Assembly (NCBI GenBank): GCA_963682175.1
Contig: OY821784.1
Span: 36,127,621 to 36,191,620 of the forward strand
Length of the DNA: 64,000 bases
Source of the DNA: Triglochin maritima
Taxonomy: Eukaryota > Streptophyta > Magnoliopsida > Alismatales > Juncaginaceae
Reading direction: 5' to 3'
The position numbers were made by a program, and so were the translations under genes. The notes beneath the pieces were generated by a model that was not told the DNA's origin, did no database searches, and was given only the letters and a program-made list of their open reading frames with translations. Numbering within the stretch: the first letter of the stretch is position 1; each line of letters starts with the position of its first letter. Of this stretch, positions 1-64,000 are shown piece by piece.

Positions 1-2220
1 TCTGAACGAAAAAACCGTCACATCTTGAATGTTACCCGATCTCTGTTGTTTCAAAGTAATATACCAAAACATTTTTGGTCTGACGCAGTTCTAACTGCCA
101 CCTATCTCATTAATCGCTTACCAAGCCCCGTCCTTCAAAACAAACAACCTTTAGGAATATTGTTAAACCGGGCACTGCAATTAGATCATCTTAAAGTTTT
201 TGGTTGTGTCTGTTTTGTTCACAAGAAACGGATAGACAAGTTTGACAGCAACTCTGTAAAATGTATTTTTCTTGGTTATTCTGTAAACAAAAAAGGGTAC
301 AAATGTTTTGACCCCGATACTTGCAAAATGTATATATCAAGAGATGTATCCTTTAGAGAGAGTGAGTTCTACTACAAAGAGAATACAACTGGGACCCTCC
401 CAGCTACAACAACTACTCTACCACAAAGCCACATGGAAGAAAGAGAAGGACAAGAGAGCAATCAAGAAAACGAGAAGGAAGATGAAGAAGAAGAAACTCC
501 ACCTCAAGACAATCAAGAAAATCCTCAAGCAATGAGATCCACTCGTCCAAGACGTCCTCCGGCCAGGTTTAACGACTTTGTTACCTCACACGTCACCTAT
601 CCCATCGAAAATCACATCTCCTACGAACAAATTCTCCCAATCTACAAAACATACCTAACCCAAATAAATAACTTAGAACCTAAGACATTCCAAGAAGCTA
701 TAGGAAATCCAAAATGGCGCAAAGTCATGAGTGAAGAACTCAACGCCCTAGAAAACAACAACACGTGGACACTCATTCCAAAACCACAAGGGATAAAACC
801 TGTTGGGTGCAAATGGGTCTATAAAATAAAATATAACAGTAATGGAACCATAGAAAGATACAAAGCTAGACTCGTGGCCAAAGGGTATACTCAAACTTAC
901 GGGATTGACTACCTAGAGACCTTTGCTCCTGTTGCGAAAATGAACACGGTTCGTGTTCTTTTGTCCATAGCAGTCAACAAGAATTGGAAACTCCATCAAA
1001 TGGATGTACGAAATGCTTTCTTACAAGGAAATCTTGAAGAGGAAGTATATATGACTCCTCCACCCGGATTCAACGTCACCTCAAACCAGGTATGCAAACT
1101 CAACAAAGCCATCTATGGTCTGAAGCAATCTCCACGCGCATGGTATGCGAAACTCAGTCTTTTTTTGCTTGCTTATGGTTTTTTAAAATCTTCCGCTGAC
1201 GCTTCTATGTTTACTAAACGCCACAAACAAGGAATCACCATAGTATTAGTTTATGTTGACGATATCATCATCACCGGAGACATTAACAATGAAATTAGTC
1301 AAGTCAAACACTACCTCAAAACAAAATTCGACATAAAAGACCTCGGCCTCTTAAAATACTTCTTAGGAATAGAAATTGCATACTCAAGAAAGGGTCTCTT
1401 CTTATCACAAAGGAAATATGCCCTAGACCTATTGATAGAAACGGGAAAACTTGGTGTTAAACCCGCTAACACACCAGTAGAAACAAACCTCAAAATCAAC
1501 TCTACTGACGGAGAACCCGTCAAAAACATTCATCAGTTTCAAAGACTTGTAGGCAAACTCATATACCTAACGGTAACTAGACCAGACATAACATTTGCTG
1601 TTAGCATAGTTAGTCAATTTATGCATGCACCTCGAACACCACACTTAGGTATCATTGATCGCATTTTAAGGTATATAAAACAAACCCCAGGGCAAGGAAT
1701 ACTTATGAAAAATAATAACTCTGACAATATCATTGGTTTCTCGGATGCAGATTGGGCAGGAAGTCATGATCGTAGATCAACTACAGGTTTCTGCACCTTT
1801 GTAGGAGGAAACCTTGTAACTTGGAGGAGTAAGAAGCAAAAAGTTGTTGCACGATCCAGTGCAGAAGCTGAGTATCGCGCAATGGCATCTACAACTAGTG
1901 AACTTATATGGTTAAAACAACTTCTCAACGATATGGGACAATCTCCCAGCATGCCCATACAGATGTTCTGCGACAACAATGCTGCTCGACACATAGCGTC
2001 CAACCCAGTCTTTCACGAAAGGACCAAACACATTGAAGTGGACTGTCATTTCATTCGCGAAAAGATCCAAGCAAGAGAAATAGAAGTCCCCTACATACCC
2101 AGTAAAGAACAACTAGCAGATGTGTTTACCAAGGCCCTAAGTCAGAAGCCGTTCAGTCAAATCATCAGCAAGCTGGGTACCTTCAACCTCTTCCGGACCC
2201 AACTTGAGGGGGAGTGTTAA
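1..2220 (+). CDS. Copia-type pol polyprotein: integrase end, reverse transcriptase, RNase H (5' partial)
   Basis: The frame is open from base 1 and ends at a TAA at 2218-2220, giving 739 visible residues. The first ~110 residues match the end of a copia integrase core (FWSDAV, TYLINRLPS). An acidic, Glu/Asn-rich linker follows at about residues 140-180. The reverse transcriptase lies at about 230-480, with the KARLVAKGYTQ and FLQGNLEEEVYM blocks and the catalytic YVDDIIITGD motif. RNase H follows, with DADWAG and RSSAEAEYRA. Integrase upstream of reverse transcriptase is the copia order. No stops or frameshifts were seen. The protein would act in the element's cytoplasmic particles. Its start lies outside the window. 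Confidence 0.93.
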   Translation, partial: SERKNRHILNVTRSLLFQSNIPKHFWSDAVLTATYLINRLPSPVLQNKQPLGILLNRALQLDHLKVFGCVCFVHKKRIDKFDSNSVKCIFLGYSVNKKGYKCFDPDTCKMYISRDVSFRESEFYYKENTTGTLPATTTTLPQSHMEEREGQESNQENEKEDEEEETPPQDNQENPQAMRSTRPRRPPARFNDFVTSHVTYPIENHISYEQILPIYKTYLTQINNLEPKTFQEAIGNPKWRKVMSEELNALENNNTWTLIPKPQGIKPVGCKWVYKIKYNSNGTIERYKARLVAKGYTQTYGIDYLETFAPVAKMNTVRVLLSIAVNKNWKLHQMDVRNAFLQGNLEEEVYMTPPPGFNVTSNQVCKLNKAIYGLKQSPRAWYAKLSLFLLAYGFLKSSADASMFTKRHKQGITIVLVYVDDIIITGDINNEISQVKHYLKTKFDIKDLGLLKYFLGIEIAYSRKGLFLSQRKYALDLLIETGKLGVKPANTPVETNLKINSTDGEPVKNIHQFQRLVGKLIYLTVTRPDITFAVSIVSQFMHAPRTPHLGIIDRILRYIKQTPGQGILMKNNNSDNIIGFSDADWAGSHDRRSTTGFCTFVGGNLVTWRSKKQKVVARSSAEAEYRAMASTTSELIWLKQLLNDMGQSPSMPIQMFCDNNAARHIASNPVFHERTKHIEVDCHFIREKIQAREIEVPYIPSKEQLADVFTKALSQKPFSQIISKLGTFNLFRTQLEGEC

Positions 2221-2434
2221 AAAGGATACGTCGAGAACCCAACCGGCGCCTCTTCCTCAACAGGCGCATCCCCTTCTCCGAACGGACGCAACGCTTCTTC
2301 CCCGAGGTAGCTCACCCAACGTTTAGATTTACACCCGTATAAAACACAATGTATTTTGAATTCAAATGTAATGTTGAAAACAAAAACAATATCCTCAATA
2401 AAACACAAACTCCTTGCGTTTCTTCAGTTTTACA
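2215..2434 (+). repeat. Copia 3' LTR (about 220 bp)
   Basis: The repeat starts TGTTA immediately after the polypurine tract and probably ends at the TTTACA at 2429-2434, giving the usual TG...CA ends. It contains a TATA-like GTATAAAA at about 2336 and an AATAAA-type signal near 2396. The right end is inferred because the partner LTR is off the window. Confidence 0.7.
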
Positions 2435-2916
2435 TGATTTTTGTACGTTTTAACTGTTGACTTTGCCATTGCTGTGCATAATAGACCGTTATATTAGACT
2501 TGACTTATTCCTGGTTAATTTGTTTGTTTGCCGTCTTTCGGTTGTCTGGATATAGAAAATTTTGGATTAATTTGTTCGTCGTGTGCACACACTCTGACGA
2601 GGAAAAATATCGACTACAGTCCACAGCTAATAAAAGTGCTCAAGTGGTACTCACAATAGTGCAAGTCATTGATCGACGGATGTTAATTTCGAGTAATGGT
2701 AGTTAAGCGATTCCAATTCAAGATACTTAAGCAAAGGAAGTCGTGAGGCGAATTATAAATAGCTCTATAGTATCGTGTAAATAACTACTTTTTTATTATT
2801 TGTTTTGTTAGTCTTTTTAAATGATCCAAAACTTTAATTTTACCAAACGTTTAATCCTGACCGTCTCTAATTTTAAAGGCGAAAATTCGTTTTTCCAAGT
2901 TGCCACTAAAAGATGT
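2435..2916. other. Intergenic, nothing recognised
   Basis: AT-rich sequence between the copia LTR and the first hAT-like element. Only a short ORF (68 codons) is present, with no recognisable domain. Confidence 0.6.
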
Positions 2917-2924
2917 AACTAGAG

Positions 2925-3558
2925 TAGGGCTGTCAATCGTGTCGTGTCGTGTGCTAATCGTGTCGTGTCAACTCCTATATATAAGCTCTAGGTGTTGCGC
3001 CGTATCCGACCCATTTAATAATCGTGTTGCTAAATTTCTGCCGTATCCAACCCATTTATAATCGTGTTGCCGTATCCAACCCGTTTATACCCGATTATTA
3101 AACGGGTTAGTTTGTGTACACGTTTAATACCGCTATTGTTTACACCATTGAACACACGATTATCCACTCGTTCAGAATTCAAACTTCAAAGTTTCAAACC
3201 ACTCACATATATAGAATTGGTAAAATTATAAATATGACATTCAGTTGAATCAGTTCTTAGAATTTGTTTATTATAATTTATAATTTATATATTATTTATA
3301 GACTTGTCGTATTAGTCGTGTAGTAATCGTGTCGTATTCGCAATCGTGTGCCTAATTACCCAATTACTTATCGTGTTTTATCGTGTCTTAATCGTGTTAA
3401 TCGTTTTTGCAGCAGAAATCCATATCCAACACATTTAATAATCGTGTTGCCGTATCCAACCCATTTATTAATCGTGTTCAAATTTTCAATCCATATCCGC
3501 TAATTTCGTGTCATTTTCGTGTCGTGTTATCGTGTTTCGTGTAAAATTAACAGTCCTA
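2925..3558. mobile_element. Non-autonomous hAT-like element (634 bp) rich in CGTGTCGTG motifs
   Basis: The ends are TAGGGCTGTCAAT and, inverted, TAGGACTGTTAAT. A perfect 8-bp duplication, AACTAGAG, flanks them at 2917-2924 and 3559-3566. An 8-bp TSD with TAGGG-type ends is the hAT signature. The interior has no coding capacity. It is built from repeated TCGTGTCGTG and 'CCGTATCCAACCC' units in both orientations, which may be transposase-binding sites. Confidence 0.85.
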
Positions 3559-3686
3559 AACTAGAGGTAACTAAACTATTTTTTATGGAACCGAACTTAC
3601 ATACCAACCAAATAAAAAAATCATTAACTAGACTAACCACGACTGTGTACAAAAATTGTTTGAGGATGTTATGCTAATTGACCTAA

Positions 3687-3997
3687 GACCACCCGTAACG
3701 GGTCGTCTCACTGGGTCATTAGTGTTCACACGAGCATGTGTGATTATTATTTTTTTGGTTTTTTTTGTTTTGATGTTTTCAAATTTAGTTTTAATGTTTT
3801 GTTAAATTATTATTTTTTGAAAATATATTTTCTATTTATTTTGTCTTGTTTTTTAAAATAATTTTTTTACAAAGTCGACTCCAAAATGATGTGGATGAGA
3901 GAGATGATTTGTAGTGAGTTGTGGTTAAGAGGTGAATAGTATAGGAAAGAGAAGAAAACTCATAACTGAGTCGTCCAGGTCATGACTAAAGATGGTC
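3687..3997. mobile_element. Tourist-like MITE (PIF/Harbinger type, 311 bp)
   Basis: The terminal inverted repeats are GACCACC and, inverted, GACCATC. The flanking trinucleotide TAA is duplicated at 3684-3686 and 3998-4000, as expected for PIF/Harbinger insertions. Inside the ends lie GGGTCGTC and GGTCATGAC motifs that recur in the copies at 25124-26039 and 45823-46377. There is no coding capacity. Confidence 0.75.
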
Positions 3998-4523
3998 TAA
4001 GATATAACTAAACAAAATCAACCAAGGTCAAACCGTACACCCAATAGCCTCCATTATTGTATTCTCTCTCCCGTTATATTAACACTAGTAATAACTTAAT
4101 TTGCGTTATGCAGAAAAAATAATTCACTTTAGATGAAATTAATAATTTATTTAATACATAATTATCGACACTAATTGCATGATATTATGATAATGATATA
4201 ACACAAGAAAATGTAAATGCAACTGAACCATTGTGTGGCACAGTAACCAACGGCTACAAAATGATAAAAATTGGCAATAAACTTGAAATCTGGCAACTTT
4301 CATGGTTTGTGTTCACAATTTATAGTATATTCTAGAACTAATTAAGCATCAAAATCATATGATTCAAGATGTGTGTTTATGAGAAGAAGAATAAAGAACA
4401 AAACTAATTTTTTTGTTGAGTGGGCAAAAACAATTTTCCAATTAACCTTAAATGACACAAAAATGAGTTGTATTAAAAAAGTTATATAAATAACAAAAGA
4501 ACATCACTCACAGAGTCGAGAAT

Positions 4524-6427
4524 TAGGGGTGTAAACGAGCCTTAATCGAGCGAGCGGGCTAAGATCGAGATCAACTCGATAAGGAATTTCACCCGCTCAT
4601 CGCTCGCTTGATAGGTGAGTCGAGCAGAAAAATACGCTCGTGCTCGGCTCGCCTGATGCTCGCGAGCCGCTCACTCTCGATTGCTCGTTTATTTTTTTAT
4701 GTTTAACATGAATTTTACAATATAAACACAAATAAATCTGAAATTTACGAAATAAATCCAAATAAAGTTGAAATTTAGTAGAAACTTGAAGTAGTGTTCT
4801 AAAGCAACATAAAATCTCTAACAACACAAATTACATCACAATATTACTTCAAATAACATAATCAAATAATCATGAACAATATTAGACTCCAATTATCTTA
4901 ATCTCTTTACTATCTCGGAGTTTCACCGCCTTGTCTTCTTCAACAAAATAATCGTACTGAAAAAACAAACACACAACATTAGTAATGACAAAATATAATA
5001 GTTGTTGACAACTAAACAAGTATATATATATATGCTTACACTTGGTGTTTTTGTTCTTTTGACTTTTAGCTCTTCTTCTACCTGTTGGTCTCCCCTTCAA
5101 ATTTCATCGTTCTCCTCCTCACCAACGCCCTCAGGTGATCGAGATGAAATTCTTGAACACATGCTTAATTGCATACAAGAAATAAAGCAAGATGTTGGTC
5201 ATTGATAATCACATGCTTAATTGCAAAAAATGTCATCAAGTTTGGTTCAAAGATTTAAAGTGGCTTTAACTAAGAGGATTGATCTTTTCAGACTAAATCA
5301 GAAAAGAGACAAATAAATTTGAGTTTTTAATTCTCAAACATGTGTTTGGTTATCTTGTGTTCTTGTTATGACTGTCTACATTAAGAATAGAACATTGAAA
5401 AGTCCCGATTATGTTGCTTTTAATATTCGTAACTTGACTTTGTGGGAGGATTTTATTTGAAAGGAATCCGAAAGTTACATTTTCTTCAGCAAGATTTTAT
5501 TTGAGGGAATTTTGTCTAATTTACATCTCCAGCTCATGGTAGATATAAATAAAACTCAACAACTGCTTTCCATTTCCTTTCAAAATTTCAAGATATTACA
5601 TAATGTTTAATCGACCATGAGTTATGACAAGATCAGCCAAGACTCCAAAAGAGTAGCAACACAAAGTAACTAGTAGAGTAACTCGAGACGTATCATTTTC
5701 ACGACCTTATTAGTTGGTCAATTCACATTTCATTTTATAAATCAATGAATAATTTTCGGAAAAAGAAAAACACCATATAAATACAGTTGTTGAAATTAAC
5801 ATGAAAAAAAGAGACGTTTTGTTTGGATATGAAAATAATTACATTTTGTGTTGGCAGATTGGAGGCGAAGAAGGAAACCCTAATCCGAGTGTCAACTGTG
5901 AAGAACGAGGGTGAGAACGAGGAGGTCGTCGGAGGCCCGCAGAAGAGGAGGTGTGGGGGTGGTCGTCAGAGGCCTAGAGAAAATGAGGCATGGGGGTGAT
6001 CGTCGGAGGCCCGGAAAACAGGAGGCGTGGAGGAGGAGGAAGTGAGATTTTAGGGCTTTAACGTGTGGGGAAGTGAAGAATCGTGAATGACCTAACAAAA
6101 AAAACTTTTTTACTCTTTTACACTTTTAGTATTTAGGACTTTAGTTTAAAAATAGATAAATGGTTTAAAAGTAATCCCCCCCCCCCCCCCCCCCCCCAAT
6201 ATGGATAATTGTAATTGGATATAGTAAATATGATAATCGGGTGTTTTAACGAGCAAGCGAATGTCGAGCATCGAGCGAGCACGGTTTGCTCGTGCTCGAC
6301 TCGTTTAGTTTGTCGAGCTGTTTTTTGGCTCGTGCTCGGTTCGTTAGTAATCGAGTCAAGCACGATCCGAACAAATCGAACGAACATCGAGCGATCCGTC
6401 GATCCCGAGCCAAACTTGACAGCCCTA
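4524..6427. mobile_element. Non-autonomous hAT-like element (1.9 kb)
   Basis: The ends are TAGGGGTGTAAACGAG and, inverted, TAGGGCTGTCAAGTTTGG. The 8-bp flanks TCGAGAAT (4516-4523) and TCAAGAAT (6428-6435) match at 7 of 8 positions, supporting an older hAT insertion. The ends carry dense 'GAGC/GCTCG' repeats (4545-4690 and 6248-6410). The interior holds only short ORFs and a GGAGGCC-type tandem repeat near 5930-6040. No hAT transposase was recognised. Confidence 0.8.
6176..6197. repeat. 22-base cytosine homopolymer
   Basis: An uninterrupted run of 22 C lies just inside the right end of the hAT-like element. Such runs are unstable and error-prone in sequencing, so the true length may differ. 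Confidence 0.8.
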
Positions 6428-6435
6428 TCAAGAAT

Positions 6436-7771
6436 GAATGTGCATGATGACTAAAATTGTTAATAGCAAAGAAGAATAGATTATTTGAAACAATATAATT
6501 ACAAAAAAAGTATATAGGAAAAAACCGAAATTACCACACACAAAAACATCATCCTAAAGGATATACAAATTGAAATTGCTTTGTGATATCATGTTTGTAT
6601 AGAAGAGGAGGTGATGGTTGGATTCTAGGATCAAAGAGATGTTATGAAGGTAAAAAATAAAGATGGATTCAGATGTTATGAAGAGAAAAAGATCGAGTTA
6701 CGGTCCTTTCTTTCGCAACAAAAAGAAAGTGTTACATTACTAGAATTTCAAAAGGATTCCAAGACTATTTTACGTATAGGTGAACTACTCAGATATATTT
6801 GTTGCGGTTTAATAGTTATTACAACGACTCACACTACAAACAAATGATTAGACTAACAACTCGAATTGATCCAAACAAGGCCCATTCATCTCATTAACAA
6901 GAGTCACACCTCAAAATGTTGCAAAAAAACACATTTTCATCTAAATTTCCGTCGACAAATGTAGTGCAACATGACTTACAAGATCATGGCCGATAGCCAA
7001 TATATTAAGGTGTAAACCATCATTATAAAGTTGACCTGTTTTATCTACGTCTTCTAATTAATTAAATTTGGCCTATAAGACTATAATAAGAAAGTCGTGC
7101 ATCAACATATTTAATTTTCGTATGGGAGTTAAGAAGCATAAGTAATTACTTTGATTGCCAAAGTTTGATATTTAGTGACTTCTTTCTTAGTTTATTGGAG
7201 AACTCATGGGTCCATTGGGCCTGATGTAAGTTTATTTTTAGTTATATATATCAGATAATTGAAATGGGCCCATCTGGGGCAGCTCATGCGACAAAAATCA
7301 AACATAAAAAATATTATATTACATACTATATATTTTTTCTCTATCTAAATCCAGTGTTTAATAATCTGTATTATTCTTTAATAATCTGTATCTAACATAT
7401 TCTAAGAGCGAGATAGAACACTTGGATTATTCCTAGCTGTTTTTTCGAAACAAATATAACATTTTAGTATTTTACGATACTTGATGAATTTAGACGATTT
7501 TAGTTAAGTGATTTTTTTTTTACTTTTGCATCACTTTGAACCATTTCGTTTGTAAGTAGAATATACATTGAAATTTCTACCCGATTTTTCTTTATGGTTC
7601 TTGGTGCATTTTTTTATGAGTTTGAATTTTAAAGTTGCTACAAGAAGAAAAAGATGAAACTAGCTCAAATGTAAAACAAAAACAAAACAAGAAATAGTGC
7701 ACATGCACCAAAAATGTACAAAAGCATGCTTTTTTACAATTTAACTTAAACTTGATGAAATCTCAAAACGT
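6436..7771. other. Intergenic, nothing recognised
   Basis: AT-rich non-coding sequence. The short ORF at 6644-6847 has no recognisable motif and lies in sequence of unremarkable composition. Confidence 0.6.
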
Positions 7772-8303
7772 AGGATAAATTATAGGTTGTCCGCTTTACT
7801 TGATCAAGTAACACTTTGACCCCTTGAAGGCTTGAACTTTAAAACTTACACTTACATCCCATAAAGTTTGATTTGTGTAACACTTTGACTCATTCTTCAT
7901 CAAAAAATATTATTTTTCAACATATGCTTTGTTTTTCTCAATTTTTTCTTGTTGTTCGCAAAAAATTCTTCTAATCATCCAATGGTAAAATTTGAATTAA
8001 ATTGGAAGTCAGCTTGTACTCAAATTTGGAACTAATTGGTTCACAATTCGACCGAAATTTGAAACAAATTTGACATCCGATCTGATTAGAACTTTGCTAC
8101 AAAGATATATTAGAAGTATGTTTGGCAAACGACAAAACAATTTGAGAAAAAAACAATGAATATGTAGAAAAATAATGTTTTTATATGAAAATGAGGTCAA
8201 AGTGTTACACAAATTAAACTTTACGGGGTATAAGAGGTTTTAAAGTTCAGAAGGTTAAAGTGTTACTCGACAATAGTTAAGGAGAACAAATGGTAATTTA
8301 CCT
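7772..8303. mobile_element. Inverted-repeat MITE, possibly MULE-derived (about 530 bp)
   Basis: The left end AGGATAAATTATAGG pairs with an inverted right end AGGTAAATTACCATT. The inverted similarity continues inward for over 100 bp, with the motif AAGTAACACTTTGAC repeated in both arms. There is no coding capacity. I could not find a convincing target-site duplication, so family assignment is open. The AGGTAAATTA-type end also appears singly near 32040. Confidence 0.55.
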
Positions 8304-9013
8304 TAAAAAGTATGACTTACTTTTTTGCACGGTAAAAAGCAGTAATTTTCTCCATATTCTCCCTATGCTAAGGTACCGTGGTTTCTAATGAATTAAAACA
8401 ACACTAGAAAAAAGACGCATACCGTAATATAGAAACAAAGATTTAATAATGGTTTGATTTTTCAAAATATTCTCGCCAACTTAACCTACTCACACACACC
8501 GACACATCCCGTGATCATACTTCTCGAAACGGTCCCATGCATGTCACTACATCGTTATCCTACAACACATGGGGTTTTTAATCTTGATAGCTGGTTTGTA
8601 TTTTGGTATTTTTTTTTAGAATAACCACCAACGATTCACTGGATCTCGTTAGTAACCAATTCAGGTAATTACAAATTCAGCTCAAGGTAGTGGAATTTAA
8701 AATGATAATAATCCAAGAAGTCAAAATTTACATGAACCTAAAATCAAGAGAATCAGAATATCAAAGTATCTTTAAAAACTAGACGAAATCTCAAAATCCA
8801 GGAAATCTTTCAAACCTCCACGATAGTTAAGACTTTGGCCATACCACCCTAACTCGAATTTAATTTCTTTTTGGTAGGTTAGGTGTTTGTTTCCTTCCGA
8901 TCTCTACCATTTAAAAAAAACAAAAAAAACAAATTAACGGTCCCCATACACCACTCACTACGCACTACAAACTCCACCCATCCTCCCACCAATCTCCACA
9001 CAATACCAACACA
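8304..9013. other. Upstream region of the cystatin gene
   Basis: AT-rich sequence with no ORF. The last ~100 bases become C-rich and CACCA-rich (8945-9012), typical of a plant 5' leader. I could not place a TATA box with confidence. Confidence 0.5.
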
Positions 9014-9373
9014 ATGCCAATCCAACCTCAACTCCAAACCCTAATTCTCTTCTTCCTTTTCATTGCCATCTCGACCGCGGCAACATTAATGCCGGGCGGA
9101 TGGCAGCCGATCAAGAACCCTAATGACGACCCCCATGTAAAAACCATCGCAAAATTTGCGATTTCGGAGCACAACAAGGCGTCCACCGGAACCGACAAGT
9201 TGGTTTTCTCTAAGGTTGTGAGTGGTAAGACCCAAGTGGTGGCCGGAACCAACTATAAGCTTGTCATCAAGGCTAAGAAGGGTGATGGTGGTAATGAGTA
9301 TGAGGCCATTGTGTGGGAGAAGTCATGGGAGAAGTTTAGGAAGCTCACTTCCTTTAAGCTAATTAAGGTTTAG
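9014..9373 (+). CDS. Phytocystatin (secreted cysteine protease inhibitor)
   Basis: An intact single-exon gene of 119 codons. The product blocks papain-like cysteine proteases by inserting a three-part wedge into the active-site cleft. All parts are visible: the N-terminal Gly-Gly (28-29), the first hairpin loop QVVAG (74-78) and the Trp-containing second loop (VWEKSW, 100-105; many relatives have a Pro before the second Trp). The plant-specific helix signature is present as IAKFAISEHN (45-54). Residues 1-23 form a hydrophobic signal peptide, so the protein should enter the secretory pathway. The start is the first ATG, preceded by ACACA, and the length is normal for a one-domain phytocystatin. 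A role in regulating endogenous proteases or in defence is family knowledge. Confidence 0.95.
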   Translation: MPIQPQLQTLILFFLFIAISTAATLMPGGWQPIKNPNDDPHVKTIAKFAISEHNKASTGTDKLVFSKVVSGKTQVVAGTNYKLVIKAKKGDGGNEYEAIVWEKSWEKFRKLTSFKLIKV

Positions 9374-9515
9374 AGAGTGATGTATCAACTTGTTGGGGGT
9401 TCCATGTGGGTATTTGTGTTTTAATTTATGTGGTATGAGCATTAATAATGATGTTTGTTTGATTGTAAGGGATAGCTTTGTGTTTTGCATGCTTTCATGA
9501 GTTGCTGTGAAGATT

Positions 9516-9521
9516 AATAAA
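9516..9521 (+). terminator. Polyadenylation signal of the cystatin gene
   Basis: An AATAAA hexamer lies 143 bases after the stop codon in T-rich sequence, a good candidate poly(A) signal. Confidence 0.55.
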
Positions 9522-9522
9522 A

Positions 9523-11457
9523 GTTTATATATGTCTCTTTGGTTGTAAGTTAATGTTTGGCTTTTGTCTTCCTTACTCTTATTTCGTAAAGTGTAACGAG
9601 ACTTGCTTTTGTTTATGTCATCGCTTGGTTATATTTTTGTTAGATTGAGGTTAAGTTGATATTCTTTTGTAATGAATCAATTGTCAAAACCTATATTCAA
9701 TTTGGGCCTTTGAAAATTGATATATGAAATGTGTTCAACCCACAATTATAGTCGTACTTAATTAAGCTTTGCCTAGTCTTTTTAAGAAGATTGATACGCT
9801 ATGAGATCAGCTAAAATGAGCTTTCCTTATTCACAATCAAAATCCGATCGAATAAAATCTTAAATAAGTCTCAAGAATTCCAATTACCAAAAGACCTTCC
9901 TCTCAGCACAAGGCAACCCATTTAATCCAATAGAGAAAATAAGTAACTTTTAGGAAATCATCACAAAAATTTAAATCATCAAAACAATTAGGGACTTTAC
10001 ATGTACCCTTGTAAACATCAAAGTGCTCTTGCAAAAGGTTGCATTTTCGAACTTTCTCACAAAAAGTATGTTTTCTTAATAATCATATTTGGAGATTCTT
10101 ATTGTGCATTTGGGTATTGATTCTCAAACTAGATTCTCAAAAATCTATCAACAGAATCAGTTTTACTCAAACAAGTAGAATCGATTCTGAAATTCAAAAT
10201 CTAATTCTCATCTTTAAATTGTACTCTGGCAGTTCCCTCTCCTCTAGAATAATAATAATAATAAGATAATTCCAGAATATTGTTCATGTATTTGGGAAAC
10301 AAAATGAAATCATTTCCATCCAAACACTTTCATACATGGAATGTAACTCTCGTATGTATACATGATGGGTTAGAATGTAATTGACTTCAAATGAAATCAT
10401 TTTAATCCGGACACTTTCACACCTGGAATTCTCCGATTTAGTATTCAAACGAATCGATTCTAAGTGAGAAACATATTCTCCGAAATCAATTTAGAATTAG
10501 ATTTCAATGAAAATCGATTAGCTAGAATTGATATCCAAACTGGCCCCTAGATACATTGTCAGAATCAACCGAGTTTGTACTGTTGGGTTACGATGAAAAA
10601 ACGCAGCCGAAAAATAACATAGAAACGATTTTTAATTTCATCAACCACCCAAGATCCATGCACATGATAATAATGAGGAAAACTAATGTACAATCATTTA
10701 TACCTTTGATGTGTGCATTTTTTTTGCTTATGGATGATGTGCGGAGAATTCCAAGTGTGATTCATCTACTCGAGAGACACGAACCACAGACTAAATTTCA
10801 CCAACACGTTAGCTAGAACGAGAGAAATGGAAGAACAAACATCTTCCTTGGTGGTGGAAGGGAGGGGACGGCTAGGGTTTTCTAGGAGAGAAATAGTTTT
10901 CTTTTTTTCTCTCTTATTTTCCATATATTTATAGACATCTTTTAAGCTAACTCTAATCTCATTAGGTAAGTGAACTTAATGAGCCCTTAGCTATCCATTT
11001 GTTTAGCCCATAAATTCCAATGGGTGTAACCCTTATAGTATCCGATTATATTAGTAACGCACATAATAATTGACACGTAAATCGTAATTGGTTTCTAGCT
11101 AAACATTACGACTCCTAATGTAATCAGATTAATTTTATTTTAAACTATTTATTCATTATGACACCTCGTTCATGTACATGTTAATTTCTTGTTGCTTACT
11201 GAAATTATAACGTGACCGATATTCCGATTAAAAGAGGATGATCCAAGATCAGAAGTAAATCATGCAATATAAAAGTCTAAACTACCAAATTCTTGTTAAT
11301 TATATGATTCATGGCCTCCGTCACTCCAGAGTGTCCATAAGTTCCCTGTATAGGAGGCTAAACCAAATGGAAAATGAGCAAAACATCATCCATAAGTTCT
11401 ATACATTGTCACAATGTTCATGTTTAATTAATTAAATAAACATATTTAGGTTATGTT
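9523..11457. other. Intergenic with probable repeat remnants
   Basis: No supported gene. The stretch 10060-10550 has repeated GATTCTCAAA and AATCATTT motifs and ends CCAAACTGGCCCCTA, resembling a hAT-type terminus. The part from about 10580 to 11360, with TTTATAGACATC and later CTCCGTCACTCCAGAGTG, looks like an LTR or other dispersed repeat. I could not define ends or duplications for either. Confidence 0.4.
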
Positions 11458-11466
11458 TAAATGTTA

Positions 11467-11768
11467 GGAAAAATTTTCAAAATAGAATTTTTTTTTTTAA
11501 AAAACTCTCAAAATAAACCTCAAACAAAAGTAGTTCTCAAACTAGACCCGCTGCCACCACGTGGTGACACGTGGCGGCGGCGGGTTTTGTTTTTTTGTGC
11601 ATAGATAAATCGGCATCACCAATGCCGAGTTCTCCCAGAGAGAACTCGGCACTGGTGATGCCGAGTTCTCCCAGAGAGAACTCGGCACGGGTGATACCGA
11701 GTTCTCTTTGGAAGAACTCGGCACTGGTGATGTCGAGTTCGATTTGATTTTTTATTGCCCAACACTTG
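11467..11768 (+). repeat. MULE-A left terminal inverted repeat
   Basis: This pairs with 18713-19009 at very high identity. It contains a perfect G-box palindrome CACCACGTGGTG beside a second CACGTGG, and then the first units of the GCCGAGTTC/GAACTCGGC hairpin array. Confidence 0.9.
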
Positions 11769-12000
11769 ACGTTTTCTGAGGTGATTCAAATAGAACTCGG
11801 CCGTTAGAGTGCCGAGTTCTATTTGAAAACTGTTCTCCTGGCGCTCAGATCGTGCATGAGACGATTGACGCCCAGGAGAACAGTTACTGAAATACAACTC
11901 GGCATCTAGGATGCCGAGTTCTAAAGGTAGAACTCGGAGTTTGTAACGCCGAGTTCACTTAAAAAAAAGTGAACTCGGCGTTACAAACGCCGAGTTCCGT
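11612..12000. repeat. MULE-A left hairpin array (GAACTCGGC...GCCGAGTTC)
   Basis: Successive inverted pairs of a 9-10 base motif are separated by short variable loops (for example GGCATCACCAGTGCC), forming a row of small perfect hairpins. The array ends just before a TATA box, so it sits where promoter elements would be. Confidence 0.85.
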
Positions 12001-12005
12001 CGGGC

Positions 12006-12012
12006 TATATAA
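12006..12012 (+). promoter_or_regulatory. TATA box of the MULE-A PMD gene, in a hairpin loop
   Basis: TATATAA is placed between the complementary arms GTCGGGCT and AGCCCGAC. The region downstream (TTTCAGGTTAGGGTTTCG) looks like a plant 5' leader. The whole promoter and leader unit is duplicated at 14840-15385. Confidence 0.65.
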
Positions 12013-12619
12013 GCAGCCCGACGCCCCCATCTCCCCCATCCGCCGAGTTTCCGAGTTTTTCAGGTTAGGGTTTCGATTTTTTTTCGATTTCCACCGTTTT
12101 ATTGCCTTTTTTATGTATTAGGATGATATACATTGTTGATTTATGTATGATTGTAGTGTTTTTGTTGGTTTAGGAACCCGTTTTGGTGAAAACTCGAATT
12201 CGATTTTGGGTTTTTAGGCAAAACGTTTTATTTCTTGTTTGATAGTTGATTATTGAAGTTAGTATTGTTGATTATAGGTCTACGGTAGTCATCTTAAAAA
12301 TAGTTGAATTGAAGTATGATTATTGTGATTAAAATTAGATTTTTTGTTGTTATTTATGTTTGAATTTATGTTAATTTGAATGAATGTTAACTTAAAAGTG
12401 ATTTATTTGAGTTTAAATGTATGTGAGTTTGAATGTATGTTAGAATTGAAGTTTGTAGTATTGTTAGTTTATTCTACCGTGCAGGTTTAAATTTACCAAT
12501 TTGAAAAATATAGGAGAGGTTCTGTCAAAATTTTTAAAAACATTCTGACATGATTCTTAACGTTGTTTATTGTAGTTGATTTTATTGGAGAGATTGTTCG
12601 ACGTTTACAGCCGGTACAG

Positions 12620-14478
12620 ATGGAGTTTGGTGGTTCTAGTACTGGTTCAGTTAGAGGTAGCTACGCTTCACAGGGTCCGGTAGACAGATCAGTGTTGGTT
12701 TTGCAGGCCAACCACAAGTCTGACTTGTTCAAAGATTTTGTAAGTATTTTACGTTTTCAAGTTAAATATTTGCACGTGAGTTTCAATATTCTTACATTTC
12801 TCTAAATTTATGCAGAAGGATGTTGATGGTGTAAAATGCGTTGAGCATGGATCGAAGCTCAACGAATGGCAGATCACTGATGAGAGGATGCTGTTTCTGC
12901 TAGATATGGCAGGGTTTGACACAGTCACTCGGTTGGGCCGAGTTCAGTTGGATCATACCTTGCTGGGGGCGATGGTCGAGCGTTGGAGACCGGAGACTCA
13001 TTCATTTCACCTGCGACATGGTGAGATGACGTGCACCTTGCGTGACATCTCGATGATTACCGGCTTGCGCGTAGATGGTTTGCCGGTGTGTGAGTCTCAG
13101 GAGTACATTTGGTCAGAGGTCTGCATGGATTTATTGGGTCAGGTCCCCGATGACTTGGGTCGTAAGGGTTCCGTAACTCTGGCTTGGTTGCAAGCTCGGT
13201 TTCAGCAGTTGCCTTTTGATGCTGACGAGGAGACGGTTACACGACACACCAGAGCCTTCATTCTGTTCCAGCTGGGATGTAGTATTTTGGCAGATAAGAG
13301 TGGGACGATGGTTCACTTGAAGTATCTGTCTTTGCTTGGAGATTTGGCAGTCGCATCGGAGTACAGTTGGGGTAGTGCGGCTCTGGCCCACTTATATCAC
13401 ATGTTAGACGAAGCCTCACTGATTCCGACGAAACATTTGTGTGGTTTTCTTACGTTCCTGCAGTTGTGGTGCTGGGAACATTTACACATTGGGAGACCTT
13501 TGAAGAACAGACCATTAGTATACCCGGAGGACGAGAGGGCACCATTAGGATCCCGTTGGAGACGACCAAGAACATTCAAGGGTAGTGCGAAGACGACGAC
13601 ACTTGATTTTTATCGGAATGAGCTGGACGTGCAGGAATTCGATCAAGTGATCTGGGAGCCTTATGTAAATTTGGATCTTAGTCAGTTACCACCATTATGT
13701 ACGGAAGGTTCAGAGATCTGGACGAGCCGTACTTGGCTTATAAATTTTGGTGAGGTGGTTATGCATTGTCCAGACCGAGTGATGAGACAGTTCGGTCTAC
13801 AACAGCACATTCCAGAGCCGATGGAGAGACATGTAGTGAAATCGGCTCAGGGAAGGTCGGATGTGAATTGGTTGGCGGAAAATCACCAATTCATTCAGCA
13901 TTGGTCGCACAGAAGAGATCATCTACAGTTTGAGCGACCACTCCTAGGTGTCACTCCTGAAGAGAGCACACATCTGTATATGGAATGGTACTGGAGCATC
14001 ACCGTGCGTTGGATAGTTCATCACCCATTGGCTCCGAATAATACCTTATACAGACCTCGAGCGGGTAGAGAGCGAGAGATGGTAAGATTTAAACATTTAT
14101 TTAAACAATTACCACTTTTAAAAATTGTTTAGTGTTTCATTAAATTTTAATTATCTGTAGGTGCACGGAGTTTATGAGTTCCACGAAGAACTCCATCAAA
14201 TTCACGAGGTGATCAAAGATCACAAGACAGGTTCTTCGATGGTTGGAAAATTGAAAGAAAAAATGAAGGCTTGGCTTATGTGTTTTGGTGCTGAAGAACC
14301 AGCATTACATTTGAGTCAGGATCGCGTCGTTGAAGATGATTCACACTCTCAAGAAGACGTTGGCGGTCTGACTCAGGATACTGAGAATGCAGCACGAGGA
14401 GGGGGACGCGGCAGGGGGAGAGGACGTGCTCAAGCACGTCCTAAAAGGAAGAAGAGATTGAGAGGTCACTTAGGATAG
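12620..14478 (+). CDS. Plant mobile domain (PMD/MAIL1-like) protein of MULE-A
   Basis: Three exons give an intact 567-residue protein: 12620-12739, 12816-14081 and 14161-14478. All junctions are GT-AG and fall between codons (donors GTAAGT and GTAAGA; acceptors TGCAG and TGTAG). I chose the ATG at 12620, after the leader AG. The core (about residues 60-400) is the plant mobile domain, an aminotransferase-like fold, shown by VERWRPETHSFH, GEMTCTLRDISMITGL and YSWGSAALAHLY. The C-terminus is basic and Gly/Arg-rich ([20 protein letters not shown]), probably nuclear and nucleic-acid binding. Known cellular PMD proteins (MAIN, MAIL1) act in genome stability and transposon silencing. A role in transposition or in countering silencing is inference from its place in the element. 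Confidence 0.88.
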
Positions 14479-14690
14479 AGAATTAATTGTGAACTTATTT
14501 GGTTGTTTTTATATGATACTTTTGGATGTATGTTAAAATGTTGAACTTCATATTCCATTCGTAGTTGTATTGTGTTTTATCGTACTTGTTTGTGTGTCGT
14601 GTTTGAATTGTGTTTTCGTTGATTTGTGTCGTGGTTGAATTGTCTTTGTTGTGAAACAGGAAATGAAAAAAAAAGTCGAGTTCTTAAATC
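14479..14690. other. 3' flank of the MULE-A PMD gene
   Basis: T-rich sequence with repeated TTGTGT motifs between the PMD stop codon and the middle hairpin array. It probably contains the 3' UTR. No clear poly(A) hexamer was seen. Confidence 0.4.
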
Positions 14691-14696
14691 AATGAA

Positions 14697-15080
14697 CTCT
14701 ACAAAAGAACTCGGCATCATGGATGCCGAGTTCTATTGTTGTGAACACGGCATCACCAGTGCCGAGTTCACACCAATATAACTCGGCATCATGAGTGCCG
14801 AGTTCTATGCTTGGGTTTTTTATTGCCCCATTTGATATTCCACTCGGCTTGCCAGGAGAATAGTGATTCAAATAGAACTCGGCACTGGTAGTGCCGAGTT
14901 CTATTTGAATCACTATTCTCCTGGGGCTCATATTGTGCATGAAACGATTGACGCGCCAGGAGAACAGTAAATGAAATAGAACTCGGCCTCCTAGAGGCCG
15001 AGTTTTAAAGTAAGAATTCGGTGTTGGTAACGCCGAGTTCACTTAAAAAAAGATAACTCGGCGTTGCCAACGCCGAGTTC
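14697..15080. repeat. MULE-A middle hairpin array and duplicated promoter unit
   Basis: A second GAACTCGGC/GCCGAGTTC array separates the two genes. From about 14840 it aligns with the end of the left array (from about 11790), including a shared CTGTTCTCCTGG-type stretch and an AACGCCGAGTTCACTT hairpin. The similarity then continues through the TATA box and leader to about 15385. Confidence 0.8.
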
Positions 15081-15088
15081 TGGAGGTC

Positions 15089-15095
15089 TATATAA
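15089..15095 (+). promoter_or_regulatory. TATA box of the MULE-A transposase gene
   Basis: TATATAA lies in the same context as the box at 12006. Again it sits between short complementary arms (TCTGGA and TCCAGA), though the arm sequence differs from that of the first copy. A non-coding leader exon probably ends at GATTGAG|GTAACT (donor near 15434), with the acceptor TGTTAG just before the ATG at 15541. Confidence 0.6.
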
Positions 15096-15540
15096 GCATC
15101 CAGACGCCCCCCTCTCCCTCAAGCCGGGTTTCCGAGTTTTTCAGGTTAGGGTTTCGATTTTTTTTCGATTTCCACCGTTTTATTGCCTTTTTTATGTATT
15201 AGGATGATATACATTGTTGTTTTATGTATGATTGTAGTGTTTTTGTTGGTTTAGAAACCCGTTTTGGTGGAAACTCGAATTCGATTTTGGGTTTTTAGTG
15301 AAAACGTTTTATTTATTGTTTGATCGTAACTTGAATTTAGTTTTGTTGATTATAAGTCTACGGTAGTCATCTTAAACATTTTATTGGAGAGATTGCTCGA
15401 CGTTCACAGTGGTTTGCTACTACAGTCGATTGAGGTAACTTCTAAAACATTTCAGAATTTTCAACTTTTTAAGTATTTAGTTGTGAAGAACAATCATCTC
15501 ACTTGAACACATTTTCAAATTTATTTAATATATGTTAGGT

Positions 15541-18297
15541 ATGGATAAAGATGATGAAGGATCTTTGTTGGTTATGTATAACGGGAAATTAGAATGTGAC
15601 GGAGATGTGGCAGAATACACAGGATCTGACCGCAAATTGGTAGTTGTTCCGTTGAACATCAAATATGAGGATTTAATGGATGTTATAAGATCTGAATGTT
15701 GTTATCCACACAGTATGTTTGATGTCAAGTTGACGGTGAAATTGCCATTAAACAATGATTGGACTTACGTTCCATTAACCAATGATAGGTCGGTTTATGG
15801 ATTGATGCGTTTGTTTAAACGGATGTCTGTGGTTGGAGTGTATGTGGAAGCTGAACCTAAAGTGCCCGACCCTACGCTGACAACGAACACTCATTCGCCG
15901 GAGTATGGTACAGTAAGGTCGACCGGTTGGGACTGTGGAATAGATTTGAATATAAGTCTAAATCCTACAGCCGAAGTTCCAGCATACCAGCAAATTCCAT
16001 TTTTCCAATCGTATAACTTCCAAACAGGCAACGAATGGTCAGAAAATGCGTGTGACATTCCTTCTAGCAGTGCAAATCCTTATCCTGGTCTGTCGCAATT
16101 TGAACCTTCACATTACAGTCATGATAAGTTTGCTGGAGGGGCTGGACCATCTACCTCATATCCTTACCTTGGGCTTGGTTTGTCACCTGTTGAACCAATT
16201 CATTTTAGTCGACCAGAATGCCGGGAACAGATGCATAGCGTTGAAGACGATGACACTGAGGAATTAGGGGATTACAGCACACCTTTCGCTGTAGAAGATG
16301 AACCTGAAGGTGTTTCTGCTAATGAAGTCGTTCCGGAGACGCAGGATGTCATATATGCGATGGGTCAATCCATAAACCGTGAAGACGACGACGTTGTTGA
16401 TGATGCAGTTGCTAACAACGATATGATTCCAACTCTTAATGAACTTCCCGATATCTTCGAGGACGACAACTGGATAGAGAATTCGGTAATTGAACACTCA
16501 TTCTTCGATGCTGCGAACAATTTTGAACAGAGTGATTGGCATACGGAAGATGGTCGTTCTTTCTGGGATAAACGAATTTTCCCAACCAAAGATGATTTGG
16601 TTCATGCTCTGCAATCGTGGCACATTAAAAAGTTTGTTCAGTATTCAGTTGTGGTTTCTTCAACGAAACGGTATACTGTTCATTGTATTCGTCGTGATGA
16701 AGATAACTGCAAATGGCGTCTACATGCGTCTGTTCCAAAAGGCTGCAGATATTTTCAAGTTAAAACATACGACGCCGAGCACACTTGTTCCAATCCGATA
16801 TTGTTAAACGACAACAAACAATGCAGTGCTAATTTTGTATGCGACTTGATAATGCCATCTGTTAGAACTAAGTTCACAATTACTCCTGCTGAAATAATGG
16901 AAAGGGTGAAGACCAAATACTCACTTGAAATCGGTTACGCTAAAGCATGACATGCTAGGCAAAAAGCGTTGAACCGAATATATGGTGCCGAAGAAGACAA
17001 TTTTAAAGATTTGCGAAGGTTCGTCACAGTTCTCTGTCAGAACAATGAAGGATCTGTTGTCGAAATAGAGTCTGTCCAGATAAATTCAGACGAGGAGATG
17101 TTTAAGCGTGTATTTTGGGCGTTCGGGCCTTCAATTAGTGGGTTTCATTATTGTAGACCCGTTGTCAGTGTGGATGGAACGCACCTCTATAGCAAATATA
17201 GAGGTTTATTGCTAATTGTTGTGGGCACAGATGCAAACAACGGAATTTTTCCTTTGGCATTTGCTGTTGTAGAGAGCGAGAATACAGAGTCGTGGACGTG
17301 GTTCCTTCATTTGCTGGCAAGTAGAGTTACAAGGCGACCCGATTTGTGTATTATCACCGACAGATTTTCGGGAATAAATTCTTGTGTGCGAGCCGCATTT
17401 CCACCTTCGGAGGGCCATGTACATCGATTCTGTCTTCGACACATGAAAGCAAATCTTGCTAAACATCGAAATTGCAAGGAAAGATTGGGACAAATCAAGT
17501 TTTATGAAGCGGGTAAAACTCATTCATTTATGAAATTTGAAGAGTTAATGAAGGCTATTGCAGAGGAACATAAGCCGATATACGAGTGGATTCAACATCA
17601 AGGTCCTTTGGAAAGATGGACTTGTTGTCACGACGGGGGTCGACGTTTCGGATGTATGACAACTAACATGTCAGAAAGCTTCAACAATGTCTTACGAGGG
17701 GCACGCGGTATGCCAATTACAACCATGATTTTGATGACCTTTCTCCGCTTGAACAAATTCTTTGTTAAAAGAAGGGACGTCGCCGAGTCGTGGAATGAAA
17801 CATATGTACCGACAGTCCACACCGTGGTGATGGCAAACAGTAATCTGGCCAGAACACATACAGTAACTCGGTACCACCAGCTGATGTACCAGGTTGAAGC
17901 CAATGACCAGAAAAAATACCTCGTGAAATTTGAAGAAGGAGTGATTACTTGCACTTGTGGATACATAATTGCAATGCACGTCCCATGTTCACATGTACTA
18001 GCAGTTTGCAGTGGCAGACATGCAAATGTCAACACTTCACATTTGGTGTCCCCGTATTATGAGGTTCAAATGTACAAGGAGGCGTACAAACCGATATTTA
18101 TCCCAATTCCTGATGTGAGGTATTGGCCAGATCGAGGCACCATCACAATGAAGCCTCCCCAAACCAAAAGACCTCCCGGTCGGCCTAAATCAACGCGAAT
18201 CCGAAACGAGATGGACGAACACTCTGGAAGAAAGGTAAGGTGTGGGAGATGCGGCGGTATAGGGCATAACCGAAAGCGATGCAAGGAACCTATATAG
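15541..18297 (+). pseudogene. MuDR-type transposase of MULE-A, one in-frame stop
   Basis: A single long frame of about 918 codons is broken only by TGA at 16948-16950, where relatives have Trp (context KA-stop-HARQKAL), so one G-to-A change explains it. Upstream lie a ubiquitin-like acidic N-terminus and the MuDR DNA-binding domain (about residues 345-440; SWHIKKFVQYSVVV and CKWRLHASV). Downstream is the MULE catalytic domain with VVSVDGTHL and LCIITDRFSGI. A SWIM zinc finger (CTCGYIIAMHVPCSH) follows, then a basic GRPK stretch and a CCHC knuckle (CGRCGGIGHNRKRC). I placed the start at the second ATG because an intron acceptor precedes it; the ATG at 15532 is the alternative. The enzyme would cut and join the element ends in the nucleus. 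As read, only the DNA-binding half would be made. Confidence 0.88.
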
Positions 18298-18535
18298 CAA
18301 AATATTTTGTATGTAACTATTTAGTGAGACGAATGAATGTAAGAGTTGATTAATTGTAAGACTTGTAATGTATTTGTAATGTATTTTGTTATGACTTGAA
18401 TGAATGTACGACTTAAATCCTTTTTAAGAGTTGATTAATTGTAAGACGATAATTGTAAGACGAATGAATGTAATGTATTTTTTAGGACCGCAAATTTGTC
18501 TACTTAAGCCTATTGAATTGGACTTCTGCCTATGA
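18298..18535. other. 3' flank of the MULE-A transposase gene
   Basis: Repeated GAATGTAA, TTGTAAGACT and AATGTATTT units, probably the 3' UTR and poly(A) region of the transposase transcript. Confidence 0.4.
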
Positions 18536-19009
18536 AACTCGGCATCTAGAATGCCGAGTTCTATTGTAGACCTGGGCCACCTGGCCGTCACCCATTTTCA
18601 CACAAGATTTGAGTGCCAGGAGAACAGGACCAAATAGAACTCGGCATCCCCAATGCCGAGTTCTATCTGAATCACTATTCTCCTGGCAACTCAATTCGAC
18701 TGGAATTTGAAGTGTTGGGCAATAAAAAATCAAATCGAACTCGACATCACCAGTGCCGAGTTCTTCCAAAGAGAACTCGGTATCACCCGTGCCGAGTTCT
18801 CTCTGGGAGAACTCGGCATCACCAGTGCCGAGTTTTCTCTGGGAGAACTCGGCATTGGTGATGTCGATTTATCTATGCACAAAAAAACAAAACCCGCCGC
18901 CGCCACGTGTCACCACGTGGTGGCAGCGGGTCTAGTTTGAGAAATACTTTTGTTTGAGGTTTATTTTGAGAAATTTTTTAAAAAAAAATTCTATTTTGAA
19001 AAATTTTCC
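18536..19009 (-). repeat. MULE-A right terminal inverted repeat with hairpin array
   Basis: This is the inverse of the left end. Near-identity runs from 18713 to 19009. Further inward (18536-18712) the GCCGAGTTC hairpins continue but the spacer sequence differs from the left side. Confidence 0.85.
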
Positions 19010-19218
19010 TAAACGTTATCATCCAGATGCCGATTTAGGGCATGTTTAGGTGTGGTTTCTTTTATTACCTTTTCTTTTGCTTTAATTAACTTGTCAGGAC
19101 ACTTTTGCTTAAAGATAGGGAGTAGTTTAGATCTATGTTTTTTCTTCTACTTAATTTCCTCACTTTATCTTAACAAGTTCAAAACTGCTTTTTCTTAGCA
19201 TATGATATGGGTAAGTAA

Positions 19219-21135
19219 TGTAATAACCTTAACCTAAACACCTTAATTAAACTAAACTAAACCTAATTAAGCATACTACTTAGATGTGAGGGGATAAGAT
19301 TTGGGAGATGAGGTGTTGGTGTAGGATTTGAGGAGGTGGAGGTGGTAAGTTAAAATGTAAATATATATAGTTAGATAAGATTTTACCTAAAACGTTTTCT
19401 TCAGTTGAACAAACAGAGAGTGAGAAAGGAGTTTTGGAGAGGAGAAGAAGTGAATGGGAAGAAGAGGACAAGAAGAAAAGGAGAAGAGAAAGAAGTTGGG
19501 TGGAGTTTGCAAAAGCTTGGGAGGCATCCACGAGCTCCAAAAAGGTATGTCAAGTCTTCAATATAACTCACTTAAGCTTTGTGAGTGTTGGGGATCGACG
19601 TTGGTGTCGAATTCCCCGTCGGATTGCAACCTGTTCAGAGGTTGAAGACGACGATCGGTCGACCGGTGCCTGTGGGCAGTCGACCGATCCTATTATTATA
19701 TTGATTTGCACCCGCAAACGGTCGAACGATGTCTATGGACGGTCGACCGTTATGCCAGATTTGTGCGGGGAAAAAGGTTGATACTGTTATCGGTCGAACG
19801 GGTCCACTTAGCCGGTCGACCGAAACAATGAGAATAGGTCGGTTTGGGGTTTTTGACTTATTAAACGATCGAACGCCCTTAACCTTGTTCGACCGATCTA
19901 TTCGATGCTAAGTCGGTTAGGAGCTTTGACCATCAAAATGGTCGACCGCTCTTTAACTTTCGGTCGACCGACTGAGCATTTAATTAAGCAATAGAGTGCT
20001 TGTGTTGTTTCGGTCGAACTGTATTTCAGTTCCGGTCGACCGAATAAGACTTGGGCAAAATGCTGAAATCCCTGTTATCGGTTGAACGACCCCTTGGTTC
20101 GACTGATCAGATATATATATTATAAAATTGGTATAGCGTAGACCATCCAAACGTTCGACTGCTAGATGACTTTTGTTTGACCGATTGGTCGGTAATTCGG
20201 TTGGCGTGGTTCGACCAATACACTTGTTTGTACAGTACCGAGTACTGTGTGGAAGACCGGTCGACCGGTGTGCTTGTAGCGGTCGACCGATCTGCCGCAG
20301 GTTGGTGGATTTATCCACACGCGATCCGTTGAGTATAGGTCGACTACCGGCTCCGAGGCGACGGTCGATTACCGGCCTTGAGAGCGACGGATTTCACCTT
20401 CGACGAGGGCGTATTATTGTTGGCCTCTCATATCGAGCGGGGTGTGAGAGATGAGTGTCGTAAACCTTGGGCTGTTTGTTGGGGTTTATCGGTAGGTCGA
20501 GGATGTTCCGGCAGGGTGCGCGTCCGGCGGCTCTTCGGGGAGCAGCGGCTGTCGTCTGACCCGAGTTGTGTATTCGGCGGGCTGACTCGCTCCTGGGGTG
20601 GCGGCGTAGTGCCAGGGTTCTTTTCTGCACTTTTGGGGAGCAGTGGTGCCGACTGACTCATGTGAGGCAGCGGTGGACTAACTTGACCTAGTGGTGGCAG
20701 GAGTGGTTCAGTACCGCGGAGGCGGAGAGGGGCATTATTGTGGGCCCGAGGTGGATGATCATGTGCATTGCATTGTCTTTAATTCCTTTTTTGTATTTTT
20801 TGTGGTTTGACATACGGGGTTCCTGCAGGGAACTCAGACATGTTTCAATTGTTTGCATTTCAGGTAGCGAACATATTTAGAGTCGAGGTGGTGACCGAGG
20901 AGGGTGCCCCCGGGATCAGATCATGTCTTCCTTTTATATCTTTTGTTGAGGTAGTGATTACATGTATATTCGTTTTTGTTGTAAACACAGTTGACTCATA
21001 TGTATAGTTTGACTTCCACGTGGATCTATATCTTTATATATATATTTCGTCTTGTTGTTTCGTGACGTGCCCAGTGTTGACCGTTGACGGTCTTTGTTAT
21101 TGTTTAAATTTTCCGCTATTTTCGGGGACGTTACA
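19219..21135 (+). repeat. Gypsy 5' LTR (about 1.9 kb) with many GGTCGACCG motifs
   Basis: TGTAA...TTACA ends. The segment 19640-20370 contains about 20 exact or degenerate copies of the palindrome GGTCGACCG. The last ~440 bp (20697-21135) align with the 3' copy at roughly 95% by eye. Confidence 0.85.
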
Positions 21136-21137
21136 AT

Positions 21138-21150
21138 TTGGTATCAGAGC
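21138..21150 (+). other. Primer-binding site of the gypsy element
   Basis: TTGGTATCAGAGC directly follows the LTR end, the usual site complementary to the 3' end of an initiator-methionine tRNA in plant retrotransposons. Confidence 0.8.
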
Positions 21151-21260
21151 GTTGATTCCGGCGTACTTGTCCAAAGAAACCACCTTTGAGTTAGGAAGTA
21201 GTTCTTAGAGGATCATGCATGCATATTTTATATTGATGATTGTCTTGTTTCCTTTGGCAG

Positions 21261-24200
21261 ATGCCTCCTAGACGGGGGAAGGCCGTCGCTCAAACTCGCG
21301 GTGAGAGTGAGACTGCGAGGGATGAGGCTTGGGAGGAGGAGCGTCGGACGTTGTTCGATACGGTCGGACGGCTGACTGAGATGCTACAGCAGCAGGCAGC
21401 ACAGACTGGGTAGACGGGGACTGGCGCTATGCATGACCGGTTTATGCGCCAGCATCCGCCTACCTTTCTGGGGCAGTACGATGCAGAGGCAGCTGAGGAG
21501 TGGATCTTCACGATGCAGAAGATCTTCAGTGCTATTGGTTGTCCTCAAGAGGCGAAGGTGGGTCTGGCCACTTATGTGTTGGGCGGTGCTGCGTCCAACT
21601 GGTGGAGGTCCACATCTGCAGTGGTGTTTGCGGAAAGAGATGATATAGCCTGGGAGGAGTTCGTTGGCGAGTTCAACGAGCAGTATTTTCCGCAGCATGT
21701 GCAGGACGCGAAGAGGGAGGAGTTTCTAAGTCTTCAGTAGGGAGACATGACCCGGGCAGGTTACATCGGGAAGTTCAACGCCCTTGAGCGTTACTGTCCC
21801 GAGATGTATATCACACAGGAGCAGAGAGCTGGGAAGTTCGTCCGAGGGCTCCGGAAGCAATTGAGGACGAAGGTGATGACGCGTATGCCGAACACGTTAG
21901 CCGAGGTCGTGAAGAGTGCCACTGTTCTTGATCGTGACTACAGAGAGAACTACCAGGATGATAGGAGGTCATCGGGTAGGTTCTCTGGGAGGCCGGGAGG
22001 TCAGACTGGGGGGAATCCGGGCAAGAGGCCCCGATTCGAGGGAGCAGGAGCTGCAGTACCACGACCTGAGCCATGTGGTACTTGTGGGAGGTTTCACTCT
22101 GGACAGTGTTTCACCATCGGAGTTTGTCATGGTTGTGGCCAGCTGGGCCACTTTATTAGGAGTTGTCCGAGCCGAGAAGCTGGGTCGAGCAGACCACCGG
22201 GATTACCAGCACCAGGCAGAGGTGGAGGCGGAGGTAGACCACCTTTTATGCCACAGCAGGGGCAGCGCACTGGCAGAGTTTTCACCATCCAGGCAGAGGA
22301 GGCTAGGGATGGAGGCGCTGTAGTGGAAGATACGCTTCTTGTCGCTGATTCAGTAGCTAGGGTGCTTTTTGATTTTGGCGCGACACACTCGTTAATCTCA
22401 TAGCGATTTGCGGGAGTGTTGGGATGTACCCTTGCGATGTTGACTCCCACTTTGGAAGTCAGCACACCCCTGGGTCTGGTGGGCACTGTGGGGAGATTTG
22501 TCCCCGGCGCCACGGATGTTTCGGGAGATCAGGAGTTTCCGGCAGACCTGGTCTTGCTACCGATGGAAGAATTTGATGTCATACTTGGGATGGATTGGCT
22601 GTCCCAATATGATGTTTGAGTCTTGTGCCGTGAGAAGAGGATTTTGATCCCGAGGAAGGGTTTGCCTGATATTCTGATCAGAGGGGTCAGAAACAGAGGA
22701 GGTCACGTTATTGTATCTGCTGTGAGGGCTCAGAGGCTGTTACAGCAGGGTTGTACAGCATTTTTAGCGACGCTTGTGGTTGCGGAGACAGAGTCTCAGA
22801 GGTTGGAGGATATTGAGGTGGTGCAGGAGTTCGCGGATGTTTTTCCAGCGTAGATTCCAGGTTTACCACCGCACCGAGAGTTGGAGTTCGGTATCGAGTT
22901 GGCAGCTGTCACTACACCGCAGTCGAAGGCTCCATACCGGATGACACCTGCTGAGTTGACAGAGTTGAAGAAGCAGTTGCAGGAGTTGATGGACTCTGGA
23001 TTTATCAGACCGAGTGTCTCTCCTTGGGATGCACCAGTTTTGTTCGTGAAGAAGAAGGACGGATCTTTGAGGATGTGCATAGACTACAGGATGCTGAACC
23101 AGGTGACGGTGAAGAATAGGTATCCCTTGCCTAGGATCGAGGACCTCTTTGACCAGCTGCAGTCAGCGAAGATTTTCTCGAAGATTGACCTGCGTTCAGG
23201 ATATCACCAGTTGAGGATCCGAGATGAGGACATCCAGAAGACAGCTTCTAGGACAAGATATGGACACTACGAGTTCTTGGTGATGCCCTTTGGATTGACG
23301 AATGCTCCGGCAGCGTTCATGGATCTGATGAACCGGACATTCAGATAGTATATCGATATATTTGTGATTGTCTTCGTGGATGACATTTTGATCTATTCAC
23401 CGGATGTAGAGCAGCATAGAGAGCATTTGAGGATCGTACTCAGCATCTTGAGAGCTCAGCAGTTATATGCTAAGTTCTCTAAGTGCGAGTTTTGGTTGGA
23501 CAGAGTGGCGTTCCTTGGACACATTGTATCGGCAGAGGGGATATCAGTGGATCGGCGAAGGTAGAGGCAGTGACACAGTGGATGACCCCTACGAGCGTGA
23601 CGGAGATTAGGAGCTTTGTTGGACTGGCGGGTTATTACCGATGCTTCATCAAAGACTTCCCGAGATTGGCAGCACCACTGACGACTCTGATGCAGAAGGG
23701 AGTCACTTTCGTATGGTCGCAGAAGTGCGAGGACAGCTTTCGGGAGCTGAAGAGACTGTTGACCACAGCACCAGTTTTATCATTGCCGAGTGGCATAGGT
23801 GGATTTGTGATTTATAGCGACGCTTCAGGTATTGGCTTAGGATGTGTACTTATGCAGCACGGGAGGGTGATCGCGTACGCATCCAGACAGTTGAAGGTCC
23901 ATGAGAGAAATTACCTGACTCATGATTTGGAGTTAGCAGCAGTGGTTCACGCACTGAAGACCTGGAGACACTATCTTTATGGCGAGCAGTTTGAAGTGTT
24001 TACAGATCATCAGAGTCTGAAGTACCTGTTCTCGCAGAAGGAGCTGAACATGAGACAGCGCAGATGGCTTGAGTTCATTAAGGACTACGATTTCACTATC
24101 TCTTACCATCCGGGGAAGGCGAACACAGTTGCAGACGCTTTGAGCCGGAAGGTGGAGGTATCAGTAGCAGGCCTATGCATTCAGGAGTGGCGACTGCTGG

Positions 24201-24586
24201 AGTCTTTAGCAGAGTGGAGACCATTTGCAGATAGCTCTGAGGGTGCAGTGATTGCAGGGTTGAGAGTAGAGTCTCAGACAATATCGACAGTGATTCATGC
24301 TCAGAATACAGATGAGGAGTTGAGCAGTTTACTACAGTTAGCGGCTAGAGATGGGTCAGACTTCAGAGTTGGAGTGGATGGAGGTCTGAGATTCAGAGAC
24401 CGTATCTGGGTGCCGAGGACAGAGGACCTGAGACATGATATCATGGAGGAGGCACATAGATTGCGATATTCCATTCATCCAGGGAGTACCAAGATGTACA
24501 AAGATCTGCAACGGAACTTCTGGTGGCGATGGATGAAGAAGGACGTTGCAGACTTCGTGTCTAGGTGTTTGGTCTTTCAGCAGGTG
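21261..24586 (+). pseudogene. Gypsy gag-pol polyprotein, multiply interrupted and truncated in integrase
   Basis: One frame from the ATG at 21261 is broken by TAG at 21411, 21738, 22401, 22851 and 23346 and by TGA at 22617. A one-base loss near 23550 shifts the frame. Recognisable parts in order are a gag capsid (WWRSTS), a CCHC knuckle (CHGCGQLGHFIRSC), a protease site altered from the usual DSGA to DFGATHSLIS, a reverse transcriptase with FVDDILIYS, an RNase H with YSDAS and VFTDHQSLKYL, and the start of the integrase zinc domain. The sequence then jumps into LTR sequence near 24587, so the integrase core and polypurine tract are gone. It cannot make a working polyprotein. Confidence 0.9.
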
Positions 24587-24587
24587 A

Positions 24588-25037
24588 GGGTAGGAGTGGT
24601 TCAGTACCGCGGAGGCGGAGAGGGGCATTATTGTGGGCCCGAGGTGGATGATCATGTGCATTGCATTGTCTTTAATTCCTTTTTTTGTATTTTAGGAGGT
24701 TTGGCATACGGGGTTCCTGCAGGGAACTCAGGCATGTTTCAATTGTTTGCATTTCAGGTAGCGAGCAGATTTAGAGTCGAGGTGGTGACCGAGGAGGGTG
24801 CCCCCGGGATCAGATCTTGTCTTCCTTTTATATCTTTTGTTGAGGTAGTGATTACATGTATATTCATTTTTGTTGTAATCACAATTGACTCATATGTATA
24901 GTTTGACTTCCACGTGGATCTATATCTTTATATATATATATATATATTTCGTCTTGTTGTTTCGTGACGTGCCCAGTGTTGTTCGTTGACGGTCTTTATT
25001 ATTGTTTAAATTTTCCGCTGTTTTCGGGAACGTTACA
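24588..25037 (+). repeat. Truncated gypsy 3' LTR
   Basis: This aligns with 20697-21135 of the 5' LTR, from GGAGTGGTTCAG to the terminal GTTACA. The first ~1.5 kb of the LTR is missing. A TA dinucleotide run (24932-24947) is longer here than in the 5' copy. Confidence 0.85.
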
Positions 25038-25123
25038 AGTAAAGTAATTATCTTTCCGTAAAAATAAACAAAATTACATCACCGAATGAGTTATGCGAGT
25101 TGCAATCAACTAATAACTCCTAA

Positions 25124-25629
25124 GACCATCCATAAGAGCATCCGTTATCGCGGGATTTTTTCGGTCGTGAGAGAGGTCGGTCATCTTCGCCCGGTTAAAC
25201 AAACTTTTAACAGCAGAAATTTGGGGTCATCTTCGCCCGGGTTGACGACCCGGTTGTCCGGGTCATCCAACCCGGACGCGCCACGTGGCGCGTTCGGGTT
25301 GATTTTTTTTGTTTTGTTTTGTTTTGATTTTTTTAATTTTTTTGTTTAAGTTTTTTTATAATTTTTTTTTTGAAAATTCGTTTTATAATTGTTTTGATTT
25401 TTTAGAATTTTTTTATTTTTTTTAAATTTTACTAAGATGGACCCCGAAATGATGTGGAGGAGAGAGGTATGTTGTGTTGGGTTGGGTTGTGGTTAAGATG
25501 TGAATAGTATAGGAAAAATAAGAAAGTGGGTTGAGGAAAGAGAAAGCTGATGTGGAAGATAGAGAAAACTGATTTTGAAGAGAGAGAGAGCTGATAACTG
25601 GGTCGTCCAGGTCATGGTTAGTGATGGTC
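25124..25629. mobile_element. Tourist-like MITE (506 bp)
   Basis: Terminal repeats GACCATC at both ends, with TAA duplicated at 25121-25123 and 25630-25632. It shares GGTCGGTCATC, an ACGCGCCACGTGGCGCG palindrome and GGGTCGTCCAGGTCATG with the copy at 45823-46377. No coding capacity. Confidence 0.75.
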
Positions 25630-25632
25630 TAA

Positions 25633-26039
25633 CAATAACCTCCACGACCTGGTCATCAATTTTCTCTCTCTCCGACCTACTTTCTTCTTTTTTCTATATT
25701 ATTCACCTCTTAAACACAACCCACCACAACCTATTTATCTCATCCACATCATTTCGGGATCAATCTTAGGAAAAAATTCTAAAAAATTAGAAAACGTATT
25801 TTCAAAAATAAATAAATAAAATTCAACCCAACCTAATTTTTCTCTTCTCTACAACGTCAACACAATTATAAATCCAATTCAACCTAAAAAACTTTCATTA
25901 TCCCAACCTAATTATTCAACACACACTCTCTCTTCCACATTATTCCTAGATAAAAACAAAAAATATGAAAAAACAAAAACAAAACCAATGGCCCAGCCAG
26001 TGGTCGCAACCTAGGTTTTACACCCTGTGACGGGTGGTC
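25633..26039. mobile_element. Second Tourist-like MITE copy, inverted and abutting the first
   Basis: The right end GACGGGTGGTC followed by TAA is the inverse of the left end of the copy at 3687. The left part (CCACGACCTGGTCATCAA) is the inverse of the family's other end but lacks the outermost bases. The copy is probably truncated or was hit by the neighbouring insertion. Confidence 0.55.
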
Positions 26040-26042
26040 TAA

Positions 26043-27669
26043 TTGAACTAGTGTTTGACATATTTATCTTTATTTTTTAGAAACATGATAACTTATTTAG
26101 GTTTCTATTGAATCTACAAATATGCTTAATTTTAAATCATAATTTCTTCATATATATAAAATAAATTATAATAGGAATGAAAATGAAAATCAGTCGTCAC
26201 AAAACCGTCAGCAATGCATCACAAGAAATGAATAGGCAATGCATGTGAAAGCCTTGTGGAAGTCACTCTCACACACACCCAAGTGGTGCATCCCAAACCA
26301 CACACTCTTTCTTCCTGCCTTCCCTCTTGCAACCCTATAAATTATACAATAATCAAATTTTCAAATTGTTCTTGTCTCTTTCCATTTGGCACCACCTTCA
26401 TAAATGTAGAAACTAGAAACGTCACCCTTTCTCACCTAATTGGCTAATCCGACCAACTTTCACTAGTAGTAGAATTTGGACACCTCAAGGTTCTCTTATT
26501 TGAAAATGTCATTAGAATCTCATTAGAATTGTTGGTGACCTAAATGCTAGCATCGTGTTTTTTCATGTTTTCCTTGTTTGGTGTCTTTGTTTGGATAATT
26601 AACCCTTCAACCTTCAAGTTGGTTAATTTACATTGAAGATCTTCAATTTTAGGTTAGGTTACAATATTTTTCGATTTGAAACTTAATTGTGTGTCTTTGT
26701 ATTATTGAAAATTGATACTTTCTCGGAGCAATCATACAACATCTAACTAAATCCGGCCTACATTCTCAACTAACAATCTCTTCCTAAAGATGAGATAGAG
26801 CTTGATATACTTAATGAAGTATATAACACCATATAGATGTCTTATCAGGAGTGATTACCTCAACAAAACATCTCAAAGAGGTAAAAATGTTTCATCAAGA
26901 TATATTGCTCAAGTCAAAAGGATTTGTTTCTACATATGCTAAAAGGAAAGGTATGATCTAAGATATATCCCATAATAAACCAATTATCAAAATGAAGAAT
27001 ATTTTGGAAATATCCCAAAAAATCTGGTTAAATAATTGTATAAAAACAAAAACAAAAAAGCACAGGGTCTCTGTATTTTTGTCTTTATCTTTTTTAAAAT
27101 GTGATATTGAGCTTTTTCGTGTGGTAGAGTAGAAGACTAGATGAGTATATCTGTATATGACTAGGCAGAGCTTGACACTTTTGACTGTTGTGAACCTCCA
27201 CTTGGGACCCATTAATTGTCTACTGTCTATCAATGATATTTATGTTTTATTAAATCATCATTAGTAATTTAAAGTTAGTGACCTACAAAGTTGACATCTT
27301 TGGGTTTTTTTTGTTAAAATAATGTGTTATAGAATGAGTGGAGATTTCTTGTGGTTTCCTTTGAAAAAGTTGCCTTAAACTAATCTTGAATTTTGTGGCT
27401 AAGGATTAATTTGTTTTGTTGGTTTGGAGGTATCCAGTGAGATCTTAAGGGAATTTGAAATAGTTTTATATGTTCTTCCATGGAATCGTGTGTCCACCAT
27501 GTTTAGTAGTTATCTCCTTTGGAATAGATGATTTTTTTTCTGAAAACATTTTGCATTTTTTAACTAAATCTTGATAAGTAACTCAATATTATGATTCGAT
27601 CATTGGATCAAACTAATCTGAAATTAAGAAGCTAGCAACTAAGCTGCTCCAAGTTGGTAGAGTAAACAT
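26043..27669. other. Intergenic, nothing recognised
   Basis: AT-rich sequence without long ORFs, recognisable domains or clear repeat ends. Confidence 0.6.
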
Positions 27670-28165
27670 GAGCACCGTTAACGGCGCCCAGGAAGTTCCC
27701 GAGCGTTCTGGTTTTTCTCTCAGCCACGTCATCTTCTCTTTCCACCACGTCAGCTCAAACCACCCCCCTTAAAAAAACTTAACCACACCCAGAAACAACT
27801 CAAGCGTTGCATTCTCTCCCTACACGTCATTTCGGGATCAATTCTAGGCAAAACACGAAAAATTATCAAAAAATTCTAAAAAATATAAATAAATAAAAAA
27901 CTTATTTTCATAAAAATATTTGAAAAAACAATTTTAAATGATTTTTAAAACATTTTCTAAACACAAAATAAAAAAACAAAATAAAAAGTGACCAATGGTG
28001 GGGGACACGTGGCCACCGCCCAGCCCATCCGCCTGAGCGGAAATTTTCGCCCGGGTGGAAATTTTCGCCCGGGCGAAGGCTGCCCAATTTTTTTAATACT
28101 TTTGTTGCTGATGTGTCAGGTGAAATTTTGGGCACCTGTCTTTTTATGCATGGTTAACAATGCTC
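27670..28165. mobile_element. Probable Harbinger-like MITE (about 500 bp)
   Basis: Left end GAGCACCGTTAACGG and inverted right end GAGCATTGTTAACC. The interior has TTTCGCCCGGG repeats and a stretch CATTTCGGGATCAATT that also occurs in the 25.6-kb copy. The right flank is TAA, but I see no matching TAA on the left, so the duplication is unproven. Confidence 0.5.
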
Positions 28166-28774
28166 TAAGTATTCCATGGATTGAAACTTAGCTAAGAACT
28201 ATTGTCCAACGAATCCTTTTTAAACAACACGTGAATTATATTTCCAAAGAATTTTTTTGGCTCCCTTGCCTGTGAAGTTTGGGGAAACTTAAGAGGGAAA
28301 AAAGAAGCTAAAACGACAGTTACAACTTACAAACACAATGGAGTGATAATGATATTATTGAAATCTGTATAGTCAAAGAACAAGTCAAATCTTAACATCT
28401 TAAAGTTTATTTAGAGCGGTATTGAAAATTTCTTCGAAAAAGTTTGGCATGTAATAATGGTCTAATCGTTGAAAAACAACCAAAATCTAGTTTAGTTGCC
28501 TGTGTTTGCAGAAAAAGTAAAAAATAGTTCAACTGAAATGCAAGAGATGACAAAAAAGCAAACAGTATATATAAATAAACAGGAATGAAAACACATAAAG
28601 AGAGTGTGAAAGACACAAGAAATGGAAGACAAAAAACAAAACACAAATCTAGCAGTGGCAAACACAATAAGCCACACTCTACTAATGTCCTCTATAGAAC
28701 AACAAAACTAACCCCATCTACACATCAAACAACCATGCCAACCTCTCAATCCATCCAACAACTCTAGCGGCCGC

Positions 28775-31624
28775 CTACACCCTCGTGCCGAACCCGTTCT
28801 GAGTCTTCTCGGTGTTCTTCCTTGACCGCCTCTTGAGCACCACAATCCATGTGAAGATTTCGAGTATGACGACCACCACGGCAAGACCAATTAGGATACC
28901 GATGTAAGCATGCTTCCATTGCTTGACGGGGTTCAAGATGTTGAAGCCTCTGAAGATGTTGATGATGCTGAGAACTATGACGGAGTACCCGACTGAGTGG
29001 TGGTAAATGTTCCAGTAGAAACGGAACTTGTGGTCCTTCTGCGGCCTCAGGAGCAATGCGAACACCTGAACACCAAAGTAGGAGAAATATTGATGATTAG
29101 TATACATTGATGGTGGTTGTGGTTTAACCTGAATGCACAAACCGATGCCAAGAAATAAAAGAAACTAAGTAAAAATAATGTTTTAAGCGAGTAACAGAAT
29201 TGCCGATCGATACTCCGCAACAAGACTTTTGATATACTATAGTGAACCAACAACTGGTGCAAAACAAAGCCCAATCGTTACACTTAAGTTGGATTTTTTT
29301 TGTAAACTTACTACTTTCCATACGATATACCCAACTGGGTCTAAACCAACTCATACAACAATAACTGAATTCTAAGTCCTAAGTGATAGAAGTCGAAGAC
29401 ACCGGGATTACTGAATTGGTTGGTTGACTAACATTCTTTTGCCATACAATTTAGACTTGGATACTACTAAAGCACGAACTAAAATCATAACTAAAAGAAC
29501 ACATGCAAAAATTATCGCATTGACGGTCCGATTTAGTTACCTGAAGTGTGGCAAGGCAGAAAATAGAAATGCCAATGTTTCTGTGGATTGTTTGGGTAAC
29601 TCCCTTGGACTCGCTTCCGAGCTTAAGACCAGTTCCCCAACCTGCGACACCGATGATGTAGCCCGAGACCTGGCAAGTGATGTGGAGGTAGAACCAGGCA
29701 GGATCTGCAGACTCGAAAACTCTCAGGTACCTAGCGATGATCGCTCCGAGAGGGATGAGGACTCCCCAACTCAGACCGTTTAGGATTCCATGAATCTGAA
29801 GTAAAGTTTAGACAGCATTTTAGAAAAGGGTAATGATTTCCATGTGCAGTTTAAGCAATCTCAGAATCAGAAAAAGACTTAACAAAGCTAATCACTGTGA
29901 AACTGAGATGGCCAAAAAGACTCATTAATACTTCAATAAATGCCTATTAATTAGGTGTGAATGGATATTAAAACTTGGGAAATCCGAAATATAGGAAAGG
30001 GACTTGAATAAAGCTGATTATTAATTCACTATCAACATGAGATGGCCTCCATTAATACTTCAAATTAATTAAAAACAATCATTTTTATTAATTAAAAACA
30101 ATGAGTGGAGATTTTTTTATTGCTAATTCCCAATTTTGGAATATTTATTCAGGCTGGAATTCGATCTCCGGCCATGACTTCCAAAGGATCTCCCAACTAA
30201 CCCCACTCATTTCAAAGAATCCTGAAACTTAGTCAAAATACAGATCAACAAGTATCTAAATATGGCTGCAGTATCCTGCCAACGTTTAAAGCACGAACCA
30301 AATTCAAAAATAAAAAAAAGAGGAAACACAGCTCACTACCAGCTACCAAAACATCTAACAATATCCAAGTATGCAGAAGATAAGGCCTTAAAAACAAACA
30401 AAAATTGCAGACCAACCAACAACTACAGAAGACCAGACCATCAACCTGCCCACAAAGATTTATTAAAAGAACCCAATAAACCCCTCTCAAGTTGGCAATA
30501 ATCTGTAAGTCTAATAAAATTCATCAAAACTAACAAAACAAATTCCCAAAAATACAAAAAAGAATGAAACTAAATCCTTTCCCTAAATAAGTAATATCTA
30601 ATGGTTATATGAACTGGCAGAAACAAGACCCTGAAATCAAAACAAAAATTGGAGACAGGCCAAGATCAGAATACCATCCTACCAAAAAAAACTAGCAAAG
30701 TTAGACCAAAAATTTCAAAAACAAAAACAAATAAAGAGAAACCCACTGCCAAAAACAAACTCAACTCTGAAGGAAAGCAAAATCCAAACCCTCAAATTAA
30801 CTCACCAAACCACAACCACCAAATTCATCAAAAAAAAACCCACCAAACCACTCAAACTTTTTCCAACACAAAACTCCACCTAACTTACATTCCTCTACTC
30901 CAAAACCCAATCCTCCAAACCCAGCACAAAATCACCAAATTCCAAAAACAAACACCAGAATTCCAAAAAAAACATTTTTTTCCAACAACAAAAATATTCC
31001 CAAACTTACATTCCTCTTGTGCAGAACAGAGCTACCACCTCCAGAAGCCGACCCAGACGCAAAATCAATACTCCCAGTCGACAACAGATTATCCCCTCCG
31101 AAAGCATGAGGCAAAACAGCCCCACCATTAACAGGCCCGACCTGCCAAGTGTGCCCAACACTCCTACTTCCATTCCCAGGAACACTAACCCTGGCATAAA
31201 TAACCATAACCCCACTCTCCCACTCCACCTCAAGCCCGTCCACGCCCACACTCAAATCCCCATCCCTCATGTTCGGACTCTTGGAAGTCAAATCCGTTTT
31301 GAAAATTCTAGTCCTTCCTCCATCCCTAACCCCGACCAAAGCTTGGGTCCCCACCATCCCCTGCCCCGTCGGGTTGAGCCCCCAGGAGACCCATCCGTCG
31401 GCGGCGAGGGGGGCGCGGAAGGCGATGGAGGCCTGGGAGGTGGCGGGGGTGAAGGACCAGTGGAGGGAGGAGGAGAGGCGGGGGAGGGTTGTGCAGGAAG
31501 GGAAAACTCTGTTTTTGGAGAAGGTTTGGGTTGAGCAAGTTTGGGAGAGGGTGGGGTGGAGGAGGGCGAGGACGAGGACGAGGACGAGGAGTGGAGAGGA
31601 TGGAGACATTTGGGTTGTTGTCAA
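28775..31624 (-). CDS. Cytochrome b561 and DOMON domain-containing protein
   Basis: Three exons on the minus strand: 31624-31010, 29795-29541 and 29065-28775, giving 386 residues. All introns are GT-AG (donors GTAAGT, GTAACT; acceptors TTCAG) and fall between codons. Residues 1-28 form a signal peptide. An extracellular DOMON domain follows (about 45-165, [17 protein letters not shown]), then a five-to-six helix cytochrome b561 domain (about 206-355) and a basic C-tail. The four expected haem-ligand histidines are at 207 (IHG), 243 (FYLH), 276 (IHRN) and 312 (YHH). Family members are ascorbate-reducible transmembrane electron carriers, here probably in the plasma membrane. Length and exon pattern are normal and no damage was seen. 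Intron 1 (1.2 kb) is unusually rich in A and C on the plus strand. Confidence 0.93.
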
Positions 31625-32820
31625 AATTCGATCTTGGTGAGGAAGTTTTGAGGGTTGGGGATTTTTGGTTGTCTTTTTTTTGTTCGGCTTGTGTTCTTGG
31701 AGGAATTGGAGAAGAAGATGATGGGGTTAAATAAGGGTGAGTGAGGGCTTGTGTCAGGAAATTGGAAGCTTCGTTTGAAGTTTCTATCTCTAGAAGTGGA
31801 GAGAGAGTGCGTGTGTTTTTCTCTCTCTAGAAGTAATATCCTATACTAATAAAGTAATAAGGGAGTGTTGCTGAGATTCCAATCCAAGGTTGTGTTTTTG
31901 TGTGTTATGGGCTTGAAAAAGAGAGAGAGAGATGTTAGGAAAGTATTGATGAACATGTTAGGAAAGTAGCCACCTTTGTTTTGTTGTAGGATGGGTGTTT
32001 TACAAGTCTATCCTTGTAAAAAAGGTGTATATATTTAAAATGGTAAATTACAGATATCATCTTTCAATTGTGTCCCTGTAACATTTAAACCTCTTGAACT
32101 TTGACATGACATAATTATACATTTTAAAAGAAAATTATCATTGGAAATTCCCTCGACCCACCTCCACTTTATGGTGGACGGGTAAATGTGCAAACTCAGA
32201 GAGAAGAACGAGACCCAACATTAGTCTCCCTAGGATTGGAACTTAGGTAGATTGTATTGAAATTTTTGTCATGTTCACTCATGCCTTGGTAGGCACTTTT
32301 AAAGTTTTAATTCGTAATAGTACTTTGCCGTCTCTCTCCGGTGATAATTTTTATTTTTCAAAATATTTATTGTTATTTTTTGGATGTTCATATTTGCTAA
32401 AGTTTCCAACACAAACATGCAACACGTCTTTGGTTATAAGAGTTAAGTGGTTAATTTGATTGAAGTTTTATATTGGAAGGGGTGAGAAATGAATATAGGT
32501 GAAAGAAGATTTGAGATCAAAATGTTTTGACATAAAATGTGACAGTAATGTGGAGGGGTAATAAGGTATTTGTGTTATCTATCCTCTTGGTTTGCACCTC
32601 ATTTTTGAAATTGTTGATTGTCAATACGAAGGAAAACCTCTAGAAATGTTTTGATCATCAAACGAAAATGATAATACGAGGGTCCGACTGTAATTCGTTA
32701 ATAACAACATATGATTGCGACCAAAGCTTTTCTGTAGGGACATATAAGCAAAAGGTCCCATAATTTAACTATTTAAGTATGGAACGGGAAGATTCAAGAG
32801 TGCTTGGGGTGATTATTTTA
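31625..32820. other. Upstream region of the b561 gene
   Basis: The first ~250 bases contain CT/GA repeats on either side of 31800, plausible 5' leader and promoter of the minus-strand gene. Near 32040 there is a lone GGTAAATTACAGATATC end similar to the MITE at 7772. No gene was recognised. Confidence 0.5.
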
Positions 32821-33312
32821 CGATTATTCATCGTCGGAAAACTACTTAAATTGTCCGTACAGATTATCATTTTGCTCTTCTCTCATTTCTACTCCTATAA
32901 CGCGACATCTAACCCTCATATCACATATCTCTCTTCATCTTTCTCTCATAATCATAAAAATAATGTTTTGGAGGTCAGTAATGAGCCAATGGACGCCCCG
33001 GTGTACTCGAATCTGGTAAAATATCCAACATCTTTTTAATAAAAAAAATAGCGGACGTTCGCGGGATCTGCCCCTCCCATGGGGGGCGATTTACCTAGAC
33101 GCCCGACTCGATTTTTTTTTTTTGGCTTACTTCACCGAATCCAGGCGTTTTGTCAGACATTTTCGTGGTGTTTGTACTGAGAAAATGAGGAAAATGTAGG
33201 TAGAAACATTGTTTTAAGAGACGAGACGAAATGTGTATTAAATGAATTGTTAAGGGTAAAAAAAATAATTATTAGGGACAATTTAAGTAGTTTTCCGTCG
33301 ACGAATAGTAAC
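32821..33312. mobile_element. Non-autonomous relative of MULE-B (about 490 bp)
   Basis: The two ends form an inverted repeat (GGAAAACTACTTAAATTGTCC in both arms). The left interior matches the MULE-B-type left end of the copy at 43888, including ATAACGCGACAT and an ATG-led mini-exon that reads into CGAATCTG|GTAAAA. The right interior has the MULE-B right mini-exon on the minus strand (ATGTCTGACAAAACG, ending GGTGAA|GTAAGC). Between them is one short GC-rich hairpin. The target duplication is not clear. Confidence 0.7.
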
Positions 33313-36099
33313 GCCGAATTTTATTAACAATGTGATTAGTGGCAGGTTTAAAGTTTAAACTACTCGGTCTTTGCAACCTACCAACCCCTGTCCTTTGTTT
33401 GGTATGAACAACAGACCACTCTGATCACACATGGGACTTACTCTGTTCACCAAGACTTTGACGTGGTTTTATTAATGTTTCAAAGCCGTGTTTTTGGGTT
33501 TTCCCCAACATTTGGACCTTTTCTGCTAATTTGTTGGACCTCGTCTTCTTTTACAGTTTAATATATATATACACACCTATTACTTTGACCATTCCACGTT
33601 TCCACCCAAATGAAATCTCAACAATTTATTATAGTTTATAATGTATTTTCTTAAGCAGTGAGTGGGTTAAGACGTTAAGTGATGGATCCCCACTTCATTG
33701 CCTTAAATATATTTTGAAGCCCTTACAGATGTCTAAATTTATTAATTTCCTTTTATTAATATATTTTTGGTATTCACATAATACTTATACTATATTGATG
33801 ATTTTTTGTTGTTGCAAATTGTGCCTTCAAAGCAGTGGTTATGGTTAGCCCTTTTAATTACAGTTATTTAAGATTTTCTCTTGATAAAGACATGGTTAAA
33901 ATGTCCAAATTTGCCAAAATATCCATTCTCTTTATTATATTGACTTTATTTTTCTTAATAAATCTCAAATTTCAACCATGTTCACCATATTAACTATTGA
34001 CTTTGGTTCTTATACCTTTCCTACAAGATACAACCAATTAGACAAAAAAAGTTAATAAGCTTTTCACTAATTATTTATGTTGACTGCTTGTTTGGGAGAG
34101 ATGTTCTATTTGCTGAAATAAAGGGTATTTGAAGTATTAGTATTATGTAAATTTTATCAAATGATGAGAGAGAGGACTGTTAATATTTAACTGTGTGAAA
34201 ATCCCAGATAAAATTAGAATATATCCTAAAATGGAAAAGTTCTAGGAAGTTATTTTCACAAAAGTCACATTTGCACAATTGCACGTACAAGTACAACCCC
34301 AGAATGATAACGGGTTTAAGGTTTTCCATACGTTTCAAGCACTTAAATCATTTATTAAGAGCAAATTAACGATGTTGATGGTGGTGACAATGTGGTGTTT
34401 AGAGCTCCATTAATCCCAACCCAAAATCTTACCTCCAATCTAGTTCATCTCTCCGTCACGTTAGCAAAAAATACTATACAACTCACCACCAAACTCAGTC
34501 TATTTTTCACTCCTTAACTTCAACCTCACTTTCAACCCTCTCTCATCCACATCATTTTTATTACCTCATTTTCTATTCTATCACAAAAATACACAAACAA
34601 CTAAATAAATTATTCCTACAATAACTTAATCTAATTAAATTACGTTAATTGTCAAATAATTTCGAAAAATTAGATTTAATAATGACTACTCCAACGGGTC
34701 GATCGGGGGTCTCGCTTGATTCATATAATTATATAAAAACATATAAATATCAATTAAATATTATTTAACAAATAAAAAAACTAATTTTTAATCTTTACAT
34801 ATATATGACTAAGTTCAGTTCTAGTGAGCTCAATGCTTATGTTATTTATGTTAAACTCCCTACAATCTCACCATTGGATATCATTTACGGTTAATCTCAC
34901 ATTTAATTAGCATAACCATTTTTCTTATAATCTACCTTACAATTTCAGATGTGTGGTAGATATGATGGGGGCTTAAAATTAAAAATTAAGCTCCGAACTC
35001 ACTAGATAATTCATGTATATATATAATCTTTTTTTTCATAAATAAGTTTTACACAAATTAATTGGGTTACATTTTTGGAGTCTTACTGCCTACTTCAAAT
35101 CAATCTAAATTGGCATAGTTGGAGATTACTTATGCAAAAAAATTTGCAGTCAACTAAAATACTAAATAATAAATTCCATGCTATTTTGACTTTACGTATC
35201 AAACCTAACCCAATGTCATCAACAACAAACACCACCTAAACCATCAAGGCAAAAATTGAACAAGTGAAGGTCGGCAACAACATGGTTGTATTATTATCAC
35301 AAGACCCAAACATGAAACATTTGACTTTGACTCTCACTTAAGTGCTAATTTTCATTTTCCTTTAAGACTCGTCTACATAAGTTGACCAACATGTTCAACA
35401 AGTCGTAAAATAATACGTTTAGTGTACAACCCACATTCCACCTACCATTAGGTTTGGAATGTTCTCTTCTAAATTTTAATTTCCTTCTAAAAAAATCATA
35501 TTTAGTGAAATATCCCTTTTATATCCCTATTTACTTCCACATTCCACCTTTTAAAAAAACCTAAACCATATTTAGTGGAATGTACAACCCACATTCCACC
35601 TACCATTAGGTTTGGAATGTTATCTTCTAAAATGGAATGTTCTCTTCTCCCTATTTACTTTATATCCTCGTAAAATATCTCATTTGACGAGCGAATAATG
35701 CCTGTGTTTGGCAATCTTGTTGGAGACAAGACAACCATTTGTGAGGGTACAAAAGCAAAAATTCAAATTACGCCAAAATATTGGGAAAGTTATATGCAAA
35801 AAAGTTATCTATGTTAATATAATATTCTACGAGGGTGTTGGTGAAAGACCTGATAATTTCGTTTTTCCCGTCTTGAGGACATGATGTGAGAGTGGTGATT
35901 AATAAACAATGTCGATTAGTGGACTTGTTCTTCTGGTTCAAGGTTTTAGTCTAATTAAACTCATTAAGAGAAAAAATGTATCTACCAATGAGCTAAGCAT
36001 GACTTCATGACACGTCAAGGTGGATTTGATTTTAATACACAAAAACAATAACATTATGTTTGAATTTTAATACATAAAAAGTAGGAGAATCCCTTTTAC
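33313..36099. other. Intergenic; one local duplication
   Basis: AT-rich with no recognised gene. A segment at about 35420-35470 (ACAACCCACATTCCACC, then GGTTTGGAATGTT) is repeated at about 35580-35640, an imperfect direct duplication roughly 160 bp apart. Confidence 0.5.
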
Positions 36100-37800
36100 A
36101 GAAGGTGTTTTGCTACAGTACACCACATAAGTGTCCAAATTGGTCATATGCATCTGTTTTTTCGGTATTGCCGCATATACACCTACAAGTCGACATATTT
36201 GCGCATATACACCTCTGCCGTTAGTAGACCCCACTCTATCACTATAACCGTTCAACGGTGTTAGACAATTTGCAAATCAAACCTCGTAAAATCCAGATGT
36301 CTTTAATTCTAAAAACAAAAAATCTCATGAAAAATCAAATTGTCTAATACTCTTCACTCTTTAACTTTAACTCTCTCTTGAATCTCTCTCTCATTTCTCC
36401 CTCTCAACTCTTTCACTCTCACTCTCTCTCATCCCTCATTCTCTATCTTTCTTGAATCTCTCTCTCCTCTCTCTCCTCCATCTTTCTCTTTCTTGAATCT
36501 TTCTCTTTCTCTCTCTTCCATCTTTCTCTCTCTTGAATCTTTCTCTCTCTCCTTTCTCGCTCTCCAATCTTTCACTCTCTCTCTCATCCCACTTTATCTC
36601 TCTCCACTCAATCACTCTCTCTCATCCCTCTTTCTCTCTCTCTCTCCTTTCTCTCTCTCTCTCCTTTCTCTCTCTCCACTCTTTCACTCCCTCTCTCTCT
36701 TGAATCTTTCTTTCTCCTTTCTACCTCCACTCTTTCACACTCTCTTCCCTTTCTCCATCCCCAAACTTTCACTCTCTCATCCCTCTTTCTCTCTCTCTCT
36801 CTCTCATTCCCCTCTCTCTATCTTGAATCTCTCTCTCCATCTCCACAAAATAGAGAGAGGGGAATGAGAGAGAGATGTTGCATTTTGTGGAGAGAGAGAT
36901 TCAAGATAGAGAGAGGGGAATGAGAGAGAGAGAAAGATGGATGAGAGAGAGTGAAAGTTTGGAGATGGAGAAAGGGAAGAGAGTGTGAAAGAGTGGAGGT
37001 AGAAAGGAGAAAGAAAGATTCAAAAGAGAGAGAGTGAAAGAGTGGAGAGAGAGAAAGGAGAGAGAGAGAGAAGGATGAGAGAGAGTGATTGTGTGGAGAG
37101 AGATAAAGTGGGATGAGAGAGAGAGAGTGAAAGATTGGAGAAAGAGAAAGGAGAGAGAGAAAGAGAAAGATTCAAGAGAGAGAAAGATGGAAGAGAGAGA
37201 AAAAGAGAGAAAGAGAGAGATTCAAGAAAGAGAAAGATGGAGGAGAGAGAAAGAGGGATGAGAGAGAAGTCCGGAACAAGTCTGGACAAGTCTGGAACAA
37301 GTGTAGCACAAGTCTGGACAAGTATGGAACAAGTCTGGACAAGTCTGGAACAAGTCCAGACTTGTTCCAGACTTGTTACAGACTTCTTCCAGACTTGTCC
37401 AGAGAGAGAGAAAGATTCAAGAGAGAGAGAAAGAGAGATTCTAGAAAGATAGAGAATGAGGGATGAGAGAGAGTGAGAGTGAAAAAGTTGAGTGGGAGAA
37501 AGGAGATTGAGAGATTCAAGAGAGAGTTAAAGTTAAAGAGTGAAAAGTGTTACCCAATTTGATTTTTCATGGGGTTTGTTATTTTTACAATTAAGGATAT
37601 TTGGATTTTACGAGGTTTGATTTGCAAATTGTCTAATACCGTTGGACGGTAACGGTGACAGAGTGGGGTCTACTAACGGCAAAGGTGCATATGCGTAAAT
37701 ATGTCGACTTGTAGGTGTATATGCGGCAATACCGAAAAAGCAAGTGCATATAACCAATTTGGACACTTACGGAATGTACTGTAGCAAAAAAATCATTTCT
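36100..37800. mobile_element. Large foldback element with CT/GA-rich arms (about 1.7 kb)
   Basis: The outer arms are near-perfect inverses: TTTGCTACAGTA then AAGTGTCCAAATTGGT on the left, and their complements on the right. They include TAGACCCCACTCT/AGAGTGGGGTCTA at 36225 and 37660. From about 36370 the left arm becomes (CTCTCT)n, mirrored as (GAGAGA)n on the right, with the fold point near 36850. A tandem array of AAGTCTGGACAAGTCTGG units lies at 37265-37400 on one arm only. All long ORFs here are low-complexity Ser/Leu or Arg/Glu readings and not genes. Confidence 0.75.
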
Positions 37801-39179
37801 AGAATGAAACTTTTTTTTGTTTTTCGCACACATTATATTTTCCTGGGTAGATATGTCACGTCACCAATGAGATAAGAAAGGAGAAATTAGTATGAAAGTA
37901 ATTCATTTTTCCTTTGAATTCTAATTTTTTTAAAGGTTTTTTATTTACATTTACAGTTTTTTTTTAGGTTTGTTACGTATGATTCTTAAAATCTTATCTC
38001 AAGAAGAAATTGAGTTCAGTGGTTGGTGACGTCTGATACAATTTTAACTTCGGTTGGAAGCGAAGACATTTGGTTTCGTGTCATTTTTATGTGAATTTGC
38101 AGTTTTATTTGACAAAAATGGAGTTAAAATGTTGGTGGTTGGTTTAAAGTTGCTTAATACGGAACTAAGATAAGTCTTTTGATTGGTTACTCCTTAGAGG
38201 TTGGAGGAGGTAACCGTGAATATTAATTAAGCCATCGCTATCTTTGATTTTTGTTACGATTGACTTAAAGAAATGATGTTTAAACGTTGATACTTGGTTG
38301 TGAAGTTTTTAATTATAAGTTGGAGCAAGGACTTTTTTGTTATTACTTTTTTATATATATTTTTCCAACATATCCTCAACTCCTACGAATTAGTAGCTTA
38401 GGATTCACTTTTCAAAATATTTACTCCCTACTTTGACCCCATTTTTACAAAGGACACATTAATGAGTGGAATAGAAAAACAATAGTTTTCCTACAATTCT
38501 AAGATCATATAAATGAAATCTATCATAATTTAGTGTTCAACTTTTCTTGAAAGGGTCATTGACTGTATAATGCATCAATAAAGAGGGGAGGTCAAAGTCC
38601 GTTTACATCAAGATAAAGACACAAAATGTGTATCAAAATTATGGTCAAACATGTTTACATCTTCTTAAGGGTGCCTTTTTTTTTTCCTTCTCTCGCATCT
38701 CCATTTTCAGTGGAAACTTACGTAAACTTGACTTCTACCATCTTTGGATTAGTGGCAAAGCATCAATTCTCATTAGCGATTATAAAATGCTCGCTTTCTC
38801 TTTAACTACAATTATAGGGGAAATTCAACACCAATAATTTAGGAAGAGTGGTGGAGGTTAGATATTAAAAAAGGGGGGAGAGAAAATAAAAGCCACAAAC
38901 ATCCAAAAATCTGTCCTCACTTGTATTTTAAATAATTATTGATATTTAATGTACCAATGACATGGCAAGATGGGTAATTATCAGAAGAGATGGTATTTTT
39001 TTATGATTAGATTCCTTAAACATCCTTAATTATTCCACAAATTTCTTTCATTCTTTACCATAAAACGTATAATTTTAGTAAGCCATATATGATAAGTGTT
39101 AAATTTGATTTACTTTTAAATTCTTGTTTTTATGCTAGCACTAAATATTTGTTGGCAACTGCAAAATTTTCATATTTTC
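37801..39179. other. Intergenic, nothing recognised
   Basis: AT-rich non-coding sequence with no clear repeat structure. Confidence 0.6.
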
Positions 39180-39830
39180 ATTTTTATACCTTTAAATTAC
39201 TAAAGGGTCCTGATACACAGATGCGGCCACGTTAGAATCATTGATAAGACGTGGGGGGTTCTCTGATAAAGGATGGTTATTTTATTTGTTTCCAAACAAA
39301 TTATGATTTCCAAAATTTTAGAGTTTGTTTTTCAAAAAAACACATGATTGTTCACATTCTGTCCATATTCAGTCCAAAATGGACACAGTTCTGGACACGA
39401 TTGTCCACACTCCACACTTTGTCCATACTCAGTTCAGAATGGATACAGTTCTAGACACGATTGTCCAAACTCAGTCCAAAATGGACCCAATTATGAACAC
39501 GATTGTCCAGTGATGGACATGATTGTCCAGAATGTGTCCAGACTCAGTCTAGAGACTCCACACAGTCCAAACTTTGGACACGATTGTCCAATTTGTCCAG
39601 ACTCAGTCCATAATGGTTATGATTTAGTCCAGACTTGTCCAGAATGTGAATAATTTTGTCTTTATTTGGAAGGAAAACCCCAAAATTTTGGGAAATCACA
39701 AATTATTTGGAAACAAATAAAGTCATCCTCTTTTATCGTTAAACCCCCGCCCCGTAACAATAGTGATAATGTGGTTACTGACTTGGTTGCAAAAATCAGA
39801 GACGCATGCGTCCAATGATTGTTTTCCATT
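39180..39830. mobile_element. Inverted-repeat element with a central GTCCAGACT minisatellite
   Basis: Flanking arms around 39280-39340 and 39665-39725 are inverses (TTTATTTGTTTCCAAA and CCAAAATTTTGG parts are visible in both). Between them, 39358-39650 is a degenerate tandem repeat of TTGTCCAGACTCAGTCC-like units with interspersed GGACACGATTGTCC hairpins. Outer ends are approximate and no duplication was identified. Confidence 0.5.
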
Positions 39831-40543
39831 ACTAAATTGTCAATTGAGCACCCATAATCAAAGATATAAATCACATAATGATCAATGCACCCAAAATTAA
39901 ATTTTGTTACATTTTAGTAGAGAGTATTTTGTTTTAAAATAGGCACCATCAAGGAACTCTTCTTTTTTATTATAAAAGTCATTTTATTAACCTTTTCTAC
40001 TATACTCTAAACTATATCTTGATATGCGATCTACTTTGCCGGGGCTCACAAAAGCATTACATGGATTGTCTTATTTAGGCCATGTTCAGCCCTGAGGGCA
40101 TGTTCAACAGGGTGTGGGAAAAATGCCGCTCATTGGCGCCTTGGCGGCAATTTTTCGCACCCCTCAATGGAGGTGCAAAACCAAGCGTTGGGGTGTCTAG
40201 TTTCCTGCTCCCGTGGCCTCCACCCATTGGTGTGTATTTTTATTTTTTTAAGTTAGTTAAAATTTTATATTAATTAATGTAAATAGTTTAAAATAGTTTA
40301 ATTTGTAAATTAATTAGTTTATTTATAGTTTAATTTGTAGAAATAAATCAACGAGTTATGATAACTATTTTTGTAATTTTTTCTCTTCATTTTAGTTAAA
40401 TTTCATTAGATAATCCTGTAAATTAAAAAAGCATAGTAGACCAACAATAAAATTAATAAAGCCTAATCACGAGCACACAAAAAGTACACAGAGCAATACA
40501 TACAAAGGAACGAAACACAATGAGGAAGAATGATTTTTATTAA

Positions 40544-42217
40544 GGGTCATTTGCTTGAGTAGACCTCAAAAGGTGCACAATTGGTTAAATACCCCTGAGT
40601 TTTTACTATTCACTTGGGTACACCTCGTTGCACTGCATATTGCTTGCATGCCCTCGGACCGTTTGTGGGGCCCATTCCGTTAAATTTTCTGTTGGTTTAT
40701 TTACAAAACACACCCTCTAAATTTCAAATATCCTTAATATTAAATATAAAAACACAAAACAAATATTTTCTTTACAAACACACCCCTTCTTCTTATTCTC
40801 TCTCTTTTATTCTCTCTCTACTCTCTCTCTCTCCACTCTCTCTTGTTTTCTCTCTCCTCTCTTCTCATTCTCTCATTCTCTCTCTCTCGCTACTCTCTCT
40901 ATTGTTCTCTCTCTCTCCTCTCTCTCTACTCTCTCTCCTCTATCTACTCTCTCTCTCTCTCTCTTCGGTTCTCTCTCCTCTCTCTACTCTCTCTCTCTCT
41001 CTCTCTTCGGTTCTCTCTCCTCTCTCTCTACTCTCTCTCCTATCTCTACTCTCTCTCCTCTCTCTACTCTCTCTCTCTCTTCGGTTCTCTCTCCTCTCTC
41101 TCCTCTCTCTACTCTCTCTCTCTCTTTGGTTCTCTCTTCTCATTCTCTCATTCTCTCTCTCTCCTATTCTCTCTCCTCTCTCTCTCTCTCATGTTCTCTC
41201 TTCTCCGGAAGACAGTCCCAACACAGACGGTATGCACGTCCAGGAGAGCCAGAACGTTTTCATTACCAATTCCACGATTGCATCAGGTGATAATTAAACC
41301 CATGGTTATATAAATAGTCACTTATGAATTTATATAAACTAAACCAATATTTGTTTTTTAAATTGGTGCAGGAGATGACTGCATTGCTGTTGGAAGGGGA
41401 TCTTCAAATATCAATATTACCAAAATAACATGTGGTCCTGGGCATGGCATCAGGTACGCTACATCTAAGTTTGGAAGAGAGAGAGGACAGGAGAGAGAGT
41501 AGAGAGAGAGTAGAGAGAGGAGAGAGAGTAGAGAGAGAGAGGAGAGAGAACCGAAGAGAGAGAGGAGAGAGAATGAGAAGAGAGAACCGAAGAGAGAGAG
41601 AGAGAGAGTAGAGAGTAGAGAGAGGAGAGAGAGTAGAGAGAGGAGAGAGAGAGAACAATAGAGAGAGTAGCGAGAGAGAGAGAGAATGAGAAGAGAGAAC
41701 CGAAGAGAATGAGAAGAGAGAACCGAAGAGAGAGAGAGAGAGAGTAGAGAGAGGAGAGAGAGTAGAGAGAGGAGAGAGAGAGAGAACAATAGAGAGAGTA
41801 GCGAGAGAGAGAAAAGAGAAAACAAGAGAGAGAGAGTGGAGAGTAGAGAGAGAAAGAGAGGGGAGAGAGAGAATAAAAGAGAGAGAATAAAAGAGAGAGT
41901 AGCGAGATGGAGGAGAGAGAAAACAAGAGAGAGTGGAGAGTAGAGAGAGAATAAAAGAGAGAGAATAAGAAGAAGGGGTGTGTTTGTAAAGAAAATATTT
42001 GTTTTGTGTTTTTATATTTAATATTAAGGATATTTGAAATTTAGAGGGTGTGTTTTGTAAATAAACCAACAGAAAATTTAACGGAATGGGCCCCACAAAC
42101 GGTCCGAGGGCATGCAAGCAATATGCAGTGCAACGAGGTGTACCCAAGTGAATAGTAAAAACTCAGGGGTATTTAACCAATTGTGCACCTTTTGAGGTCT
42201 ACCCAAGCAAATGACCC
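40544..42217. mobile_element. Pack-MULE-like foldback element with captured polygalacturonase fragment
   Basis: Ends GGGTCATTTGCTTG and its inverse are flanked by a perfect 9-bp duplication TTTTATTAA (40535-40543 and 42218-42226). About 250 bp of unique inverted arm on each side is followed by long CT-rich (left) and GA-rich (right) simple repeats. A unique gene fragment sits in the centre (41200-41475). The 9-bp duplication points to Mutator-type transposition. The element has no transposase and would depend on one elsewhere. Confidence 0.88.
41204..41475 (+). pseudogene. Captured fragment of a polygalacturonase (GH28) gene, two exon pieces and one intron
   Basis: Translating the plus strand gives SPNTDGMHVQESQNVFITNS up to a GT donor at about 41288. 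After an AG acceptor at about 41370 it reads [12 protein letters not shown] and [16 protein letters not shown] and CGPGHG are the consecutive catalytic-region motifs of plant polygalacturonases. The retained intron (about 82 bp, GTGATAATT...TTGGTGCAG) shows the piece was copied from genomic DNA, not mRNA. Both ends of the gene are missing, so no enzyme can be made. It is a hitch-hiking gene piece. Confidence 0.85.
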
Positions 42218-42226
42218 TTTTATTAA

Positions 42227-42870
42227 TTGTGTTTTATTTTAATTTCGAAGTCTAGTTATGGTAACACGCGTTTAATTTTTAATAAAATTTATTTTCAATT
42301 ATCTGTAAATATTCACATTAATTGTAATAATTCGTGATAAATAAATTATGTGATATAATTAATTGAAATCACGGAATATTAAAAAAAGGAAAAATAAATG
42401 AGGTGGAAGTGAGAGAGTATTGATGCAACCAAGTTGACTTTCTTGAGTTAGTTGTGGTTGAGAGGTAAATAGTAGAAAGAAAAAATAAGAAAATTTCATG
42501 TTAATTTGACTAAAGAAGAAAATTTATGAAAATGTCAAGTCATGTTCATGACATTTTCTTAAATGTCAACCTAGTGAAATGAGTCATCTCTCATCTATAA
42601 CTTCACATCTCAACTATAACTTCTACCCACAAATGTGAATTTTGACACATCAATGATCTCATACTTCGACCTTATTTATTTTTCTATTCTTTTTAATTTT
42701 CCACAATTCCATTTAATTACGTCGCATAATTTATTTATCATAAATTATTACAATTAAATGTGAATATTTACAAATAATTGAAAATAATTTTTATTAAATA
42801 TTAAACATGCATTACCATAACTAGACTTCGAAATTAAAATAAAACACAACTAATAAAAATCATTCTCATT
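42227..42870. repeat. Long palindrome (about 640 bp) interrupted by the Pack-MULE
   Basis: TTGTGTTTTATTTTAATTTCGAAG at the left is mirrored at about 42830-42860, with the fold centre near 42545 (CATGTTCATGACATTTTC). The left arm continues on the far side of the Pack-MULE: 40520-40543 (AATGATTTTTATTAA) is the inverse of the outer right arm near 42850-42880. The original palindrome was therefore split by the insertion. Confidence 0.75.
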
Positions 42871-43887
42871 CACCATTTTGTTTATAACGCTGATTGATGT
42901 TCTCGATGAAGTCATCTTTGAGTTGCAAATGTTTACGACGATATTAAACATTATCTCTATCGTCCAAGTACACATGTTGATATCAATAATGTGACCGGAC
43001 CTCATAACCACAACTCACAAATAATGTCAATTTGTCAAATTAACATTCTCTTTCTTTCATATTATTTCTTTTTCCCTCATTTATAATTTTCAAAAATAAC
43101 CAAATAATTAACTTATTGTATTTATGCAAAATAATTATTAATTCTAAGTACTTCTCTAAATTATAATAATCAATCTAAAATTAATTAGTAAAAAATAAAT
43201 TTTAATTAAAATTGAGTACGTAATTAACTTAATTAAACTAAATTTAATGAAAGTAATTAACAATATATATTTAATTAAAGTAATTAGCAAAATCATTTTA
43301 TTTAAAAAAAGTTAATTAATTTACAAAAAAAATAAAACCAAAAATACTATAAAACACACAAAAAAATCCCAACCGTGGAGAGCAGGCCACCCACGCGGGA
43401 TTTTGTTTTTGCCCTCGTTGGGGAGGCCTCATAGGATAAAAACAGGAAAATGAAATAGAAAAATGAGTTGTCGTAGTGCCATCCAACTAAATTTCCCGAG
43501 ATACCAGTGTGGGTATTATAAATTCATGAATTCTTCAAATTTTCGAAAATTTCGAAACTTTCATTGGATTCACAAATTTGTCATTGTCGCATTCGCACGG
43601 ATGCATTGCAATATTTTTTTCTTTGATATTTCCAAAACCTATAGAAAATCGACCACATAGTTGACTTTCAAATAAAAAGAGCTCACAGACATTTTTTTCT
43701 AGAATTTTGATTAATGGAAAGTGACTATATTTTAGGGGCTCCAGCTATTGGAGTTACAAAAAAAACATGCCACCAACTTAGAAAAAAATAAAGATCTCAC
43801 AAACTTGATTTCTTGATAGGATCCCCAACTGAACTCAGTCGGGTTTACATAAAATAATTTTTAAATTTAGTTTCCTCTATAAAAAAA
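42871..43887. other. Intergenic AT-rich sequence
   Basis: No gene recognised. Runs of AATTAATTAA-type sequence at 43100-43330 precede a GGGAGGCCTC motif near 43420. That motif loosely mirrors GAGGGCATGTTC near 40097, so a larger Harbinger-like element might span 40097-43430, but I could not prove ends. Confidence 0.4.
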
Positions 43888-44142
43888 CTGAATTACTAAA
43901 CATCGCCCCAAAATTACTTAAATCGCCCCTTGAAATTACCAAATTGCCCTTCTCTCATTTCTACTGCTATAACGCGACATTTTACCCTCCTATCACACAT
44001 TTCTCTTCATCTTCCTCTTATAATCATAAAAAATAATGTTTTGAAGGTCAGTAATGAGCCAACGGACGCCCCAGTGTACTCGAATCTGGTAAAATATCTA
44101 ACATCTTTTTAATAAAAAAATAATAAAAAATAATAAAAAATT

Positions 44143-44365
44143 ACGGGCGTCCGACGGAGCCGCCCCCACGTAGGAGGGGGCGTCTGGGTAAGACGCCTCC
44201 CCCATGGGGGAGGCGTTTTACCCAGACGCCTCCCCCATAAGGGAGGCGTGTTACCCAGACGCCCCGCCCAAGGGGGAGGCGTCTGGGTAAAACGCCTCCC
44301 CCATGGGGGAGGCGTCTTACCCAGACGCCCCCTCCTACGTGGGGGCGGCTCCGTCGGACGCCCGT
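44143..44365. repeat. GC-rich hairpin array (GACGCC...CCATGG...GGCGTC)
   Basis: Tandem palindromes with a CCCCCATGGGGG core alternate with CTGGGTAA spacers. The outer ends (ACGGGCGTCCGACGGAGCCG and its inverse) close the array as one large hairpin. Confidence 0.85.
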
Positions 44366-44837
44366 AAATTTTTTTATTATTATTATTAAGATAATTGATT
44401 ATAATTTTAGATAATTGTTAAATTAATTAATTAATAAGTTAATAATTACTATATTCGGGTGACTGATACCCCTTCGGTACACCGAAAATTCAAAAATTTC
44501 CAGAACCAACAATTTCAAAATCCAAAAAATTTCCAGGGGGCGCTGCCCCCTTGCCACCCCCGCCACCTCACCGGCGAGGTGGAATGCCGCTCGCTCACCG
44601 GGGAGCGAGACCCCCGACCGACCTGTCGAGGTGGTATTTGTAAGTAAGGATGTTTTACCGCCAGGGGATTTTGGATCTTAAAAAATGTTGAATCTGGAAA
44701 TTATTTGAATCTTCATCACTTGCAAAAAACTCATTGTAATCCGACCGGTTACCACCAAAAACTTGCAAAGAAACGTCAAATAATTTGAGATAACACACCG
44801 TATAATTTTAATTTAACAAAAAAATTAAAAAAAAACG

Positions 44838-45058
44838 GGACGTCTGGCTAAGACGCCTCCACCATGGTTGAGGCGTCTGGCTAAGACGCCTGTACCATGG
44901 TGGAGGCGTCTTAGCCAGACGCCTGCACCATGGTCGGGACGTCTGGCTAAGACGCCTGTACCATGGTGGAGGCGTCTGGCTAAGACGCCTGTACCATGGT
45001 GGAGGCGTCTTAGCCAGACGCCTCCACCATGGTACAGGCGTCTTAGCCAGACGCCCGA
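44838..45058. repeat. Second GC-rich hairpin array of the 43.9-kb element
   Basis: Repeats of GACGCCT.CACCATGGTGGAGGCGTC with TGGCTAA spacers. The reading frame across it yields only repeated RLAKTPVPWW peptides and is not a gene. Confidence 0.85.
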
Positions 45059-45281
45059 GTCGGAAAAAAAAATCCGCCTCCGTTATTTCGCCTAATCTAG
45101 GTGGTTCGTCAGATATTTTCGTGGTGTTGGTACTAGGAATGTTAGTAAAACTGAGTCAAAAACCTTGTTTAAAGACACGGGACGATATGGGTATTAAATA
45201 TATTGTTAAGGGTAATTTGGTAATTTCAAGGGGCGATTTAAGTAGTTTTGGGGCGACGTTTAGTAGTTTCCTAAAAAAAAG

Positions 45282-45822
45282 ATGAGATTATTTACAAAAT
45301 CGAATCCCAAATAATAATTTCAAACATTGCCAAAGGCGATTTGACCACACTCTTCAGGGGTATAAAATATTTTAAATTACAAAAAACTCAAAATTGTTAT
45401 CATTTCCTTTGTCATTGCTACTACATCCATTATATAATATTAACTTAATGGCCATCAATATCAAAAGGCACTAATTAATACACCATTAGTGCAAGATCTA
45501 GTAATGATGGGTGGATTAGTGTAGATAACTACATCCACATTTAAACTACAACTGCTGATCAAACAAAAAAAATTGCTCACATTTCCAATCCAACTTGGAT
45601 TGCACCACCATAAAATTCATTATTCATAGGAAGAAAAAGGTGGGTTCTAGACCCAAACAAAGCAACAGTCTACACTTACCCAGGACTGGGTTTCCTTGTT
45701 TCATTAGTGGACTTATTGTACCTAAAATGTTTTAGTTTAGGTCAATTTGGTGTCCTGCTCTTCCTAATCACAAAGTTCAACAACCACCACCCTCGAAAGG
45801 AAATTTACCCACCTGTGCTTTA
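45282..45822. other. Intergenic, nothing recognised
   Basis: AT-rich non-coding sequence between two transposons. Confidence 0.6.
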
Positions 45823-46377
45823 GGCCATCCCTTAACGCACAAAAAACACGGTCGTGATGAGGTCGGTCATCTTCGACCGAATTTTTTTTTTTTGTTAACG
45901 CTGAAAAACAGCGGTTGAAGATGTCTGGGTCATCGACCTGGGCGTTTCAACGCCCGGGTCGACGACCCGGTTGTCTAGGTTAGCCAACCCGGACGCGCCA
46001 CGTGGCGCGTCCGGGTTGAATTTTATTTTATTTTTTATTTTTTTTTGTTTTGATTTTTGTTTTGATTTTTTTTAATTTTTTTGTTTGAGTTTTTTTATAA
46101 TTTTTTTTTTTGAAAATTCGTTTTATAATTGTTTTGATTTTTTAGAAATTTTTTAAATTTTTTTAAAATTTTAACCAAGATGGACCCCGAAATGATGTGG
46201 AGGAGAGATGTTGGTTGTTGTGGGTTGTGTTGGGTTGTGGTTAAGAGATGAATAGTGTAGGAAAGAGAAGAAGGTGGGTTGAGGAAAGAGAAAGCTGATG
46301 TGGAAGAGTGAGAAAGCTGATTTTGAAGAGAGAGAGAGCTGATGACCGGGTCGTACAGGTCATGGTCAGTGATGGCC
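45823..46377. mobile_element. Tourist-like MITE (555 bp)
   Basis: Ends GGCCATC in inverted orientation, with TTA duplicated at 45820-45822 and 46378-46380. It is closely similar inside to the copy at 25124, including the ACGCGCCACGTGGCGCGT palindrome and the T-rich interior. Confidence 0.78.
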
Positions 46378-46719
46378 TTAGTGTCATATCAACCTCTAAA
46401 AGTCAAGCACTTAAACATTATCAAATATCAATCTTCTTTTGGTGCTATTTACAAGTAGTCAATTGCGATTTTACCTTTCTTAAGGCTATCTTTGTAAAGT
46501 GGTGAAATTAAAAATAGTTTTTTTCCCAGAAGTGATAGAAGGCCTAAAAGGAGGGGGAAAATATAATCTGTCATAAAGTGAACGATATTTGGAATCAACT
46601 CAAAACAAATAAAACATAAAACAACTATGGAAGGAGAAAAACTAGAAGTTTTTATTTATCTTAATCTACATAAAGATAAGGAAATTTTTTCAAAATAATC
46701 AAAAAAAAAATAAAAAATT

Positions 46720-47700
46720 GGAAGAATATGCACTTTTTGAAAACTTAATTGGCAAAATATGCACATTAAAAACGGCACCACAGGTGCCGTTTTTCATTAA
46801 CTAAAAACGACATCACTGATGCCGTTTTTACACTTGATAAAAACGGCATCAGTGATGCCGTTTTTACCTGGGAAATTTTTTTCTTGGTTTCGAGATGTTT
46901 ATTTTAGCTAAGTTATGTTGAACAAGCAACGGGTCGGTCGGGGGTCTCGCTCCCCGGTGAGCGAGCGGCGTTCCACCTCGCCGGTGAGGTGTCGGGGGTT
47001 GAAAGGGGGCAGCGCCCCCTGGAATTTTTTTTGGATCTTTAAATTGTTTGATATAGATTTTTTTAATCCAAAACATACTTGCATAAAACTCGTTGTAATC
47101 CAACCTGTTACCACAATAATACAAATTTATAACCCATACACTTTATCCTTGTGGCTCATGATGCCCGCATATGTAGGTCTTTTTTTGTTCTAGAGATGGA
47201 TGAACATATGGACGTATAGTTCTTGGTAAGTCTTATTACATACTTTTGGATCTTTAAATTGTTTGATCTGGAAATTTTTTAATCGAAAACATACTGATTG
47301 TGACGGGGTTGTAGATCATTTTTTTTGCAATGAGTTTTATGCAAGTATGTTTTAGATTAAAAAAATCTATATCAAACAATTTAAAGATCCAAAAAAAATT
47401 CCAGGGGGCGCTGCCCCCTTTCAACCCCCGCCACCTCACCGGCGAGGTGGAATGCCGCTCGCTCACCGGTGAGCGAGACCCCCGACCGACTCGTTGCTTG
47501 TTCAACATAACTTAGCTAAAAGCAACATCTCGAAACCAAGAAAAAAAATTCCCAGGTAAAAACGACATCACTGATGCCATTTTTATCAAGTGTAAAAACG
47601 GCATCAGTGATGTCGTTTTTAGTTAATGAAAACGGCACCTGTGGTGCCGTTTTTAATGTGCATATTTTATCAATTAAGTTTTCAAAGTGCATATTCTTCC
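46720..47700. mobile_element. Foldback MULE-like element (981 bp) with GGCATCAGTGATGCC hairpins
   Basis: Ends GGAAGAATATGCAC and its inverse. The 9-bp flanks TAAAAAATT (46711-46719) and AAAAAAATT (47701-47709) match at 8 of 9 positions. Each arm holds three AAAAACGGCA...TGCCGTTTTT hairpins and then a GC-rich module (GGGGCAGCGCCCCC; CTCACCGG.GAGCG). The two arms are nearly perfect inverses, so the whole element can fold back. No protein-coding gene is present. Confidence 0.75.
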
Positions 47701-47709
47701 AAAAAAATT

Positions 47710-48739
47710 TTTTTGATTATTTTGAAATTTTTTCCTAAAGATAAATAGTTAAAACGCTCGACTTTTATAAAGAGTACAAAAATTACATCGGTTACATCCA
47801 TTTCTAGCCGGATACAAACTCCAGACTGTTATAAGTAGTTCCATATTTATTCCAGTCCAAACTTATTATTATGGCTCAATGGATTAGACGACACACTGCA
47901 TCTGACATATGTCGATGTATATAATATAGATATATTAATTATAAATTATATACATGTAACTAAAAAATTAAGTTAATTTTTTAATAATTTTTAAGATCAT
48001 AAATTCAATATTAAACAAATCAGAGTGGAAAAAAACAAAAAAAATAAAAACTAAGTGTTTTGAAATGCGACCACATCAGTCCGCATATACAGGCTCAGAT
48101 GCAGCCTGCATCGGGGAAATGCGATGATCTTCTCCCCCAATATCGTGCCAGCATCCACATATGTAGCCGCATCCGGCCTCATTTCAAAACATTGGTTTTT
48201 CCTAAACAAGTTCATACAAAGAATTTTTTTACAAATAAGACATCAAATCAAGGTTTGACGACAAATCCAACAAATTCAACCAACATCCGCTTTACACAAT
48301 TTCCTTAAGAAGACAATAACCGGCATATGACATCTTAAAGTTAACTTCAACATTCTACACGAATGTACTTAGCTTCTTGAGAAATCATCATTTTGAAAAT
48401 CTAGAAGGAAACCTACTTGTCAAATCATCTAATTTATGGATCATCTATTAGATCACAATGCAAAGCTCAAAACAAAATATTGCAGAATTAATGAAAAGAA
48501 AAAAGAGTAACCAATGATCAGATTCTTGTAGATGTTTATAGTTTTCCATTCATTTCCCCCCAAGCGTATTTCACTGCAAATTCAAGACAAGAAAACTTCC
48601 GTTATTGAGTGAACATTCACGTCTTCTTTGAGTTCAGTCAAAAGTCGCTGGCCGTTTGAAGCAAAATATAAAAAATGTAGTCAGTAGACCACTTCTAATT
48701 GTCTACAAAAATCGGGCCTACGTTTTCGCCCTGGTGGGT
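47710..48739. other. Intergenic and 3' flank of the Tim17-family gene
   Basis: A short inverted repeat at 48055-48200 (TTTTGAAATG... and CATTTCAAAA) resembles a small MITE. The last ~250 bases may be the 3' UTR of the minus-strand gene. Confidence 0.45.
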
Positions 48740-51700
48740 TTATAAACCTGGACGGCCGACCTGGTCCAAAGCTTTAAGTGACTTGCAGAAAGAAGAGAAG
48801 CCTTCAGCAAGATTATCAGGAAGAGCTAGCATAAATGGTGGAAGAACAGGTAGATGGCTTGTCAAGGCAGTGTCGAGATTCGGCAATGAATTTGCCAGTG
48901 CAGGCTTGTTAAACCTCTCCATTATGACAGAAAAGGCTCCAAAGGTCACACAGTTTTGAAGGAGGGCTCGAGGTGTTCCTAAACCAAAAATTATTAACGG
49001 ACTTCATATGTCAAATTAAATATCGAAGACAGTCATATAGATTGAAGCATGTAAATTTAATATGAACATACAACTAGTATCAGAAATGCTAGGAGTATCC
49101 AATCTGCCCATAACTATTCATGGGCCACAAGAAATAAAATGTTATACGTTACAGAAAAAAAGAGCAAGGCGGGTTCTCCTTGAATGGTGTGCTTGCCAAT
49201 GGCTGATTTTGTTTAATAAGTATTCATTGTGGAATAAATAGTTCATGAAGTCCAGAATTTTCAAATCAATTTTGTGATCAATCATTATAACCTAAAGATC
49301 GAAGAGTATTCATTTCTACAGTAAATGATCATGTATTGAATACTTTTTACTAAAACTTAGGAGTTCAGTTTGGTGATAACAGATTTTCAATTCCTAATTA
49401 AAATTCTCAAGTCAAAGGTTTAAATATTGCAGCATAAAATCCTTAGAAAAATTGTTAAGTGCATCACAACATTGGTTTAGTTAGCATGGACAGAAACTAA
49501 TATGGGTAAGTAAGAGCAGGAATAAAGTTAATAAGTCATATGCATATGAGAGCAAAGGAGAATCAATAAGGGAACTACGAAAATCAACTAAAGGAGCAAC
49601 GAGAATCAAGAACTATCTTGAACTGCATGACACTATTAGAAAAGAACGTGTTGTGTCCAAAAATCCCCTAGCCAGTCTTGAGATACATGCATCAATAGGC
49701 TGTGCAAACTATGATACATTGGACACCCATATAAATATTAGCTGGCATGAATGTGGGGACTCCCGATAAGAAAAATAGATGTGCGGATTTCTATTTCAGT
49801 AAGGAGCATATACCTAGTATAGAGACGCCAAAATAAGACAGCAGCTAATTTCAGGCAAGACCAAGAAATAAATTTATGTCAAGCAAGACAGAAGAGATCC
49901 TAATTACCAGGATAACTTAGAACAAGTCCTGTGCAACATCCTGCCACACCTGCATTGATAGCTGCAAGAAAGCATGGAACGACATTCAGGAAAAAACCAT
50001 ATCTATATGAGATATGGAGTGAACAATACCATCTCATATAACTCACCATCATCTTTCCCCCTAAGCCTTTTCATTAAGCATATAACTAAACTCTGAACTC
50101 CAGAGAGAACAGCGAATGTCTGAAACACGCATAGGGACAAAATAGATGGTGTTATTTTCACAAAACATTGCTTGAAGAAAAAATCTCAGGTAGAAAAAAA
50201 ATGTCACGAGTAATGCTGTCCAAAACTATGTACCACTAAAATAAACTGAGATAGATAATAAATGACAAAAAAGGTGGAAACCTTGGCAGAAGATCTTGCA
50301 TCAGGTAAGGAGCCTCTAAATCCTTTCTTGCTTATCAAGCCCGAGCCTGACAAATACATCAATAGAAAAAAGATTTTTTATTGGTTACAACAATAAAAAA
50401 ATCAAAATAAATTGTTGGTCATCACAATGGGTGCAAATGGTTATCGAATATCTGAGTATCCAATTCGAAAACTTCTATTTATTCGGTATTTGATAAAAAT
50501 TAGTTTACCGAATTAAAACTGGAAATGAAATTAGTCACGTATATATTACCGATTAGAAATTCAGATATAGATTTGGATAAACAGCCTACCAAATTAGAGT
50601 ATCTGAATATCCAAGTAAAATATTATTATATTATGTAAAACCCTTGTGAATGGATGGAGGGTTCAGAATTTCAGATTCAATGTTAATTTAAAACCAAATG
50701 TCAGATTTCATTTCAATTTCCAAACCTAAACAAAACCTTATACCAGCCGCCACACACCACACCACATGACTACACACCCAAAACCCGATTCCTCTGCCCC
50801 CAACTCCAAGCCTCCATTACCAACTAACCTCTCTTCTTTTCGCCGGCCATGATCTGCCGACCAGCACTGTCCTCAGTGTAGCTTCGCCGTCTTCGTCCTC
50901 TCCGACTCTGGTCAACTTGACTGCCGGCCACCGCCATCCACTCTTCATCCTCGTCACCAACTTCACTTACTTCGACTGTTTACTCACCTGATCTCATATC
51001 CTCTGATCTGACTATTTTTTTCTCTTTTTCATGTGACATTCCATGACAACTGAAATTCTCTATCATGTTTCTTTAAGACTGTGAAATTGGATGTTTGCTT
51101 GATTGTTCCTTTTGGTTTAAGTCTGAAATTTTGAACTCCATATGTATGAAAAATCATGTTCGAACTGAGTTTAAACTTTAATATTTTATATTTTCCATGT
51201 GCTAGTATTTTGTTTCTTTTAAGATGAATATTTTCTTTATTTGTAAGTTCTAACATGGTAAGTTGATTTGAGTACTTTGGAATGAAACTAAGAGACGATT
51301 CATTCGTTAATGCAGCTGAAAATTACATGAACTAAATATAGTTATAGATTTAGGTTTAAAAAAAATCAATTTCGGATAATATCTGAATTCGAATAGGTAT
51401 CCGAAAATTTAACATAACCAATTTGAATTTAGACAGGACAATCAATTTCAAATATGAAGTCGGAATTGGTAAGGAGTTTCAAAACTTGGTTTCGAATTCA
51501 GATATAGGCATTAACCAATTCGAAAATATTCATTTGCATCCCTAGTCATCACCGAAGCATAAGTGAGTGCTTCGCTTATAAAATATACACTACGAATTCA
51601 GATATGCATACAAAGATATAAAGAGATGAGAGCTAAGGTGTCATTTGTTGGTCGTAGATTAAAGGATAACAAATGACAACTGTGTAGTAAATCGGTCTTA

Positions 51701-52829
51701 AATTATGATTATGAACATCTTTTTAAAGTAACAGCAAAAAAATATCAGGATTTTAGAAAGTTCAGACAATTGGTCTAGTACTAGATTCCATAAGAACAAG
51801 AAAAATATCACAAATTCAGATGCTGAAACAGTGAGAGAATCTAATAATAAGCTAATAATCAACACTGTCTATCCTTTATTACATCAGAAGACATATGCCA
51901 TGACCTACTTTCTTCTACTTTATCTAAAAAACCTCACCACAATGGACATGGCCGGTCACACAGCAGTAGGGAGACGCAAAAGGCAGTGAGTTTCTAGAAA
52001 CAAGTTAGAAATCACTGCCTGGGAGCAGTGATATGCTGAACATGGTCAATGGCCCCAACATATTAAATGTCACATGAAGGAGCGAAGGATCATAATGTGC
52101 TAAAACTTAAGAAACATTCTTGTAACTAGACATGGTGCCATGAAATTGAACAAGGGGAAACAAAATTATATGACAAAAGAAACCAAAATGTTACATTCAA
52201 CTAATCGTGTTGCACAAAAGTTTACGAATTTAAGGAGAATTCGGACTGGAATTAAAGTTGAATAATATAAAAACGCGTTTGGTCGTACATTTTCCCTCAT
52301 GATTATCCAAAAATTATTTTATATTATGATAAGAGACCAAAATCTTATAAACGACTAATCATGTCGCTTTACAATTTACTAATTTCAGGAGAGCTCGGAC
52401 TGATATTGAAGTTGAATAACATATTAAAAAAACATTTAGCCGTACATTTTTCTCGCTTTTATGCAATTTTTCGTTTTTAACACTCATACGGTAATAATAA
52501 AAACAGCTAAATGCACAACAACAAGAACTCAAACTTCCATAAAAAATAAAAAGGTAAAAAACCCCCCTAAAATCCACCAAAAGGAATCTCATTTCCTGCA
52601 AAAGAACCGATATTTACCGTTCCCATCGCTCTCCGAACTTACCATACCCAAAGAGGGACCCGAGGAGGGCACCGGAAGCGGCATCCGCGGCGGACTTCAC
52701 GACGCACACGATCGGAGCGGCGACGGCGCCAGGGCTCCCGTCGAAGTCGTCGGGATCGGAAATTGGGGTAGGGTTCCGACCGTGTTGGTCGGATTCCGGC
52801 GAGGGTTTAGGGTTAGCGTTGAGGTCCAT
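48740..52829 (-). CDS. Tim17/Tim22/Tim23-family membrane protein
   Basis: Five minus-strand exons, 52829-52643, 50346-50282, 50119-50047, 49961-49908 and 48978-48740, give 205 residues. Every junction is GT-AG and the phases agree across all five. An acidic, Pro-rich N-terminus (1-35) is followed by hydrophobic, Gly-rich segments typical of the family: [17 protein letters not shown] (about 47-63), [41 protein letters not shown] and [20 protein letters not shown]. The family forms protein- or solute-translocating channels in mitochondrial inner or plastid membranes. Which membrane cannot be told from sequence alone. The start is the first ATG in frame with this Gly-rich core. Intron 1 is 2.3 kb and hosts a hAT element. 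Confidence 0.88.
50426..51544. mobile_element. hAT-like non-autonomous element in intron 1 of the Tim17-family gene
   Basis: Ends GGGTGCAAATGG (left) and, inverted, GGGATGCAAATG are flanked by a perfect 8-bp duplication GTCATCAC (50418-50425 and 51545-51552). Terminal regions contain repeated ATCCGAAT/ATTCGAAT motifs. The centre (50740-50990) is a GC-richer, C-rich stretch that may be a captured piece of other DNA, but no protein was recognised. Confidence 0.82.
52199..52460. repeat. Imperfect direct duplication in intron 1
   Basis: About 107 bp at 52199-52305 (ACTAATCGTGTTGC...GTCGTACATTTTCCCTC) recur at 52354-52460 with roughly 80% similarity by eye, spaced by about 48 bp. Confidence 0.6.
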
Positions 52830-53564
52830 AGCCGACGGACTCGAGTGGGGTTTTGGGTATTTGGCAGATTCGGACCCCCACTTTTTTATGATTTTCCACT
52901 TCTGACATTTTATAACGGATCGAAGCAACTTAGGATTGTAAATGGGTAGAGTCGAAGTGAGTTTAGGGTTGTGAATGAGCCAGGTTGGATTGAAGCTCAA
53001 TCACAACTTGACGATAAAATGATATTCATGTCGATTTGAACCTAATTCAAAATTTTCTAACTGCAATTTAACTTATAATTCGCAAGCTAAACAGGTTCGA
53101 GTCTGGTTGATGATTTAATAAGTCAGTGTTATTATCACAGTTTAAACATACTAAGTTTTACATAAACACATAAAATGCTCCTTAAACAATTCAAATGACC
53201 CATTTAAATGAGACCATTAACTATACTATGAATTTGTTTGCGTGGATCGACCTGTTAACTTAAGTTCCAAACAAGAACAACAATGGGTGGTTGATCGACT
53301 CACTTTATTTGATCAATCTGATCACACAAATGAAGATAAAAATGTGTCTTCAACTAAGTCATGTGTGCATCAAGTATATAAGTGATTAAGATTATGTGAA
53401 AGTGATCATAAAAAATAAAGTTACATATTGCCTAAAAGTCAACAAATCTGTCATCCATATATTTCCATCAGGTACCATGTTCTTGCACTGTTATTCAACT
53501 CCCATTCACCACTTATCAGTTTACCACAATTGAATTGATGATTTTAATTGTCATCCAATAAAAA
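52830..53564. other. Upstream region of the Tim17-family gene
   Basis: Intergenic sequence between the minus-strand gene and MULE-B. The last ten bases include the left copy of the MULE-B target duplication (CAATAAAAA, 53556-53564). No gene recognised. Confidence 0.5.
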
Positions 53565-53643
53565 CTGAACTGCTAAACATCGCCCCAAAATTACTTAAAT
53601 CGCCCCTTGAAATTACCAAATTGCCCTTCCTCCTATTTTTGCT

Positions 53644-53650
53644 TATATAT
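53644..53650 (+). promoter_or_regulatory. TATA box of the MULE-B PMD gene
   Basis: TATATAT lies 62 bases before the PMD start codon and about 80 bases inside the element end, so the promoter is within the terminal region. Confidence 0.55.
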
Positions 53651-53711
53651 CTCACAATTTCACTCTTTTTTCAAAACTTTCTCTTCCTATACCTACTACA
53701 CAAGATTACGA

Positions 53712-56398
53712 ATGTCTCGGAGGCCAGGGAAGCAGCCAGCAGTTCCCCCGGTGTACCCGTATGAGGTAACATTACGTTATTTATTTGTTTTTAAAAAAAA
53801 AAAAAAAGGCGTCGGCGTCCGAGGGAGACGCCCCCCGCATGGGGCGGGCGTCCGAGGAAGCCGCTCCCCCTATGGGGGGAGCGGCTTCCGAGGACGCCCG
53901 ACCCATGCGGGGGGCGTCTCCCTCGGACGCCGACCCGAAGCGGGAGACGTCTGCGGAAGACGTCTCCCCGATGGGGGAGACGTCTTCCGAAGACGTCTCC
54001 CCGTAGGAGGAGGCGTCTGCGACAGACGCCTCCACCTTGCGGGAGGCGTCTGTCGCAGACGCCTCCTCCTTTTTTGTTTTTTTAATTAATAAATATCATA
54101 ATTACTTTAATAAATAGTGATAAATCAAAAAAATTAATTTAACAAATTCTTATTAAGTTTAACATTTGTGATATTTAGTTTTAACAAATTTTGATTTAGT
54201 TTAACAATTGTTTTAATTTAGTTTAACAAATTTTGATTTAGTTTAACAATTTTGATAATTAAGTTTAACAAATTTTGATTTAGTTTAACAATTTTGATAA
54301 ATATGATAATTTAGTTTAACAAATTTAACAAATTTGTATTTAAAATTTCAATAAATAGTCATCGGGTCACAGTGGAGGGAGAGGCAAGTCGATACCATTA
54401 CACGCTTTCCGTTCTTTAGAGGATGATTCAGCACCGCGTCATCCACGTAGACGGGGGATATCTGCTTCGGTCAGGAGGGAGAGGGAGGCATTACGTCGTC
54501 GTGAGGAGGAGGATGATTCCTTCGATGATGAGCATGTGGATAGTTTCGACGACGAGAGCGACGATGATGGCCCGTATGATGTGCGGCCGGAGGTGGAGAG
54601 GCAGGGGGATTATAGCGGAGGACGTGGTCGAGCGGGTACTTCTACTTCCGCCGGATGGATGGTGCGGAAGGGTAGGGGTGGGAGGTTTACGGCCGGGGAT
54701 TCGAGCTCGTGCACTGTTGATCCCCGCGCTCAGAAGAAGAAGAGGGTCCAGGACGATTCTTGGATCGTGAGCAGTATGACGCCTGGTGGTCCTTTAGATG
54801 GGAGCGTCATTCCTAGTTTCTGGGGTCACATTGCTAGACGGATCTGGGACGGAGAGGATCGGAAGGTTCTGAAGTGCCAGAATCGGCACAGAGCCTGTAC
54901 AGCACTACAGGGTTGGCGGTCTACACTGAGTGCTGATATCAGAGAGGAGATTAGTGCCACGCATTTGGGGCACTTACCGTACATCATGTTCCATTATCTC
55001 GACATGCCTTTGATTTCGGCGTTTGTGGAGCGGTGGCAGCCTGACACCAACACTTTCCACATGCCTTTCGGAGAGATGACGATCATGCTTCACGATGTTT
55101 TCCAGATACTGCGACTTCCTGTGGATGGTCGTCTGGTTAGTGCTCAGGGGTCGACGTCTGAGCTGAGGTGTTATGTGGCAGAGTTGCTTGGTGTCACACC
55201 TGATGGTCTGGCGAGAGATACAGCTTTATGGAGTGGTGGTGGTGTCGGCATCGACTCCCTTGAGGACCTATGCAGACGGGCACGACCTCCGCGGGCCGAT
55301 GATACACAGTTAACGGCGTACCTATTCTTGATGCTCGGAGCCGTCTTGTTTGTCGACAAGAGTGGTTGTCGGATCAGACCACGCGATCTACTGGAGGCTA
55401 GGGACCCGGAGACCGTTCGTGAGTACTCGTGGGGGTCAGCGACGTTGGCATACCTGTACCGGCAGCTTGGGATAGCTAGCCGTGCGGATTGTTCTGGGAT
55501 TGCAGGTTGTCTTACGCTGCTGCAGGCGTGGATATACGAGTACTTTCCTGCATTCCGCCCGCATCGTGAGCGGAAGATTATCGACGAGGGTCATCCACGT
55601 TCGGGTATGTGGGTTGTCCGGAGCGAGGACAAGAGCGATGGACGATTGCGTTCCATCCGCGCACGGCTAGATCAGATGACTGCATCAGAGGTATCAAACT
55701 TTACACCATTTATTTAATTTTAAGATGTATTATTATTAATGTGTTAAACTTTAGGTGGAGTGGTTACCCTATGGTCCTGACCCAGCAGCGGATGTCCCGA
55801 GGACTTTATTGATGGGTCTTATTCGTTATCGGGATATCATAGAGCCTTATATGCCCGATCGGGTCTTGCGTCAGTTAGGATATGTTCAGGTGATCCCGGT
55901 TGACATTCCGACACCAGAGCATGCGGTGCGGTCTGCGACAGCAGCGACGTACGACGTCAGGTTCCCCGCTTCTACAGCGGAATCGACTTGGCGGACATTT
56001 CCGAGATCATGCCGATTGTTCCTTGGCGACTTCAGACGTAGTCGCGACCCCTCCGAGTGTGATGCACGTTATCTTGATTGGTTCGGTAGTTACTCACATC
56101 CTATCATCGTCCGTGGTGCCTCCCGGAGAGCAGATCGACCACCAGATAGGACGTGTGGCGATCTGGTAATTTTTTCATTTTATCTAAATTTATTTGTACC
56201 GTATAATTTGTTAATGTACGCTAATGTTAATGTTATGTGCAGTGGATGGGTAAGATGATACGGGCTGTAGACCCAATCTTGCAGATGAGGGATGAGCTGC
56301 CAGACGATGCCAGAGCTGCATGCGGAGATGTGGATCAGATCATACAGTCATGGCATACTCAGTTAGGCATCTCCGACCATGATTCGGATGATGAGTAG
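53712..56398 (+). CDS. Plant mobile domain (PMD/MAIL1-like) protein of MULE-B
   Basis: Four exons, 53712-53765, 54359-55690, 55755-56165 and 56243-56398, give 650 residues. All introns are GT-AG and fall between codons. Exon 1 encodes only 18 residues (MSRRPGKQPAVPPVYPYE), and intron 1 contains the hairpin array. Residues 19-110 are charged and low-complexity, with Arg-rich then Asp/Glu-rich blocks. The plant mobile domain follows from about residue 165 (VERWQPDTNTFHMPFGEM, RDLLEARDPETVREYSWGSATLAYLY, YLDWFGSYSHP). The C-terminus ends acidic (HDSDDE), unlike the basic tail of the MULE-A protein. It is convergent with the transposase gene, with only ~360 bases between their stop codons. Function in the element is unknown. 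Cellular relatives act in genome stability and silencing. Confidence 0.88.
53808..54072. repeat. GC-rich hairpin array in intron 1 of the MULE-B PMD gene
   Basis: Nested and tandem palindromes of the GGCGTC...GACGCC type have CCCATG-containing or CCCCGATGGGG loops. The first half folds exactly on itself around GGGGGAGCGGC, and the second contains GACGTCTTCCGAAGACGTC-like units. Frames through it give only repeated Gly/Arg or Ser/Glu/Asp peptides. Confidence 0.85.
54073..54358. repeat. Tandem AT-rich repeat in the same intron
   Basis: Six or so degenerate copies of a unit reading TTTAGTTTAACAAATTTTGA run up to the exon 2 acceptor (ATAG at 54355-54358). Confidence 0.7.
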
Positions 56399-56758
56399 GC
56401 TGATCTGTTGTACCGTACTCTTAGTATTTGCATTTATATTTGTTTATCTGTTGTACGCTTAGTATTTGTGTTTGCTTATCTGTGGTACGCTTAGTATTTG
56501 CATTTATATTTGTTTATCTGTTGTACGCTTATTATTTATTATTTGTGTTTGTGTTTGCGAACATGTCGTACGCTTATTGTTTGTATTTGTGTTTTGCTTA
56601 TCTGTTGTACCCTTATTATTTGTATTTGTGTTTGATAACCTTTCGTACTATTATATATAATGCAAATAAAGCAAACATATCAAAACATATTACATAATAA
56701 AGCAACACTATATAATGTACAAACATATCAAAACATATTACATAATTATACAAACATA
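56399..56758. other. Intergenic between the convergent MULE-B genes
   Basis: This short spacer has tandem copies of TATCTGTTGTACGCTTA (56405-56640) on the PMD side and ACATATCAAAACATATTAC repeats (56672-56775) on the transposase side. It must hold both 3' ends. Confidence 0.6.
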
Positions 56759-59700
56759 TCAAAACATATTACATAATTGTTGCCAATATGCTATCCTATG
56801 TTGGTACTCCAGCTCCCATCCAATAACACTCTCATCTCGTATTTGATACCACAGAGTCGCTATAGGAGGTACGGGGAATCCCTCATTCAATTCCAAACGA
56901 ATGTAATGAGCGTAACTCCCTAAATGAGCAATAATCAACTCTCTGCACGGTCTCGTCACGGTAGGCGGACTCTCCCAAGGTAGAACTGTAAGACATGGGT
57001 ACAACGAACCATCATTTCCGAGAGAGAAGAACATAACTGCACACTTGTAAAAATTTGCAATGGGAAACAAGTCCGTCCACGTCTCCATATAGTGATTCTC
57101 GCCACAAGGTCCCCCGCCCCAATTAATCCGGTGACGAGCCTCCGCCACACCGTCGTAGTATACGTGCTCATAAAAAGATGGGTTCGCAGCTATCTCATTT
57201 GAAATCGAACGACGGGCGAGTTGCCAATTGTCTTCACCACCGTGGAAAACATCGGCGACACATCGAAATCCACAGTTTCCATCAGCACGTACATCATTCC
57301 ACTGGTGTAGGAATGGCATAATGATTCCTGGAATTCTATCTCCATATGGGAAGTCGTCTACGTCAGCCCGCCCAGTCACTACAATATGAACAAAAAATAC
57401 AGTTAGATATAATAACAAAAGATACATATTTACTGAAATAAATAACAAAATTATAATAATAATAAATGTAAGGATGGTATACCTGATCCTCCTCTCACTG
57501 ACGAAGAACCAGAAGATCGACCACGACCTTTGCTTCCACTACCGGAAGAACGACCACGACCTCTACTCCCACTACCTGAAGATCGACCACTACCTCGCTC
57601 TGCATACTCAAACGCACTAGGGTGCCGTCGTGTCGACTTTCCCCTTGGTCGACCTCGTAGCTTTGTTTTTACTGCAGGCTCTTTCAAATTCGAATGTTCG
57701 GGGTGTAGCTGCTCGAATAAAACCCGAGAGGCAGATCGAATTACGGTAGGGTCACTTCCTGCAATCTCATCAACCAGACTGCGAAAATGTTCGGCGTCTT
57801 GAGCTGCCTGAGACACAAACTCTGCGTTCCCGGCTCCTTCCCCAATGACAAGTGTCCTCCAGAACGAATGAATCTGCTCTAAGTAAATTCCGTTTTCTGA
57901 TTCAAGACATCCACGGATGGTACATGCGCAAGGTATCCCATGAGAAGTCAGAAAAGCGCACTCGCAACGATATTCAACTTCATCATCTAACTGTTGCATT
58001 CTCTTCACCTCCTGACTCAGCAACTGCAAACAGTGATGCGAAACTCTACCATTTATGTGACGATATAGAGCATGTCCGAAATTAGTCAAATTTCGCCGTC
58101 TCGAGTCTTCAAGAAAGTTTCGAATATTCGTCAGCTGCATTTCAGTAGCCGCGTTGACGCGCTCGAAAAGAGTGTCCAGAGCTGCAGTCGATGTAGAAAT
58201 CCACTCTTTTAGAGCCGAATGAGCACTTTCGACCCTACAATTCGTGGTGTTCCCAAAATGAAGGACTTTGTTCGTCCAATTCAGCACAAACTTTTCTTTA
58301 TGCACCAACCACGTGGTGTCCAGATACTCCGTGATAGCCGGCCACGATCTATACAAATCTTTCAGAGCATACACAGCTCTATCATACTCGGCTTCTGAAG
58401 TAGAAAGCATGATCTTCCTCCATCTTCCACGCCTCAAAGTCTCTGCCATCTCCTTATTCTTGCCGAATACGTGGTACGCGTAATTCAATACGTCTTTGTT
58501 GATGTGCCATGTGCAGAGTAAATGAGCAGAGTCAGGAAAAACCTCTCTCACTGGTCGCATAAGGCCTAACTCCCGGTCTGTTATTATTGCAGTCGGGCTG
58601 ACAGTCCCCAATAACAGATCTCTCAACTTCTCCATCACCCACAAATAACTGGAGTAAGATTCATCCATCAAAATCGCATATCCAATAAGGAAATTCATGT
58701 TTGCTGGTGTGACCCCAATCATTTCGAACAAAGGCATCTTATACTTGTTCGTCTTGTAAGTCGAATCCATGCAGATAACGAAAGGATATGTCCGCAACAA
58801 CTGGACTGACGTCGGATATGCCAAAAAAGCGTGAGTGACGACATCAGTTTCTGGATCCGCCATAATCCAATGTAAGTACTCACACTGCACTGCTTGGTAG
58901 AGAAACTGCTGGACGGGATTCCGATCTTCAGATTTTGTCCTCCTCATGTAATCTCTGAAATTATAAATATGCCTTTGATTTGGATTGTCCTCCGGGAATT
59001 TTTCTTTTACTGCCTTCAAGATGTTCCGTGGTTTTCCTTGCGCCTCAGTCATATCACGAACAATCTTCTTCGCCCCAGAACTTAGACCACTAATTTGACG
59101 ATGACCCTCTGGATAAACTGCCAGTCTGTGGTTGTGATGTCCGTGACCACTATTAAAAACCACAACCCATCCATCACGATCCCGTCGCTCCACCACTTTT
59201 ATTAAGAAACGGCAACCGCAACCCTTTCTTTTGGTGTTTCTTCGAAGTGCAGTATCCATATCCCGAGACTCCATTTGATTTCGCCGGTCGCATCTCAAAT
59301 AACAATCCATCCGACTATCTGATCTTGTTTTGTACGACGACACGACCAAAAAAAACCCAGCTCCGATAGCTACTTGTTTGGCCCATTTACATGCTTCATC
59401 GATTGTTTCAAAGATTTGTGTAGTTTGAAATAACTCACTGTAATCCACTCCATCACCACCGAAATCTGGAACCTACAAAAATATATTCAAAATTAAAAAA
59501 ATAAAAAAATAAATTCGAAATTAAAAAAATAAAAAAATAAACTCGAAATTAAAAAAACAAAATCAAAAAAAAAAAAAAAGGCGTCTGTGTTAGACGCCTG
59601 CCCCATGGATGGGGCGTCTGTGTTAAACGCCTTCCCCAACGGTAAGGCGTCTGCGTAGGACGCCTGACCGAAGGGAAGGGCGTCTACTACAGACGCCTTA

Positions 59701-59890
59701 CCCATGGGGAGGACGTCTACATAAGACGCCTCTCCCATTGTGTAGGCGTCTGCGTTAGACGCCTCGGCCATGGGGAGGGCGTCCTACGCAGACGCCCTCA
59801 CCATGGGGGAGGCGTCTAATGCAGACGCTCGGCCCAAAAATTTCCCCGCGCCAGGCTTACCTCACCCGATGCATCACCCTCGCCAGACAT
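56759..59890 (-). CDS. FAR1-type MULE transposase fused to an OTU-like cysteine protease domain
   Basis: Minus-strand exons 59890-59861, 59472-57483 and 57378-56759 give 879 residues with no stops and consistent phases (0, then 1). Exon 1 encodes 10 residues (MSGEGDASGE). Exon 2 carries a FAR1-like zinc DNA-binding domain (about 30-127; Cys and HGHHNH residues), then the MULE catalytic domain with candidate acidic triad D246 (CMDSTYK), D309 (TDRE) and E425 (VESAH). A SWIM-like finger (CECAFLTSHGIPCAC, about 513-527) and a GRGRSSGSGS-rich linker (about 640-673) follow. Exon 3 is an OTU fold with RADGNCGFR (D706, C709) and H831 (AHYI) as the probable catalytic residues. The transposase half should cut and join the element ends. 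The OTU half could remove ubiquitin from host proteins, which is inference. The fusion depends on the splice at 57483/57378. Confidence 0.9.
59578..59832. repeat. GC-rich hairpin array in intron 1 of the transposase-OTU gene
   Basis: Repeats of AGGCGTCT....AGACGCC units with CCCATGGGG-type loops, similar in build to the PMD-side array but with different spacers (GTGTTAGACGCCT and variants). They lie between exon 1 (59861-59890) and the exon 2 acceptor. Confidence 0.85.
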
Positions 59891-59940
59891 TTTCGTGGTG
59901 TTTTTACTGATAAATTATGAATATACAAGACCATATGCCT

Positions 59941-59948
59941 TATTTATA
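59941..59948 (-). promoter_or_regulatory. TATA box of the transposase-OTU gene
   Basis: TATAAATA on the minus strand lies 51 bases before the start codon and about 100 bases inside the element end, mirroring the arrangement at the PMD end. Confidence 0.6.
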
Positions 59949-60054
59949 GACACGGGACGATTTGGGTATTAAATATATTGTTAAAGGCAATTTGGTAATT
60001 TCAAGGGACGATTTAAGTAGTTTTGGGACGACGTTTAGTAGTTCCCAATAAAAA

Positions 60055-60745
60055 TCATAATTGTCAGTAGATTTTCTTTCGAAATAACCAAAATCATATA
60101 CACAATCCCCAGTGAATGCGACAACGAGAAACACACGTGGAGAATCTTCTATGTCGAGAAATTTTCATTGTTTCACCTTTGACATGTGACATAAAGGTAG
60201 TAGATAAAAGTTAGTGATGTGTGTGGTCTTGTGGTTGACGTTGGTGTTTTCAGACAACACATATTTTGTATCATGCAAATTAGTCATGGTAAAAAGATTG
60301 TCTAAAAAAAAATCTTAAATCTCAAAGTATGTCAAAAATAAGTTTTATACTAGAGAGTAGTAAAATTAAAAAAGTCTTCACTAGTAAATCTCAATATGTT
60401 TTTTTTTTCTCAATGAAACGAAAGTCTAAATTAGTAAGACTTTCAGAAATTTCTTGGGTCAACGTCAATCTCATTTATTGAACCTGTAACATTTGACACA
60501 CAAAAAACTTAGTGTACTGGTAAACTACTTATAGATGTTCACCTCAATACATATTCCCTTCCTTGAGGGTACAAATGCAAAAAACCCCAATTCAAATTTA
60601 AACCCCAAATCCCCAATTTTGAATCTATCCCCCAAATCGTTCCCTCCAACAACCCTAATTTTGATCTTCCCTCCCTTCCAAATTCCAAAATTCCCCCCAA
60701 AGCCGAAGGAAAAATACTATAAATCCCTCGCCTTCTCCCTCTCCA
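60055..60745. other. Upstream region of thymidine kinase
   Basis: The region becomes C-rich from about 60570 (many CCCCAAAT/CCCTCC motifs), consistent with a 5' leader. A short ORF from the ATG at 60746 is out of frame with the kinase and overlaps its start. Confidence 0.5.
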
Positions 60746-60797
60746 ATGGCATCTCGAGTCCTTGATTCCTTCCTTCGCGTTAGATTTGGGTCCCACA

Positions 60798-61941
60798 ATG
60801 GAGAGCAAACCCTCGAAGCGCTCCGGCGAGATCCACGTCATCGTCGGGCCGATGTTCGCCGGGAAGACCACCGCGCTACTGAGACGGGTCCAGATGGAGA
60901 CCGCAAATGGAAGGTTTAAAAAATTCATCTTTTTTGCATTTTTAGGAGTAAACTTCAATGTTTGATTTTTATGCGATTTATGGGTTTTTTTCTTCCTGTT
61001 TTGCGATTATTCAAAGTATTAGTTATTTTTTTCTAGTTTGATAGTTTTAAAAAAAACCTTCTTTAATGAGTTACGTAACTTTTGTTAAGAAAATCCCTTC
61101 TTTCATTAAAAGGAGATAGACTTGTTTGATGAGTCACGTAGGATTATTGAAAGAATTAGTTTTATGTTTTATATTGATTTTATTTTAACGCTGTTGGTTT
61201 GTTTGTTTTGTTTCTTGGTTTCAGTTCTGATATTTTTTTGTTAAAAAACTCCTTTAATGTTTTTAGATAGACTTGTTTATTGAGTTTGATATCTTATTTG
61301 ATTGTTAATTAGTCACTGTGATTGGATTCTAATTGTTTAAATGAATTTAACTCTATCCTGTCCTGATAGTATCTTGGGTTTTGTTAAAAAATTGATTTTT
61401 ATGCGATTTTATGTTTTTCTTCTTCTGGTTTAAGTTTTTGGGTTTTGTGATGATTGATGCTATGTTGGTTACGTTGGACTATTCAATGAATTAGTTCTTA
61501 TGCTTTGTATTGATTTTATTTTTTAAGGTTGGTTTTTGTTTCTTGGTTCTAATTTGATACATTCTTTTAATGTTTCTAGGTAGACTTGTTTAATGAGTTT
61601 GATTTTTATATGATTGTTAAAGTTAACTAGTCAAAATGATTGGAATCTTTTTTTAGTTATTTTGACATTTTAAAAGAATAAAATCTGTACAATTTTTTGA
61701 ACAAAGAAAAAGATATTAATTTGATTTCGATTAAAGTTTCTGTATTTGTTTGATAGTTTCTTATTCTAGATGCTGTTGTTTTCCTTCGTTTACTAGGAAA
61801 GTGGCAGTGGTTAAATCGATCAAAGATAACAGATACGCAATTGATTCTGTTGTGACGCACGATGGTGTTACAGTGCCGTGCCTGGCCTTGACAGATCTTT
61901 CTTCGTTGCGGGAATCTATGGGAGCTGAGGAATATGACAAG
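60798..61941 (+). CDS. TK1: Thymidine kinase (TK1-type), first two exons; 3' part beyond the window
   Basis: Exons 60798-60913 and 61797-61941 join in phase (donor AAG|GTTTAA, acceptor ACTAG|GAAA; next donor GACAAG|GTATAC) and encode 87 residues. The product phosphorylates thymidine in the DNA-precursor salvage pathway. The nucleotide-binding P-loop is intact ([14 protein letters not shown], residues 18-31) and is followed by [18 protein letters not shown], typical of TK1-type enzymes. The start is the ATG at 60798 just before [10 protein letters not shown]. The rest, including the catalytic DEAQFF region and zinc sites, is not in the window. The last 2 kb are intron sequence occupied by a PIF/Harbinger element, so whether the gene is whole cannot be told. 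Confidence 0.88.
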
Positions 61942-62573
61942 GTATACAATAAAACTGATTTATGAATTATTTCTTGTAATTCCACATGCTATTTAAGTTT
62001 GTACAACTACCCTAAATTAAAAGTCTTAGATGTTGAAATTGAGTTTTGTAATTATTTTAAGAAATTGGGGTCCAATTCTTAGGTCATCTACTACTATCCT
62101 CACGACCCTTCAAAAAAATCACTCTTATTTTGTTCATCACGTCATTGTTTTTTTATCTACCAAACGCCAAATTCTTTTTTAACTATTCTTAATTTTTCAA
62201 TTTTTTACAATAACCCCCAAACAACATAATAAATTATTTTATAATTATTTAATCTAATTAAATAACAATTATTATGATTAAAACCACAAAAATATTATTA
62301 ATAATTGTATTATAATAATTAAAGCTTAAATATTAAAATACATATTACAAAACATTGTTAATTTTCATTTCTTTTGTAGTGTTGTCTTATATTCTCAATT
62401 CCCACAAACTATCATCTCGTATTTCAATTCTCACAAATACTTCAATTCTTATACCGAAAACTCTTCTTGACTACAATCATGAATCATGTTGTTCATCAAC
62501 CAACTATTGTCTCTTATTTTCCATTGTACATCCACAATTCCTATATCAATCTGATGAGCACTCATAATTCCCA

Positions 62574-63647
62574 ATGTACCTGCAATATTCTAATTATAAC
62601 CTTAACAATTTTTTGATGTATATACAGAATCCACCAAATCAATATCAAATGTATATTCAAATGTTCAGTGGGGAGATAAGTGCAAATGTAGATGGTAATA
62701 TAGTTGATGACGAAGACCAAGACATTGTCAATTGTTTTTCTGCTCATCTCTCACAAAATACGTCACCACAGCCATTACAAGGCAACCAACAATCTATCAA
62801 GCCGAAGTTGTGGTTCCTATTAGAGGATGAAGCATTAATCTCAGCGTATATGAAAGTACATACCAATTCAATTGTTGGCACTAACCAAAGAACTGGAGTA
62901 TTTTGGAGCAAGATCAAACAAGTGTATGATGAGTCATGTCGAAACAACAAAGATATTGCCATGCGAGCCACAGATTCCTTGAAAGGTCGTTGGCGAAGAA
63001 TTGTACCATCAATTATGAAGTGGGCTACTTGTTATGATGAAGCTCTTCAGCGGAAAAGTAAGGGATACAATGATAAAGATGTCATTCGGGAAGCTCACAA
63101 TATTTATGAGGACATTGTTGGATCCAAGTTTTTATTATTTCATGCATGGGTAATGTTACGTAAGTTCCCAAAGTGGGAGTCAATTGTTCAACGTGGTTCG
63201 ATGGGTGTACCACACGGATGCCCGCTGCTGTGTCAACAGGAGGAAGTGGACAGTAGTTCACAAATTGGAAAATCCAACAAAAGAAAACGTATGGATGATT
63301 CTACAAGTCATTTGAGACCAACACAGGAAGGGTTATCACAACTCTTTGATCGACCTGAAAGTTTCAAAAAAGCTAAGAAAAAGGAAAAGGCTTTAATGCA
63401 AACTCAAGAAGAAGATCAGATTTCCGAATTTTCTGCTGAATTTGAATACAATTCAAAAGTTGGAGAAGAAGATATTAAATTCGAGGGAAAGCTTGCAGAA
63501 TGTTGGGACTGGAAGTTGAAAATGAAGCAAGAAATTTGTAAGTTGGAAATGATAAATATTTTGTTGAAGAATTCAAACCGAACAAAACTTGAAGATCGAA
63601 TGCTCTCAAAGATGGTAGATTGGGCGGAAAATAATGGGTTAATGTAG
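62574..63647 (+). CDS. PIF/Harbinger ORF1 (Myb/SANT-like DNA-binding protein)
   Basis: An open frame of 357 codons. The middle (about residues 78-165) has the trihelix/SANT-like pattern of PIF ORF1 proteins: WFLLEDEALISAY, TGVFWSKIKQVYDE and SLKGRWRRIVPSIMKW. A basic stretch (SNKRKRMDD, about 240) and a C-terminal coiled-coil-like, charged region (about 310-357) follow. In active PIF/Harbinger elements the ORF1 protein binds the element ends and brings the DDE transposase into the nucleus. The true start could be the ATG at 62616, or an upstream exon might be spliced in near 62630. Such proteins are often mislabelled as host GST- or NAM-like genes. Confidence 0.75.
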   Translation: MYLQYSNYNLNNFLMYIQNPPNQYQMYIQMFSGEISANVDGNIVDDEDQDIVNCFSAHLSQNTSPQPLQGNQQSIKPKLWFLLEDEALISAYMKVHTNSIVGTNQRTGVFWSKIKQVYDESCRNNKDIAMRATDSLKGRWRRIVPSIMKWATCYDEALQRKSKGYNDKDVIREAHNIYEDIVGSKFLLFHAWVMLRKFPKWESIVQRGSMGVPHGCPLLCQQEEVDSSSQIGKSNKRKRMDDSTSHLRPTQEGLSQLFDRPESFKKAKKKEKALMQTQEEDQISEFSAEFEYNSKVGEEDIKFEGKLAECWDWKLKMKQEICKLEMINILLKNSNRTKLEDRMLSKMVDWAENNGLM

Positions 63648-64000
63648 GTTAGTTCTTATAACTTTTTAATTAGGTTATTCTAATTTTATTAAGTTTGTAC
63701 GTTGTAGTTTATCAATGTTGTAATTATATTTAATAATATATTTTTAATTTTTGAATTATTTATTGTATATTTTGAAGGATTATAATTCAATTAACCTAAA
63801 TTAAAATTTTAAAATTTAACTTAGAAAATGTAAATTTATATTAACAAAAAATATAATTAACAGAAATCAAAATTTATCATCAATGAATACTAAAACAAAT
63901 TAAAAAGATAAGAAAATAAGAAATAAAATTTTATCAACCAACCAACTGGGGACTCCGCCTAGGTACTTTCCCTGACCATTGATATGCCCCTGTTAAGGGG
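63648..64000. other. Spacer after ORF1, to window end
   Basis: AT-rich sequence, then a short GC-richer segment (CAACTGGGGACTCCGCC) at the very end. Probably internal to the PIF/Harbinger element. Confidence 0.4.

What the first reader, a model, noticed from the sequence alone, without database searches (positions are those of the whole stretch)
53565..60045. Intact two-gene MULE carrying a PMD protein and a transposase-OTU fusion
Both genes read through with consistent splice phases, the ends match and the 9-bp target duplication is perfect. The combination of a plant mobile domain protein with a FAR1-type transposase that ends in an OTU cysteine protease, in one element and in convergent orientation, is unusual. 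The PMD protein may modify host silencing and the OTU domain may strip ubiquitin from host factors, so this could be a mobile element with two anti-host accessory functions. The accessory roles are inference.
Basis: partly seen in the sequence, partly recalled or inferred. Interest (0 to 1): 0.9.

Follow-up and report, generated by a model that had tools for sequence, protein, structure and literature searches.

The report
Jumping gene carrying its own unsilencer
A plant genome holds a recently multiplied two-gene jumping element with a protein whose close relative is predicted to share the fold of VANC21, a known transposon anti-silencing protein, and with arrays of paired DNA motifs that this protein would likely bind to keep the element switched on; if so, it would explain what the many transposon-borne "plant mobile domain" proteins are for.

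The parts
53557..53564 (.). left 8-bp target site duplication AATAAAAA
   Evidence: identical to right copy; 8-bp rule holds in 21 of 21 copies
53565..60046 (.). whole element, 6482 bp
   Evidence: ends shared by 21 copies with distinct duplications
53567..53628 (+). left terminal inverted repeat
   Evidence: 62 nt, 90% complementary to the right one
53712..53765 (+). PMD gene exon 1 (start codon 53712)
   Evidence: translation, GT donor
53766..54358 (+). PMD gene intron 1, holds the left dyad array
   Evidence: GT-AG
53814..54063 (.). left array, GGCGTCT-N5-AGACGCC-type dyads in 33-bp phase
   Evidence: half-site positions, unit alignment
54359..55690 (+). PMD gene exon 2
   Evidence: open frame, phase 0
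55755..56165 (+). PMD gene exon 3
   Evidence: open frame, phase 0
56243..56398 (+). PMD gene exon 4 with stop
56759..57378 (-). transposase gene exon 3: OTU domain and stop
   Evidence: AlphaFold2 pLDDT 91.9; PDB matches are OTU proteases
57483..59472 (-). transposase gene exon 2: FAR1-like zinc region, DDE core, SWIM-like motif (by eye), basic linker
   Evidence: Pfam MULE; D246, D309, E425
59473..59860 (-). transposase gene intron 1, holds the right dyad array
   Evidence: GT-AG
59580..59829 (.). right array, 8 dyads, 12/21 spacing of half-sites
59861..59890 (-). transposase gene exon 1 (start codon at 59890)
59983..60044 (-). right terminal inverted repeat
60047..60054 (.). right 8-bp target site duplication
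43888..45271 (.). short non-autonomous relative: same terminal repeats, 7+7 dyads, own 8-bp duplication TAAAAAAA, no intact gene
11460..19017 (.). second, distant PMD-MULE (terminal repeats 308 nt, 94%), with its own dyad AACTCGGCA-N7-TGCCGAGTT, 19 dyads
46670..47740 (.). short element with long inverted repeats and 6 dyads of the third type, AAAACGGCA-N7-TGCCGTTTT; bounds approximate

Best explanation
This is a recently multiplied, two-gene MULE whose PMD protein is likely a VANC-like factor that would bind the element's own dyad arrays, in the first introns of both genes, and would relieve host silencing there. Shown: intact ends and duplications, near-identical copies with both genes open in 12 of 20 fetched, arrays with a fixed half-site and period, three PMD families each with its own dyad. 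Predicted: an OTU fold on the transposase tail, and a VANC21 fold for the PMD protein, the latter from a model of a 54% identical relative. Inferred: the PMD protein, not the transposase, reads the dyads as a pair of half-sites; binding opens the two promoters near the element's ends; the transposase then cuts and inserts copies; the OTU tail trims ubiquitin or a like modifier from the transposase or from a host chromatin factor.
Confidence: 0.55

Rival explanations
1. The arrays are binding sites of the transposase (FAR1-like zinc region), needed for synapsis or for its own regulation, as with TnpA sites of maize Spm (recalled); the PMD protein is a MURB-like helper of insertion.
For: Arrays lie near both ends, and a short relative without an intact gene keeps both. 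The gene layout is that of MuDR, where MURB is needed for insertion (PMC9168764 passages).
Against: VANC21 is the only clear fold match of the PMD relative's model. Four fetched copies lost most of the left array, though the deletions may postdate insertion. The second element has an array between its genes, not only near its ends.
Confidence: 0.24
2. The PMD protein mimics host MAIN/MAIL1 and disturbs the MAIN/MAIL1/PP7L silencing complex everywhere, without reading the arrays.
For: MAIN, MAIL1 and PP7L bind one another and silence TEs (PMC7156037 passages). Authors have suggested TE PMDs as counter-silencing proteins.
Against: Element PMD is only 24% identical to the likely host PMD gene on C15. 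Does not explain family-specific dyads.
Confidence: 0.12
3. Arrays are silencing targets or slippage by-products; PMD and OTU are passengers with no role in mobility.
For: Palindromic GC-rich repeats can fold and could feed small RNAs (general knowledge); tandem repeats can be RdDM targets (PMC10398659 passages).
Against: Conserved half-sites with free spacers, silent-change excess in PMD, OTU Cys and His kept across the aligned relatives.
Confidence: 0.09

Closest known systems
PMD-carrying MULEs (Ikeda 2017, PMC5418596; Dupeyron 2019, PMC6446971; passages seen)
   Same: PMD gene in the same element as a MULE transposase, often antisense
   Different: In the table rows I saw of PMC6446971, PMD is listed for groups 42 and 45-50; the FAR1-bearing groups 35 and 36 list none. 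Ikeda reports transposase fusions in grasses and Amborella. Here PMD is a separate gene beside a FAR1-like, OTU-tailed transposase, with dyad arrays
VANDAL21 / VANC21 anti-silencing system (PMC5735166, PMC10398659; passages seen)
   Same: MULE with an accessory gene and tandem-repeat arrays upstream and in introns; predicted shared fold with the PMD protein; family-specific motifs
   Different: VANC21 motif is a single 9-mer (YAGTATTAY), here a dyad; VANDALs have degenerate TIRs; VANC carries DUF1985 and DUF287 by name, here PMD; anti-silencing is shown there, predicted here
Maize MuDR (mudrA/mudrB)
   Same: two genes transcribed in opposite directions, one of them the transposase (PMC9168764 passages)
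   Different: helper is PMD; whether it is related to MURB was not tested; 8-bp duplication; OTU tail
MULE with an ovarian-tumour gene (MuDR-6_HM, Cnidaria; PMC6446971 Table 1)
   Same: OTU-type gene in a MULE
   Different: plant element; OTU is fused to the transposase C-terminus; the same tail occurs in many plant relatives
Abermu of barley (PMC9168764; passages seen)
   Same: very high copy number, antisense accessory gene
   Different: 9-bp duplication, transposase nearest MuDR, accessory gene of unknown function; PMD is not named there (0 occurrences)
Kaonashi/KIU VANDALs with Ulp1
   Same: MULE with an anti-silencing gene and a deconjugating protease domain (PMC13317346 passages)
   Different: Ulp1 sits in the VANC gene; here OTU sits in the transposase

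Membership tests
MULE superfamily | terminal inverted repeats and 8-11 bp duplication | tested here: met
   62-nt arms; 8 bp in 21 of 21 copies
MULE superfamily | MULE transposase domain with DDE residues | tested here: met
   PF10551 E 4.5e-24; D246, D309, E425 in 13 of 13 open copies (that these are the catalytic residues is from recall)
FAR1-type (Jittery/Hop) MULE group | FAR1 N-terminal domain | tested here: inconclusive
   17.1 bits against cut-off 28.1, E 0.0093
FAR1-type (Jittery) MULE group | single ORF (as listed for group 36) | tested here: not met
   two genes; Table 1 of PMC6446971
FAR1-type (Jittery/Hop) MULE group | place in the transposase tree | not tested
   no Jittery or Hop sequence at hand
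Plant mobile domain proteins | PMD domain over its cut-off | tested here: met
   209 bits against 34.9
OTU cysteine proteases | OTU fold | tested here: met
   predicted model, pLDDT 91.9; 12 PDB matches at E<=0.001, all OTU domains or VCPIP1
OTU cysteine proteases | catalytic Cys and His | tested here: met
   Cys invariant in the 17 aligned rows, His in at least 90% (the 16 relatives were picked among hits with the motif); Cys in 12 of 13 copies
OTU cysteine proteases | cleaves ubiquitin | not testable with these tools
   no assay
VANC anti-silencing proteins | VANC21 fold | tested here: met
VANC anti-silencing proteins | DUF1985 and DUF287 domains | tested here: not met
   the window's PMD protein matches only PMD at E<=0.001; 4 of 26 aligned PMD proteins touch DUF1985, best E 0.0072. 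So it is not filed as a VANC
VANC anti-silencing proteins | binds tandem motifs and removes methylation | not testable with these tools
   arrays present; no binding or methylation data
MuDR | MURB homologue as second gene | not tested
   no MURB sequence at hand

The most novel reading that the evidence does not exclude
PMD proteins of plant transposons are structural kin of VANC: sequence-specific anti-silencers, each lineage locked to its own dyad array at the 5' ends of its element's genes. Host PMD genes (MAIN, MAIL1) would then be a silencing arm built from a transposon's own anti-silencer, and three PMD families in one genome would be three separate lock-and-key pairs.
Probability: 0.48. 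Interest if true: 0.9.

Novelty: new variant of a known kind. Interest (0 to 1): 0.77.

Why it matters
The PMD is called a domain of unknown function (PMC8616336), though it occurs in very many transposon genes (10,464 first-look candidates in this genome alone) and in host silencing genes. A shared fold with VANC21 plus family-specific motif arrays gives a direct, testable function: DNA-reading anti-silencing. The genome here offers about a thousand recent copies and three motif-protein pairs, so specificity can be tested by swaps. It would also add OTU, beside the known Ulp1 case, as a protease domain in a MULE that carries a candidate anti-silencer.

Tried and rejected
Rejected: 9-bp duplication (8 bp fits all 21 copies). 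RNA-hairpin reading of the arrays: in the right array, changes in one half-site are mostly not matched in the other (unit list), so base pairing is not what is kept there; the left array does hold long palindromes. Array retention as proof of need in cis: four of 20 copies lost most of the left array.

Errors on the way: one search used a donor site one base off in the PMD gene and gave a false stop; one search corrected it.

Full report
What is there. The window lies at C16:36127621-36191620 of an unnamed assembly of 1.06 Gb, a plant by its relatives. The finding is a complete transposon, 53565-60046. Its arms (53567-53628, 59983-60044) are 90% complementary over 62 nt. A PMD gene runs inward from the left end and a transposase gene inward from the right end; their 3' ends meet at 56398 and 56759. 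TATA-like stretches lie between each terminal repeat and each start codon (sequence, by eye). The PMD protein has 650 aa with PMD at 232-572; the transposase has 879 aa with MULE at 242-336.

Duplication. Twenty more copies settle it: with the element taken as 53565-60046, 21 of 21 show a perfect 8-bp duplication, all 21 different. The 20 were taken from the 40 rows listed (12 of the 22 on C3, 8 of the 18 on C1). All 40 are 100% identical to the window at the left end, so the sample leans to young copies.

Copies. A 40-mer of PMD exon 2 occurs at 521+545 places and a 40-mer of the OTU exon at 1076+1059 places with up to 3 mismatches; the reversed controls occur 0 times. The OTU count is twice the PMD count; loss of PMD in deleted copies and a slower OTU exon are both possible reasons. 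Of the 20 fetched copies, 12 keep both frames open; the other 8 (L009, L010, L012, L014, L017, L021, L022, L024) carry deletions, frame shifts or stops in one or both genes. PMD is present at full or nearly full length in 17 of 20, always inside the terminal repeats; L009 and L010 keep exon 1 only and L024 a part. The 13 open copies, window included, are 98.8-99.97% identical, mean 99.4%. The matching place on C15 aligns across the joined flanks at 76%, with small gaps and no element. So the family moved recently, and this insertion is absent from what I take for the sister chromosome.

Selection. Among the 13 open copies pN/pS is 0.31 for PMD, 0.41 for the transposase and 0.82 for the OTU part, where changes are few. 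Counting variable codons, 17 silent against 20 altered in PMD and 15 against 21 in the transposase exceed a 1:3 neutral guess (p 0.0045, 0.021; the 1:3 ratio is my approximation, and copies are not independent). Residues D246, D309 and E425 are unchanged in 13 of 13, the OTU Cys in 12 of 13; L023 has Tyr there.

OTU tail. No Pfam OTU model reaches its cut-off and a PDB sequence search gives OTUD5 at E 0.07. The AlphaFold2 model (pLDDT 91.9, 17 sequences) matches OTU proteases: DUBA, OTUD3, OTUD1 and viral OTU domains lead. The D-G-x-C motif is invariant in the 17 rows and the His nearly so; the 16 relatives were picked among hits with the motif. A DG.C.[FY] motif was found in 28 of 58 hits; one of these (P0058) is a chance match far from the C-terminus, and some of the other hits are shorter models. 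So the fusion is widespread among relatives; it is not a quirk of this copy.

Relatives elsewhere. PMD and transposase hits come from much the same plants (Chenopodium, Bienertia, Spinacia, Mercurialis, Euphorbia, Linum, Oldenlandia); Orobanche, Striga and others are in the PMD list only. In quick trees of 50 PMD rows (48 of the 120 listed hits, plus the two window PMDs) and 41 transposase rows (40 of 58 hits, plus the window's), both window proteins sit in a clade of 7 rows with a large Chenopodium cluster (57 and 63 members) and with Bienertia, SH-aLRT 99, no bootstrap; the PMD clade also holds Beta. This fits a shared two-gene element in those plants; linkage there was not seen. No listed hit joins PMD and MULE in one protein, but the length limits of those searches leave out very long fusions.

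Arrays. Both first introns hold arrays of GGCGTCT-N5-AGACGCC. Half-site starts alternate by 12 and 21 bp in the right array and in both arrays of the short relative 43888-45271; the left array shows the same 33-bp phase with more changes. The right array has 7 or 8 dyads in 21 of 21 copies; the left has 5 or 6 in 17, 2 in L021 and 1 in L009, L010 and L017. Over 30 units (8+8 window, 7+7 short relative) information is 1.70 bits per half-site base, 0.33 in the spacer and 0.76 in the linker; the central CG of each half-site is present in 30 of 30. This looks like paired protein half-sites.

Other families. The window holds a second PMD-MULE, 11460-19017, 31% identical in PMD, with a MuDR-side transposase that has an in-frame stop. 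Its dyad is AACTCGGCA-N7-TGCCGAGTT. From the 117 PMD rows I fetched 8 transposon loci (4.2 kb each) and one of the two top-scoring loci, which are long single open frames on C15 and C16 and which I take for host genes. L041, 96% identical to the second PMD, has 7 dyads of that type. L034, L035, L036, L038, L039 and L040 (53-55% to the second PMD, 96-100% to one another) have 6 dyads each of a third type, AAAACGGCA-N7-TGCCGTTTT. L037, of the same family, has none; the host locus L042 has none. None of the 13 sequences tested has a dyad of another family's type; single-base shuffles give at most 0.008 per sequence. A short element at 46670-47740 carries the third dyad. The two closer PMDs have the closer dyads and the same spacer; the distant PMD has an unrelated dyad. 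Half-sites were picked from these loci, so the exclusivity is the informative part.

Mechanism. VANC proteins bind short motifs in tandem repeats of noncoding parts of their own elements and cause loss of methylation there (PMC5735166, PMC10398659; passages). The parts here match that plan: a protein predicted to have the VANC21 fold, arrays at the 5' ends of both genes, family-specific motifs, and recent spread. I therefore favour a VANC-like role for the PMD protein. It is not a VANC by domain name. A MAIN/MAIL1-like route is possible: that complex is needed for genes that carry a promoter motif named DOWN (PMC7156037, PMC9899485; passages). The OTU tail would act on ubiquitin-like marks; its target is unknown.

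What is known. PMD with MULE, also antisense, is known, and a counter-silencing role for TE PMDs has been suggested. The FAR1-bearing groups 35 and 36 in Table 1 of PMC6446971 list no PMD. I found no paper on the VANC fold of PMD or on dyad arrays in PMD elements (searches, read as listings and passages); the library lacks most subscription papers.

Noticed in passing
11460-19017: A second PMD-MULE with 308-nt terminal repeats, MuDR-side transposase with an in-frame stop at 16948-16950, and its own dyad arrays in the ends and between the genes; no clear target duplication seen by eye.
   Followed up: partly
43888-45271: Relative of the finding without an intact gene, with the same terminal repeats and both arrays; an inner stretch (about 44520-44640) also occurs inside the element at 46670-47740 (by eye).
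   Followed up: partly
32829-33310: Short, diverged remnant of the same family; its array has shrunk to fragments.
   Followed up: partly
46670-47740: Element with long inverted repeats and six dyads of the AAAACGGCA type, likely a partner of the third PMD family without its own genes.
   Followed up: partly
L023 (C1:62341327-62348407): Copy with both frames open whose OTU catalytic Cys is Tyr (C709Y), a natural test of whether the OTU matters.
   Followed up: no
own genome: PMD family search: 10,464 first-look candidates, 117 scored. The two best matches are single open frames of 687 and 682 aa on C15 and C16, likely host PMD genes.
   Followed up: partly
L037 (C8:19022394-19026594): PMD locus of the third family (95-97% to its kin) without any dyad in the 4.2 kb read; cause unknown.
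   Followed up: no
1-2217 and 21741-24901: Open frames that look like LTR-retrotransposon polyprotein parts (by eye).
   Followed up: no
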